Shown here piece by piece: positions 1 to 46,745 of a DNA stretch of 46,745 bases. The notes under the pieces were generated by a model. That model was not told the origin of the DNA. It searched no databases and saw only the letters and a program-made list of their open reading frames with translations. Within the stretch, counting starts at the first letter, position 1; every line of letters begins with the position of its first letter. The DNA is from an uncultured Oscillospiraceae bacterium (lineage in GTDB: Bacteria; Bacillota; Clostridia; Oscillospirales; Ruminococcaceae). Location: the NCBI GenBank assembly GCA_949291395.1, contig CASEVW010000114.1, positions 1 to 46,745 on the forward strand, in the 5' to 3' direction. The translations under genes and the position numbers were made by a program.

Positions 1-255
1 CTCGGCGGCCAGCCGGTCCACCAGGCCCAGGGCCAGGGGGTCGTCCGGGGCCACCACCACATAGTCGAAGCCTTCCGCCTTGGCAAAGGCGGCCTGGGCC
101 TCGATGTCAGTGGCCGGGATGTTCTTGCATTTGGCGTCACAGGCGATGCCGCCGTTGCCGGGGGCCGCCCAGATCTCGGTGCACAAAGGGCTTTCTTTCA
201 GTTTTTTCACGATGGCGTGTTCACGGCCGCCGCCACCCACGACCAGTACTTTCAT
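1..255 (-). CDS. purD: Phosphoribosylamine-glycine ligase, N-terminal part (cut by window edge)
   Basis: GAR synthetase joins glycine to phosphoribosylamine using ATP, the second step of purine synthesis. Only the first 85 residues lie in the window; the gene runs off the left edge on the minus strand. The start is the ATG at 253-255, directly followed by the family's nucleotide-binding opening with GGGGREHA at residues 7-14, then a beta-alpha ATP-grasp N-domain pattern ending in VVVAPDDPLALGLVDRLAAE. It is the last pur gene in the series but is separated from purH by 170 bp that hold a separate extended -10 promoter and a stable hairpin, so it can be expressed apart from the rest of the operon. 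Confidence 0.93.
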   Translation of the reverse strand, partial: MKVLVVGGGGREHAIVKKLKESPLCTEIWAAPGNGGIACDAKCKNIPATDIEAQAAFAKAEGFDYVVVAPDDPLALGLVDRLAAE

Positions 256-309
256 GCGCACTGTCCCTTCTTTCGTCACAAAATCACACAGGCAAACCAA
301 ACATTCAGA

Positions 310-345
310 GAGCCAGGCGGCCGCTTAGCCGAGGCCTCCTGGCTC
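310..345 (-). promoter_or_regulatory. Stable hairpin in the purD 5' untranslated region
   Basis: On the minus strand the arms GAGCCAGG and CCTGGCTC, continued by GGCC/GGCC, form a 12-bp stem between the purD promoter and start. No T-run follows (TCTGAATG), so it is unlikely to be a simple terminator. A role in RNA stability, processing or attenuation is possible. Confidence 0.5.
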
Positions 346-370
346 ACTGTTTCGCTTTTACGACAGTTTT

Positions 371-379
371 ATTATATCA
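371..379 (-). promoter_or_regulatory. Extended -10 promoter for purD
   Basis: Reading the minus strand, TGATATAAT matches the TGnTATAAT extended -10 exactly. The -35 region is poor, as is common with extended -10 promoters. It lies just downstream of the purH stop and would start transcripts about 110 nt before purD. Confidence 0.55.
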
Positions 380-425
380 GAAAAACGCTTCGCTGTGCTC
401 ACCGGGGCAAAAATTCCTTTTTGCT

Positions 426-1598
426 TTAGTGGTGGAACAGCCGGATGCCGCAGAACGCCATGGCGATGCCGTATTTGTTGCAGGTGTCGATGACCTGCTG
501 GTCCCGGATGGAACCACCGGGCTGCACGATGGCTTCCACGCCGCTGCGGCGGGCACGCTCGATGTTGTCGCCAAAGGGGAAGAAGGCATCGCTGCCCAGC
601 ACCACGCCCTTCACCTGGGCCAGCCAGGCTTTCTTTTCCTCGGCGGTGAGGGGCTCGGGCTGGCGGGTAAAGGTCTCGGCCCACACCTCGTCGCCGATCA
701 CGTCCTCGTACTCATCGCTGATGTACACGTCGATGGCGTTGTCCCGGTTGGGGCGGGAAACGTCCGGGCGGAAAGGCAGGTCCAGCACCTTGGGGTGGTG
801 GCGCAGCTGCCAGATGTCCGCCTTGTTGCCCGCCAGGCGGGTGCAGTGGATGCGGCTCTGCTGGCCGGCGCCCACGCCGATCACCTGGCCGCCCTGGGCG
901 TAGCACACGCTGTTGGACTGGGTGTATTTCAGGGTGATGAGGCAGAGCATCAGGTCCCGCTTCTGCTCGGCGGTGAGGGTCTTGTTGTCGGTGACCAGGT
1001 TCTCCAGCATGGCCTCGTTGATGGCCAGGTCGTTGCGGCCCTGCTCGAACACGATGCCGAACACCTGCTTGCGCTCGATGGGGTCGGGTACATAATCCGG
1101 GTCGATCTGCACGATGTTGTAGCCGCCCTTGCGCTTTGCTTTCAGGATGGCCAGGGCCTCGTCGGTGTAGCCGGGGGCGATGATGCCGTCGGTCACCTCG
1201 TGCTGGATCACCTTGGCGCAGCTCTCGTCGCACACGTCAGACAGGGCGATCCAGTCGCCGAAGCTGCTCATCCGGTCCGCGCCCCGGGCCCGGGCATAGG
1301 CGCAGGCCAGGGGGCTGAGCTCCAGCCCCTCGCAGAAGTACATCTTTTTCAGGGTGTCGTCCAGGGGCAGGCCCAGGGCCGCGCCCGCCGGGGACACATG
1401 CTTAAAGGAAGCGGCGGCGGGCAGGCCGGTGGCCTGTTTCAGCTCCTTCACCAGCTGCCAGGAGTTCAAGGCGTCCAAAAAGTTGATGTAGCCGGGCTTG
1501 CCGTTCAGCACGGTCACCGGCAGCTCGCCGTGGCGCATAAAGATGCGGGCGGGCTTCTGGTTCGGGTTGCAGCCGTATTTCAGTTCCAGTTCGGTCAT
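426..1598 (-). CDS. purH: AICAR formyltransferase, stand-alone domain of PurH
   Basis: It transfers a formyl group from 10-formyl-THF to AICAR, the penultimate step to IMP. At 390 aa it holds only the formyltransferase half of bifunctional PurH (about 510-530 aa); the roughly 190-residue N-terminal MGS/IMP cyclohydrolase domain is absent. The start reads straight into KYGCNPNQ (residues 7-14), and the catalytic Lys-His pair is seen in FKHVSPAG (K66, H67). The IWQLRHHPKV and GSDAFFPFGDN segments are also typical. The missing cyclohydrolase is supplied by the PurO-like gene 13 bp upstream. This split arrangement is known in some Clostridia and Archaea. Confidence 0.93.
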   Translation of the reverse strand: MTELELKYGCNPNQKPARIFMRHGELPVTVLNGKPGYINFLDALNSWQLVKELKQATGLPAAASFKHVSPAGAALGLPLDDTLKKMYFCEGLELSPLACAYARARGADRMSSFGDWIALSDVCDESCAKVIQHEVTDGIIAPGYTDEALAILKAKRKGGYNIVQIDPDYVPDPIERKQVFGIVFEQGRNDLAINEAMLENLVTDNKTLTAEQKRDLMLCLITLKYTQSNSVCYAQGGQVIGVGAGQQSRIHCTRLAGNKADIWQLRHHPKVLDLPFRPDVSRPNRDNAIDVYISDEYEDVIGDEVWAETFTRQPEPLTAEEKKAWLAQVKGVVLGSDAFFPFGDNIERARRSGVEAIVQPGGSIRDQQVIDTCNKYGIAMAFCGIRLFHH

Positions 1599-1611
1599 GG
1601 TATCGTCCCCC

Positions 1612-2352
1612 TTATTCCTCGTCGGCGCATACCGCGTCGTATTTGTTGATGATCACGTCCTCGGTCTCGCCGGTGGCCAGGTCGATGCTGCGCACGAACA
1701 GGCTCACCTTGTTGTCCACGTTCAGGTTCGCCCACAGCTCCACCGCCAGCTCCCCGGCCTCTTCCGGGATGGCCACTCGCTCCGGCTCGCCCTCAAAGCT
1801 GGGGATGGGGCTGCCGTCGCACTTGTAGGTGTGGATAAAGTGGCCCTCGCCCGCCACCGGCTGGGGATACTCGTAGAAGTAACGGCGGCAGCTCTCGCCG
1901 TTGCCGTCGGCGCTCTTCAAAATGGACAGCTTGTAGCTGCAAGCGCCCTCGCTGCGCTCCACCAGGCCGCTGATGCGGGGGGTCCAGTTGGGGCCGTCCG
2001 GCTCGAAGGTGCGGGTGCGCAGGGCGTCCTCAAAGCGCTCGCCCCGGGCCATGAATTCGTACACGGTGTCGGTCTGGTCGCCGTTGGTCACGATGTGGCT
2101 CTCGCCCACCGTGCGCACCGGGTTGTAGATGATCAGGCTGGGATCCTCCAGCTTGGCCGGGTCCGCCGCCAGGGTGCGGATGCCGCCGATCTGGGGCACG
2201 GGGTCAAACACCCGGTTGCGGCTGTTGGCGCTGCGGCCCATGATGAAGTAGGCGATCATTGCCTTTTTGCCGCTGGGGGCAAGGCCCAGCACGATGCCGC
2301 GGCCGGGGTAAGCGTTCTCTTTGACCAGGGTGTACAGGTCCAGCAGTTCCAT
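1612..2352 (-). CDS. purO: IMP cyclohydrolase, archaeal PurO-like family
   Basis: It is predicted to close the ring of FAICAR to give IMP. The 246-aa protein begins MELLDLYTLV and carries GRGIVLG (18-24) and a GRSANSRNRVF segment that I recognise from the PurO-type IMP_cyclohyd family rather than the MGS fold of normal bacterial PurH. The start at 2350-2352 was chosen because CGGAGG sits 6 nt upstream; a longer in-frame start at 2373 would put this ribosome site inside the gene. It lies between purN and the formyltransferase-only purH, exactly complementing that gene's missing domain. Confidence 0.85.
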   Translation of the reverse strand: MELLDLYTLVKENAYPGRGIVLGLAPSGKKAMIAYFIMGRSANSRNRVFDPVPQIGGIRTLAADPAKLEDPSLIIYNPVRTVGESHIVTNGDQTDTVYEFMARGERFEDALRTRTFEPDGPNWTPRISGLVERSEGACSYKLSILKSADGNGESCRRYFYEYPQPVAGEGHFIHTYKCDGSPIPSFEGEPERVAIPEEAGELAVELWANLNVDNKVSLFVRSIDLATGETEDVIINKYDAVCADEE

Positions 2353-2392
2353 GATTGACCTCCGTTTATCCAATCTGTATAAAAGCTAAAAT

Positions 2393-2992
2393 TTATTCTT
2401 TATCGTATTGTTCGCACACTTCGGCGATGGCGGCGGGCAGGATGATCCATTCCGCCTGCTCCATCACCCGGCGCTGTAAGGTCTCGGGGGTGTCGCCGGG
2501 CAGCACCTCCACCGCCTTCTGCTTGAGGATGCGCCCGCCGTCGCAGATCTCGTTCACAAAGTGCACCGTGGCCCCGGTGACCTTCACGCCCTTTTCCAAG
2601 GCGGCCTGGTGCACCCGCAGGCCGTAAAAACCCTCGCCGCAGAAGCTGGGGATCAGGCTGGGATGCACGTTCAGGATGCGCTCGGGGTAAGCGGCGATGA
2701 CGCTGGGCCCCAAAATGGACAGGAAACCCGCCAGCACCACCAGGTCGATGTGGTTTTGCCGCAGCACCTCCAAAAGGGCCGCGTCAAAGGCTTCGCTGCT
2801 CTCGTAGTCACGGCGGCGCACCACCACGCCGGGCACGCCCGCCTTTGCCGCCCGCTCCAGGGCGTAAACGCCGGGTTTGGAGGCCACCACCAGGCTCACC
2901 CGGCCGTGGGGGATCTGGCCCCTGGCCTGGCTGTCCAGGATGGCCTGGAGGTTGGTCCCTCCGCCGGAGACCAGCACTGCGATGTTCAGCAT
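2393..2992 (-). CDS. purN: Phosphoribosylglycinamide formyltransferase
   Basis: GAR transformylase uses 10-formyl-THF to formylate GAR (third step of purine synthesis). At 199 aa it has the expected length. [10 protein letters not shown] (9-18) is the phosphate-binding loop. [10 protein letters not shown] gives the catalytic Asn108 and His110, and the EICDGG segment supplies the conserved Asp (D151). The start overlaps the end of purM by 7 bp, which implies translational coupling. Confidence 0.96.
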
Positions 2993-4026
2993 AGCTCCAC
3001 GCCCTCGCCTTCGCCGATCACGCCCAGCAGGTAAGCGTCCTCGCCGTGGGCTTTCAGGATCTCCAGGGCCTTGTCCGCATCCTCCTTGGCCACCACCAGG
3101 GTCATGCCAACGCCCATGTTGAAGGTGTTGAACATGTCTCGCTGGGGGATGTTGCCCGCCTTCTGGATGTGGCCGAACAGGGCCGGGGTGCGCACGTCCT
3201 CTTTTTTGATGACCGCCTTGCAGCCCTTTTTCAGGCTGCGGGGGATGTTCTCGTAAAAACCGCCGCCGGTGATGTGGGACACGCCCTTCACCGTCAGCTG
3301 GTCCATCACGGCCAGCACCGGCTTCACATAGATCTTGGTGGGGGCCAGCAGGGCCTCGCCCAGGGTGCAGCCCAGGTCCTCATGGTACTCTTTCAGCACC
3401 TCGGGATGGCCTTCCAGGTCGAACACCCGGCGCACCAGCGAGAAGCCGTTGGAGTGCACGCCGGAGGAAGGCAGGGCGATGATCACGTCGCCGGGCTCCA
3501 TGCCCTCGTTGGAAAGGATCTTGTTCTTGTCCACCGCGCCCACGGTGAAGCCCGCCAGGTCGTACTCGTCCTCGGGGTAAAAGCCGGGCATCTCGGCGGT
3601 CTCGCCGCCCACCAGGGCGCAGCCCGCCTGCACGCAGCCCTCGGCCACGCCGGCCACCATCTGGGCCACCCGCTCGGGCACATTTTTGCCGCAGGCGATG
3701 TAATCCAAAAAGATCAGGGGCTTGGCGCCGGCGCAGACCACGTCGTTCACGCACATGGCCACGCAGTCGATGCCCACGGTGTCGTGCTTGTCCATCAAAA
3801 AGGCCAGCTTCAGCTTGGTGCCCACGCCGTCGGTGCCGGATACCAGCACCGGGTGGGGCATGTTGGTGCAGTCCAGCTCGAACAGGCCGCCAAAGCCGCC
3901 CAGGCCCCCCACCACGCCGGGGATCACGGTGCGGGCCACATGCTGCTTCATCAGCTCAACGGCCTTATAACCGGCGGTGATGTCCACACCGGCCGCCGCA
4001 TAGCTTTGCGAAAAACTCTTTTCCAT
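2986..4026 (-). CDS. purM: Phosphoribosylformylglycinamidine cyclo-ligase (AIR synthetase)
   Basis: It closes the imidazole ring of FGAM with ATP to form AIR. The 346-aa length is typical. Family motifs are [11 protein letters not shown] near the N-terminus, [23 protein letters not shown] for the ATP site, and [15 protein letters not shown]. It ends in [12 protein letters not shown]. It overlaps purN by 7 bp and follows purF by 82 bp; that spacer contains a GC-rich hairpin but no T-run, so readthrough is expected. No purL or purS/purQ is visible in the window, so FGAM synthase must be encoded elsewhere. Confidence 0.97.
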
Positions 4027-4108
4027 AGGGGTCTCCTCCTTCTTGCCCTTTTCCGGGCAATGCCGGGGCCGCCCCGCGGCCCCAGCCCTTCGGCCGATCC
4101 GTCCTGGA

Positions 4109-5548
4109 TCAGTCGTTGCTGTTCAGTTTCTGTGCGTATTTGTCCATGAACTCCGTCTTGGGGGGTTCCACCGGATACTCGCCGGTAAAACAGCCCACGC
4201 AGAAGTCCAGCTTGCAGCCCTCGGCGATCTTGCCCACGCTGTCCACGCTCAAAAAGCCCAGGCTGTCCACGCCCAGGTGCTGGGCGATCTCCTCGGTGGT
4301 GTAGTTGGCGGCGATCAGGTTCTTGCGGCTGTCCACATCGGTGCCGAAGTAGCAGGGGTACAAAAACTTCGGGCTGGATACCCGGAAGTGCACCTCGCTG
4401 GCGCCGGCTTCCCGCAGCAGCTGCACCATCTGGCGGGAGGTGGTGCCCCGCACGATGGAGTCGTCCACCAGCACCACCCGCTTGCCGGCCACGGTGTCGG
4501 CGATGGGGTTCAGCTTGATGCGCACGGTGTTCTCCCGCAGCTTCTGGCTGGGCTGGATGAAGGTGCGCCCGATGTACTTGTTCTTCAAAAAGCCGATGCC
4601 GTAGGGGATGCCGCTCTGCTGGGCGTAGCCCAACGCGGCATCCAGGCCGGAGTCCGGCGCGCCGATGACCACGTCCGCCTGGGTGGGATGCTCCAGCGCC
4701 AGGAAAGCGCCGGCCCGGCGGCGGGCACGGTGGACGGAAGCGCCGTCGATGACGGAGTCCGGCCGGGCAAAGTAGACGTATTCAAACACGCACAGGCCGG
4801 TCTTCTGGCCGCAGGCGTGGCGGATGCTGTGCACGCCCTCGCTGTCGATCACCAGGATCTCGCCGGGCTCGATGTCCCGCACGAATTCGCCGCCCGCCGC
4901 GTGGATGGCGCAGCTCTCGCTGGCGATCACGTCGCTGTTTCCGATCTTGCCCAGGCACAGGGGCCGGATGCCCTGGGGGTCCCGGGCCGCCACGATCTTG
5001 CGGGGGCTCATCACCACCAGGGAGTAAGCGCCTTTCAGCCGGTCCACGGCCTGCTCCACGGCGGTCTGGATGCTGTCGGCGCTCAGCCGCTCCCGGGTGA
5101 TGGCGTAGGCGATGACCTCGATGTCGCTGGTGGTGTGGAAGATGCCGCCTTTCAGCTCCAGCTCTTCCCGCAGCTCCACCGCGTTGGTCAGCTGGCCGTT
5201 GAAGGCCAGGGCCATGGTGCCCTTGATGTGGCGCACCAACATGGGCTGGCTGCTGGTGCGGGTGCGGTCCTTATAGGGGGCGTAGCGGCAGTGGCCCAGG
5301 GCCATCTGTCCCTTGCCCAGGCTGCGGATCACGTCCGGGGTGAACACCTCGTTCACCAGGCCCAGATCCTTGTGGCTGCGGATCACGCCGTCCTCGTTCA
5401 CGGCGATGCCGCAGCTCTCCTGCCCACGGTGCTGCAAAGCGTACAGGCCGTAGTAGGTGTCCGCCACCACGTCCATCTCCTGGTCCCGGCTGTAAACGGC
5501 GAACACGCCGCACTCATCGTGGAGCTTGCTTTCCAGATAATCGTACAT
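4109..5548 (-). CDS. purF: Amidophosphoribosyltransferase, 4Fe-4S type
   Basis: It makes phosphoribosylamine from PRPP and glutamine, the committed step. The 479-aa protein has a short 12-residue propeptide before the catalytic Cys13 ([11 protein letters not shown]), as in Bacillus-type enzymes that must be processed. The PRPP loop [13 protein letters not shown] is at 358-370. Cys253, Cys399, Cys450 and Cys453 ([10 protein letters not shown]) match the spacing of the four Fe-S cluster ligands of B. subtilis PurF, so the enzyme is likely oxygen-labile, in line with an anaerobic host. It lies 27 bp after purC. Confidence 0.97.
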
Positions 5549-5575
5549 AATGCAGTTTCTCCCCCCGTTTTCTCG

Positions 5576-6283
5576 TTAGCCCAGCAGCCGCTTCATCACT
5601 TCCTGGTAGGCTTCTTCCTCGCCGCCCAGATCCCGGCGGAACAGGTCCTTGTCCAGGTGGGCGCCGGTGGTGGCGTCCCAGAAGCGGCAGGTGTCGGGGC
5701 TGATCTCGTCGGCCAGCACGATGGTGCCGTCGGCCAGGCGGCCGAACTCCAGCTTAAAGTCGATGAGCCGGATGTTGAACTGCAGCAGGTAGGCGCTGAG
5801 GATCTCGTTCACCTGGAAGGCGTATTGAGAGATGGTGTCCAGCTCCTCCTGGGTGGCCAGGCCCAGAGCCAGGGCATGGTAGTGGTTGATGAGGGGGTCG
5901 TGCAGGTCGTCGTTCTTATAGCTGAACTCCAGGGTGGGGCTCTGGAACTTGGTGCCCTCGGCCACGCCGTAGCGCTTGGAGAAGCTGCCGGCGGCCACGT
6001 TGCGCACGATGACTTCCAGGGGAACGATCTCCACCTTCTTCACCAGGGTCTCCCGGTCGCTCAGTTCCTCCACAAAGTGGGTGGGCACGCCCTTTTCCTC
6101 CAGCATCTTCATCAGATTGTTGGACAGCTTGTTGTTCACCACGCCCTTGCCCCGGATGGTGCCCTTCTTGGCGCCGTCGCCGGCAGTGGCGTCGTCTTTG
6201 TAATCCACGATCACCAGATCGGGGTCCTCGGTGGCGAATACCTTTTTTGCCTTGCCTTCGTACATCTGCTCCAGTTTTTTCAT
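5576..6283 (-). CDS. purC: SAICAR synthetase
   Basis: It condenses CAIR with aspartate using ATP. The 235-aa length fits the short bacterial form. Recognised segments are MYEGKAKKVF near the N-terminus, DYKDDATAGDGAKKGTIRGKG, FSKRYGVAEGTKF, IRLIDFKLEFGRL and VLADEISPDTCRFWD, the last being the substrate-binding end of the fold. The start has AAAGGAG about 11 nt upstream. It is the second gene of the operon, 72 bp after purE. Confidence 0.97.
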   Translation of the reverse strand: MKKLEQMYEGKAKKVFATEDPDLVIVDYKDDATAGDGAKKGTIRGKGVVNNKLSNNLMKMLEEKGVPTHFVEELSDRETLVKKVEIVPLEVIVRNVAAGSFSKRYGVAEGTKFQSPTLEFSYKNDDLHDPLINHYHALALGLATQEELDTISQYAFQVNEILSAYLLQFNIRLIDFKLEFGRLADGTIVLADEISPDTCRFWDATTGAHLDKDLFRRDLGGEEEAYQEVMKRLLG

Positions 6284-6355
6284 TGTGTTTGCGCTCCTTT
6301 TCCGCTGCGTTTTATGGTGATATTTCTTCTTTCGTCATTCACTTTGGTCGGCGTT

Positions 6356-6859
6356 TTACAGCCCGGCCAGCTCCGCCTGCAGTTTTTCTTCCTTTGCGGC
6401 GATCTGGGCGGCCATGGCCTGCCGGTCAGCGTCCAGCTTGGCGGCCAGCTCCTCGTCCTGGATGGCCAGCATCTGGGCGGCCAGGATGGCGGCGTTCTTG
6501 GCCCCGTTCAGGGCAACGGTGGCCACAGGGATGCCGCTGGGCATCTGCACGGTGGCCAGCAGGGCGTCCAGGCCGTCCAACGCGCCGCCCTTCATGGGGA
6601 TGCCGATCACCGGCAGGGTGGTGTTGGCGGCGATGGCGCCCGCCAGGTGGGCTGCCATGCCGGCGGCGCAGAGGATGGCCCCAAAGCCCTTTGCCCGGGC
6701 CTGTTTTGCAAAGCTGGCGGCGGGGGCGGGGGTGCGGTGGGCGCTGAGGATGTGCGCCTCGCAGGGGATGCCCAGGCGTTTCAGCTCGGCGGCGGCAGCC
6801 TTCACCACCGGCCAGTCACTGTCGCTTCCCATCAAAATGGCTACTTTTTTGTGCTCCAT
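6356..6859 (-). CDS. purE: N5-carboxyaminoimidazole ribonucleotide mutase (class I PurE)
   Basis: It moves the carboxylate of N5-CAIR to give CAIR. The chosen ATG (6857-6859) has AGGAGG 8 nt upstream and gives a 167-aa protein, the usual PurE size; a longer open frame upstream is just leader. MGSDSDWPV at 10-18 is the class I signature, followed by SAHRTP and GMAAHLAGAIAANTTLPVIG. No purK follows. It is the first gene of the operon, and its leader ends in a terminator only 32 nt before the start, so expression probably depends on attenuation. Confidence 0.96.
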   Translation of the reverse strand: MEHKKVAILMGSDSDWPVVKAAAAELKRLGIPCEAHILSAHRTPAPAASFAKQARAKGFGAILCAAGMAAHLAGAIAANTTLPVIGIPMKGGALDGLDALLATVQMPSGIPVATVALNGAKNAAILAAQMLAIQDEELAAKLDADRQAMAAQIAAKEEKLQAELAGL

Positions 6860-6891
6860 GATCAAGATCCTCCTGTAACAAAAGGGCAATG

Positions 6892-6922
6892 AAAAAGACC
6901 GCAGTGCGGATGCACTACGGCC
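6892..6922 (-). terminator. Attenuator-type terminator before purE
   Basis: On the minus strand GGCCGTAGTGC and GCACTGCGGTC pair around a 4-nt loop (11 positions, two imperfect) and are followed by TTTTT. An upstream copy of the 5' arm, GGCCGAGTGC at 6982-6991, can pair with the same 3' arm (10 bp, one bulge). That gives a plausible antiterminator. Confidence 0.6.
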
Positions 6923-7090
6923 TTTCGTATACACGGGTAGCGGGATGGGTGCTCTTCGCCCCAAACAGGGCAAAAAAGCCTGCACTCGGCCCTCCGGCAC
7001 TGGCTGCTGCAACATGCATCTGTCCCATGGGTCGGCACCTCCAACTCGCTTTCTTCGGCGGGCGGCTTTTGCGAACAGCCGTCCCCTTCC
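6923..7090 (-). promoter_or_regulatory. Structured purE leader RNA, class unknown
   Basis: About 170 nt of untranslated leader lie between the predicted transcription start and the attenuator. Visible elements are a CGGCT/AGCCG hairpin near the 5' end, a GCCC/GGGC hairpin near 6955-6970, and the strand GGCCGAGTGC that mimics the terminator's 5' arm. I do not see the conserved cores of purine, ZTP or ykkC-type (PRPP) riboswitches. The overall shape, a long folded leader that runs into a terminator ahead of a pur operon, suggests ligand- or translation-dependent attenuation. A 6S-like RNA is a weak alternative. Confidence 0.4.
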
Positions 7091-7096
7091 ATCTCT

Positions 7097-7126
7097 AGTT
7101 TAACAGGGCCCTTCGGCAAAATGCAA
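7097..7126 (-). promoter_or_regulatory. Predicted promoter of the pur operon leader
   Basis: Minus-strand TTGCAT, 18 bp, TAAACT (or TTAAAC with 17 bp). Both boxes are partial matches, but the position fits a roughly 230-nt leader before purE. Confidence 0.4.
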
Positions 7127-7200
7127 CCTTTTTGCGCCCTGCGGAATATTTTCAGAAGTTTCGCCGTGTTGTTGAATATTCCCCCTGATTTTTTGGCGTT

Positions 7201-7223
7201 TTTACCAATTGTCATTTGGTAAA
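7201..7223. promoter_or_regulatory. 8-bp perfect inverted repeat, possible operator
   Basis: TTTACCAA and TTGGTAAA are separated by 7 bp. No T-run follows on either strand. It lies upstream of the purE leader promoter and just downstream of the ybaK stop. An operator for the pur operon or a weak terminator for ybaK are both possible. Confidence 0.35.
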
Positions 7224-7246
7224 GTATTACTCTTGCTGTACGGTTT

Positions 7247-7732
7247 TCACGCAAATGTAATACTTTCAAAGGCCGCTTTGGTCACCTTGGCCAGGTCGGC
7301 GGGGGCCAGCTCCACCTGGGCGCCGATCTTGCCGGCGCTCACCATGATGGTGGGCTTGTCCTGGGCGGAGGCGTCCACCACCGTGACGAACTGCTTTTTC
7401 ATGCCCACCGGGCTGCACCCGCCCCGGATGTAGCCGGTGGTCTTGAGCAGGTCCGCCACGTGCAGCATGGCCACGCTCTTCTCCCCCACCGCCTTGGCCG
7501 CCTTTTTCAGGTCCAGCTCAGCCGCCACCGGGATGACGAACACGTAAAAGTTTTTGCTGGCCCCCTGGGTCACCAGGGTCTTGAACACCCGCGCCGGGTC
7601 CTGCCCCAGCTTGTGGGCCACCGAAACGCCGTCGATGGCGCCGTCCTCGTGGTCGTACTCGTGGAAGGTGTAAGGGATCTTCGCGGTGTCCAGCATCCGC
7701 ATCGCGTTGGTCTTGGTCTGTTTGTGCGCCAT
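7247..7732 (-). CDS. ybaK: YbaK/EbsC-family Cys-tRNA(Pro) deacylase
   Basis: Members of this family hydrolyse cysteine mischarged onto tRNA-Pro in the cytoplasm. The 161-aa length is typical. Recognised features are the TKTNAMRMLD opening, the YDHEDG segment, the FKTLVTQG strand containing the conserved Lys, LKKAAKAVGEKSVAM, and the TGYIRGGCSPVGMKK loop that shapes the substrate pocket. It has its own promoter, divergent from aroF, and no obvious functional link to the purine genes downstream. Confidence 0.92.
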   Translation of the reverse strand: MAHKQTKTNAMRMLDTAKIPYTFHEYDHEDGAIDGVSVAHKLGQDPARVFKTLVTQGASKNFYVFVIPVAAELDLKKAAKAVGEKSVAMLHVADLLKTTGYIRGGCSPVGMKKQFVTVVDASAQDKPTIMVSAGKIGAQVELAPADLAKVTKAAFESITFA

Positions 7733-7767
7733 GGTCTTTCCCTGCCTTTTTTGTTTCGTATATACTT

Positions 7768-7796
7768 ATTATAGTATCCTGGGCCGCCGGGCGCAA
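7768..7796 (-). promoter_or_regulatory. Promoter of ybaK
   Basis: Minus-strand TTGCGC, 17 bp, TATAAT; the -10 is a perfect consensus, about 35 bp upstream of the ybaK ATG. It is divergent from the aroF promoter. Confidence 0.65.
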
Positions 7797-7833
7797 GCGA
7801 TGCTTTTTTGCTTTACCCAGTTAAAATTATTTC

Positions 7834-7862
7834 TTGACAAACCCTGTCCCCGGTGGTATGCT
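7834..7862 (+). promoter_or_regulatory. Promoter of the aroF leader
   Basis: TTGACA, 17 bp, TATGCT: consensus -35, good spacing, acceptable -10. Transcription would start near 7869, about 27 nt before a leader-peptide start codon and 240 nt before aroF. Confidence 0.75.
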
Positions 7863-7895
7863 TTACCCTATCAGAAGCGAATGTGAGGACGTTTT

Positions 7896-7985
7896 ATGGC
7901 CCGTCTGTTTACCGCAAACGAATATTATGGCTTTGTCTATTTTGGCAAGGTCTTGGTTTGCTGTGAACATTCCCGGGCGGTGTAA
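7896..7985 (+). CDS. Aromatic-rich leader peptide of aroF (29 aa), predicted attenuator
   Basis: This is a short ORF from ATG 7896 to TAA 7985 with a well-placed ribosome site (GAGGAC, 7 nt spacing). Residues 9-18 read EYYGFVYFGK, so five of seven consecutive codons (10-16) are Tyr or Phe, and Phe5 precedes them. No trace of a longer protein domain exists. GCAAAC (7914-7919) and GTTTGC (7956-7961) pair perfectly and enclose the Tyr/Phe codons, so a ribosome stalled there would block that stem. TTCCCGG (7970-7976) can pair with CCGGGGG (8020-8026), the 5' arm of the terminator. This matches classical ribosome-mediated attenuation responding to charged tRNA-Tyr/Phe. Function is inferred. Confidence 0.72.
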   Translation: MARLFTANEYYGFVYFGKVLVCCEHSRAV

Positions 7986-8017
7986 ACGCCGGCGCATCGG
8001 TTTTGCCGTTACGTCCC

Positions 8018-8053
8018 AGCCGGGGGCTTGCAGCAGCAGGCCCCCGGCTTTTT
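8018..8053 (+). terminator. Attenuator terminator between leader peptide and aroF
   Basis: AGCCGGGGGC and GCCCCCGGCT form a perfect 10-bp GC-rich stem with a 12-nt loop followed by TTTTT, 32 nt after the leader-peptide stop and 55 nt before the aroF ATG. It would stop transcription unless an antiterminator forms. Confidence 0.88.
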
Positions 8054-8108
8054 GTTTGCACCCGCCGGGGCCTGCGCCCATTTTATTGATAAAAAGGAGT
8101 ATACCGCC

Positions 8109-9122
8109 ATGATCATCATCTTGAAACAACACGCCGACCAGGCCGCCGTGAACGCCCTGCGGGCCGAGCTGGAAGCCATGGGCCTTTCCATCCACGAGAG
8201 CATGGGCGAGCAGGAGCACATCCTGGGCCTTGTGGGCGACACCAAAGCCGTGAGCGAAAGCTGGGTGCTGGCCAGCCCCGCGGTGGAGCAGGTGCGCCGC
8301 ATCTCGGAGCCCTACAAAAAAGCCAACCGCAAGTTCCACCCGGCGGACACCGTGATCCAGATCGGGGCCACCAAGATCGGCGGCGGGAACTTTGCGGTGA
8401 TCGCCGGCCCCTGCAGCGTGGAGAGCCCCGATCAGATCTGCCTGGTGGCCGAAGAAGTGAAAAAGAGCGGGGCGAGCCTTTTGCGGGGCGGCGCCTTCAA
8501 GCCCCGCACCTCCCCCTACGCCTTCCAGGGCATGCGGGCCGAAGGGCTGGAGCTGCTGCGCCACGCCCGGGAAAAGACCGGCATGCCCATCGTCACCGAG
8601 ATCATGAACACCGAGCACATCCCTCTGTTTGAGGACGTGGACCTGATCCAGGTGGGGGCCCGCAACATGCAGAACTTTGAGCTGCTGCGGGCGGTGGGCC
8701 GGCTGAACAAGCCGGTGCTGCTCAAGCGGGGCCTTTCCGCCACGCTGGAGGAGTTCGTGATGAGCGCCGAGTACATCATGGCCGAGGGCAACGAGCAGGT
8801 GATCCTCTGCGAGCGGGGCATCCGCACCTTCGAGACCAGCATGCGCAACACCCTGGATATCTCCGCCGTGCCCATGCTCAAGCGCATGAGCCACCTGCCG
8901 GTGGTCATCGACCCCAGCCATGCGGCGGGCATCAACTGGATGGTGGAACCCCTGGCCCAGGCGGCGGTGGCCGCCGGGGCGGACGGCCTGATGATCGAGG
9001 TGCACAACGACCCCGCCCGGGCCAAGTGTGACGGCGCCCAGAGCCTGACCCCCGCCCAGTTCCAGGCCCTGATGGAAAAGATCGGCCCCGAAGCCGCTTT
9101 TTTCGGAAAAACCATGAACTGA
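8109..9122 (+). CDS. aroF: 3-deoxy-7-phosphoheptulonate (DAHP) synthase, type I-beta
   Basis: It condenses phosphoenolpyruvate and erythrose 4-phosphate in the first step of aromatic amino acid synthesis. The 337-aa protein starts at the ATG at 8109, with AAAAAGGAG upstream. Residues 1 to about 70 form the ferredoxin-like regulatory domain typical of the Thermotoga-type beta subgroup, which in relatives binds Tyr or Phe as feedback inhibitor. The barrel follows with GPCSVES, LLRGGAFKPRTSPYAFQG, GARNMQNF, LKRG, CERGIRTFE and DPSHAAG. It is preceded by the aromatic leader peptide and terminator, so synthesis and perhaps activity both respond to aromatic amino acids. Confidence 0.96.
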   Translation: MIIILKQHADQAAVNALRAELEAMGLSIHESMGEQEHILGLVGDTKAVSESWVLASPAVEQVRRISEPYKKANRKFHPADTVIQIGATKIGGGNFAVIAGPCSVESPDQICLVAEEVKKSGASLLRGGAFKPRTSPYAFQGMRAEGLELLRHAREKTGMPIVTEIMNTEHIPLFEDVDLIQVGARNMQNFELLRAVGRLNKPVLLKRGLSATLEEFVMSAEYIMAEGNEQVILCERGIRTFETSMRNTLDISAVPMLKRMSHLPVVIDPSHAAGINWMVEPLAQAAVAAGADGLMIEVHNDPARAKCDGAQSLTPAQFQALMEKIGPEAAFFGKTMN

Positions 9123-9169
9123 ATCGTTTTTTGGTATAAAATAGGGTAAAACACCCATACTATGACAAA

Positions 9170-9192
9170 GCCCGGGGCTTTTCACCCCGGGC
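9170..9192 (+). promoter_or_regulatory. Hairpin abutting the ribosome site of the DUF3783 gene
   Basis: GCCCGGGG and CCCCGGGC form an 8-bp stem with a 7-nt loop that ends directly before GAAAGGAG. It may limit ribosome access or protect the 5' end. No T-run follows. Confidence 0.45.
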
Positions 9193-9206
9193 GAAAGGAG
9201 CCCCCT

Positions 9207-9623
9207 ATGAAAGCACGTATCCGCCCCGTTTCCCCCTGCGCCCTGGTCTGGAACTACACCGAGGCCGAACCCGGGTGGCCCGCCCTGGCCGCCGCCTGCC
9301 AGGCGGCAGGGCTGGAACTGAAACCAGTGGACGGCAGCCAGGCCGGCTGCACCGTGGGCTTTTTGTGCGGCATCCCCGGCGCAAGCGCCGCCGCCACCCT
9401 GCAATACCTGGACAGCGCCGCCTACCCCGCCGCCCTCATCCTGAACGGGCTGGACCGCAAACAGCTGGACGGCTTCCTGCGCCAGCTGCGGGAGGGCGGC
9501 GTGACCATCCCCTTAAAGGCGATGGTCACCCCCACCAACCAGGCCTGGACCCTGGCCGCCCTGCTGGAAGAGCTGGTGCGGGAGCGGGACGCCATCGCCC
9601 GGCAAAAGTCCCAGCAGGGGTGA
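9207..9623 (+). CDS. DUF3783-family protein of unknown function
   Basis: A small cytoplasmic protein of 138 aa. The ATG at 9207 was chosen because GAAAGGAG lies 6 nt upstream; a longer in-frame start at 9162 would include the hairpin. The C-terminal half has the pattern of DUF3783, with NGLDRKQLDGFL, then GVTIPLKAMVTPTNQ, and WTLAALLEELVRER at the end. The N-terminal half (VSPCALVWNYTEAEP, then a Cys-containing VGFLCGIPG) resembles the small alpha/beta leader seen in such proteins. No enzymatic motif is visible. It follows aroF in the same direction but has no clear functional link to it. Confidence 0.7.
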   Translation: MKARIRPVSPCALVWNYTEAEPGWPALAAACQAAGLELKPVDGSQAGCTVGFLCGIPGASAAATLQYLDSAAYPAALILNGLDRKQLDGFLRQLREGGVTIPLKAMVTPTNQAWTLAALLEELVRERDAIARQKSQQG

Positions 9624-9725
9624 GTTTCCTCCCGGATTTGTTGATTTCGCACAAATTTTGTCCCGTTTTCTGGTCAGTTGTTAAATTTGCAACCAAACTG
9701 TCATTATTTTTTTAACAAGAACACA

Positions 9726-9755
9726 TTGACAATCTTCTATCACGGTCAGTATAAT
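9726..9755 (+). promoter_or_regulatory. Strong promoter of the repeat lipoprotein gene
   Basis: TTGACA, 18 bp, TATAAT: both boxes are perfect consensus. The strength fits the highly biased codon use of the downstream gene. Confidence 0.85.
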
Positions 9756-9781
9756 AAAATTGTTGCCGCCCCGAGCGGGCA

Positions 9782-9803
9782 AAAGCCCTGGCAGCAGGGC
9801 TTT
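9782..9803 (+). promoter_or_regulatory. Perfect hairpin in the lipoprotein 5' untranslated region
   Basis: AAAGCCCTG and CAGGGCTTT with a GCAG loop, between promoter and start codon. The trailing GTTT is a weak T-run. It could be a leaky terminator, or more likely a 5' stabiliser of an abundant mRNA. Confidence 0.5.
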
Positions 9804-9865
9804 GTTTCCCCCGTGGGGCGCAAGTTTGTGCGATCTTAAATATTTGTTGAGAGGAGTACCCCAAT

Positions 9866-10966
9866 ATGAAAAAAGCAATCGCTTTGGTCATGGCCGCCTG
9901 CCTGGCTCTGAGCCTGGTAGCCTGCGGCGGTGGCACCACTTCTACCGCTTCTTCCGCTGCCGCTGGCAGCACTTCTACTGCCGCTTCTTCCGAGGCTGCT
10001 TCCTCCGAGGCCGCCACTTCTGAAGCTGCTCCCGCCACCGAGGCTGGCGTAAAGACCGGTATGGCCATCGTTTCCAACACCACCGTGGCTGACGCTGACG
10101 CCGACGGCGACGGCAACGCTCAGGTAGACAGCACCGCTGCCGCCGTTCTGGTTGGCGAAGACGGCAAGATCATCAGCTGCAAGCTGGATGTTGCCCAGAA
10201 CAAGGTGCCCGTTAAGGCTGACGGTTCTTTCGACACCACCGCTACCTTCCAGTCCAAGCAGGAGCTGAAGGAAAAGTACGCCATGAAGGGCGCTTCCCCC
10301 ATCGGCAAAGAGTGGTACGAGCAGGCCAACGCCTTCGCTGAGTACGTTGTTGGCATGACCGCCGACGAAGTTCGCGCCATCGAAGTTGGCGGCGACCACA
10401 ACGGCCCCACCGACGCTGACATCGCTGCTTCTTGCACCATGAACGTGACCGACATGATCGAGGCCATTGCGCAGGCCACCGAGAACGCTCAGGTTCTGGG
10501 CGCTAACGCTGACGACACCCTGGGCCTGGGCCTGTCCACCGAGTTCAGCTCTTCCGCTGTTCTGCCCGCCGACAACGAGGGCGAGGGCCTGGTTCAGACC
10601 GACACCACCTACGCTGCCGTGACCTACGACGCTGAGGGCAAGATCACCAGCAGCATCTGGGATTGCACCCAGGCTAAGTTCAACACCACCGAAGAGGGTG
10701 TTGTGACCGCTGCCAGCGAGACCATCGTTCCCAAGCAGACCCAGAAAGAATCCTACGGCATGAAGGGCATCTCCCCCATCGGCAAGGAGTGGTACGAGCA
10801 GGCCCAGGCTTACGCTGACTGGCTGGTCGGCAAGACCGCTGACGAGGTTGCCGGCATCGAGACCGACGCCGAGGCTCACAATGGTCCCACCGACGCCGAC
10901 ATCGCCGCTTCCTGCACCATGGACGTGCGCGAGTTCAACACTGCTGTGACCAAGGCCCTGGGCTGA
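9866..10966 (+). CDS. Lipoprotein with two tandem repeats, probable ApbE substrate
   Basis: A secreted lipid-anchored protein of 366 aa. The signal peptide ends in lipobox LVAC with Cys20, followed by a low-complexity Ala/Ser/Thr linker to about residue 60. Two repeats follow. Each has a strand-rich start (VLVGEDGKIISC; VTYDAEGKITSS), then SPIGKEWYEQA near residues 143 and 302, then HNGPTDADIAASCTM near 177-191 and 337-351. The last segment resembles the D-x-S-G-A-T site of FMN-binding domains that ApbE flavinylates on Thr, here with SCT in place of GAT. The repeat type is seen in cAD1-pheromone-like lipoproteins. Codon use is strongly biased to GCT, GTT and AAG, a sign of high expression. 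The next gene is ApbE. FMN attachment is an inference. Confidence 0.7.
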   Translation: MKKAIALVMAACLALSLVACGGGTTSTASSAAAGSTSTAASSEAASSEAATSEAAPATEAGVKTGMAIVSNTTVADADADGDGNAQVDSTAAAVLVGEDGKIISCKLDVAQNKVPVKADGSFDTTATFQSKQELKEKYAMKGASPIGKEWYEQANAFAEYVVGMTADEVRAIEVGGDHNGPTDADIAASCTMNVTDMIEAIAQATENAQVLGANADDTLGLGLSTEFSSSAVLPADNEGEGLVQTDTTYAAVTYDAEGKITSSIWDCTQAKFNTTEEGVVTAASETIVPKQTQKESYGMKGISPIGKEWYEQAQAYADWLVGKTADEVAGIETDAEAHNGPTDADIAASCTMDVREFNTAVTKALG

Positions 10967-11003
10967 TCCATCCTTGTGCTGACCGGCAGTATCTGCTAAA
11001 ATA

Positions 11004-11038
11004 AAAAACGGCCAGATCCATCTGATCTGGCCGTTTTT
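11004..11038 (+). terminator. Terminator after the repeat lipoprotein gene
   Basis: GGCCAGATC/GATCTGGCC with flanking A-run and T-run (AAAAAC...GTTTTT). A strong intrinsic terminator; apbE starts 31 bp later, so it needs readthrough or another promoter. Confidence 0.88.
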
Positions 11039-11068
11039 CTATCTTTGTTTTACGGAGGACCTTTGCTT

Positions 11069-12217
11069 ATGGTCAAACGTTTGTTCGCCGCGGGCTGTGC
11101 CGCCCTGCTTAGCCTCAGCCTGCTGGCAGGCTGCGCCCCTGCCCCCTCCGGCAGTTCTTCCGCTTCTTCCACCTCCGCCAGCCCCGACCCGGCCATGGCG
11201 GGCTGGCAGCGCTACACCGAAAGCTGGTACGACGTGTTCGACACCGTCACCATCCTCATCGGTTACGCCCCCAGCGAGGAGGAGTGGAACAAGCAGGCCG
11301 AAGCGCTGCATCAGGACCTGATCGAATACCACAAGCTGTACGACATTTACAACCACTACGACGGGGTCACCAACCTGTACGACGTGAACCTGCTGGCGGG
11401 CCAGGCCCCGGTGAAGGTGGACCAGCGCATCATGGACCTGCTGGTGGAGTCCCAGCAGATGTATAAGACCACCCAGGGCAAGACCAACATCGCCTTCGGC
11501 GCGGTGCTGCAGATCTGGCACGATTACCGGGACGCCGGCACCAACGACCCGGAAAACGCCCAGCTGCCCCCCATGGACCAGCTGGAAGCCGCCAGCGCCC
11601 ACTGCTCCATGGAGGACCTGATCCTGGATCTGGAAGAAAACACCGTGTTCTTTGCCGACCCGGAACTCCAGCTGGACGTGGGCAGCGTGGGCAAGGGCTA
11701 TGCGGTGGAGATGGTGGCCCGGGCCGCCGAGGCGCGGGGCCTTTCCAGCGCCATGCTCAGCGTGGGCGGCAACGTGCGCACCATCGGCCATAAGGAGGAC
11801 GGCACCCAGTGGACCGCCGGCATCCAGGATCCCTGGGCCGCGGCCGAGGCGGCGGGCCAGATCGTGAACGATGCCCCCTACCTGGCCTCCATCTATCTGG
11901 AAGACATGGCCCTGGTGACCAGCGGCGACTACCAGCGCTACTATGTGGTGGACGGCAAGCGCTACCATCACATCATCGACCCGGCCACCCTGATGCCGGC
12001 GGACTATTTCTCCGCGGTGGCCATCCTCACGCCGGACTCCGGCCTGGGCGACTGCTTATCCACCGGCCTGTTCTGCCTGCCCCTGGAAGAAGGTCAGGCC
12101 CTGGTGGAGAGCCTGGAGGGCGTGGAAGCCATGTGGATGTTAAAAGACGGCACGGCGGTCTACTCCTCCGGTTTTGGCGATTCGGTGAAAGCCGCCCTGG
12201 AAGGCTTCGAGCCGTAA
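11069..12217 (+). CDS. apbE: FAD:protein FMN transferase, lipoprotein form
   Basis: It attaches FMN covalently to Thr or Ser of target proteins outside the membrane. The 382-aa protein starts at ATG 11069 (ACGGAGG upstream), has a signal peptide with lipobox LLAGC (Cys22) and a Ser-rich tether. Family motifs are YDVFDTVTIL near the start, LDVGSVGKGYAVE, LSVGGNVRTIG, HHIIDPATLMPA (the FAD/metal site region) and GDCLSTGLFCLP. It lies just after the two-repeat lipoprotein, which is the obvious candidate substrate; no NqrC or RnfG is in the window. The strong terminator between the two suggests that the lipoprotein is made in large excess over this enzyme. Confidence 0.92.
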   Translation: MVKRLFAAGCAALLSLSLLAGCAPAPSGSSSASSTSASPDPAMAGWQRYTESWYDVFDTVTILIGYAPSEEEWNKQAEALHQDLIEYHKLYDIYNHYDGVTNLYDVNLLAGQAPVKVDQRIMDLLVESQQMYKTTQGKTNIAFGAVLQIWHDYRDAGTNDPENAQLPPMDQLEAASAHCSMEDLILDLEENTVFFADPELQLDVGSVGKGYAVEMVARAAEARGLSSAMLSVGGNVRTIGHKEDGTQWTAGIQDPWAAAEAAGQIVNDAPYLASIYLEDMALVTSGDYQRYYVVDGKRYHHIIDPATLMPADYFSAVAILTPDSGLGDCLSTGLFCLPLEEGQALVESLEGVEAMWMLKDGTAVYSSGFGDSVKAALEGFEP

Positions 12218-12233
12218 CCCCTCTTGTTATAAG

Positions 12234-12281
12234 AAAAAGCCTGCATGTTTGCCAGATCCGGCAAGCATGCAGGCTTTTTTT
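12234..12281. terminator. Bidirectional terminator between apbE and the Trp ABC operon
   Basis: AAAAGCCTGCATG/CATGCAGGCTTTTTTT with an inner TTGCC/GGCAA stem. T-runs exist on both strands, so it ends apbE (plus) and the convergent ABC operon (minus). It overlaps the ATPase stop by 2 bp. Confidence 0.88.
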
Positions 12282-13089
12282 AGTTGTCTTCTCCCGCCAG
12301 CAAAATGCGGTCGTCGTCCAGCGCACGGCCCGTGCTGCTGTGAAACCGCCGCACCAGGTCCTCCACCGAAAGCCCTTCCCGGGCCTCCCCTTTCACATCC
12401 AGCACGATGCGGCCGGAATCCATCATCAGGGTGCGGTTGCCCAGGGCCAGGGCGCTCTGCATGTTGTGGGTGATCATCAGGCAGGTGATCTTCCGCTGCT
12501 CCACGATGCGCTTTGTCAGCTCCAGCACCTTTTCGGCGGTGCCCGGGTCCAGCGCGGCGGTGTGTTCGTCCAACAGCAGCAGCTTCGGGGTCACCAGCGT
12601 GGCCATCAACAGCGTCAGCGCCTGGCGCTGGCCGCCGCTGAGCAGCCCCACCGGCTGGCTCATCCGGTCCTCCAGCCCCAGGCCCAGCTGGGCCAGCTGC
12701 TGGCGAAAAAACTCTTTCTCCTTGGCGGACACCCGGGAAAATATGTGCCCTTTGCCGCTGGCCCGCAGATAGGCCAGGGCCAGGTTCTCCTCAATGGTCA
12801 TGTGGGGGGCGGTGCCCCGCAGCGGATCCTGGAACAGCCGGCCGATGCGGCGGCTGCGCCGGAACTCCGGTTCAAAGGTGATGTCCCGCCCGTCCAGCAG
12901 GATGCGGCCGGTGTCGGTGAAAAAGCTGCCCGCAATGGCCCCGAACAGGGTGCTCTTGCCCGCCCCGTTGGACCCCACGATGGCGGCAAAATCCCCGTCG
13001 GCCAGCTCCAGGCTTACGGTTTGCAGGGCCTTTTTCTCGTTCACCGTGCCCGGATCGAAGGTCTTGGAGATGTGTTCCAGTTTCAGCAT
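12280..13089 (-). CDS. ABC transporter ATP-binding protein, tryptophan-type
   Basis: The ATPase subunit (269 aa) of an importer with the two genes that precede it. The start at 13087-13089 was chosen on GGAGGG upstream and begins MLKLEHISKTF. Walker A is GSNGAGKST, the ABC signature LLSGGQRQAL, Walker B LLLLDEH (His after Asp, as is usual in this subfamily, in place of the usual Glu), and the H-loop THNMQ. It is separated by 1 bp from the permease stop. The Trp-specific T-box ahead of the operon indicates tryptophan, matching the TrpXYZ-type systems of Firmicutes. Confidence 0.88.
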   Translation of the reverse strand: MLKLEHISKTFDPGTVNEKKALQTVSLELADGDFAAIVGSNGAGKSTLFGAIAGSFFTDTGRILLDGRDITFEPEFRRSRRIGRLFQDPLRGTAPHMTIEENLALAYLRASGKGHIFSRVSAKEKEFFRQQLAQLGLGLEDRMSQPVGLLSGGQRQALTLLMATLVTPKLLLLDEHTAALDPGTAEKVLELTKRIVEQRKITCLMITHNMQSALALGNRTLMMDSGRIVLDVKGEAREGLSVEDLVRRFHSSTGRALDDDRILLAGEDN

Positions 13090-13090
13090 G

Positions 13091-14011
13091 TCAGTTTTGC
13101 CCTCCTTTTCCCGCCGCCGCTTTGCGCCGGGCCAGCTTTGCCCGGTCGGCAAGGGCGGGCCAGCCGATGGCCACCGCCACGATGCAGGCGCTGATCAGTT
13201 TCAGGTTGGCGGGGTTGGCGCTGGCCCGCAAAGCAAACACCATCAGCACCCGGTAGATCACCGAGCCCAGGATGGCCCCCGCCACGCAGCGGCCCACGCC
13301 GCCCCGGCGCACCACCACTTCGCCGATGATCAGGCTGGCCAGCCCGATCACCACCACGCCGGTGCCCAGGCTCAAATTGCTGGACATCTGGTACTGGGCC
13401 AGCACCCCGCCCGCCAGGGCAGTGAGGCCGTTTGCCAGGCACAGCCCCACCGTGATGGTGAAAGCCGGGTCGATGGAAGAGGCGGCCACCATATCCCGGT
13501 TGTCGCCGGTGGCCCGGATGGACAGGCCCAGCCGGGTCTTCAAAAAAAGGGTGAGCAGCACCCCCGCCAGGCAGGTGATGAGCGCCACCGTGATGAGCTC
13601 TGCGTACTGTTCCGCCAGCTCACCGCCGCCCAGCAGGGTTTTGGCCAGGGTGAAGATGGTGTCCACCTTCAGCAGCGGCAGGTCGGCCCGGCCGCCCATC
13701 ACCCACAGGTTCACGGTGTACAGGCCGGTCATGGTGATGATGCCCGCCAGAATGGCCTGGATCTTCATGCGGGTGTGCAGAAAGGCCGTCACGAACCCGG
13801 CGGCCATGCCGGCAAGAAAACAGCCCAGGATGCCCGCCGCCGGATGCCCCGCCGCGGCCGCCGCGGCGCTCACCGCGCTGCCCAGCACAAAGGAGCCATC
13901 GGTGGTCAAATCAGCAATGTCCAGCGTCCGGTAGGAAAGATAAAGCGCCAGCGCCACCAGGGCGTACACAAAGCCCTGCTCCACCGCGCCTTGCAGCAAC
14001 ATAACTGTCAT
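13091..14011 (-). CDS. ABC transporter permease, branched-chain/LivH-like fold, tryptophan-type
   Basis: An integral membrane subunit of 306 aa with about eight to nine hydrophobic segments, starting MTVMLLQGAVEQGFVYALVA. LSYRTLDIADLTTDGSF near residues 25-41 is highly characteristic of the BPD_transp_2 permeases that work with ABC_sub_bind (TrpX-like) binding proteins. The cytoplasmic loop has the GLSIRATGDN signature for contact with the ATPase. It is sandwiched between the binding protein (23 bp upstream) and the ATPase (1 bp downstream). The Lys/Arg-rich C-terminal tail is on the cytoplasmic side. Confidence 0.88.
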   Translation of the reverse strand: MTVMLLQGAVEQGFVYALVALALYLSYRTLDIADLTTDGSFVLGSAVSAAAAAAGHPAAGILGCFLAGMAAGFVTAFLHTRMKIQAILAGIITMTGLYTVNLWVMGGRADLPLLKVDTIFTLAKTLLGGGELAEQYAELITVALITCLAGVLLTLFLKTRLGLSIRATGDNRDMVAASSIDPAFTITVGLCLANGLTALAGGVLAQYQMSSNLSLGTGVVVIGLASLIIGEVVVRRGGVGRCVAGAILGSVIYRVLMVFALRASANPANLKLISACIVAVAIGWPALADRAKLARRKAAAGKGGQN

Positions 14012-14034
14012 GATGTTTCTCCCTCAGCACTCAT

Positions 14035-15060
14035 TTATTCCACCGTCACATACCCCTCGCCGGTCAAATCGAACACGTTGGGGTCGATGCCCAGGGCGGC
14101 GGCGGTGGTGGTGTTCACGGTCACGATGCCGTCGTCCAGCACCTTCACCGGCATGGCGGCCGGGTCGGCGCCCTGTAACACGTCCATGGCCATCTGGGCG
14201 GTCAGCTGGCCCAGCTTGGTGTAGTTCACGCCGGTGGTGGCAAGACCCCCGTCCCGCACCATGCTGTCCGCCGCGGTGTACACCGGGATGCCCGCCCGGT
14301 TGGCCTCGTCCGCCAGCACGCTCATGGCGCTGGCCACCGTGTTGTCGATGGGCACGAAGATGGCATCCACCCCCTGGCTGGCCAGGTTCTGGGCGGCCAT
14401 CTGCACCTCGCCGGGGGTGGTCACGGTGCTTTCCACCGCCTGGATGCCCTTTTCTTCCAGGATCGGTTTCAAATTGGCCACGGTGGTCTCGCTGTTGGTC
14501 TCGGCCAGGTTGTAGATCAGGCCGATGGACCGGGTCTCCGGCTGGTTTGCCAGCACCAGGTCCAGGATGCGGGCGGTGTCGATGTAGTCCGAGGTGCCGG
14601 TCATGTTCTCTCCGGGGGCTTCCATGCTTTGGGCCAGCTGGGCGGCCACCGGGTCGGTGACGGCGCTGTACACCAGCGGGATGTCCGTGCCCTGCACGGC
14701 GGCAGCCGCCGCTGTGGCCGCCGGGGTGGCGATGGGGATGATCAGATCCACCCCGTCCGACACGAACATGGTGCAGATGTCGTTGATGGTGGCGTTGTCC
14801 CCCTGGCCGTTTTTCAGCTGCACGTCAATGGTCACGCCGGCGGCCAGGGCCAGCTGGTCCAGTTCGGCCTGGATGGCCCCGCTGATCTCGTCCAGGCTGG
14901 AATGGCTGGTGTACTGCAGGATGCCCACGGTGTAGTCCGCCTGCTTTTGGGCCTGGGACGAAGGGGCGGAACTGGATGCGCCGCAGTCGGCGGCGGCAAA
15001 GGCCAGGGCAGCGGCAGTGCCCAGGGCGGCCAGTTTTTGTTTCACGTTACGGATCTTCAT
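14035..15060 (-). CDS. ABC transporter substrate-binding protein, TrpX-like (ABC_sub_bind)
   Basis: The extracytoplasmic binding subunit, 341 aa. The N-terminus has a Lys/Arg head, a hydrophobic core and then FAAADCGASSSAPSS, so the expected lipid-bearing Cys is residue 26. The residue before it is Asp, which breaks the lipobox rule of Gly/Ala/Ser at -1; one base (GAC for GGC) would restore it. The mature part carries YTVGILQYTSHSSLDEI, LIIPIATPAA, IPLVYSAVTDPVAA, SIGLIYNLAETNS and GVDAIFVPIDNTVAS, all usual for the family. It is first in the operon and follows a Trp T-box and an 18-aa small ORF. Confidence 0.88.
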   Translation of the reverse strand: MKIRNVKQKLAALGTAAALAFAAADCGASSSAPSSQAQKQADYTVGILQYTSHSSLDEISGAIQAELDQLALAAGVTIDVQLKNGQGDNATINDICTMFVSDGVDLIIPIATPAATAAAAAVQGTDIPLVYSAVTDPVAAQLAQSMEAPGENMTGTSDYIDTARILDLVLANQPETRSIGLIYNLAETNSETTVANLKPILEEKGIQAVESTVTTPGEVQMAAQNLASQGVDAIFVPIDNTVASAMSVLADEANRAGIPVYTAADSMVRDGGLATTGVNYTKLGQLTAQMAMDVLQGADPAAMPVKVLDDGIVTVNTTTAAALGIDPNVFDLTGEGYVTVE

Positions 15061-15106
15061 GGTGGTTCCTCCTTATGGATGGGTGATGGTTGCAAACAAT
15101 TGGTTT

Positions 15107-15163
15107 TCAACATCCGCCCCGCCATCGTGTGGAAAACGGATCGTATCCGGTGCGCTGTTTCAT
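15107..15163 (-). CDS. Predicted 18-aa small ORF between T-box terminator and binding-protein gene
   Basis: It reads from ATG 15161-15163 to TGA 15107-15109 on the minus strand. A perfect AGGAGG lies 8 nt upstream, as good as any in the window. The peptide is MKQRTGYDPFSTRWRGGC, hydrophilic, with one Trp and one C-terminal Cys and no signal or membrane segment. It begins 44 nt after the T-run of the T-box terminator and ends 46 nt before the next gene. It could be a translated microprotein, a coupling ORF, or a second attenuation step at the Trp codon. Translation is unproven. Confidence 0.45.
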   Translation of the reverse strand: MKQRTGYDPFSTRWRGGC

Positions 15164-15206
15164 CGCTGTGTCCTCCTTTTGGTGTTGGGCCAGCCGGACA
15201 AAACGC

Positions 15207-15256
15207 AAAAGAACCCGCCCTTTGCCCATGGCTGTGCCATGAGCAAGGACAGGTCC
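15207..15256 (-). terminator. T-box terminator of the Trp ABC operon
   Basis: Minus-strand stem of about 20 bp (GGACCTGTCCTTGC.. with GGGCAAAGGGCGGGTTC, apical CATGGC/GCCATGG) closed by an ACA loop and followed by TTTT. It lies directly after the T-box sequence. Confidence 0.8.
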
Positions 15257-15515
15257 TGAATCGCTTCAAAACTTGCGGTGCCACCTTGCTTGCCTTCCCA
15301 TTTTCTGCGGGAAGACCACCTCATCCGGGCGCCAACACGCCCTGCCTCTGTAACGGGAGTACCCGGCCAAAAGCTACCAGGCTTTTCGCCCTTCACCCGG
15401 CCCTCGGCGGTCCATTTCAGGCCATCGGCCCCCCGCCCCGCTTTCTGCCCGGTTCCCAGCTGCCCCAGGCTCTCTGTAAGTGCGCTTACGGTTTTATCTC
15501 CGCCTCATCGGTTTA
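15257..15515 (-). promoter_or_regulatory. T-box riboswitch, tRNA-Trp specific
   Basis: On the minus strand AGGTGGCACCGC (15275-15286) is a clear T-box bulge sequence. Stem I is closed by GGCGG (near 15500) and CCGCC (15407-15411), and its 3' internal loop reads CTGAAATGGA. The specifier UGG (15412-15414), followed by a purine, is the Trp codon. The bulge UGGC predicts a G discriminator base in the tRNA, as in bacterial tRNA-Trp, an independent match. AGAGAGCC supports the AG-bulge region of stem I. Uncharged tRNA-Trp would stabilise the antiterminator and turn on the transporter. Confidence 0.88.
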
Positions 15516-15520
15516 GGCTC

Positions 15521-15549
15521 ATTAAACCACAGCGCTGCCGGTTTGTCAA
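15521..15549 (-). promoter_or_regulatory. Promoter of the Trp T-box and ABC operon
   Basis: Minus-strand TTGACA, 17 bp, TTTAAT. The predicted start near 15514 places the stem I base about 10 nt into the transcript. Confidence 0.8.
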
Positions 15550-15674
15550 CCCCCTTTTTTGCACTAGCGCAAAAAAGCATTTGTCATTTTTCTGATATTT
15601 ATAACTTTTTGTATAAACAGGATACAGTTCTGTGAATTTTATCCCATCCTATGGCCCAAAACCCATTTTTCGTG

Positions 15675-15680
15675 TATAAT
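15675..15680 (+). promoter_or_regulatory. Likely -10 box for the trigger-factor-like lipoprotein
   Basis: Perfect TATAAT, but no good -35 hexamer 17 bp upstream. It lies 93 bp before the TTG start. A GCGGGC/GCCCGC hairpin follows in the leader. Confidence 0.4.
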
Positions 15681-15772
15681 AGTAATGTTCTGCCGGCCTT
15701 TTTGGGCTGGGGAACGGTACAACACCGGAACCTGCGGGCTTTGCGGCCCGCTCAGATTAGGAGGAACATTCT

Positions 15773-16930
15773 TTGAAAAAACTGATGATCCGTGTGGCCG
15801 CCCTGACCCTGGCCGTGGCCATGGCCGCCAGCCTGACCGCCTGCGGCGGCAGCAGCGATTCCAGCGCTTCCAGCAGCACCAGCACCAGCTCCAGCAGCTC
15901 CCTCACCGTGCCTGAGCAGGTGGAGATCGACTACGGCATGAACCTCACCGAGGACGGCCTGTGGGAAGGCGTTGCCATCACCGACTATGTGACCCTGCCC
16001 GAGTACAAAAACATCACCATCCCCTCTGACGAGGTGACCCCCACCGAGGAAGATCTGGAGTATCAGCGCCAGTCGTTCGTGCAGGACTTCGGCACCGTGA
16101 CCCAGATCACCGACCGTGCCGTTGAGGACGGCGACCAGGTGAACATCGACTACGTGGGCAGCGTGGACGGCGTGGAGTTCACCGGCGGCAACACCGGCGG
16201 CAATGGCACCACCGTGACCGCTGGCTCCGAGAACTACATCGACGATTTCCTGACCCAGATCATCGGCCACATGCCCGGTGAGACCATCAACGTGGAAGTT
16301 ACCTTCCCCGATGATTACAACGACTCCACCGATGCTGACGGCAACCCCGTTGTGCTGGCTGGCAAGGACGCTGTGTTCGTCACCACCATCAACTACATCG
16401 AAGGCGAGACCATTTACCCCGAGTTCGACGATGCCTTCGTTTCCGAGAACCTGAAGGAGCAGTACGGCTGGGAGACCGCCGCTCAGGCCAACGAAGAGAT
16501 CCAGCAGACCCTCACCGATTACAACAAGTCCCAGTACCTGCAGAACTACCTGCTGGAGAACAGCAAGGTGAGCGAGGTGCCCGCCGTGGTCAACGAGACC
16601 TTGCTGGAGCAGGAGGTGGCCAACCTGACCAACACCGCCGCCGTGAACGGCCTGCCGGTGGAATACCTGCTGATGATGTACGGCTACGAGAGCCTGGACA
16701 GCTTCCGTGAGACCTTCACCACCGATGCCGAAGACCAGATCAAGCTGCAGCTGATCCTGCAGGCCATTGCCGAGGCCGAGGGCCTGGCCGTCTCCGACGA
16801 TGACCTGAAGACCGAGCTGGGCGAAGAGTACGACACCGCCGTGGAGACCTACGGCGCGCCCTACCTGAAGCACCGCTTTATGCTGAACAACGGCTACAAC
16901 TTCGTCATGGAGAACAATACCATCGGCTAA
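15773..16930 (+). CDS. Trigger-factor-like peptidyl-prolyl isomerase lipoprotein
   Basis: A predicted extracytoplasmic folding factor of 385 aa. The TTG start has AGGAGGAAC upstream. The signal peptide ends in LTAC (Cys24), followed by a Ser-rich tether to about residue 45. Around 85-200 is an FKBP-type domain (VEDGDQVNIDYVGSVDGVEF, then MPGETINVEVTFPDDY and the GKDAVFVTTINYIE strand). The rest is a trigger-factor C-terminal-like helical region (FDDAFVSENL.., VVNETLLEQEVANL.., FRETFTTDAEDQIKLQLIL). The ribosome-binding N-domain is missing, so it is not true Tig but a secreted relative found in several Clostridia. Client proteins are unknown. Confidence 0.85.
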   Translation: MKKLMIRVAALTLAVAMAASLTACGGSSDSSASSSTSTSSSSSLTVPEQVEIDYGMNLTEDGLWEGVAITDYVTLPEYKNITIPSDEVTPTEEDLEYQRQSFVQDFGTVTQITDRAVEDGDQVNIDYVGSVDGVEFTGGNTGGNGTTVTAGSENYIDDFLTQIIGHMPGETINVEVTFPDDYNDSTDADGNPVVLAGKDAVFVTTINYIEGETIYPEFDDAFVSENLKEQYGWETAAQANEEIQQTLTDYNKSQYLQNYLLENSKVSEVPAVVNETLLEQEVANLTNTAAVNGLPVEYLLMMYGYESLDSFRETFTTDAEDQIKLQLILQAIAEAEGLAVSDDDLKTELGEEYDTAVETYGAPYLKHRFMLNNGYNFVMENNTIG

Positions 16931-16950
16931 CGCCCGGTATCACAATGACA

Positions 16951-16988
16951 AAACCCCCGCATCTCTCAAAACAGAGATGCGGGGGTTT
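16951..16988 (+). terminator. Terminator after the trigger-factor-like gene
   Basis: CCCCCGCATCTCT/AGAGATGCGGGGG with a CAAAAC loop and flanking AAA/TTT, followed by CGTTTTG. It probably also serves cls from the other strand. Confidence 0.82.
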
Positions 16989-17012
16989 CGTTTTGTCTGC
17001 GTTTCTGAGCCG

Positions 17013-18554
17013 TCACATCAGCGGCGAGAACAGCCGCAGCAGGCACTGCCCCACCCGCAGAACGGTGGACCGGCCAAAGCGGTATTTCTCGCTCACCTCC
17101 CGGCACACCGGGAAGGTCTTTTCAAAGTCCGCCCGCATCCCCGCCAGCGCCGGGGTGCCGTACAGGTAGACCCCGTTTTCAAAGTGCAGGTACAGGCTGC
17201 GGTAGTCCATGTTGATGGTGCCCACGGTGCCCGCCTCGTCGTCGCACAGGCACTGTTTTGCGTGGATGAAGCCGGGGGTGTACTCGTAGATGCGCACCCC
17301 GTCCCGGGCCAGCGGCGCATAGTAAGAGCGGGTCACCTTGTAGATCAGCTTTTTGTCCGGGATGCCGGGAGTGATGATGCGCACGTCCACCCCCCGCTTG
17401 GCCGCAAGGCCCAGCTCCCGGGTCATCTCGTCGCTGATGATCAGGTAGGGCGTTGTGAACCAGATGTAATCTTTTGCGTTTTTGATCAGGTTCAGGTACA
17501 CGTTCTCCCCCAGGTACTCCTCGTCTAGGGGGCTGTCGGCGTAGGGCTGCACAAAGCCCGCCGCCTGCTCCGGCTTCGCCGCCGGGGGCAGGTAAGGGGC
17601 GTAGTCGGTGTCCGTCTGCTTCATGGCGTTCCACAGCTCCAGAAAGATCACTGTCAGGCTGCGCACCGCGTCGCCGGTGAGCTTGATGCCGGTGTCCTTC
17701 CAGCGGCCGTAGGGGTGGGTCAGGTTGAAGTATTCGTCCGCCAGGTTATAGCCGCCGGTAAAGCCCACCTGCCCGTCGATGACGGTGATCTTCCGGTGGT
17801 CCCGGTTGTTCATGCCCACGTTCAAAATGGGCCGCAGCGGGTTGAACACCCGGCACTGGATGCCCACGGCCTCCATCCGCCGGATAAAATCCATATCGAT
17901 GAAGCCGCCGCTGCCCACGTCGTCGTAGGCAAGGCGCACCTCCACGCCCTGGGCCGCCTTCTGGGCCAGGATCTCCTGCAATTCCCGGAAGGACTGGCCA
18001 TCCTCAATGGCGTGGTACTCCATAAAGATGAATTCCTCGGCCCGGCGCAGGGCCTCCTTCTGGGCGGCAAAGCCGTCCTCCGCCTCGGCGTAAAATTCCA
18101 CCTGGGTGCCGTCGTACACCGGATAGCCGCCGCATGTTTCAATGTAATGGGCCTGGTTTGCGATGGCCCGATCGGCAGCGTTCAGCCGCTCCATCACCTT
18201 CGCGTCCTGGGGCAAAAGGCCCTCCAGGGTCTTGTCCACCCGGGCGAAGGTGCGCCGCAGCGGGGCGGCGGCTCCCGGCCGGCCCAGCAGAAAATACAGG
18301 CACAGCCCCAGCAGCGGCGCTACTAAAATCAGCACCATCCAGGGCACTTTGAAGGCCATATTCACATGCTTGCCGTACAATTTCAGCACCACCAGCACCG
18401 CCACCAGCCGGTTGATGGCGCCCAAAATGGCGGAATACTGGTTCAGCCACAAAAAGGCCGCCACCAGCCAGGCCAGCTGCAGCAGCACGCTCACGCCCAC
18501 AAAGATCACCCGCCCGATGCTGTTGCGCACCGTTGCTTTTTCTTCCGTCGTCAT
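17013..18554 (-). CDS. cls: Cardiolipin synthase, phospholipase D family
   Basis: It joins phosphatidylglycerol molecules into cardiolipin at the membrane. The 513-aa protein has two N-terminal hydrophobic segments (roughly residues 13-35 and 66-90), a PLDc_N-type loop, and two HxKx4D catalytic motifs, HRKITVIDG and HAKQCLCDD, each followed by the usual FTGGYNLADEY and GTINMDYRSLYLHFE. The length and the two active sites fit bacterial ClsA. It is alone between a terminator and its own promoter. Confidence 0.95.
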   Translation of the reverse strand: MTTEEKATVRNSIGRVIFVGVSVLLQLAWLVAAFLWLNQYSAILGAINRLVAVLVVLKLYGKHVNMAFKVPWMVLILVAPLLGLCLYFLLGRPGAAAPLRRTFARVDKTLEGLLPQDAKVMERLNAADRAIANQAHYIETCGGYPVYDGTQVEFYAEAEDGFAAQKEALRRAEEFIFMEYHAIEDGQSFRELQEILAQKAAQGVEVRLAYDDVGSGGFIDMDFIRRMEAVGIQCRVFNPLRPILNVGMNNRDHRKITVIDGQVGFTGGYNLADEYFNLTHPYGRWKDTGIKLTGDAVRSLTVIFLELWNAMKQTDTDYAPYLPPAAKPEQAAGFVQPYADSPLDEEYLGENVYLNLIKNAKDYIWFTTPYLIISDEMTRELGLAAKRGVDVRIITPGIPDKKLIYKVTRSYYAPLARDGVRIYEYTPGFIHAKQCLCDDEAGTVGTINMDYRSLYLHFENGVYLYGTPALAGMRADFEKTFPVCREVSEKYRFGRSTVLRVGQCLLRLFSPLM

Positions 18555-18631
18555 TCCATTTCCTCCTTTTAGCCGAGTCCGGGTAAGGAAGCTTTGGCCT
18601 CGGCTTTCCTTTGCCGGGTCCTTCTATCGCT

Positions 18632-18661
18632 ATTGTAGCGCACCTGTCCCGCCGGCCGCAA
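18632..18661 (-). promoter_or_regulatory. Promoter of cls
   Basis: Minus-strand TTGCGG, 18 bp, TACAAT, about 75 bp upstream of the cls start. It is divergent from the promoter at 18689. Confidence 0.55.
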
Positions 18662-18688
18662 TGGTTTTTGTCGTTTTCGTCCTTTTGT

Positions 18689-18717
18689 TTGACGCGCCCC
18701 GCCGGGCGTTGTATACT
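18689..18717 (+). promoter_or_regulatory. Promoter of the ModE-like regulator/mocA pair
   Basis: TTGACG, 17 bp, TATACT, 48 bp upstream of the GTG start of the regulator gene. Confidence 0.7.
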
Positions 18718-18765
18718 TAAAAAGAGAACGCTCGGGGCACAGCCCCGCCTGACAGGAGGACCGCC

Positions 18766-19128
18766 GTGAAACTGAAATTCGGCATTTATTTTTGCTCAGA
18801 GGAGGGCGAACGCTTTTTCGGCGAGGGCCCCTACCAGCTGCTGCTGGGCATCCAGCAGCTGGGCAGCCTGCGGGATGCCGCCCAGCGCCAGGGCATGTCC
18901 TACACCAAGGCCTTCAGCTTGATCAAACGGGCCGAGCGGGAGTTTGGCTTTCCCCTGACCCAGCGCCAGATCGGCGGCAAGGGGGGCGGCGGCAGCTCCC
19001 TCACGCCCCAGGCCGCCGAGCTTTTGGTGCGCTACGGGGCCTACAAGGCCGCCTGCCAGCAGATGGCCGAAAACCTATATAACACCCATTTTTCCACCTT
19101 CCAGCCCCAGCAGGAGGAAACGCCATGA
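18766..19128 (+). CDS. ModE N-terminal-like winged-helix regulator
   Basis: A DNA-binding protein of 120 aa with a GTG start and AGGAGG upstream. The LysR/ModE-type HTH spans about residues 20-75: GPYQLLLGIQQLGSLRDAAQ, then GMSYTKAFSLIKRAE (recognition helix) and FGFPLTQRQIGGKGGGGSSL (wing). ModE's C-terminal molybdate-binding TOBE domains are absent, so any sensing must occur by other means. The stop overlaps the mocA start (ATGA). The adjacent molybdenum-hydroxylase cluster makes this a candidate regulator of Mo-enzyme genes; the target is unknown. Confidence 0.85.
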   Translation: MKLKFGIYFCSEEGERFFGEGPYQLLLGIQQLGSLRDAAQRQGMSYTKAFSLIKRAEREFGFPLTQRQIGGKGGGGSSLTPQAAELLVRYGAYKAACQQMAENLYNTHFSTFQPQQEETP

Positions 19129-19715
19129 AGATCGGCTGTGTGGTGATGGCCGCCGGCAAGGGCCGCCGCTTCGGGGCCAATAAGCTGCTGGCCCCCCTGG
19201 AGGGCAGGCCGCTGCTGGAACACGTTCTGGATACGCTGCCCAAAGAGCGGTTCGCCAAGATCCTGGCGGTGGTCAGCAGCCCGGACACCGCCGCCTTCTG
19301 CCGGAAAAAGGGCGTGGACTGCCTGTATTATCCGGGCGGGCCCCAAAGCGAGACGGTTCGCCGGGGCATCCAGCAGATGGAAGGGATGGACGGCTGCCTG
19401 TTTGTGCTGGGAGACCAGCCCCTGTGCACCGCCGCCAGCCTCCGCAACCTGCTGGACGCCTTTGAAGCAAAGCCGGACACCGTGCACCGGCTTTGCTTTG
19501 ACGGCCGGCCAGGCAGCCCGGCGGTGTTCCCCCGGCGGCTTTTCCCTGCCCTGGCCTGCCTTTGCGGCGATCAGGGGGGCATGGCTGCCGCAAAGGGCGA
19601 GCCGGTGGACTTTGTGGAGGCAAGTTTTGCCGCCGAATTGTGGGACGCGGACACCCCGGAAATGCTGGCCCATATCCAGGACTATTTGCACAAAAAGCGG
19701 CACTCTTCCCTCTGA
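19125..19715 (+). CDS. mocA: Molybdenum-cofactor cytidylyltransferase-like protein (MocA/YgfJ family)
   Basis: It is predicted to transfer CMP (or a related nucleotide) to molybdopterin, maturing the cofactor of hydroxylases such as xanthine dehydrogenase. The 196-aa Rossmann-type protein has the NTP-binding opening AAGKGRRFGANK (9-20), FVLGDQPLCTAASL for Mg/nucleotide and SPAVFPRRLFPAL. It overlaps the regulator upstream by 4 bp. YgfJ-type MocA proteins are known companions of selenium-dependent Mo hydroxylases, ssnA and ygfK, which follow about 700 bp downstream. I see no selD, yqeB or yqeC in the window. Confidence 0.85.
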   Translation: MKIGCVVMAAGKGRRFGANKLLAPLEGRPLLEHVLDTLPKERFAKILAVVSSPDTAAFCRKKGVDCLYYPGGPQSETVRRGIQQMEGMDGCLFVLGDQPLCTAASLRNLLDAFEAKPDTVHRLCFDGRPGSPAVFPRRLFPALACLCGDQGGMAAAKGEPVDFVEASFAAELWDADTPEMLAHIQDYLHKKRHSSL

Positions 19716-19792
19716 GGGACACCAAATGCACGCCCTGCGCAAAGCGCAGGGGATGCTTATTGGTTTCCCCCAGTACCCTTTTCCGGCGAAAC

Positions 19793-19837
19793 AAGTCCTG
19801 ATTTTGCGCACATAGCACGCAAAATCAGGACTTTTTT
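19793..19837 (+). terminator. Strong terminator after mocA
   Basis: AAGTCCTGATTTTGCG and CGCAAAATCAGGACTT form a 16-bp perfect stem with a 9-nt loop, then TTTT. A short CCCTGCGC/GCGCAGGG hairpin precedes it at 19734-19752. Confidence 0.88.
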
Positions 19838-19846
19838 CTGTTAAGG

Positions 19847-19891
19847 TGTCCCAAGCCCCGGTACATGCCCGTGGCTCGGGACAAATTTTTT
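19847..19891 (+). terminator. Second terminator-like hairpin after mocA
   Basis: TGTCCC..AGCC paired with GGCT..GGGACA, then AAATTTTTT. With the preceding terminator it isolates the downstream promoter. The next 130 bp up to 20019 are AT-rich and hold nothing I recognise. Confidence 0.6.
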
Positions 19892-20019
19892 ATATTTCCG
19901 CTTTTCGTGCCTTTTTTGTGCATTTCGTTATATTTTTTCGTGAATAACCCTTTTCTCGGTAAGGTGCACAGGAAAAAACACAGCATTTTATACAAAAAAT
20001 AGAATCCGCTTCGCCCCCC

Positions 20020-20048
20020 TTGTCAAGAAGGTAACGGGGTGTTATACT
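20020..20048 (+). promoter_or_regulatory. Promoter of the purine-catabolism cluster
   Basis: TTGTCA, 17 bp, TATACT. It gives a leader of about 350 nt before ssnA, containing three T-rich hairpins and two identical RNA cores. Confidence 0.78.
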
Positions 20049-20075
20049 GAATGCGTCGAGAAAAGTAATACTTTT

Positions 20076-20102
20076 CCGCCAGTCGCAGATGCGGCTTTTT
20101 CT
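20076..20102 (+). terminator. First leader hairpin with T-run
   Basis: CCGC/GCGG with an 11-nt loop followed by CTTTTTCTT; just upstream AAAAG/CTTTT forms another small hairpin (20061-20075). A weak terminator or a separate leader element. Confidence 0.4.
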
Positions 20103-20126
20103 TATCGAATTTATTGTCTGTTTTTT

Positions 20127-20220
20127 AACAACCAACTGTAACGGAGTGCTTCGCGCACGGGTTGGAATGGTACATAAAAACACCATTCACACGGTATTGT
20201 TACAATGTGGTTGTTTTTTT
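20127..20220 (+). promoter_or_regulatory. Tandem RNA switch, module 1 (aptamer-like core plus terminator)
   Basis: State A: P1 (CCAAC 20132-20136 with GTTGG 20161-20165) encloses the core TGTAACGGA, hairpin GTGC-TTCGC-GCAC, and GG. State B: AACAACCA (20127-20134) pairs with TGGTTGTT (20208-20215), and TGTAAC (20137-20142) of the core pairs with GTTACA (20199-20204), making a 14-bp stem followed by TTTTT. The two states exclude each other. A GAATGGT/ACCATTC hairpin (20165-20188) lies in the loop of state B. This is a riboswitch or antiterminator layout; ligand or protein unknown. Confidence 0.68.
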
Positions 20221-20246
20221 GTAGCCTTTTTATCGGATCCAAAAAG

Positions 20247-20345
20247 AACGGCTGTAACGGAGTGCTTCGCGCACGGGCCGCTGAAAAAACACCGCGTTTT
20301 CACACGCTGTTTTTTGCGCGCTTTTCCGCCACAGCCGTTTTTTTG
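20247..20345 (+). promoter_or_regulatory. Tandem RNA switch, module 2 (same core, different P1 and terminator)
   Basis: The 24-nt core at 20253-20276 is identical to module 1, but P1 is now CGGC (20249-20252) with GCCG (20277-20280): pairing kept, sequence changed. The competing terminator uses AACGGCTGT (20247-20255) with ACAGCCGTT (20331-20339), followed by TTTTT, and GGA of the core can add pairs with TCC. An extra hairpin (AAAAAACA/TGTTTTTT, 20284-20315) fills the loop. The ssnA start lies 64 nt further on. Confidence 0.68.
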
Positions 20346-20408
20346 CGCCCTCTGGGCGAAATTCGGCAAGAAAACACAGAAAAAAATCAAGAAAAAGGAG
20401 AATGTACT

Positions 20409-21746
20409 ATGTATCTGTTGGGAAATGGCCGTCTTGTCACACGGGATGAAGCGAACCCCTATCTGGAAAACGGCTGCGTTGCCATCGACGGCGAGCTGAT
20501 CCAGGCTGTGGGCACCACCGCCGAGCTGAAAGCCCTCTACCCCGAAGCCGAATTTATCGACGCCAAGGGCGGCGTGATCATGCCCGGCTTCATCAACGCC
20601 CACAACCACATCTATTCCGCCTTTGCCCGGGGCCTGAGCATCAAGGGCAACAACCCCTCCAACTTCCTGGAGGTGCTGGACCAGCAGTGGTGGACCATCG
20701 ACCGCAACCTGCTGCTGCCGGACACCAAGGCCAGCGCCGACGCCACCTATCTGGACTGCATCCTGAACGGCGTCACCACCATTTTTGACCACCACGCCAG
20801 CTACGGCGGCATCGAGGGCAGCCTGTTCGCCATCGCCGAGAGCGCCAAGGAGTTCGGCGTGCGCTCCAACCTGTGCTACGAGATCAGCGACCGGGACGGC
20901 GAGGACAAGATGAAGGCCGCCGTGAAGGAAAACGTGGACTTCATCAAATACGCCCAGGCAAACGGCGGCGATATGCTCACCGGCATGATGGGCATGCACG
21001 CCCCCTTCACCCTGTCCAATAAGACGCTGGAATACTGCGCCGCTGAAAAGCCCCAGGGCACCGGTTACCACATCCACGTGGCCGAGGGCATCGACGACCT
21101 GTACGACAGCCTGATGAAGTACAACAAGCGCCTGGTGTTCCGCCTGCACGATATGGACATCCTGGGCGACAAGACCATCTGCGGCCACTGCATCTACATC
21201 AACGAGGCCGAAATGGACCTGCTGAAGCACACCAACACCATGGTGGTGCACAACCCCGAAAGCAACATGGGCAACGCGGTGGGCTGCCCCCCCATCCTGA
21301 AGATGATGGAAAAGGGCCTGACCGTGGGCCTGGGCACCGACGGCTACACCAACGACATGACCGAAAGCTACAAGGTGGCCAACGTGCTGCACAAGCACAA
21401 CGCCTGCAAGCCCAACGTGGCCTGGGGCGAGATCCCCACCATGCTGTTTGAGAACAACCGGGCCATGGCCGGCCGCTTCCTCTCCAAGCCCATCGGCATC
21501 CTGAAAGAGGGCGCTTACGCCGACGTGATCGTCTCCGACTACGATCCCCTGACCCCCATGACCGCCGACAACATCAACAGCCACGTGCTGTTCGGCATGA
21601 CCGGCCGCAGCGTGGTGACCACCATCATCAACGGCGTGGTCAAGATGAAAGACCGCGAGCTGATCGGCATCGACAAGGAAGCCGTTCTGGCCCACTGCCG
21701 CGAGCAGAGCGCCGATCTGTGGAAGCGCATCAACGCCGGCCGCTGA
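20409..21746 (+). CDS. ssnA: SsnA-type amidohydrolase (purine-catabolism cluster)
   Basis: A cytoplasmic metal-dependent hydrolase of 445 aa, related to guanine and other amino-heterocycle deaminases. The start at 20409 has AAAAAGGAG upstream; the frame stays open further 5' but runs through the leader RNA. Metal ligands are seen in NAHNHIYS (His65, His67), YHIHVAE and CGHCIYIN, and in the GLGTDGYTND Asp. SsnA accompanies YgfK and Mo hydroxylases in clusters linked to anaerobic urate and purine breakdown. Its exact substrate is uncertain. First structural gene of the operon, behind the tandem RNA switch. Confidence 0.9.
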   Translation: MYLLGNGRLVTRDEANPYLENGCVAIDGELIQAVGTTAELKALYPEAEFIDAKGGVIMPGFINAHNHIYSAFARGLSIKGNNPSNFLEVLDQQWWTIDRNLLLPDTKASADATYLDCILNGVTTIFDHHASYGGIEGSLFAIAESAKEFGVRSNLCYEISDRDGEDKMKAAVKENVDFIKYAQANGGDMLTGMMGMHAPFTLSNKTLEYCAAEKPQGTGYHIHVAEGIDDLYDSLMKYNKRLVFRLHDMDILGDKTICGHCIYINEAEMDLLKHTNTMVVHNPESNMGNAVGCPPILKMMEKGLTVGLGTDGYTNDMTESYKVANVLHKHNACKPNVAWGEIPTMLFENNRAMAGRFLSKPIGILKEGAYADVIVSDYDPLTPMTADNINSHVLFGMTGRSVVTTIINGVVKMKDRELIGIDKEAVLAHCREQSADLWKRINAGR

Positions 21747-21834
21747 TCCTTTTGATCCAAACAGCCCCGCGCCGGCTGCCCAAATGGCGCAACGAAAAAT
21801 GAGAGCATTGCAAGTTTGAAAAAGGAGAATCACT

Positions 21835-24810
21835 ATGAGCGATATCATGCGCCCGATCCCGTTTGGGGAACTGATGAACTGGGTCCTCACCGAGTACGCC
21901 TCCAAAGGCACCATCTTCGGTGTGAGCGACATCTACAAGCACACCAGCGGCAAGACCCTGCCCATCTTCACCGAGCAGGTGGAGACCCCCTTCGGCCCCG
22001 CCGCCGGCCCCCACACCCAGCTGGCCCAGAACCTGATCGCCGCTTACGCCGGCGGCAGCCGCTTCTTTGAGGTCAAGACCGTGCAGATCATCGACGGCGA
22101 GGACCTGCCCGTCTCCAAGCCCTGCATCAAGGCCGAGGACGAGTGCTACAACGTGGAGTGGAGCACCGAGCTGCGGGTGCCCCAGGCCTTTGACGAATAC
22201 GTAAAAGCCTGGTTCGCCCTGAAGCTGATCAGCCGCCTGTACGGCCTGGGCAGCGAGAACGGCTTTGTGTTCAACATGAGCGTCGGCTACGACCTGGCCG
22301 GCATCCAGAGCGAGAAGGTGGACCGCTACATCAACGGCATGCGGGACGCTTCCACCAGCGAGATCTGGGCCGAGTGCACCGCCTGGGCCAAGGCCAACCT
22401 GGACCGTCTGCCCGGCATCGACGCCGCTTACATCGACGCCATCAATCCCCATGTGTGCACCTCCATCACCCTGTCCACCCTGCACGGCTGCCCCCCGGAC
22501 GAGATCGAGCGCATCGCCACCTACCTCATCCGGGAAAAGAAGCTGAATACTTACATCAAGTGCAACCCCACCCTGCTGGGCTACGACTTCGCCCGCAAGA
22601 CCCTGGACGAGATGGGCTACGACTACATCGTGTTCGACGACCATCACTTCAAGGGCGACCTGCAGTTTGAGGACGCCATCCCCATGTTCAACCGCCTGCT
22701 GGACCTGGCTGCGGACACCGGCGTGGAGTTCGGCATCAAGCTGACCAACACCTTCCCCGTTACCATCGCTGCCGGCGAGCTGCCCGGCCAGGAGATGTAC
22801 ATGAGCGGCAAGAGCCTGTACCCCCTGTCCATCAGCCTGGCCCAGAAGGTGGAAAAGGAGTTCGGCGGCAAGCTGCGGGTATCCTACTCCGGCGGCGCGG
22901 ACCTGTTCAACATCGACCGCATCTTCGCCACCCACATCTGGCCCATCACCCTGGCCACCACCCTGCTGAAGCCCGGCGGATACAACCGCCTGCGCCCCAT
23001 GGCCGATAAGCTGGTGGCCATGGACTACGTGCCCTTCGCCGGCGTGGACATGGAGAAGCTGGACGCCCTGGTGGCCTCTGTTAAGACCGACGCCCACCAT
23101 GTGAAGCCCATCAAGCCCCTGCCCAGCCGCAAGATGAACAAGGACGTTCCCCTGATCGACTGCTTCGTGGCTCCCTGTGAGGAAGCCGGCTGCCCCATCC
23201 ATCAGGACATCCCCACCTACATCGACCTGGTGGGCCAGGGCAAGCTGGTGGAAGCGCTGCGGGTCATCTGCGAAAAGAACCCCCTGCCCTTCATCACGGG
23301 CACCATCTGCAGCCACCGCTGCATGACCAAGTGCACCCGTAACTTCTACGAGGAGAGCGTGCAGATCCGTGACGCCAAGCTGGCCGCCGCCGAGGGCGGT
23401 TACGACAGCTTCCTGGCCGAGCTGAAAGCCGCCGCTCCCCGCAGCGAAAAGGTGGCCATCATCGGCGGCGGCCCCGCCGGCATGGCAGCGGCCTACTTCC
23501 TGGCCCGGGCCGGCGCCAAGGCTACCATCTTTGAAAAGCGCAACGCCCTGGGCGGCATCGTAAAGCACGTCATCCCCGGCTTCCGCATCAGCGACGAAGC
23601 CATCGCCAAGGACGCCGCCCTGCTGGAGAAGCTGGGCGTGGAAGTGAAGCTGAACACCACCGTGGCCGATCCCGCCGCGCTGCGCAAGGAAGGCTTCACC
23701 CATGTGATCCTGGCCGCCGGCGCCTGGAACCACGGTTCCCTCAAGCTGGAGGGCGGCGAGGCCCTGAACGTTCTGGAGTTCCTGGAGCGCCAGAAGAACG
23801 CCCCCGAGACCCTGGACCTGGGCAACGACGTGATCGTCATCGGCGGCGGCAACACCGCCATGGACGCCGCCCGTGCCGCTAAGCGCGCCGGCGCCGCCAA
23901 CGTGCGCCTGGTCTACCGCCGCAGCAAGCGCTACATGCCCGCCGACGAGGAAGAGCTGGAGCTGGCCCTGGCCGACGGCGTGGAGTTCTGCGAGCTGCTG
24001 GCTCCCGTGGCCCTGCGTGACGGCAAGCTGGTGTGCGACGTGATGCGCCTGGGCGAGCCGGACGCTTCCGGCCGCCGCAGCCCCGAGGCCACCGGCGAGC
24101 AGACCGAGCTGCCCGCTTCCTGCGTGATCGCCGCCATCGGCGAAAAGGTGGACACCGCCTACTTCCTCACCAGCGGCATCGCTGTGGACGAAAAGGGCAA
24201 GGCCAAGGTGAACGATAACTGCCAGGCCGACAACGGCATCTACGTGGTGGGCGACGCCAAGCGCGGCCCCGCCACCGTGGTGGAAGCCATCGCCGACGCC
24301 ACCAGCGCCGCCATGGACATCCTGAACAGCGCCGTGAAGGATCTGCCCTACACCGCCAGCGCCCAGGCCCTGAAAGCCAAGCGCAGCGCTCTGGCCGAGT
24401 ACGTGGACGCCAAGAGCGAGACCGGCCGCTGCCTGGGCTGCAGCGCCGTGTGCGAAAACTGCGTGGATGTCTGCCCCAACCGTGCCAACCTGGCCATCCA
24501 GGTGCCCGGCATGGCCAAGGAGCAGGTAGTGCACGTGGATAAAATGTGCAACGAGTGCGGCAACTGCGCCGTGTTCTGCCCCTACGCCAGCGCTCCCTAC
24601 AAGGATAAGTTCACCGTGTTCGCCTCCGAGGCCGACATGGCCGACAGCCAGAACCCCGGCTTCTGCGTGCTGGACGCTGCCGCCGGCAAGGTGAAGATCC
24701 GCCTGGGCGGCGAGGAATACGAGACCGTCCTGGCCCAGGATACCAAGACCTACGCGCCCCTGAAGGCTCTCATCGAGACCATCCTGCGGGACTACGCTTA
24801 CTGCCTGTGA
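21835..24810 (+). CDS. ygfK: YgfK-type Fe-S flavoprotein oxidoreductase
   Basis: A large cytoplasmic redox protein of 991 aa, once named putative selenate reductase subunit. Residues 1 to about 430 form a dihydroorotate-dehydrogenase-like region (TPFGPAAGPHTQLAQNL, then LHGCPPDEIERIATYL and YSGGADLFNID). A Cys-rich Fe-S segment starts near 448 (CEEAGCPIHQDIP). A GltD-like FAD/NAD(P)H domain begins near 539 (VAIIGGGPAGMAAAYFLARA) with a second dinucleotide fold at VIVIGGGNTAMDAARAA. Two 4Fe-4S motifs are near 866 (CLGCSAVCENCVDVCP) and 905 (CNECGNCAVFCP). It is presumed to reduce a purine-derived intermediate with NAD(P)H. AAAAAGGAG precedes the start. Confidence 0.92.
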   Translation: MSDIMRPIPFGELMNWVLTEYASKGTIFGVSDIYKHTSGKTLPIFTEQVETPFGPAAGPHTQLAQNLIAAYAGGSRFFEVKTVQIIDGEDLPVSKPCIKAEDECYNVEWSTELRVPQAFDEYVKAWFALKLISRLYGLGSENGFVFNMSVGYDLAGIQSEKVDRYINGMRDASTSEIWAECTAWAKANLDRLPGIDAAYIDAINPHVCTSITLSTLHGCPPDEIERIATYLIREKKLNTYIKCNPTLLGYDFARKTLDEMGYDYIVFDDHHFKGDLQFEDAIPMFNRLLDLAADTGVEFGIKLTNTFPVTIAAGELPGQEMYMSGKSLYPLSISLAQKVEKEFGGKLRVSYSGGADLFNIDRIFATHIWPITLATTLLKPGGYNRLRPMADKLVAMDYVPFAGVDMEKLDALVASVKTDAHHVKPIKPLPSRKMNKDVPLIDCFVAPCEEAGCPIHQDIPTYIDLVGQGKLVEALRVICEKNPLPFITGTICSHRCMTKCTRNFYEESVQIRDAKLAAAEGGYDSFLAELKAAAPRSEKVAIIGGGPAGMAAAYFLARAGAKATIFEKRNALGGIVKHVIPGFRISDEAIAKDAALLEKLGVEVKLNTTVADPAALRKEGFTHVILAAGAWNHGSLKLEGGEALNVLEFLERQKNAPETLDLGNDVIVIGGGNTAMDAARAAKRAGAANVRLVYRRSKRYMPADEEELELALADGVEFCELLAPVALRDGKLVCDVMRLGEPDASGRRSPEATGEQTELPASCVIAAIGEKVDTAYFLTSGIAVDEKGKAKVNDNCQADNGIYVVGDAKRGPATVVEAIADATSAAMDILNSAVKDLPYTASAQALKAKRSALAEYVDAKSETGRCLGCSAVCENCVDVCPNRANLAIQVPGMAKEQVVHVDKMCNECGNCAVFCPYASAPYKDKFTVFASEADMADSQNPGFCVLDAAAGKVKIRLGGEEYETVLAQDTKTYAPLKALIETILRDYAYCL

Positions 24811-24840
24811 TTTTTAACAACTGGTAAAGAAGGGATCTGT

Positions 24841-26199
24841 GTGATCATCATTCAAAACGGCCAGCTGGTCAGCCCCTCGGGGCTGACCAGGGCCGACCTG
24901 GCGCTGGACGGCGGCAAGATCGTTGCCATCCAGCCCCACATCCAGCCGGGCAGCGGCGACACCGTGCAGGACGCATCGGGCTGCTATGTGTTTCCCGGCT
25001 TCATCGACGGGCACACCCATCTGGACATGGACAACGGCGTGACCACCACGGCGGACGACTTTGCCTCCGGCACCCGGGCCGCTGTCTGCGGCGGCACCAC
25101 CACCCTGGTGGACTTTGCCACCCAGGACAAGGGCGGCACCCTCAGCGAGGCCTTGGCTGCCTGGCACAAAAAGGCCGAGGGCAAAAGCAGCTGCAACTAC
25201 GCCTTCCACATGGCCATCACCGACTGGAACGAAGCGGTGAAAGCCGAGCTGCCCGCCCTGTTCCAGCAGGGCGTGACCAGCTTCAAGGCCTACATGGCCT
25301 ACGACGCCCTGAAAGTGAACGACGCCGAGCTGCTGGACATCCTCAGCGCCCTGAAGCCGCTGGGCGGCATCCTGGGCGTGCACTGCGAAAACGGCCAGCT
25401 GGTGAACGCGCTGCAGGCGCAGCAGAAAGCCCTGGGGCATTTCAGCCCCGCCGCCCATCCGGTCAGCCGGCCGGCGGAGGTGGAGGCCGAAGCCATCAAC
25501 CGGCTGTGCTATCTGGGCAAGCTGGCCGGCGCGCCGGTGCACGTGGTGCATCTGAGCACCGCCCTGGGCCTTGCCGAGATCCGGGCGGCCCGCAAAAACG
25601 GCGTGACCGTTTATGCCGAGACCTGCCCCCAATACCTGACCCTGGACGAAAGCCTTTACAAAGCCCCCGGCTTTGAGGGCGCAAAATATGTGATGAGCCC
25701 GCCGCTGCGTACCCCCGCGGACGTGCAGGCCCTGCGCAAGGCCGTGGCGGACGGCGAGATCGACACCATCGCCACCGACCATTGCAGTTACAACTTCAAA
25801 GGCCAGAAGGAGCTGGGCCTTGCGGACTTTACCAAGATCCCCAACGGCGGCCCCGGCATCGAGCACCGGCCCATGGTGGTATACACCAGCATGGTACAGT
25901 CCGGCGAGCTGGCCCTCACCGGCTTCTGCCGCCTGCTGGCGGAAGGCCCGGCCAAGCTGTTCGGCATGTACCCCCGCAAGGGCGTTCTGGCCGTGGGATC
26001 CGACGCGGACGTGACCATCTGGGATCCCCAGGCCAAGACCGTGATCACCGCGGCCCGCCAGCAGCAAAATGTGGACTACACCCCTTACGAGGGCTTTGCC
26101 GTGACCGGTATGCCGAAGGCCGTGTATGTGGGCGGGCAGCTTGCCGCCCAATACGGCCAGCCCACTGGTATCGTGGCCGGGTCCTATGTGAAACGATGA
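24841..26199 (+). CDS. hydA: Dihydropyrimidinase/D-hydantoinase-type ring amidohydrolase
   Basis: It opens cyclic ureides such as hydantoins or dihydropyrimidines. The 452-aa protein uses a GTG start 30 bp after ygfK. Ligands are His58 and His60 (GFIDGHTHLDMD), the carboxylated Lys149 (TSFKAYMAYD), His in LGVHCENGQL, VHVVHLSTA and the Asp of DTIATDHCSY. NGGPGIEHRPMVVYTSMVQS is typical of hydantoinases. In this setting the substrate is probably a ring-opened purine product, not a pyrimidine. The stop overlaps a possible upstream ATG of the next gene. Confidence 0.92.
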   Translation: MIIIQNGQLVSPSGLTRADLALDGGKIVAIQPHIQPGSGDTVQDASGCYVFPGFIDGHTHLDMDNGVTTTADDFASGTRAAVCGGTTTLVDFATQDKGGTLSEALAAWHKKAEGKSSCNYAFHMAITDWNEAVKAELPALFQQGVTSFKAYMAYDALKVNDAELLDILSALKPLGGILGVHCENGQLVNALQAQQKALGHFSPAAHPVSRPAEVEAEAINRLCYLGKLAGAPVHVVHLSTALGLAEIRAARKNGVTVYAETCPQYLTLDESLYKAPGFEGAKYVMSPPLRTPADVQALRKAVADGEIDTIATDHCSYNFKGQKELGLADFTKIPNGGPGIEHRPMVVYTSMVQSGELALTGFCRLLAEGPAKLFGMYPRKGVLAVGSDADVTIWDPQAKTVITAARQQQNVDYTPYEGFAVTGMPKAVYVGGQLAAQYGQPTGIVAGSYVKR

Positions 26200-26213
26200 A
26201 AGGAGCGGCCCCC

Positions 26214-28778
26214 ATGTATACCCTGTATGTGAACGGTATCGAGCATCATACCGACAAAAACGTCAAGCTGCTGGAATTCCTGCGGGAGGACCTGCGGCTC
26301 ACCAGCGTGAAAAACGGCTGCGGCGAAGGCGCCTGCGGCACCTGCACCGTCCTGGTGGACGGCAAAAAGGTGAAAGCCTGCGTGTTCACCACCGAAAAGC
26401 TGAACGGCAAGCACATCACCACCGTGGAAGGCCTGACCGAGCGGGAGCGCGCCGTTTATGTGTACGCTTTCGGCCAGACCGGCGCGGTACAGTGCGGCTT
26501 CTGCATCCCGGGCATGGTCATCAGCGCCAAGAGCCTGCTGGATGAAAACCTGGACCCCACCCGGGAAGAGGTGAAAAAGGCCATCCGGGGCAACATCTGC
26601 CGCTGCACCGGCTACGTGAAGATCGAGGAGGCCATCCTGCTGGCGGCCAAGATGTTCCGGGAGAACCTGCCCGTTCCCCAGGACGACAGCGAGGCCCGCA
26701 TCGGCGCCCACTTCCCCCGGGTGGACGTGGAGGAAAAGGTGCTGGGCACCGGCCTGTTCGTGGACGACATCCAGGTGCCCGGCATGATCTATGCCAAGGC
26801 CCTGCGCTCCAAGTACCCCCGCGCCCGGGTGGATAAGATCGACCTGACCCGGGCCCTGGCCCATCCCGACGTGGTGAAGATCCTCACCGCCAAGGACGTG
26901 CCCTTCAACAAGACCGGCCACATCATCCAGGACTGGGACGTGCTCATCGCCGAGGGCGATTGCACCCGGTACATCGGCGACGCCATCGTGCTGGTGGCCA
27001 CCCGCCACAAGGAGACCCTGGACGAGGTGCTAGGCCTGGTGGACGTGACCTACACCGAGCTGGAGCCCCTCACCGACCCCATCAAGGCCATGGCCCCCGA
27101 CGCGCCCAAGCTGCACGAAAAGGGCAACATCCTCACCAAGGAAGTGCTGCGGCGGGGCAATGCGGACCAGGTCATCGCCAATGCTCCCTATGTGGTGACC
27201 CACCACTACTCCACCCCCATGACCGACCATGCGTTCATGGAACCGGAATGCGCTATTGCCATGCCGGACGGCGACGGCGGACTTTTGCTTTACACCGGCA
27301 GCCAATCCGTGTATGATGAACAGAAGGAGATCTCCCGGATGCTCAAGCTGCCGCCGGAAAAGGTCCGCTGCCAGACCAAGCTGGTGGGCGGCGGCTTCGG
27401 CGGCAAGGAGGATATGAGCGTGCAGCACCACGCGGCGCTGATGGCCTGGGCCACCGGCCGCCCCGTCAAGGTGAAGTTCAGCCGGCAGGAGAGCCTGAAC
27501 ATCCACACCAAGCGCCACGCTATGGAGATGGATGTGACCACCGCCTGCGACGAGAACGGCAAGCTGCTGGCCATGAAGGCCACCCTCATTTCCGACTGCG
27601 GCGCCTACGCCAGCCTGGGCGGGCCGGTGCTGCAGCGCGCCTGCACCCACTGCGGCGGCCCCTACAACTTCCAGAACGTGGATATCACCGGTATCTGCGT
27701 ATACACCAACAACGTGCCCGGCGGCGCGTTCCGCGGCTTCGGCGTGACCCAAAGCTGCTTTGCCGCCGAGCTCAACCTGGACCTGCTGGCCGAAAAGGTG
27801 GGCATCAGCCCCTGGGAGATCCGCTGGCGCAACGCCATCCGCCCCGGCGACGTGCTGCCCAACGGCCAGATCGCCGGCCCGGACACCGGCTATGCCGAGT
27901 GCCTGGAAGCCGTAAAGGAAGCCTACGAGAGCAGCCCCTATGCGGGCATCGCCGGCTGCATGAAGAACAGCGGCGTGGGCGTGGGCCTGCCGGACATCGG
28001 CCGGTGCAGCCTGGCTGTGGTGGACGGCAAGGTGCACATCCGCACAAGCGCCGCCTGCATGGGCCAGGGCGTGGCCACCGTCTGCACCCAGATTGTGAAC
28101 GAGGTCACCGGCATCCGGCCGGAGCAGATCTTCCACGAGCGGGCCGACACGGCCATCACCCCCAACTCCGGCACCTCCACCGCTTCCCGTCAAACGGTGT
28201 TCTGCGGTGAGGCCACCCGCCGTGCCGCCGGCCTTTTGGCGGACGCCCTCACCTCCGGCCGCACCCTGGCGGACCTGGAAGGCGAGAGCTTCTACGGCGA
28301 GTACAGCGGCGTGACCGACCCCATGGGCAGCGACAAGCCCAACCCGGTCAGCCACGTGGCTTACGGCTATGCGGCCCAGGTGGTCATCATGGACGAAAAC
28401 AAAAAGGTGGTCAAGGTGGTGGCCGCCCACGACGTGGGCCGGGTGGTCAATCCCCAGGCCTGCTCCGGCCAGATCGACGGCGGCGTGGCCATGGGCCTGG
28501 GCTACGGCCTCACCGAGGACTTCAAGATGGAAAACGGCTATGTGAAGAGCAAGTACGGCACCCTGGGCCTGCTGCGGGCCACCGACGTTCCCCCCATTGA
28601 AGTCATCTTTGTGGAAAAGGGCACCCCGGACCAGAACACCTTCGGCGCAAAGGGCGTAGGCGAGATCTCGGCCATCCCCGCCGCTCCGGCAGCAGCCCAT
28701 GCGGCCTGGCGGGTGGACGGCCAGTTCCGCGACAAGCTGCCCATCTGCAACACCTTCTATAAGAAAGGAGCAACCTAA
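26214..28778 (+). CDS. xdh: Fused xanthine dehydrogenase, selenium-dependent molybdenum hydroxylase type
   Basis: It is predicted to hydroxylate or dehydrogenate purines such as xanthine. One chain of 854 aa combines the 2Fe-2S subunit and the molybdopterin subunit. Cluster Cys are C36, C41, C44, C56 and C94, C97, C129, C131. The Mo domain follows from about 165 with VLGTGLFVDDIQVPGM, GGGFGGKEDMSVQHHAAL, PGGAFRGFGVTQS, GQGVATVCTQ and GAKGVGEISAIPA, whose Glu is the catalytic base. No FAD subunit is encoded, so electrons probably pass to a partner such as YgfK. This length and fusion fit the Se-dependent XDH family; selenium would be a cofactor ligand, as no in-frame TGA exists. The ATG at 26214 has AAAGGAG upstream; 26196 is an alternative. 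Confidence 0.9.
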   Translation: MYTLYVNGIEHHTDKNVKLLEFLREDLRLTSVKNGCGEGACGTCTVLVDGKKVKACVFTTEKLNGKHITTVEGLTERERAVYVYAFGQTGAVQCGFCIPGMVISAKSLLDENLDPTREEVKKAIRGNICRCTGYVKIEEAILLAAKMFRENLPVPQDDSEARIGAHFPRVDVEEKVLGTGLFVDDIQVPGMIYAKALRSKYPRARVDKIDLTRALAHPDVVKILTAKDVPFNKTGHIIQDWDVLIAEGDCTRYIGDAIVLVATRHKETLDEVLGLVDVTYTELEPLTDPIKAMAPDAPKLHEKGNILTKEVLRRGNADQVIANAPYVVTHHYSTPMTDHAFMEPECAIAMPDGDGGLLLYTGSQSVYDEQKEISRMLKLPPEKVRCQTKLVGGGFGGKEDMSVQHHAALMAWATGRPVKVKFSRQESLNIHTKRHAMEMDVTTACDENGKLLAMKATLISDCGAYASLGGPVLQRACTHCGGPYNFQNVDITGICVYTNNVPGGAFRGFGVTQSCFAAELNLDLLAEKVGISPWEIRWRNAIRPGDVLPNGQIAGPDTGYAECLEAVKEAYESSPYAGIAGCMKNSGVGVGLPDIGRCSLAVVDGKVHIRTSAACMGQGVATVCTQIVNEVTGIRPEQIFHERADTAITPNSGTSTASRQTVFCGEATRRAAGLLADALTSGRTLADLEGESFYGEYSGVTDPMGSDKPNPVSHVAYGYAAQVVIMDENKKVVKVVAAHDVGRVVNPQACSGQIDGGVAMGLGYGLTEDFKMENGYVKSKYGTLGLLRATDVPPIEVIFVEKGTPDQNTFGAKGVGEISAIPAAPAAAHAAWRVDGQFRDKLPICNTFYKKGAT

Positions 28779-28780
28779 GC

Positions 28781-30112
28781 ATGGAGTCTTGTGCAAAAAC
28801 CTCTCCCTCTGAAAGCGCACTCTACACCCAAACCGGCATGCCGCCCCTTGGCAAAGCCATCCCCCTGGCCCTGCAGCACGTGGTGGCCATGGTGGTGGGC
28901 TGCATCACCATGCCCATGATCGTGGCCTCCACCGCGGGGGTCTCCCCCGCCGACCAGATCATCATGGTACAGGGCAGCCTTCTGGTGGCGGCCCTTGCCA
29001 TCCTGCTGCAAGCCTTTGGCGTCAAGGGCTTTGTGGGCAGCGGCCTGCCGGTGATGGTGGGCAGCGGCTTTGCTTTTCTGCCCACCCTGCGGGCGGTGGT
29101 GGAGCAGCACGGCATGGCCGGCATGGCCGGCGCTCAGATCGCCGGCGCCTGCCTTGGCATGATCGTGGGCCTGTGTTTTTCCAAGATCCGCTTTCTGTTT
29201 CCTCCCATCGTCACCGCCAGCGTAGTGCTGACCATCGGCATCTCGCTGTACGACACCGCCATCAACTACATGGCGGGCGGTTCGGCCTCTGATCCCAGCT
29301 ACGGCAGCGCCCGCAACTGGATCCTGGCCCTCATCACCCTGGCCACCGTGATCGTTTGCAGCCAGTTCTGCAAGGGCATGGTCAAGGCCAGCGCCACCCT
29401 CATCGGCATGCTGGTGGGGTACCTTGCCGCCCTGGCCATGGGCATGATCCACTTTACCGACGTGAGCAGCGCCGCCTGGGTGCAGCTGCCCGCCCCCTTC
29501 CACTTTGCTCCCGCCTTCAATCTGAACGCGGTCATCAGCCTGGGCATCGTGTTCATCGTGAACGCCGTGCAGGACATCGGCCAGTTTGAGGCCACCGCCA
29601 ACGGCGCTTTTGAACGGGAAGCCACCAGCCAGGAGATCACCGGCGGCGTCATCGCCAACAACCTGTGCAGCCTTTTGGGCGGCATCTTCGGCGGCGTGCC
29701 TGTGGCGGCCGCCGGCCAGAACGTGGGCATCGTTGTCACCACCAAGGTCATCAACCGGGTGGTCTTCGGCATCGCCGGCGGCGTGGTGGCCGTGGCGGCC
29801 CTGGTGCCCAAGCTCAGCGCCATCCTGATCACCATCCCCCAGCCGGTGCTGGGCGGCGCCACCATCACCGTGTTCGGCTCCATCGCCATGACCGGCGTTC
29901 GGATGCTCTCCCGCGAGGGCCTGAGCCCCCGCAGCGTGTTCATCGCCGGCCTGAGCGTGGCCATGGCGGTGGGCATCCCCCAGACCGCCAACGCCTTTGC
30001 CGGCTGCCCGGCCTGGGTGGGCCAGATCTTTGGCAACTCTGAAGTCATCGTGGTGGCCGTCACCGCGATCCTTTTAAACCTCATCCTTCCGAAAGAGAAA
30101 AAGGAGAACTGA
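28781..30112 (+). CDS. Xanthine/uracil permease family transporter (NCS2)
   Basis: A purine:H+ or Na+ symporter of 443 aa with about 12-14 hydrophobic segments. ALQHVVAMVVGCITMPMIVA at the N-terminus, GSGFAFLPTLRAVVEQHG, and VQDIGQFEATANGAFERE match the NCS2 substrate-binding helices; the VPVAAAGQNVGIVVTTKV loop is also typical. It begins 2 bp after the xdh stop, with AAAGGAG inside the end of xdh. The context argues for xanthine or urate import. Confidence 0.93.
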   Translation: MESCAKTSPSESALYTQTGMPPLGKAIPLALQHVVAMVVGCITMPMIVASTAGVSPADQIIMVQGSLLVAALAILLQAFGVKGFVGSGLPVMVGSGFAFLPTLRAVVEQHGMAGMAGAQIAGACLGMIVGLCFSKIRFLFPPIVTASVVLTIGISLYDTAINYMAGGSASDPSYGSARNWILALITLATVIVCSQFCKGMVKASATLIGMLVGYLAALAMGMIHFTDVSSAAWVQLPAPFHFAPAFNLNAVISLGIVFIVNAVQDIGQFEATANGAFEREATSQEITGGVIANNLCSLLGGIFGGVPVAAAGQNVGIVVTTKVINRVVFGIAGGVVAVAALVPKLSAILITIPQPVLGGATITVFGSIAMTGVRMLSREGLSPRSVFIAGLSVAMAVGIPQTANAFAGCPAWVGQIFGNSEVIVVAVTAILLNLILPKEKKEN

Positions 30113-30118
30113 TACCCT

Positions 30119-31327
30119 ATGGAAACCTTCAAGATCGTTACTTACCCCCATCAGGAAGTCCCCGCCACCGACCTGTCCGCCTTCAGCGAGGCGGAAGCCA
30201 AAAAGGCCCACGACTTCCACGCCAGCTTTGACGTATACAGCGAGACCCCCCTCACCAGCCTGCCCGGCCTGGCCAAGGCCCTGGGCGTAAAGGAAGTGCG
30301 CATCAAGGACGAAAGCTACCGCTTCGGCCTGAACGCTTTCAAGGTGCTGGGCGGCAGCTACGCGCTGGGCCGTTACATCGCCAAGACCCTGGGTGAGAAC
30401 ATCGAAGATATGCCCGCTTCCCGCATCCTGTCTCAGGAAGTGAAGGAGAAGCTGGGCGAGGTGACCTTCGTCACCGCCACCGACGGCAACCACGGCCGGG
30501 GCGTTGCCTGGACCGCCAACCAGCTGGGTCAGCACTCTGTGGTCTACATGCCCAAGGGCAGCGCCCAGGAGCGGCTGGACAACATCCGCGCCGAGGGCGC
30601 GGATGCCTCCATCACCGACCTGAACTATGACGAAGCCGTCCGCCTGGCCAACAAACAGGCCGAGGAAAAGGGCTGGGTCATGGTGCAGGACACCGCCTGG
30701 GAAGGCTACACCGACATCCCCCTGTGGATCATGCAGGGCTACACCACCATGGGCTACGAGATCGTAAAGCAGCTGGAAAAAGAGGGCGCGGAAAAGCCCA
30801 CTCACCTGTTCCTGCAGGCGGGCGTTGGCAGCATGGCCGGCGCCATGGCTGGCTTCATCTCCAGCTACTACGGCGCTGAGCGTCCTTTCATCACCGTGGT
30901 GGAGCCGGAAAAGGCCAACTGCGTGTTCCGCACCGCGGAAGCCGCCGACGGCAAGCTGCACTTCGTCACCGGCGATATGGACACCATCATGGCGGGCCTG
31001 GCCTGCGGCGAGCCCTGCACCATCGGCTGGGAAGTGCTGAAAAACTGCGCTGACGCCTTCATCAGCTGCCCGGACTATGCGGCGGCGGACGGCATGCGCA
31101 TCCTGGCTGCCCCCACCGGCGGCGACAAGCCCGTTGTTTCCGGCGAAAGCGGCGCCGCCACCACCGGCTGCGTCTCCAACATCCTGCTGCGGCAGGATCT
31201 GGCCGAGCTGAAGGAGAAACTGCACCTGGACGAGAACAGCCGCATCCTCTTCATCAGCACCGAAGGCGACACCGACAAGGAAAACTACCGCAACGTGGTT
31301 TGGGGCGGCAAACACAGCCGTTTCTAA
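30119..31327 (+). CDS. ygeX: Diaminopropionate ammonia-lyase
   Basis: A PLP enzyme (402 aa) that splits 2,3-diaminopropionate into pyruvate and two ammonia. The fold II Lys is K75 in LNAFKVLGGSYALG; the general-base Asp is D122 in TATDGNHGRGVA. DTAWEGYTDIPLWIMQGYTT and GDKPVVSGESGAATTG (phosphate site) are family signatures. The start is 6 bp after the permease. In the urate-degradation gene set YgeX handles the diaminopropionate released from the purine skeleton. Confidence 0.95.
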   Translation: METFKIVTYPHQEVPATDLSAFSEAEAKKAHDFHASFDVYSETPLTSLPGLAKALGVKEVRIKDESYRFGLNAFKVLGGSYALGRYIAKTLGENIEDMPASRILSQEVKEKLGEVTFVTATDGNHGRGVAWTANQLGQHSVVYMPKGSAQERLDNIRAEGADASITDLNYDEAVRLANKQAEEKGWVMVQDTAWEGYTDIPLWIMQGYTTMGYEIVKQLEKEGAEKPTHLFLQAGVGSMAGAMAGFISSYYGAERPFITVVEPEKANCVFRTAEAADGKLHFVTGDMDTIMAGLACGEPCTIGWEVLKNCADAFISCPDYAAADGMRILAAPTGGDKPVVSGESGAATTGCVSNILLRQDLAELKEKLHLDENSRILFISTEGDTDKENYRNVVWGGKHSRF

Positions 31328-31481
31328 GCCTTCGTTCTCCCCTTACTTTCCCCTTTGTCCCGGCAGCGTATGTCTGATTCTCTCCCATTTCTCTTTCCAG
31401 GCGTCTGCCGCAGGCGAATTTTATGCGCTGGACGCCAAACTCCTTTCCAGACCGGCCGGGGCATCGCTTTCCTGGAGCCAT

Positions 31482-31511
31482 GCCCGCCCGCAACACTCCT
31501 TGCGGGCGGGC
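31482..31511 (+). other. Strong GC hairpin in the ygeX-ygeY spacer
   Basis: GCCCGCCCGCAA/TTGCGGGCGGGC with a CACTCC loop, perfect over 12 bp, with no T-run. The 287-bp spacer holds no ORF of note. An mRNA processing or stability element, or a barrier that changes gene dosage along the operon. Confidence 0.5.
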
Positions 31512-31614
31512 GGGTCTCCCCTTTCCCCATGGGTACCCGGCAGGCCCTGCCTGCCTCTTACATAAACCGATCCGATCCCATCGTTTTTTATCCAGATATC
31601 AGGAGGATATTACT

Positions 31615-32799
31615 ATGCTCAATCAGGAACAGCAGAACAATGTAGTGGCCCTGTGCCAGAAACTCATCCAGTCCCCCAGCTACAGCGGCCACGAAGACGG
31701 CGTTGTGGCCCGTTTGAAGGAATTTTTCGAGGCCAACGGCTTTGACAGCGTCCATGTGGACCGCTACGGCAACGTGATCGGCTGCATCAAGGGCAACCGT
31801 CCCGGCCCCCGCCTGCAGTTCGACGGCCACATCGACACCGTGCCCGTGGAAGACGCTTCCAAGTGGGATCACGATCCCTTTGCCGCCGAGATCGTGGACG
31901 GCAAGATCTACGGCCGCGGCACCTCTGACATGAAGGGCGCCGTTGCCGCCATGGCCTGCGCCGCCGCCAACTTTGCCAAGGAGACCAACCGCGACTTCGC
32001 CGGCGAGATCTACGTGGCCGGCGTGGTGCACGAGGAGTGCTTCGAGGGCGTTGCCGCCCGCGAGATCAGCGCCTACGTCAAGCCGGACTATGTGGTCATC
32101 GGCGAGGCCAGCCAGCTGAACCTGAAGATCGGCCAGCGGGGCCGCGCCGAGATCGTTGTGGAGACCTTCGGCAAGCCCTGCCACAGCGCCAACCCGGAAA
32201 AGGGCATCAACGCCGTGTACAAGATGGCCAAGGTCATCGAGGCCATCCGCACCCTGGAGCCCACCCATCACCCCGTGCTGGGCGACGGCATCCTGGAGCT
32301 GACCGACATCAAGTCCGCCCCGTACCCCGGCGCTTCCGTTGTGCCCGAGTACTGCCGCGCCACCTATGACCGCCGCCTGCTGGTGGGCGAGACCAAGGAG
32401 AGCGTGCTGGCTCCCATCAACGCCCTGCTGGAAAAGCTGATGGCCGAGGACCCCGAGCTGAAGGTAAAGGCCAGCTACGCCGTGGGCAAAGAGATGTGCC
32501 ACACCGGCAACGAGATCGAGGGCGAGCGCTTCTTCCCCGGCTGGCTGTACGATGAGAACGACGACTTCGTGCAGGCTGTTTACGGCCAGCTGAAGGAGAT
32601 GGGCTACGACCCCACCATCACACAGTACAACTTCTGCACCAACGGCAGCCACTATGCGGGCGAGGCCGGCATCAAGACCTTCGGCCTTGGACCCAGCCGT
32701 GAGAACCTGGCCCACACCATCAACGAGTACATCGAGATCGACCAGCTGGTCAAGGTCTGCGACTGCTACACCGGCGTGATGAAGGCCCTGCTGAAATAA
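31615..32799 (+). CDS. ygeY: YgeY-type M20 family metallohydrolase
   Basis: A Zn-dependent deacylase/peptidase-like enzyme of 394 aa. The ATG at 31615 follows AGGAGG; an in-frame extension to 31423 passes through a hairpin and is rejected. The metal site shows DGHIDTVP (His72, Asp74), GRGTSDMKGA and VVHEECFEG; GRAEIVVETFGKPCHSANP is the dimerisation-domain His. YgeY always travels with YgeX and is implicated in releasing diaminopropionate or a related acid from an N-acyl or carbamoyl precursor. Confidence 0.92.
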   Translation: MLNQEQQNNVVALCQKLIQSPSYSGHEDGVVARLKEFFEANGFDSVHVDRYGNVIGCIKGNRPGPRLQFDGHIDTVPVEDASKWDHDPFAAEIVDGKIYGRGTSDMKGAVAAMACAAANFAKETNRDFAGEIYVAGVVHEECFEGVAAREISAYVKPDYVVIGEASQLNLKIGQRGRAEIVVETFGKPCHSANPEKGINAVYKMAKVIEAIRTLEPTHHPVLGDGILELTDIKSAPYPGASVVPEYCRATYDRRLLVGETKESVLAPINALLEKLMAEDPELKVKASYAVGKEMCHTGNEIEGERFFPGWLYDENDDFVQAVYGQLKEMGYDPTITQYNFCTNGSHYAGEAGIKTFGLGPSRENLAHTINEYIEIDQLVKVCDCYTGVMKALLK

Positions 32800-32808
32800 A
32801 AAATGTCT

Positions 32809-32879
32809 GCCCCGCTCCCAGCCGAGGCCGGGTCCCCCTGATCCCCGGCCTCGGCTCTCCCAGGGGCGGGGCTTCTTTT
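32809..32879 (+). terminator. Long hairpin with T-rich tail between ygeY and the deacylase gene
   Basis: GCCCCGC..AGCCGAGGCCGGG paired with CCCGGCCTCGGCT..GCGGGGC, then TTCTTTTC. An intrinsic terminator or partial terminator inside the cluster, 30 bp before the next start. Confidence 0.65.
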
Positions 32880-32909
32880 CACCCATTGACAGAAAGTGTG
32901 AAGATAACA

Positions 32910-34502
32910 ATGTCTACTCTGCTTATCAAAAACGGCCGCATCATCGACGGCACCGGCGCCGCCGGCTTTGACGGCGACGTGCTGGTGAAGGACGGCAAGA
33001 TCGCCGCCATCGGCACCGTGACCGAAAGCGCCGACCAGGTGATCGACGCCTCCGGCCTGGTGGTGGCCCCCGGCTTTATCGACACCCACAGCCACAGCGA
33101 CCTGGACGTGCTGCTGCGGCCCCAGGTTCTGCCCAAGATCATGCAGGGCATCACCACCGAGCTGCTGGGCCAGGACGGCGTGTCCATGGCGCCGCTGCCG
33201 GTGCAGTACATCAGCCCCTGGCGCAAAAACCTGGCCGGCCTGGACGGCGACTCCGACGAGATCGACTGGACCTACGAGACCACCGAAAATTACTTAAAGA
33301 TGATCGAGGCGGCCCACCCCGGCCTGAACGAGATGTATCTTGTGCCCCACGGCAACATCCGCATGGAGGCTATGGGCCTGGACAACCGGCTGCCCACCGA
33401 CGAAGAGATCGAAAAGATGAAAGCCATCACCCGCCGGGAGATGGAAGCCGGCGCCATGGGCCTTTCCACCGGCCTGATCTACATCCCCTGCGCCTACTCC
33501 GAGAGCAAGGAGATCATCGAGATGTGCAAGGTGGTGGCGGAATACGACGGCGTGTTCGTCATCCACCAGCGCAGCGAGGCCGACACCATCCTGGACAGCA
33601 TGAAAGAGGTCATCGAGATCGGCCGCAAGTCCGGCGCGAAGGTACATTGGAGCCACTTCAAGGTCTGCGGCAAGCAGAACTGGGATAAGATCGACGCCGT
33701 GCTGGAGCTGCTGGAGGAGGCCAAAAAAGAGGGCATCACCGTCAGCTTCGACCAGTACCCCTATGTGGCGGGCAGCACCATGATGGGCGCCATCCTGCCC
33801 CCCTGGGTGCACGACGGCGGCACCGACAAGGCGGTGGCCCGCCTGGCCGACCCGGAGCTGCGCAAAAAGATGGTCTACGATATGGAGCACGGCATCCCCG
33901 GCTGGGACAACTTCGTGGATTTTGCCGGCTTTGAAAACATCTACGTGACCAGCGTAAAGACCGAACAGAACGCCGACGCGGTGGGCCTGTCCATCGTGGA
34001 ACTGGCCGAAAAGCGGGGCACCGACCCCTACACCGCCGCCTTCGATTTGCTGATGCAGGAGGAGAACGCCGTGGGCATGGTGGACTTCTACGGCATCGAA
34101 GAGCACGTGAAGCGTTTTATGATGCGCCCCGAGATGAACGCCTGCACCGACGGCCTGCTCTGCCCGGGCAAGCCCCATCCCCGGCTGTACGGCAGCTTCG
34201 TGCGCATCCTGGGCAAGTATGTGCGGGAAGAAAAGCTGATGAGCCTGGAACAGGCCATCTACAAGATGACCGGCAAGCCCGCCAGCGTGCTGCGCCTGGC
34301 CGACCGTGGCCAGCTGAAAGAGGGCAACTGGGCCGACATCACCATTTTTGATGCCGCCACCGTGGCCGACAAGGGCACCTTTGTGGACCCCATCCAGTTC
34401 CCGGAAGGCATCGCCTACGTGATCGTGAACGGCGCTGTGGCCGTGGACCACGGCAAGCACACCGGCGCGTTGAACGGCCAGGTGATCCGCCACAAAAAGT
34501 AA
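32910..34502 (+). CDS. N-acyl-D-amino-acid deacylase-type amidohydrolase
   Basis: A metal hydrolase of 530 aa resembling D-aminoacylase. APGFIDTHSHSDLD supplies His60 and His62; GAMGLSTGLIYIPC, IHQRSEAD, VHWSHFKVCG and PHPRLYGSF (late His) match the family. The ATG at 32910 is used; the ribosome site (GTGAAG) is weaker than its neighbours, and a TTG at 32886 is possible. In this cluster it may act on an N-acyl or N-carbamoyl amino acid made from purines. It sits behind a terminator-like hairpin and before another. Confidence 0.85.
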   Translation: MSTLLIKNGRIIDGTGAAGFDGDVLVKDGKIAAIGTVTESADQVIDASGLVVAPGFIDTHSHSDLDVLLRPQVLPKIMQGITTELLGQDGVSMAPLPVQYISPWRKNLAGLDGDSDEIDWTYETTENYLKMIEAAHPGLNEMYLVPHGNIRMEAMGLDNRLPTDEEIEKMKAITRREMEAGAMGLSTGLIYIPCAYSESKEIIEMCKVVAEYDGVFVIHQRSEADTILDSMKEVIEIGRKSGAKVHWSHFKVCGKQNWDKIDAVLELLEEAKKEGITVSFDQYPYVAGSTMMGAILPPWVHDGGTDKAVARLADPELRKKMVYDMEHGIPGWDNFVDFAGFENIYVTSVKTEQNADAVGLSIVELAEKRGTDPYTAAFDLLMQEENAVGMVDFYGIEEHVKRFMMRPEMNACTDGLLCPGKPHPRLYGSFVRILGKYVREEKLMSLEQAIYKMTGKPASVLRLADRGQLKEGNWADITIFDAATVADKGTFVDPIQFPEGIAYVIVNGAVAVDHGKHTGALNGQVIRHKK

Positions 34503-34532
34503 ACCGATCCAAACATATCCCCCGATCTCCAG

Positions 34533-34603
34533 CGGCGCGCGGCTGGACAAAATGCGCTTTTTGAAAAAGCTGCATCTTTGTCCCGGCTGCGCGCCGTTTT
34601 TTT
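34533..34603 (+). terminator. Strong terminator before nfnA
   Basis: CGGCGCGCGGCTGGACAAA paired with TTTGTCCCGGCTGCGCGCCG (one bulge), enclosing GCTTTTT/AAAAAGC, followed by TTTTTTT. nfnA starts 28 bp later, so it needs readthrough or its own promoter; I see none that is convincing. Confidence 0.85.
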
Positions 34604-34630
34604 CGGGCATTTGAAAGGAGAATCCCCCTT

Positions 34631-35473
34631 ATGTTCAAGATTTTGGAAAAGACCCCCTTGAACCCCACCGTGACCAAAATGGTCATCCACGCCCCGCTGG
34701 TGGCCAAAAAGGCCCAGCCCGGCCAGTTCATCATCTACCGCGCCAGCGAGGACGGCGAGCGTGTGCCCCTGACCATCGCTGACTACGACCGGGAAGCCGG
34801 CACCGTGACCATCATCTTCCAGATCGTGGGCGGTTCCACCATGGAGCTGAACGCCCTGAACGAGGGCGACTGCCTGGCGGACTTTGTGGGCCCCCTGGGC
34901 ACCCCCAGCCACCTGGACGGCCTGAAAAAGGTGGCCGTTGTGGGCGGCGGCGTGGGCTGCGCCATCGCCTACCCCATCGCCAAAAAGCTGCACCAGCTGG
35001 GCTGCGAGGTACACAGCATCGTGGGCTTCCGCAGCAAAGACCTGGTGATCTTGGAAGACGAGTTCAAGGCCTGTTCTGACAAACTGGTGATGATGACCGA
35101 CGACGGCAGCCATGGCCAGAAGGGCGTGGTGACCGCGCCCCTGGAAGAGCTGATCCAGAACGGTGAAAACTACGACGAGGTGATCGCCATCGGCCCGCTG
35201 GTGATGATGAAATTCGTCTGCCTGACCACCAAAAAGTACGGCGTAAAGACCACCGTTTCCATGAACCCCATCATGATCGACGGCACCGGCATGTGCGGCG
35301 GCTGCCGCCTGACCGTGGGCGGCGAGACCAAGTTCGCCTGCGTGGACGGCCCCGACTTTGACGGCCACCTGGTGGATTTTGACGAAGCCATGCACCGGGG
35401 CGCCATGTACCGGGACTTTGAAGCCCACGCCCGCGAGACCAGCTGCAATCTGCTGCACAAGGAGGTAAAGTAA
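34631..35473 (+). CDS. nfnA: NfnA/GltA-associated ferredoxin-NADP reductase-like subunit
   Basis: The small flavin/Fe-S subunit (280 aa) of NADH-dependent reduced ferredoxin:NADP oxidoreductase or a sulfide dehydrogenase-like complex. An FNR-type FAD region (KAQPGQFIIYRASEDGERVP, residues 32-51) is followed by a nucleotide fold (VAVVGGGVGCAIAYPIAKKL) and a C-terminal Cys cluster (MCGGCRL, then FACVDGPDFDGHLVDFD). It begins after AAAGGAG and is separated by only 1 bp from gltA/nfnB, the usual pair. It probably balances NADH, NADPH and ferredoxin for the redox steps of the upstream cluster. Confidence 0.92.
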   Translation: MFKILEKTPLNPTVTKMVIHAPLVAKKAQPGQFIIYRASEDGERVPLTIADYDREAGTVTIIFQIVGGSTMELNALNEGDCLADFVGPLGTPSHLDGLKKVAVVGGGVGCAIAYPIAKKLHQLGCEVHSIVGFRSKDLVILEDEFKACSDKLVMMTDDGSHGQKGVVTAPLEELIQNGENYDEVIAIGPLVMMKFVCLTTKKYGVKTTVSMNPIMIDGTGMCGGCRLTVGGETKFACVDGPDFDGHLVDFDEAMHRGAMYRDFEAHARETSCNLLHKEVK

Positions 35474-35474
35474 T

Positions 35475-36863
35475 ATGCCCAATATGGAACCCAACAAATG
35501 CCCCATGCCGGTGCAGGACCCCGTTCTGCGCAGCCGGAATTTTGACGAAGTAGCCCTGGGCTACACCCCCGAGATGGCCGTGAACGAGGCCAAGCGCTGC
35601 CTTGGCTGCAAGCACAAGCCCTGCCAGAGCGGCTGCCCGGTGGGCATCGACATCCCCGCCTTTGTGAGCAAGGTGGCCGAAGAGGACTTTGAGGGCGCTT
35701 ACCAGGTGCTCAGCGCTTCCAGCGCCCTGCCCGCCGTGTGCGGCCGGGTATGCCCCCAGGAGACCCAGTGCGAGGGCAAATGCGTGCGGGGCATCAAGCA
35801 CGAATCGGTGGGCATCGGCCGGCTGGAACGCTTTGTGGCGGACTGGCACCGGGAGCATGTTACCGCCGCCCCCGCCCTGCCTCAGCAGAACGGCCATAAG
35901 GTGGCCGTCATCGGCTCCGGCCCCAGCGGCCTGACCGCCGCCGGCGACCTGGCCAAGCTGGGCTACAAGGTCACCGTGTACGAAGCGCTGCACACCCCCG
36001 GCGGCGTACTGGTGTACGGCATCCCCGAGTTCCGCCTGCCCAAGGAGATCGTGCGCAAGGAGATCGAGGGCCTGAAAGCCCTGGGCGTGGACGTGGAGAC
36101 CGACGTGGTCATCGGCCGCACCCTCACCATCGACGAGCTGTTCGAGATGGGCAACGAAGCGGTGTTCATCGGTTCCGGCGCGGGCCTGCCCCGGTTCATG
36201 GGCATCCCCGGCGAAAGCCTGAACGGCGTGTACTCCGCCAACGAGTTTTTGACCCGCATCAACCTGATGAAGGCCTACAAGCCCGATTCCAAGACTCCCA
36301 TCCAGCGAGCCAAGAACGTGGCCATCGTGGGCGGCGGCAACGTGGCCATGGACGCTGCCCGCTGCGCTAAGCGGCTGGGCGCTGAAAACGTGTACATCGT
36401 CTACCGCCGGGGCATGGAAGAGCTGCCCGCCCGCAAGGAAGAAGTGGAGCACGCCGAGGAAGAGGGCATCATCTTCAAGACCCTTTCCAACCCCATCGAA
36501 GTGCTGGGCGATGACAAGGGCTATGTGAAGGGCCTGGTCTGCCAGGAGATGGAGCTGGGCGAGCCGGACGCCTCCGGCCGCCGCCGTCCCGTGGCGAAAG
36601 AGGGCTGTACCTTCACCCTGGACGTGGACTGCATGGTCATGTCCATCGGCACCAGCCCCAACCCGCTGATCCGCTCCACCACTCCCGGCCTGGAGACCGA
36701 TAAGCACGGCTGCATCATCACCAACGGCAGCGACGGCCTGACCACCCGCACCGGTGTATACGCCGGCGGCGACGCGGTGACCGGCGCGGCCACCGTTATC
36801 CTGGCCATGGGCGCTGGCAAGGAAGCGGCCAAGGCCATTGATGAGTACATTCGCAACAAGTAA
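35475..36863 (+). CDS. gltA: NfnB / NADPH-dependent glutamate synthase small-subunit-like protein (GltA)
   Basis: The large NADP/FAD subunit, 462 aa. Residues 42-54 hold the Cys pattern CLGCKHKPCQSGC, with a second set in VCGRVCPQETQCEGKC. The FAD fold starts at VAVIGSGPSGLTAAGDLAKL and the NADP fold at VAIVGGGNVAMDAARCA; YAGGDAVTGAATVILAMGAG closes the FAD domain. Often annotated glutamate synthase, but next to nfnA an electron-bifurcating transhydrogenase is more likely. It shares the GltD module with YgfK in the same cluster. A copy of its last 14 codons recurs 109 bp after its stop. Confidence 0.93.
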   Translation: MPNMEPNKCPMPVQDPVLRSRNFDEVALGYTPEMAVNEAKRCLGCKHKPCQSGCPVGIDIPAFVSKVAEEDFEGAYQVLSASSALPAVCGRVCPQETQCEGKCVRGIKHESVGIGRLERFVADWHREHVTAAPALPQQNGHKVAVIGSGPSGLTAAGDLAKLGYKVTVYEALHTPGGVLVYGIPEFRLPKEIVRKEIEGLKALGVDVETDVVIGRTLTIDELFEMGNEAVFIGSGAGLPRFMGIPGESLNGVYSANEFLTRINLMKAYKPDSKTPIQRAKNVAIVGGGNVAMDAARCAKRLGAENVYIVYRRGMEELPARKEEVEHAEEEGIIFKTLSNPIEVLGDDKGYVKGLVCQEMELGEPDASGRRRPVAKEGCTFTLDVDCMVMSIGTSPNPLIRSTTPGLETDKHGCIITNGSDGLTTRTGVYAGGDAVTGAATVILAMGAGKEAAKAIDEYIRNK

Positions 36864-36899
36864 GATCGTCAGCTGAACGGATGCGCAAGCCTTTTTCTT

Positions 36900-36958
36900 C
36901 GCTTTGCTTTTGGCAAAGCGAGGCCCGCTCCGGGGCATTTTTGCCTTTGCAAAAATGC
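36900..36958 (+). repeat. Two adjacent palindromes between gltA and its tail copy
   Basis: CGCTTTGC/GCAAAGCG (36900-36920) and GCATTTTTGC/GCAAAAATGC (36935-36958, perfect 10 bp). They lie in the 108-bp piece that separates the gltA stop from the duplicated gltA tail, and could be part of a small inserted palindromic element. Either could also act as a terminator stem. Confidence 0.5.
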
Positions 36959-36971
36959 TTTTCCCTGCGCT

Positions 36972-37016
36972 AAAGAGGCTGCCAAGGCCATTGACGAGTA
37001 CATCAAAAACAAGTAA
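36972..37016 (+). pseudogene. Duplicated 3' end of gltA (14 codons plus stop)
   Basis: In frame this reads KEAAKAIDEYIKNK then TAA, against KEAAKAIDEYIRNK then TAA at the true end of gltA (36822-36863): 13 of 14 residues match, with silent base changes. There is no ribosome site or start. It is either the tail of an older gltA copy or a tail displaced by insertion of the palindromic piece. Confidence 0.7.
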
Positions 37017-37040
37017 GCCCGTTTCGCTATCTCTCCCCTG

Positions 37041-37089
37041 AAAAAGGCCGGTACGCACTGGAACAACAGGCGTACCGGTCTTTTTTTTT
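37041..37089 (+). terminator. Terminator ending the purine/nfn cluster
   Basis: AAAGGCCGGTACGC/GCGTACCGGTCTTT with a 13-nt loop and a run of nine or more T. The following 200 bp to 37289 are AT-rich; TATACT at 37187-37192 is a possible -10 for the next gene, with no clear -35. Confidence 0.9.
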
Positions 37090-37289
37090 GCGCAAAAACG
37101 CCTCGGCTTTTGCCCGGCGGCGGCGTTTTTCCTATATTTTCGGCAGATTTTACCCCGCATTACTAGAACATATATTATTTATTTGCTATACTTAAGCTAG
37201 AAGAGACTACACTCCCGCAAAAACAACCAAAAAGGGCCGTTTGGCATCCCGCCCCGGCTCTGCACTGAAAAAGAGAGGAACTGTGCAAC

Positions 37290-38096
37290 ATGATCCAGAA
37301 CAACGCGATCGACTTCAACGAAAAAAACGGCTTTATCTGTGATATGGACGGCGTGATCTATCACGGCAACATCATCCTGCCCGGCGTGGCGGAGTTCATC
37401 CAGTGGCTCCACGACGAAAAAAAGGAATACCTGTTTTTGACCAACAACAGCGGCTACACCCCCAGGGAACTGAACCAGAAGCTGCTGCGCATGGGCCTGG
37501 ATGTGCCCGAAGAGCGTTTTTACACCAGCGCCCTGGCCACCGCCGCCTTTTTGAAAGAGCAGGCCCCGGGCTGCTCGGTGTTCGCCATCGGCGAGGCCGG
37601 CCTGCTGAACGCATTGTATGATGCGGGCATCACCATGAACGACGTGAACCCGGACTATGTGGTGGTGGGCGAGGGGCGCTCCTATTCGCTGGACACCCTG
37701 ACCAAGGCCACCAACCTGGTGCTGGGCGGCGCAAAGCTGATCGGCGCGAACTCCGACGTGTCCGGCCCCATCGAAAAGGGCATCGCCCCGGCCTGCCGGG
37801 CCCTGGTGGCCCCTATCGAGATGGCCACCGGCACCCAGGCCTACTTCTGCGGCAAGCCCAACCCCCTGATGATGCGCACCGGCCTGCGGATGCTGCACTG
37901 CCATTCCGCCGACGCGGTCATGGTGGGCGACCGGATGGACACCGATGTGATCTCCGGCATGGAGAGCGGCATGTCCACGGTGCTGGTGCTCTCCGGCCTG
38001 TCCACCCTGGACACCTTGAAGACCTACGCCTACCGGCCCACCATGGTGCTGAACGGCGTGGGCGACATCGCCTCCATCGCCCGCTCGATGAAATGA
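37290..38096 (+). CDS. HAD-superfamily IIA phosphatase (NagD-like)
   Basis: A cytoplasmic phosphatase (268 aa) acting on small phosphates such as nucleoside or sugar phosphates; the substrate cannot be read from sequence. Motif I is CDMDGVIYHG (Asp18, Asp20), motif II TNNSGY, the C2a cap follows, motif III is in FCGKPNPLMM (Lys), and motif IV is VGDRMDTDV. The start is preceded by GAGAGGAA. It is alone between two terminators. Confidence 0.92.
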   Translation: MIQNNAIDFNEKNGFICDMDGVIYHGNIILPGVAEFIQWLHDEKKEYLFLTNNSGYTPRELNQKLLRMGLDVPEERFYTSALATAAFLKEQAPGCSVFAIGEAGLLNALYDAGITMNDVNPDYVVVGEGRSYSLDTLTKATNLVLGGAKLIGANSDVSGPIEKGIAPACRALVAPIEMATGTQAYFCGKPNPLMMRTGLRMLHCHSADAVMVGDRMDTDVISGMESGMSTVLVLSGLSTLDTLKTYAYRPTMVLNGVGDIASIARSMK

Positions 38097-38110
38097 TGTA
38101 AAAAGCAGCG

Positions 38111-38143
38111 AAAGGCGGCCCGTGCGTTGCACGGGCCGCCTTT
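38111..38143. terminator. Bidirectional terminator
   Basis: AAAGGCGGCCCGTGC/GCACGGGCCGCCTTT with a GTT loop, between the convergent HAD phosphatase and P-loop genes. Confidence 0.85.
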
Positions 38144-38154
38144 GCTCTTCTTTT

Positions 38155-38706
38155 TTACCGCCGGGGCGCTTTCCAGACGGTCCGCCGCACCGGGCTCCAT
38201 TGCAGCGGCAGATGGTAGCGCTCCTGGATCAGCACCGGCTGCCAGTTATGCCGCCGGCACTGGTCCCGATAATAGGCGTTTTCTTCCAGCACCGTCTCCA
38301 GCGTACAGCCGGAATCGTCCAGCCGCTGCTCGATGGCGTTGGCGTGGGCTTTTATGTCCCCAAAATGCCGCCAGATGTACCCCTCGCTCATCACCAGGCA
38401 GAAAAACCGGATCTGGCCCCGGTGTTCCGGCGGCAGGTCCTCCGCCCAGTCCAGGGGGATGTAGCCCCCTTCCACGATCAGGTTTTGCCGGTTTTCAATG
38501 GCGGTCTTGACCATCTCCCGCAGGATCGGCCACAGATAGGCTTCCAGTTCCCGGTCGTCCTCCGGGGTGAGGGCGGTCTGCCCGCTGCGGATCAGCCCCA
38601 TCTTCAGCAGGTCGATGGAAAGATAGGGCCAGCGGCACTGTTCCAACAGGCGCTGGGCCAGCAGGGTCTTGCCGGTGTGGGAAGCGCCGGTGATCAGCAC
38701 GACCAT
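38155..38706 (-). CDS. P-loop nucleotide-binding protein (adenylate-kinase-like)
   Basis: A small cytoplasmic NTPase or kinase of 183 aa. Walker A is GASHTGKT at residues 7-14, directly at the N-terminus. Further blocks are YLSIDLLKMGLIRSG, the strand NLIVEGGYIPLDW (as in 2-phosphoglycerate- or chloramphenicol-kinase-like proteins), and a basic C-terminus. AAAGGAG lies 7 nt before the ATG. Substrate unknown. Confidence 0.75.
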   Translation of the reverse strand: MVVLITGASHTGKTLLAQRLLEQCRWPYLSIDLLKMGLIRSGQTALTPEDDRELEAYLWPILREMVKTAIENRQNLIVEGGYIPLDWAEDLPPEHRGQIRFFCLVMSEGYIWRHFGDIKAHANAIEQRLDDSGCTLETVLEENAYYRDQCRRHNWQPVLIQERYHLPLQWSPVRRTVWKAPRR

Positions 38707-38735
38707 GGGCTTGCTCCTTTCGCTTTTTTACCAAA

Positions 38736-38764
38736 AGCCTATCCCTTTTTGCGCTCCTTGTCAA
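38736..38764 (-). promoter_or_regulatory. Promoter of the P-loop gene
   Basis: Minus-strand TTGACA, 17 bp, TAGGCT, about 30 bp before the ATG. Confidence 0.6.
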
Positions 38765-38787
38765 CTGGCCCAGTAAGCTTTTCTATG

Positions 38788-39432
38788 TTACGCATATTTC
38801 CGTTTGAACAATGCAATTGACAAAAGATAAGATAGTGCGAAAATAAGGATCGTGCTTACAAATCCGATCATCATGCTCAAATCGAAATGATCCACAACAA
38901 AGCCCATGATCGCATTGTCTGTTACGCGTGACCAGATCCCCAAAACAATCAGCAGGATGATCAGAATGAACATCACCGCAAATCCCGCATTGACGCCTTT
39001 CCAATAGTTCGATGGAAGCATAAACGCAAGGAACAGCAAGACGACACAAAAAGAGGCCACGGACAGAAACAAATAGAAGCCAAACCGATACGCTGGGAAA
39101 CAAAAATAAGAGATCGTGTTTACCACGAGCGCAACGCACAAACCGATGAGCGCCGCGATCCCCGCAAAGGCATACCGGCTGCTGACGATCTGCTTTTTTG
39201 AAATGGGCAATGCGACCGCATATTTTCCCCATTTCCACTGTTCATCCGAGTTTGCAAGCGTGATCAGCATGGAGGCCACTTCCAGAGGAACCAGTAGGAA
39301 ACTAATGTAGATGGGGCCAGCCCCCTCCAAAACGATCATCAGCGCGGCAATGATGGCCAAGTCCATGACCAGCCGGGCGATCCCGTATTTCTTCCGAACC
39401 GTCAGGAAGTCTTTGATCAATAAGCCTTTCAT
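38788..39432 (-). CDS. ABC-2 type transporter permease
   Basis: A membrane protein of 214 aa with about six hydrophobic segments, beginning MKGLLIKDFLTVRKKYG, a common start in ABC2_membrane_5-type permeases. SDEQWKWGKYAVALPISKKQIVSS is cut here only as description: the W-K-W and LPISK core near residues 66-80 is the cytoplasmic signature of the family. The start overlaps the ATPase stop (ATGA-type, 4 bp). Base composition is visibly lower in GC than the surroundings. It probably exports a peptide or confers stress or antibiotic tolerance. Confidence 0.82.
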   Translation of the reverse strand: MKGLLIKDFLTVRKKYGIARLVMDLAIIAALMIVLEGAGPIYISFLLVPLEVASMLITLANSDEQWKWGKYAVALPISKKQIVSSRYAFAGIAALIGLCVALVVNTISYFCFPAYRFGFYLFLSVASFCVVLLFLAFMLPSNYWKGVNAGFAVMFILIILLIVLGIWSRVTDNAIMGFVVDHFDLSMMIGFVSTILIFALSYLLSIALFKRKYA

Positions 39433-40295
39433 TGCATTTCCCCCTTTACATAAAACAGCATGATCTCTTCGATCGTGGCCGGGCCAACGATCGCGTTTGC
39501 ATATTGTTTTGCGGCCTTGCTGCGGTCTTTCACGAGGACCCTAAACTGATAATCCTCTTTGCGGTAAGCAATGATGTCCGATTTATCCAGCGTGTCAAAC
39601 ACGGCAGCCCCACAGTTCAAAATGCCGTAATTGTCGATCAGGTCGTCTTTCTCGTGGGTGAAGATCAATTTGCCTTTGTGGAGGAAGGTGATATAGTCCG
39701 CCACTTTTTCCAGATCGCTTGTGATATGGGAGGATACCAAAACAGAGTGATTTTCATCTTGCACAAAGTCAATGAGCATATCCAAGACGTCATCCCGGAT
39801 GATGGGGTCCAGTCCGCTGGTCGCTTCGTCCAAGATCAGCAGCTCCGCCTTGTGAGACAGCGCCACAGCGAAGGCCAGTTTCACTTTCATGCCTTTGGAG
39901 AAGTTTTTGATCTTCTTATCCTTCGGCAATTCAAAGGTTTCAAGATACCGGCGGTAGCACGGCCAGTCCCAGCTGGAATAGATCCCCGACATGAATGTTC
40001 CGATCTCTTCCGGCGTGAAAATGTCGGGGAAATGGTTCTCATCAAAGACCACGCCCAGCTTATCTTTTATTTCGATCTCATCCGAAACATGGTCTTTGCC
40101 AAAAATGCGTATCTCCCCGCCGGTTTTTTGGGTCTCATTTAAAATGCAGTTGATCGTTGTGGATTTTCCGGCGCCGTTTTCTCCGATCAGCCCCATAATG
40201 ACGCCCCGGGGAAGCGCAAAACTCACCTTATCAAGGACAAAATCGCCATAGTCTTTCGATAATTCTCGAATTTCCAGAACATTATCGGTCATCAT
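39429..40295 (-). CDS. ABC transporter ATP-binding protein (YtrB-like)
   Basis: The ATPase (288 aa) of the GntR-ABC-permease cassette. Walker A is GENGAGKST, the signature NFSKGMKVKLAFA is the variant SKGM form usual in BcrA/YtrB exporters, Walker B LLILDEATSGLDP, and the H-loop SSHITSDL. The C-terminal extension from about 215 is that of drug or peptide exporters. It overlaps its neighbours by 4 bp on both sides, so the three genes are translationally coupled. Confidence 0.92.
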   Translation of the reverse strand: MMTDNVLEIRELSKDYGDFVLDKVSFALPRGVIMGLIGENGAGKSTTINCILNETQKTGGEIRIFGKDHVSDEIEIKDKLGVVFDENHFPDIFTPEEIGTFMSGIYSSWDWPCYRRYLETFELPKDKKIKNFSKGMKVKLAFAVALSHKAELLILDEATSGLDPIIRDDVLDMLIDFVQDENHSVLVSSHITSDLEKVADYITFLHKGKLIFTHEKDDLIDNYGILNCGAAVFDTLDKSDIIAYRKEDYQFRVLVKDRSKAAKQYANAIVGPATIEEIMLFYVKGEMQ

Positions 40296-40669
40296 TCATC
40301 CTCCTCATACATTAATGTGAGCAATTCTGTCAGCTTATCCAGAGAGATCCCGCTTGTGCGGGCGATCTCGATCGCTTCCGAAAACTTTTCTTCTATCTTT
40401 TTCTGCTGCTCTTCCAAATAGAAGTCTTGATTTTGCGCGGATACATAGCAGCCTTTTCCGGCGCTCGTTTCGATAAAACCATCTTCCTGCAACGTGGCAT
40501 ATGCCTTTTGAACCGTTAAAATGCTGATATGCAGCGACTTTGCCAAGGATCTTACAGACGGGATCGCTTCGCCCGTTTTTAACTCTCCGCTCATAATCGC
40601 CGCTTTCATTTGCGAGGCGATCTGCTCGTATAAAGGCCGGCTTGCCTTATTGCTTACAACGATCTCCAA
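40292..40669 (-). CDS. GntR-family regulator, YtrA subfamily
   Basis: A repressor of 125 aa. The winged HTH covers about residues 10-78 (PLYEQIASQMKAAIMSGEL, then IPSVRSLAKSLHISILTVQK and DGFIETSAGKGCYV); the short C-terminal helix region is the dimerisation part typical of YtrA, with no ligand domain. The start is a TTG matched by homology to the usual M-x-I-x-x-S-N opening; GAGGAG sits directly against it, an unusually short spacing. It likely represses its own operon from the site at 40691-40710. Confidence 0.9.
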   Translation of the reverse strand: MEIVVSNKASRPLYEQIASQMKAAIMSGELKTGEAIPSVRSLAKSLHISILTVQKAYATLQEDGFIETSAGKGCYVSAQNQDFYLEEQQKKIEEKFSEAIEIARTSGISLDKLTELLTLMYEEDE

Positions 40670-40690
40670 CTCCTCACCACCATTCCGTTA

Positions 40691-40744
40691 TGTAGTGTTA
40701 TGTTATTACAAGTACAGTATAAAACGCATAAAAACAGCTGTCAA
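40691..40744 (-). promoter_or_regulatory. Promoter and likely operator of the GntR/ABC cassette
   Basis: Minus-strand TTGACA (40739-40744), 17 bp, TATACT (40716-40721). Just downstream is an imperfect palindrome ending in TGTA/TACA (40691-40710), a good position for GntR repression. Confidence 0.75.
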
Positions 40745-40954
40745 GAGGGTAAATCAAAAAAAGCAGGCCGAATCACTCGGTCTGCCTTTTCTGATCGATA
40801 TGCGTTTGAAAGAGCGCCTGGCCGGCAGTCGATCTCCCGGTCGGTCTCCGGCGGCCTGCCAGCCGATATGCGATCCTTTTTGTAACAAAATCCAGATCCT
40901 TGCGTATTATCCAGCGAGACCGGTCTTACAACTTGTGAAAGGGGGAAGATCCCA

Positions 40955-41497
40955 GTGAACGAAGAAGGATGGGCAAGCCGTCTGCGGCAGGATGACACGG
41001 CGGCGCTGCAAGAAGTCATGGATGCCTACACCGCCTATCTGTGCACCGTGGCCCGGAACATGGCCGCCCCTGCCCTCACCGCCCAGGACGTGGAGGAGAT
41101 CGTCTCCGAAGCCTTTGTGCGGCTGTGGACCCACCGGAACACGCTGGACCCGGCACTCTCGCTCAAGGGCTACCTGCTGCGGGTCACCAAAAACCTGGCG
41201 GTGGACAAGCTGCGCAGCGAAAAGAACGCCTGCCTTCCTCTGGTGGAGGAGATCGTCGCCTGCCGGGACGAGGTGGAAACGGCCCTGGAGCGGGCGGAAG
41301 CGGTGGCACGGCTGCAACGGCATCTGGCCGCCCTGCCCCGCCAGGACCGGGACCTGCTCCTCCGGTTTTACTACTACCACCAGCGCACCTGCGACATTGC
41401 AAAAGCCTACGGCATCCAGCACGGCGCGCTTCGCACCCGGCTGTCCCGCCTGCGGGCACGGCTGAAAAAAGAACTGGAAAGAGAGGATCGGCCATGA
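40955..41497 (+). CDS. ECF-type RNA polymerase sigma factor
   Basis: A sigma-70 family protein of 180 aa with a GTG start and GAAAGGGGGAAGA upstream. Region 2 runs about 15-85 (VEEIVSEAFVRLWTHR, then LKGYLLRVTKNLAVDKLR) and region 4 about 115-170 (ALPRQDRDLLLRFYYYHQ, CDIAKAYGIQHGALRTRLSR). The stop overlaps the start of the next gene, a predicted membrane-anchored partner, in the usual sigma/anti-sigma order. Confidence 0.92.
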   Translation: MNEEGWASRLRQDDTAALQEVMDAYTAYLCTVARNMAAPALTAQDVEEIVSEAFVRLWTHRNTLDPALSLKGYLLRVTKNLAVDKLRSEKNACLPLVEEIVACRDEVETALERAEAVARLQRHLAALPRQDRDLLLRFYYYHQRTCDIAKAYGIQHGALRTRLSRLRARLKKELEREDRP

Positions 41498-42279
41498 CGG
41501 AAAAAATCGAACTGCACGATCTGTTCGCACAGATCGACGATACCACACAGCTGAACACCCAGGGCATCCGAGAGGAACGGATCAAAGCGGCGGTGCTGGA
41601 CAAGATCCAGCCGCCGCAGACCGAGCGCATCCGCCGGGGCCGCCCGTCCCGCCGGTGGTTCGCTGCCCTGATCGCGGCGGCGTGTGCCCTGGTTTTGTCG
41701 ATGGGGGTCTGTGCGCTCACCGGCGGCCTGTTCGGTGTCCGGCTTCTGGACGACAGCCAGCGCCAGGCGCTGCAAACGCCCCGCTATGCGGTGATCGCAG
41801 GCAGCCGCCTGCCGGAGACCGGGGACGATGAACGGCTGCTCACCGGCTACAGCGCGCAGATATTGGATGAAGAATACCTGGCGGAAAACGAGCTGATCTT
41901 TTTCGACTCCGTGGGCACCATCACCGGCGAAACGGAGGACGGCCAAACGGCTTTTCCGGAATTTATCTTTGAAAACGGAGACACTGCCATCCTGACCCAG
42001 CCCCAGGGCGAGGGCTGGCAGCTTCAGCAGGGCGACACCATCACGGTGACCTTTCGGCAGAACATCCAGGACAACCCCAACGCTTTCCCCCAGGGCAACA
42101 AGCTGTCCCTTGGGGTGATCCTGGACGGCATCCCCCAGGACCTTTGGCAGGGCAGCGACACGTCCTTCACCTTCTGCTACACCGCTCCCCGGGCGGGAAC
42201 GTTTTACTTTTACCTGCAAGACCTCTCGTCCGAACCGGTGATCATCACCGATGCCGCCGTCACGCTGGAGCAGCCCTGA
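41494..42279 (+). CDS. Membrane-anchored protein, probable anti-sigma factor
   Basis: A bitopic protein of 261 aa: about 55 cytoplasmic residues with a basic end (RRGRPSRRW), one membrane segment (FAALIAAACALVLSMGVCAL, about 52-71), and an extracytoplasmic domain of about 190 residues rich in beta strands (DTITVTFRQNIQDNPNAF.., AGTFYFYLQDLS) but with no recognised enzyme motif. The 4-bp overlap with the sigma gene is the main reason to call it anti-sigma; it resembles DUF4179-type partners in topology. Confidence 0.72.
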   Translation: MTEKIELHDLFAQIDDTTQLNTQGIREERIKAAVLDKIQPPQTERIRRGRPSRRWFAALIAAACALVLSMGVCALTGGLFGVRLLDDSQRQALQTPRYAVIAGSRLPETGDDERLLTGYSAQILDEEYLAENELIFFDSVGTITGETEDGQTAFPEFIFENGDTAILTQPQGEGWQLQQGDTITVTFRQNIQDNPNAFPQGNKLSLGVILDGIPQDLWQGSDTSFTFCYTAPRAGTFYFYLQDLSSEPVIITDAAVTLEQP

Positions 42280-42286
42280 GCGCCCC

Positions 42287-42685
42287 TCACGTTCTCTGCC
42301 AAAGCCATTCCACATCCGGGAACGCCAAATGCAACAGAAATCCCGCCAGCACAGCGACTTCCAAAGCAAGCACCACGTAGCAGAGGATCTTTACAAGCTG
42401 CCTGCCTTTTGCTTTTGCGTTTTCCAGGTCCAGATACATGGCGTTCACTTTCTCGTCCGTCAGGCCCTTTTCCCGCACATCCTGCACGTCGATGTCCCTT
42501 ACCAGTTCATCCAGCGTCATATCAAAAAAGTCGCTCAGCAGCACCAACTTTTGAAAATCGGGATAGGACTGCCCTGACTCCCATTTGGAAATGGTTTGCC
42601 GGGAGACCTGGAGCTCCATGCCCAATTCCTCTTGTGACAGCCCTTTCTGCTTGCGGATGGACAACAGTTTTTCGTTGAATTTCAT
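42287..42685 (-). CDS. XRE-family regulator with C-terminal membrane segment
   Basis: A 132-aa protein. The HTH is at about 6-60 (LSQEELGMELQVSRQTISKW, then SYPDFQKLVLLSDFF, TLDELVRD). One hydrophobic segment near the C-terminus (ILCYVVLALEVAVLAGFLLH) anchors it to the membrane, as in several Firmicute XRE proteins that sense envelope state. The start at 42685 follows GGAGGG. It is convergent with the anti-sigma gene with only 7 bp between the stops. Confidence 0.85.
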   Translation of the reverse strand: MKFNEKLLSIRKQKGLSQEELGMELQVSRQTISKWESGQSYPDFQKLVLLSDFFDMTLDELVRDIDVQDVREKGLTDEKVNAMYLDLENAKAKGRQLVKILCYVVLALEVAVLAGFLLHLAFPDVEWLWQRT

Positions 42686-42846
42686 CGTTTCAAAAGCCCT
42701 CCTTTTCTTTGGTGGCTCCATTATAGATCGGAGAGCGGCGGGCCGGCAAGCAACAAGGGTTGGCAATTTGTCCACGCAGCTTAACAATCAGGATCTGCCT
42801 TGCTCTGCGCACAAAATGGAAACCGCTTTTTCCCCGGCCATGCCCG

Positions 42847-43299
42847 TTATCGGCGGCTGTAGGCCCAATAGGCCAGGCCCTTTAACAGCAGCGCGGCCAA
42901 CAGGGCCGATAGGGAGGCATAAAACGCTGGCATATTGAACAGCGCGGTGGTGTTCGTGAGGAACAGCAAAAACAGCAAAAGAAGATCCACCACAATGCCG
43001 CCGCTTTTATCGTGCAGGTACTGGTTCCGTTCGTCCAGTTCCGCCCGCATATGCTCTTTTAACAGGCTGCGGTTTTTCAGCAGCTTTTTGTTATGGCAGA
43101 TCCGGTAGACCACATAGCCAAACCCGCCGAAAAAGATCACCCGGCTGACCGTGTCCGCCAGGTCGGTCATGATCCTTGAGTCGCCGCCCAGCTCGCCCAT
43201 GACCACCATGTAGACCAGCATCGCGGCCAAAAGGGCCCAGGAGGAGCGGATGCGCCATTTGATCTTATTGGTATAGCTCATGTTCTCAAACATCTTCAT
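42847..43299 (-). CDS. Small membrane protein paired with an XRE regulator
   Basis: A 150-aa protein with four hydrophobic segments in two hairpins (about 20-37, 50-66, 103-119, 124-145), separated by a charged cytoplasmic loop ([20 protein letters not shown]). The loop pattern, ending [12 protein letters not shown], is the hallmark of a family commonly found after a small XRE regulator in Clostridia. Function unknown. Its start lies 14 bp inside the end of the regulator gene. Confidence 0.78.
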
Positions 43300-43516
43300 A
43301 CTTTTTGTCCTCCATTTCCTTGTTTTCCTGCAAGCAGCACAGCTCTTCCACGCTCACCTGGAACACCTGGGCAATGCGGTAGGCCAGCATCAGGGAGGGG
43401 TTATACTGTTCCTTTTCGATGGAGATGATGGTGCGGTTGGACACATGCACCAGGTCCGCCAGCTGCTGCTGCGTCATGTTGGCTGCAGTGCGCAGCTGCC
43501 TTACTTTTGTTTTCAT
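43286..43516 (-). CDS. Small XRE-family repressor
   Basis: A 76-aa Cro/C1-type protein that is almost only an [23 protein letters not shown], then [20 protein letters not shown] and [16 protein letters not shown] precedes the ATG. Two palindromes between its promoter and start are obvious autoregulatory operators. It overlaps the membrane-protein gene by 14 bp; the pair is likely one regulatory unit. Confidence 0.92.
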
Positions 43517-43534
43517 GGGCTTTCCTCGTTATGT

Positions 43535-43562
43535 GAAGTATACTTCCTATGAAGTTTACTTC
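43535..43562. promoter_or_regulatory. Two operator palindromes of the small XRE regulator
   Basis: GAAGTATACTTC (43535-43546) and GAAGTTTACTTC (43551-43562), both GAAGT-2-ACTTC with centres 16 bp apart. They lie just downstream of the -10 box, where binding would block transcription. Confidence 0.8.
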
Positions 43563-43591
43563 ATAATATCACAAATTTTGTACGCCGTCAA
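43563..43591 (-). promoter_or_regulatory. Promoter of the small XRE regulator
   Basis: Minus-strand TTGACG, 17 bp, TATTAT, directly before the twin palindromes. Confidence 0.75.
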
Positions 43592-43616
43592 TTCCGTGCA
43601 GGCAATATACAAAAGC

Positions 43617-43648
43617 AAAAGCAGCAGGCCAAAACCTGCTGCTTTTTT
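43617..43648. terminator. Terminator near the end of the GNAT gene
   Basis: AAAAGCAGCAGG/CCTGCTGCTTTT with a CCAAAA loop and TTTTTT on the plus strand; on the minus strand TTTTG follows, serving the GNAT gene. Confidence 0.75.
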
Positions 43649-43670
43649 CTTGGGTCTTCGGGGCCGGGCG

Positions 43671-44093
43671 TTACCCCTCCAGCTCTTTTTTCATCCACAC
43701 ATGGGGGCAGCCCTCGTCCAGGTCCTCTTCGCCCCAGGGCTGGTAGCCCTGCTTTTCGTAAAAGCCCTTCGCCGCCACCTGGGCGTGCAGGCAGAGCTGA
43801 TTGCCGCCCTGCTGGCGCACCAGCCCTTCCGCCTCCCCCAGCAGCCGGGCCCCGCAGGCTTTTCCCCGCCAGGGCTTGCGCACCGCGATGCGGCCCACGG
43901 TGTCCCGCCCGGTGTCCTCGTCCCGGAACACCCGGCAGGTGCCCACAGGCATTTCCCCGTCGAACAGCACCAGATGCACCGCCCGCCGGTCGATCTCGTC
44001 AAATTCGTTTTGAAAGCCCTGCTCTTCCATGAACACCTCTTTGCGGATGTCCATGGCCTCGGCGGGCAGCGTGTCATACCGTTTTGTTTCCAA
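43671..44093 (-). CDS. GNAT-family N-acetyltransferase
   Basis: A 140-aa acetyltransferase related to ElaA/YjcF. The TTG at 44091-44093 was chosen because GGGGGAGG lies 6 nt upstream; the longer frame to 44156 crosses the promoter. IRKEVFMEEQGFQNEFDEID is the opening motif, followed by VGTCRVFRDE, the acetyl-CoA loop VGRIAVRKPWRGKACGARLL and LHAQVAAKGFYEKQGY. Substrate unknown. Confidence 0.88.
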   Translation of the reverse strand: METKRYDTLPAEAMDIRKEVFMEEQGFQNEFDEIDRRAVHLVLFDGEMPVGTCRVFRDEDTGRDTVGRIAVRKPWRGKACGARLLGEAEGLVRQQGGNQLCLHAQVAAKGFYEKQGYQPWGEEDLDEGCPHVWMKKELEG

Positions 44094-44126
44094 TCGTGTC
44101 CTCCCCCTCTTGCGGCTGTTTTTTTC

Positions 44127-44156
44127 AGTGTAACAGACCCGGCCCCGCCCCGTCAA
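44127..44156 (-). promoter_or_regulatory. Promoter of the GNAT gene
   Basis: Minus-strand TTGACG, 17 or 18 bp, TTACAC/TACACT, about 35 bp before the TTG start. Confidence 0.6.
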
Positions 44157-44193
44157 CGGCAGGTTCGCCCGGCCCTGGCATCACGCAAACAGC

Positions 44194-44230
44194 AAAATTC
44201 CCCGGGAAAAGATCCCCGGGGAATTTTTTG
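44194..44230. terminator. Terminator after metA
   Basis: AAAATTCCCCGGG/CCCGGGGAATTTTTT with a 7-nt loop, 17 bp past the metA stop on the minus strand; T-runs on both strands. Confidence 0.8.
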
Positions 44231-44246
44231 TGTTTTTCTTTGGCGT

Positions 44247-45185
44247 TTACGCCTCTTCCTCTTCGATGCGGGCAAGGCTCGCCAGATCGTAAGGCGTGGA
44301 CTGGTACACATAATAGTTCAGCCAGTTGGTGTACAGCAAAAAGGCGTGGCCCCGCCAGCGGTAGACCGGCTCTTTGCTGGGGTCGTCGTCCGGGTAGTAG
44401 TTTTTGGGCGGCTGAATGGGCAGCCCCCGTTCCACATCCCGCCGGTATTCCGCATCCAGCGTGAACTTATCGTACTCCGGGTGGCCGGTGACAAAGATCT
44501 GCCGGCCGGACTCGGTGCTCATCAAATAAAGCCCCGCCTCGTCGCTCTCGGCCAGCACCCGCAGCGCGCCGCAGGCTTCCACCTGGTCCCGCCGCACGCC
44601 GGTGTGACGGGAATGGGGGGCATAGAACACCTCGTCAAAGCCCCGCACCAGCGGGTTTGCGGGCCGCAGCACCCGGTGGGGGAAGATGCCGAACATCTTT
44701 TGGGGCAGCAGCTCCTTTTCGATGCCGAAGTGATAGTACAGCCCCGCCTGGGCCCCCCAGCACACATGCAGGGTAGAATAGACGTTGGTCTTGGAAAACT
44801 CCATGATGCGGCACAGCTCGGGCCAGTAGTCCACTTCCTCAAAGGGCATCTGTTCCACCGGCGCGCCGGTGATGATCATGCCGTCGAACCGCTGGTCCTT
44901 TACCTGTTCAAAGGTCTTGTAAAAGGCGGAAAGATGCTCCCCGGCCACATGGGTGGCCGCATGGCTGGCGGTGTGCAGCAGCGTCAATTCCACCTGGATG
45001 GGGCTGTTGGCCAGCAGCCGGGCCAGCTGGGTCTCGGTGGCGATCTTGGTGGGCATCAGGTTCAGCGCCAGGATGCGCAGCGGCCGGATCTGCTGGCTTT
45101 CCGCCCGCTGGCAGTGCATGACGAAAACATTCTCCCGCCCAAGCTCGGCGTAGGCGGGCAGGTCCTGGGGAATGATCAAGGGCAT
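44247..45185 (-). CDS. metA: Homoserine O-acetyltransferase, MetA family
   Basis: It acylates homoserine in the first committed step of methionine synthesis. The 312-aa protein has catalytic Cys142 ([13 protein letters not shown]), His235 and Glu237 (GHPEYDKF), all at the E. coli MetA positions. Residue 111 is Glu (GAPVEQMPF); in this family Glu111 goes with acetyl-CoA and Gly111 with succinyl-CoA, so the product is predicted to be O-acetylhomoserine despite frequent succinyltransferase annotation. It starts 6 bp after the membrane-protein gene upstream, so the two are probably co-transcribed. No SAM riboswitch is visible between them. Confidence 0.93.
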
Positions 45186-45191
45186 GGCAGG

Positions 45192-46745
45192 TTACTCCTT
45201 TTGGGTATTTTTTCCCGCGTCCAGCGCCAAAAACAGCACCGTGGGGGCGGTGAGCAGAAAGGTGGGCAGCAGATAGCGGATCTCGTTGGTGCTGGCCGCC
45301 ACCACCACCGACGCCAAATTGCACGCCACCGGCAAAAGGGCGGGCCAAAGCCGCAGCATCCCTTTTGCGCCCCGGCGCACAAAGGCCAGGGCCAGCGCTA
45401 TTAGGTAAAACACATGGCTGAACAGCCCGTATCCCCGGTCCAGCCGCCACAGGGTGGTGGTGTTGCGCAGGATCTCGGTGGCGCAGACCCAGGGATTCTG
45501 CAAAAACAGCTCCAGATACAGCCGCACGATCTGGCCCGGGTGCTGGCCCGCCGCCAGGATAAACACATTGTTGAACACGTCGTTGGTGCCGTCCCTGTCC
45601 TCCAAAAGCGGTGCGAACTGCTGCTCGTTTTCACTGAGGACATAGCGGCTCAGGTCCCGGCTCCAGCAAAGGCGCTGGGCCCGGGTGAACTGGGTAGTCT
45701 CCGGATTCGAGAGGCAGAAGTCCACATAGTCCATGGGCAGCAGTTCTTCCATGCGCTGGCGCTGCTCCGGGGTGATCTGACCGCCCTTTTGGTCCACCGC
45801 TACGATGCCGGTGGCGTACACCTGCACCGCAAAGCCGTTGGCCGGGCTCTTCACCCCCAAAAGCGGAACGGCCACGCCGTCCACCAGACAAACGCAGGCG
45901 GCACACACCGCCACGCTGGCAAGCAGGGCCGTCTGCCGCCGCCAGATGGCCCTGCAGAACAGCCACGCCCCCGCCAGCAAGGTGAGCACCAGGCCGTTGT
46001 GGCGGAATAGGCCGGTGAAGGCCAGCGCCGCCCCAAGGGCCAGCATCCAGGGCCAGCGCAGGGGCAGGTCCTCCGCCAGCAGCCGCAGGATGCAGTAGAG
46101 CACCACGCCGGCGCACAGCGCCGCGGGCATATCTTTGATAGGGCTCACCGCCGCCTCGCCCACCACCGGGCAGAGGCTGGCCATGGTGAAAGCCGCCGTC
46201 AGGCAGAACAGCCCCACGCCCCGCCGGTACAGCCAGGCGGCAAAGCCGGTGAGCAGCGCCGCCAGGGCCAGCAGCTGCAATGCGGTGAGCACCTCCGGCC
46301 GGCCGCCCGAAAGCCACAGCAGGGCGGTGTGGGCGGGGGTGTGCACGTCGCTGAGGGGGGCGTCCCCCCGCAGCATCTCCAGTTCATATTGCAGGTCCAC
46401 ATAGTCCAGATAGGGAAAGCTCCTGGCCCAGTATACCATCAATGGGGCCAGCATGGCGGCAAAAAAGCCCAGCCGGGGAAAGGCGGGCCGCCCCGGGCGG
46501 GCGCGCTCTTCGGCGGCCTTCTCCCGCAGCTTCGCCAGCGCCTGGCACAGCGTGGGGGTGATGAGCAGCGAGAGGCCCAGCCCCAGGGCCAGCGCCTTAT
46601 AGGGCGGCCAGAACCAGGCGGTATAGTAAGGGTCCACCACCAGTTCCAGCAGCATGACCGCTGCCAGGGCCAGCCCCACCAGCACCGTGGGGAGGATCCA
46701 GCCCTTTGCCCGGTAGGCGGCGGCGATGGTTTGGGGCCGGTACCA
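45192..46745 (-). CDS. Polytopic membrane protein, DUF6020/glycosyltransferase-like (N-terminus cut by window edge)
   Basis: At least 518 codons are open to the right edge of the window; the GTG at 46683-46685 is not a convincing start because the frame stays open for 20 more codons with no ribosome site visible. About 11-12 hydrophobic segments surround an extracytoplasmic middle region (about 300-400) with charged loops. The overall pattern (SFPYLDYVDLQYELEMLRGD, then DVHTPAHTALLW early) looks like a GT-C-type or DUF6020 protein that moves or transfers lipid-linked sugars. I cannot name the substrate. It is followed by metA after 6 bp. Confidence 0.6.
   Translation of the reverse strand, partial: WYRPQTIAAAYRAKGWILPTVLVGLALAAVMLLELVVDPYYTAWFWPPYKALALGLGLSLLITPTLCQALAKLREKAAEERARPGRPAFPRLGFFAAMLAPLMVYWARSFPYLDYVDLQYELEMLRGDAPLSDVHTPAHTALLWLSGGRPEVLTALQLLALAALLTGFAAWLYRRGVGLFCLTAAFTMASLCPVVGEAAVSPIKDMPAALCAGVVLYCILRLLAEDLPLRWPWMLALGAALAFTGLFRHNGLVLTLLAGAWLFCRAIWRRQTALLASVAVCAACVCLVDGVAVPLLGVKSPANGFAVQVYATGIVAVDQKGGQITPEQRQRMEELLPMDYVDFCLSNPETTQFTRAQRLCWSRDLSRYVLSENEQQFAPLLEDRDGTNDVFNNVFILAAGQHPGQIVRLYLELFLQNPWVCATEILRNTTTLWRLDRGYGLFSHVFYLIALALAFVRRGAKGMLRLWPALLPVACNLASVVVAASTNEIRYLLPTFLLTAPTVLFLALDAGKNTQKE

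Follow-up and report, generated by a model that had tools for sequence, protein, structure and literature searches.

The leader of the ssnA operon in a 46,745-nucleotide contig from an uncultured Oscillospiraceae bacterium (CASEVW010000114.1, analysed over its whole length and referred to below as the window) contains two tandem members of the known family ssnA RNA (Rfam RF03031), which probably act as a tandem riboswitch that responds to uric acid or a closely related oxopurine and turns the operon ON by blocking terminators. Both copies were recovered by cmscan against Rfam 15 at full length (model positions 1-48) and above the gathering threshold of 37.3 bits. Copy 1 lies at 20126..20173 (+ strand, 44.5 bits) and copy 2 at 20242..20289 (+ strand, 49.5 bits), with E-values of 5.1e-9 and 1e-10 for the whole window. 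A preliminary description, made from the letters alone, had held that the core matches no known class; these scores overturn that statement, as they represent a strong match to a described family. The comparison of the leader (20000-20420) with all 4227 Rfam families at E ≤ 5 gave nothing except RF03031, and thus no match to the NMT1/xanthine, guanidine-II or preQ1 models that had been put forward for comparison. Rfam types RF03031 as cis-regulatory, and the label riboswitch is absent from the entry. The family was reportedly first described by Weinberg and colleagues in 2017, and full-text searches of an open-access collection showed, among the papers listed, none on its function or ligand.

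Direct reading of the sequence shows a 26-nt stretch, CTGTAACGGAGTGCTTCGCGCACGGG, at 20136-20161 and again at 20252-20277, a spacing of 116 nt; the identical 24-nt core recorded earlier is contained within this repeat and is confirmed at that spacing. The stem P1 differs in sequence between the copies and is intact in both, as had also been observed, being formed by CCAAC/GTTGG at 20132-20136/20161-20165 in copy 1 and by CGGC/GCCG at 20249-20252/20277-20280 in copy 2. P2 pairs 20146-20149 with 20155-20158 around the loop 20150-20154 in copy 1, and 20262-20265 with 20271-20274 around the loop 20266-20270 in copy 2. No RF03031 match beyond these two was found in the assembly (94.87% complete), and this, together with the Rfam E-values, argues that the repeat is not a product of chance. 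The isolated 38-nt cores did not fold better than shuffled sequences (z −1.03 and 0.04). Consequently, it is conservation, and not folding energy, that supports the core.

This conservation was followed in an alignment of 82 representatives (A1), part of which had been collected by a search pattern that fixes some core bases and leaves P1 free outside C-U-G. The core C-U-G-N-A-A-N-G-N-A-G-U-G ... C-N-C ... G-G-G is invariant in A1, in part as a result of selection by that pattern. The P1 pairs between columns 11-41 and 12-40 are formed in 82/82 sequences, as AU, GU, GC or UA and as GC, AU or GU, respectively; pair 10-42 is formed in 62/82, and P2 in 99.7% of cells. Overall, 96.8% of the cells are paired, with changes on both sides in 20 cells as compared to 2.8 in shuffles. 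The covariation score is 0.222 against 0.161 for shuffled alignments and ≤ 0.062 for slid versions, which also pair far less than the true register. Across the family, P1 is not kept past approximately three variable pairs, the next pair being formed in 79/157 leaders. Besides the model score, membership of the ssnA RNA family is supported by compensatory changes that preserve P1 and P2 (A1, n = 82) and, in the window, by a position upstream of ssnA.

In the window, the leader is preceded by a sigma-70-type promoter, TTGTCA-17-(TG)TATACT, at 20020..20048 (+ strand; one found against 0.7 expected by chance), whose −10 element TATACT is common to all seven aligned leaders; the transcript is expected to start near 20055. 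Intrinsic terminator 1 spans 20127..20221 (+ strand), with its T-run at 20214-20220. Its 5′ arm (20127-20134 and 20137-20142) is built from bases of P1 and the core in copy 1, and its 3′ arm is formed by 20199-20204 and 20208-20215. Intrinsic terminator 2 spans 20247..20344 (+ strand, T-run 20338-20344), its 5′ arm (20247-20255) overlapping P1 and core of copy 2 and its 3′ arm lying at 20331-20339. The sharing of the 5′ side of P1 and the start of the core with T-run terminators in both copies had been noted previously, and the strands agree. Terminator 1 furthermore displays a compensatory change at 20131/20211, A-U in the window and G-C in the six other aligned leaders.

When each copy was folded up to its own T-run, the terminator was the minimum-energy structure (copy 1, z −2.45, 3/200 shuffles as good; copy 2, z −3.73, 0/200 shuffles as good). 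The terminator probability was 0.64 for copy 1 and 0.97 for copy 2 without the aptamer, and 0 for both with the aptamer forced. By computed folding, each window copy thus has a complete expression platform of its own in which the aptamer excludes its terminator, and the earlier suggestion that folding of the core opposes termination twice in series is borne out at this level. The terminator and aptamer states were calculated at −26.5 and −20.0 kcal/mol for copy 1, and at −41.5 and −22.7 kcal/mol for copy 2. As both terminators outstabilize the aptamer state, the switch would have to work by timing during transcription, with the ligand acting before the 3′ arm is made.

An extra hairpin, AGTCGCAGATGCGGCT followed by a TTTTC T-run, is present at 20081-20106, downstream of the promoter and upstream of copy 1. 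The six aligned relatives lack this stretch, which could be an insertion or else a third, weak stop signal. By eye, the region separating mocA from the ssnA leader shows a strong hairpin at 19794-19837, with perfectly matched arms and a T-run behind them; it is probably the terminator of the upstream genes.

In the mechanism proposed here, each element would constitute a complete transcriptional ON switch, comprising a small aptamer with P1, an asymmetric internal loop of 8 nt and P2, in which an intrinsic terminator draws its 5′ arm from the 5′ strand of P1 and the core. With no ligand bound, this terminator would form and RNA polymerase would stop. Conversely, a ligand that holds the emerging aptamer would block the terminator, and the ssnA-ygfK-hyuA-xdhD-permease-ygeX-ygeY operon would be transcribed. 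With two such elements in series both gates must open, which may reduce basal expression and steepen the response.

The coupling of aptamer and terminator was further studied in 157 leaders, i.e. a set of 158 minus one false regex match lacking a real P2 (L189 at 7831). Many of these leaders are close relatives and hence not independent; the 158-leader set omits 13 pattern matches in unrelated bacteria, and nine sub-cut-off matches (L024-L026, L046-L051), in which the full core was not seen on reading, were left out. A candidate terminator-like hairpin is present in 151/157 leaders; its probability without the aptamer is ≥ 0.5 in 105/151 and < 0.5, hence uncertain, in the remaining 46. The terminator shares bases with the aptamer, and is excluded by it, in 33/105, and shares none in 72/105. 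On forcing the aptamer in these 72, terminator probability fell at least two-fold in 33, fell by 10-50% in 13, stayed within 10% in 25 and rose more than 1.1-fold in one. Coupling of the aptamer fold to an expression platform is thus seen in both window copies and 66/105 leaders, and not seen in 25/105.

For the shuffle control, the aptamer-to-T-run stretch of 152 leaders, L189 at 7831 still among them, was shuffled three times each, 456 trials in total. With either probability at ≥ 0.5 as the criterion, 43 terminators arose in the shuffled set. Of these, 17 use bases that also belong to the aptamer and 26 do not; one of the 26 falls and 11 rise two-fold. By the same criterion the real leaders gave 106 terminators, 33 with and 73 without such shared bases, and of these 73, 33 fall and none rises two-fold. 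The terminator number favours the real set, as the control used one T-run per leader and the real leaders the best of all T-runs. The share of direct overlap is not enriched (33/105 real versus 17/43 shuffled). What stands above the control is terminator abundance, partly helped by the choice of T-run, and the one-sided response.

Several designs were recognized by eye among the leaders. In design (a), that of the window, the 5′ strand of P1 and the core are part of the terminator. In (b), a strand after the aptamer pairs upstream or with the 5′ arm of the terminator (L094, terminator probability 0.122 with and 0.896 without the aptamer); in (c), the terminator takes in the 3′ strand of P2 and the GGG (L111, 0 with and 0.626 without), and in (d) the 3′ strand of P1 (L106, 0 with and 0.965 without). 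An outer stem plus antiterminator, proposed by eye for Oscillibacter leaders like L107, which looks like L094, is not borne out for L107, the terminator probability being 0.966 with and 0.993 without the aptamer. In these folding models the effect of the aptamer, where present, is ON. Since the aptamer excludes or weakens terminators in many relatives, with the reverse being rare, and both window copies exclude their own terminator, the element is best read as an ON switch, in the window predicted to form a serial double gate.

RF03031 matches over the cut-off were found in 22/396 genomes from the family of the window, 16/394 from its order, 1/391 in a class-wide draw (the genome of the window itself) and 103/400 from a sister family; the four draws share some of their genomes. 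When named contigs were scanned with a sequence pattern, at least 119 stretches were obtained, with 121 core matches among those listed. The listed matches are mostly in records named Oscillospiraceae or Clostridia, and include the genera Oscillibacter, Flavonifractor, Intestinimonas, Dysosmobacter, Pseudoflavonifractor, Anaerofilum, Fournierella and Gemmiger. Thirteen of the 121, in unrelated bacteria such as Gammaproteobacteria, Streptomyces, Variovorax, Hymenobacter and Chlorobiaceae, were dropped, the adjoining sequence giving no match to 11 window proteins.

Tandem copies, on the same strand and within 180 nt, occur in 7/22 genomes of the window's family (G000, G025, G137, G207, G306, G350 and G352), five belonging to the genus of the window and one each to two other genera; the other RNA-matching members of that genus, G261 and G347, have a single copy. 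No tandem was observed in the 103 matching genomes of the sister family, the multi-copy genomes of which (G1372, G1437 and G1463) carry their copies at separate places. These counts derive from searches with a stricter filter, in which weak copies may be lost. In the aligned tandem relatives L207, L208, L209 and L212, P1 of copy 1 is likewise CCAAC/GTTGG, and P1 of copy 2 differs from it. At L103:1122-1173, the second of two tandem copies has one P2 pair broken (GTGC/GCAA) and, standing behind an intact first copy, is possibly decaying.

The genes downstream confirm, by family-model scores, the purine-catabolism cluster named in the preliminary description. All are on the + strand. The first gene of the operon, ssnA (putative aminohydrolase SsnA, 20409..21746; NF005540, 679.8 bits, cut-off 444), starts 120 nt past copy 2, and is followed by ygfK (21835..24810; TIGR03315, 1374.6 bits, cut-off 835.3) and a hyuA-like dihydropyrimidinase/hydantoinase gene (24841..26199; TIGR02033, 571 bits, cut-off 393.25). 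An xdhD-like gene for a fused molybdenum hydroxylase follows at 26196..28778, its frame open from 26196 to the stop. It was named via a homologue at L204:712-2592, which is 66% identical and contains Fer2, Fer2_2, Ald_Xan_dh_C and MoCoBD_1 domains. Next come an NCS2 nucleobase permease (pbuX-like, 28781..30112; TIGR00801, 297.8 bits, cut-off 291.8; 367.5 against the pbuX model, under its cut-off of 414.15), diaminopropionate ammonia-lyase (ygeX/dpaL, 30119..31327; TIGR03528, 637.7 bits, cut-off 532.25), a ygeY-type hydrolase (31423..32799; NF009555, 524.4 bits, cut-off 321) and an Amidohydro_3 protein (32886..34502; PF07969). The genes from ssnA through ygeY presumably form one transcript. An FAD/NAD-binding protein and a glutamate-synthase-like subunit at 34631..36863 make up a pair which we take to be nfnAB-like, and homologues of this pair have an ssnA RNA of their own in Intestinimonas records. 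Just upstream of the leader, at 18766-19715, are genes for a small HTH_1 protein, presumably ModE-like, and a mocA-like cytidylyltransferase (below the curated cut-off), fitting the maturation of a molybdenum hydroxylase.

The association with ssnA extends well beyond the window. Among the listed core matches, 103/121 are situated 55-305 nt upstream of ssnA on the same strand. In a subset of 180 sister-family genomes, apparently the start of the 400-genome draw, ssnA is present in 54. An RNA match at E ≤ 0.001 was obtained for 42 of the 54 (over the cut-off in 39), and ssnA is found in every one of the 42 RNA-bearing genomes of the subset (Fisher p = 1.7e-30, a value that ignores relatedness). 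In the family of the window, 9/10 ssnA genomes have an RNA match at E ≤ 0.001. For both families together, the match is absent in 13/64 ssnA genomes. The 13 corresponding ssnA genes (L217-L229) have no RF03031 match in the upstream 450 nt, their 551-base upstream stretches gave three weak Rfam matches, all below gathering, and the core was not seen in the 270 nt inspected of each. By eye, some of these stretches resemble the terminal part of a different gene.

Additional ssnA RNA sites precede a hyuA-first operon (L198, whose contig is as long as that of L106), nfnAB-like pairs (L199, L200 and L202), an NCS2 permease followed by xdhD (L204) and a Bmp/PnrA-type lipoprotein (L206). The RNA hence marks a regulon and not one operon. 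At L124 and L139 the sequence ends before the gene. A good core with a terminator-like hairpin was also seen at L193, ~1739-1790 (− strand), where none of the window pathway proteins was matched in 1.8 kb downstream and no purine gene was recognized.

The regulated set can be compared with the reductive uric-acid pathway published in 2025. According to that report, XdhD reduces urate to yanthine, the ring of which is opened by YgfK and SsnA; the breakdown of yanthine is assigned to YgfK/SsnA/HyuA/YgeY/YgeX, and UacY belongs to the Pfam family Amidohydro_3 (PMC12507026). Judged against this account, the window operon comprises the published pathway genes plus a protein of the Pfam family of UacY, and the RNA-associated genes as a whole fit the reductive uric-acid pathway with likely helpers. 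Control of uptake, first step and breakdown by one ON switch would suggest a ligand from the substrate end, i.e. urate, yanthine or xanthine. Accordingly, uric acid itself or a closely related oxopurine from the pathway, either yanthine (2,8-dioxopurine) or xanthine, would be the most likely ligand. The notion of a small purine-sensing RNA, raised in the preliminary description, is strengthened by this gene set and falls short of proof.

A small-molecule ON riboswitch with the same mechanism, and in that respect overlapping the reading favoured here, could instead respond to another ligand, such as an intermediate further down the pathway (ureidomethyl-hydantoin or diaminopropionate), a different purine, or a signal related to a selenium or molybdenum cofactor. 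The intermediates of the pathway cannot be told apart by the associated genes alone, and the molybdenum hydroxylase in the regulated set, with the HTH_1 (presumably ModE-like) and mocA-like genes upstream, would suit a cofactor signal. Conversely, the sites at the NCS2 purine permease with xdhD and at the Bmp/PnrA-type lipoprotein represent uptake and first step, and thereby the substrate end, and we regard such other ligands as unlikely.

Less probable still is that the core is bound by a purine-sensing antiterminator protein (BglG/LicT-like, ANTAR-like or other), the RNA being a protein site rather than an aptamer. The layout resembles RAT/antiterminator sites, one CAT_RBD protein is encoded in the genome of the window, and an ANTAR protein was matched in 13/16 tested genomes. 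However, CAT_RBD matches are absent in 7/16 RNA-bearing genomes and ANTAR matches in 3/16, and the genome of the window itself lacks an ANTAR match. Two genomes, G706 (2 contigs, 100% complete) and G1376 (2 contigs, 97%), have the RNA and match neither domain, so BglG/LicT-type and ANTAR proteins are not required family-wide. A protein-bound antiterminator, as proposed earlier, might still involve a protein of another, unfamiliar class. A conserved leader hairpin without regulation, i.e. an RNA-stability element next to ordinary attenuators, agrees with the 25/72 non-overlapping leaders in which the aptamer has no effect on the terminator and is highly improbable given the unpaired core bases invariant in 82 representatives (some fixed by the collecting pattern), terminators in 106/151 real versus 43/456 shuffled leaders (subject to the T-run caveat) and the one-sided direction of the effect.

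Returning to the urate or oxopurine ON switch, we give an even chance to ssnA RNA representing a new class of riboswitches, one that is induced by uric acid or its reduction product yanthine and switches ON the whole reductive pathway (uptake, XdhD, YgfK, SsnA, HyuA and electron supply) in gut Oscillospirales-type bacteria, with a doubled, two-gate and low-leak form in Gemmiger-type bacteria. As the pathway was worked out biochemically in 2025 (PMC12507026), ssnA RNA becomes directly testable with a short list of candidate ligands. The interest lies in making an orphan family testable rather than in a new kind of thing. The degradation of uric acid by bacteria of the gut is relevant to gout, and a urate-responsive ON switch, if confirmed, would offer engineered strains a ready-made sensor.

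The window copies are similar to other ssnA RNAs (RF03031) in sequence core, in P1/P2 and in their place upstream of ssnA, and differ in being tandem and in having a terminator for each copy. The BglG/LicT RAT antiterminator is a small hairpin overlapping a terminator, as in ssnA RNA. That system is protein-dependent, whereas the RNA-binding domain it needs is unmatched in 7/16 ssnA-RNA-bearing genomes. Xanthine-I (NMT1) senses xanthine and uric acid and is found at purine-oxidation genes; it turns OFF genes of earlier steps, and its authors, in the accessible portion of their report, note no genes for degradation of oxidized purines under NMT1 (PMC7373994). For ssnA RNA, in contrast, the predicted targets are degradation genes and the predicted effect is ON; the window has no NMT1 match in Rfam. 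Pseudo-cooperative tandem riboswitches, in which the same class occurs twice as independent gates, likewise consist of two complete switches in series (PMC9481103), and the tandem form in the window, if the proposed mechanism is correct, would be a natural case of such control in the ssnA RNA class.
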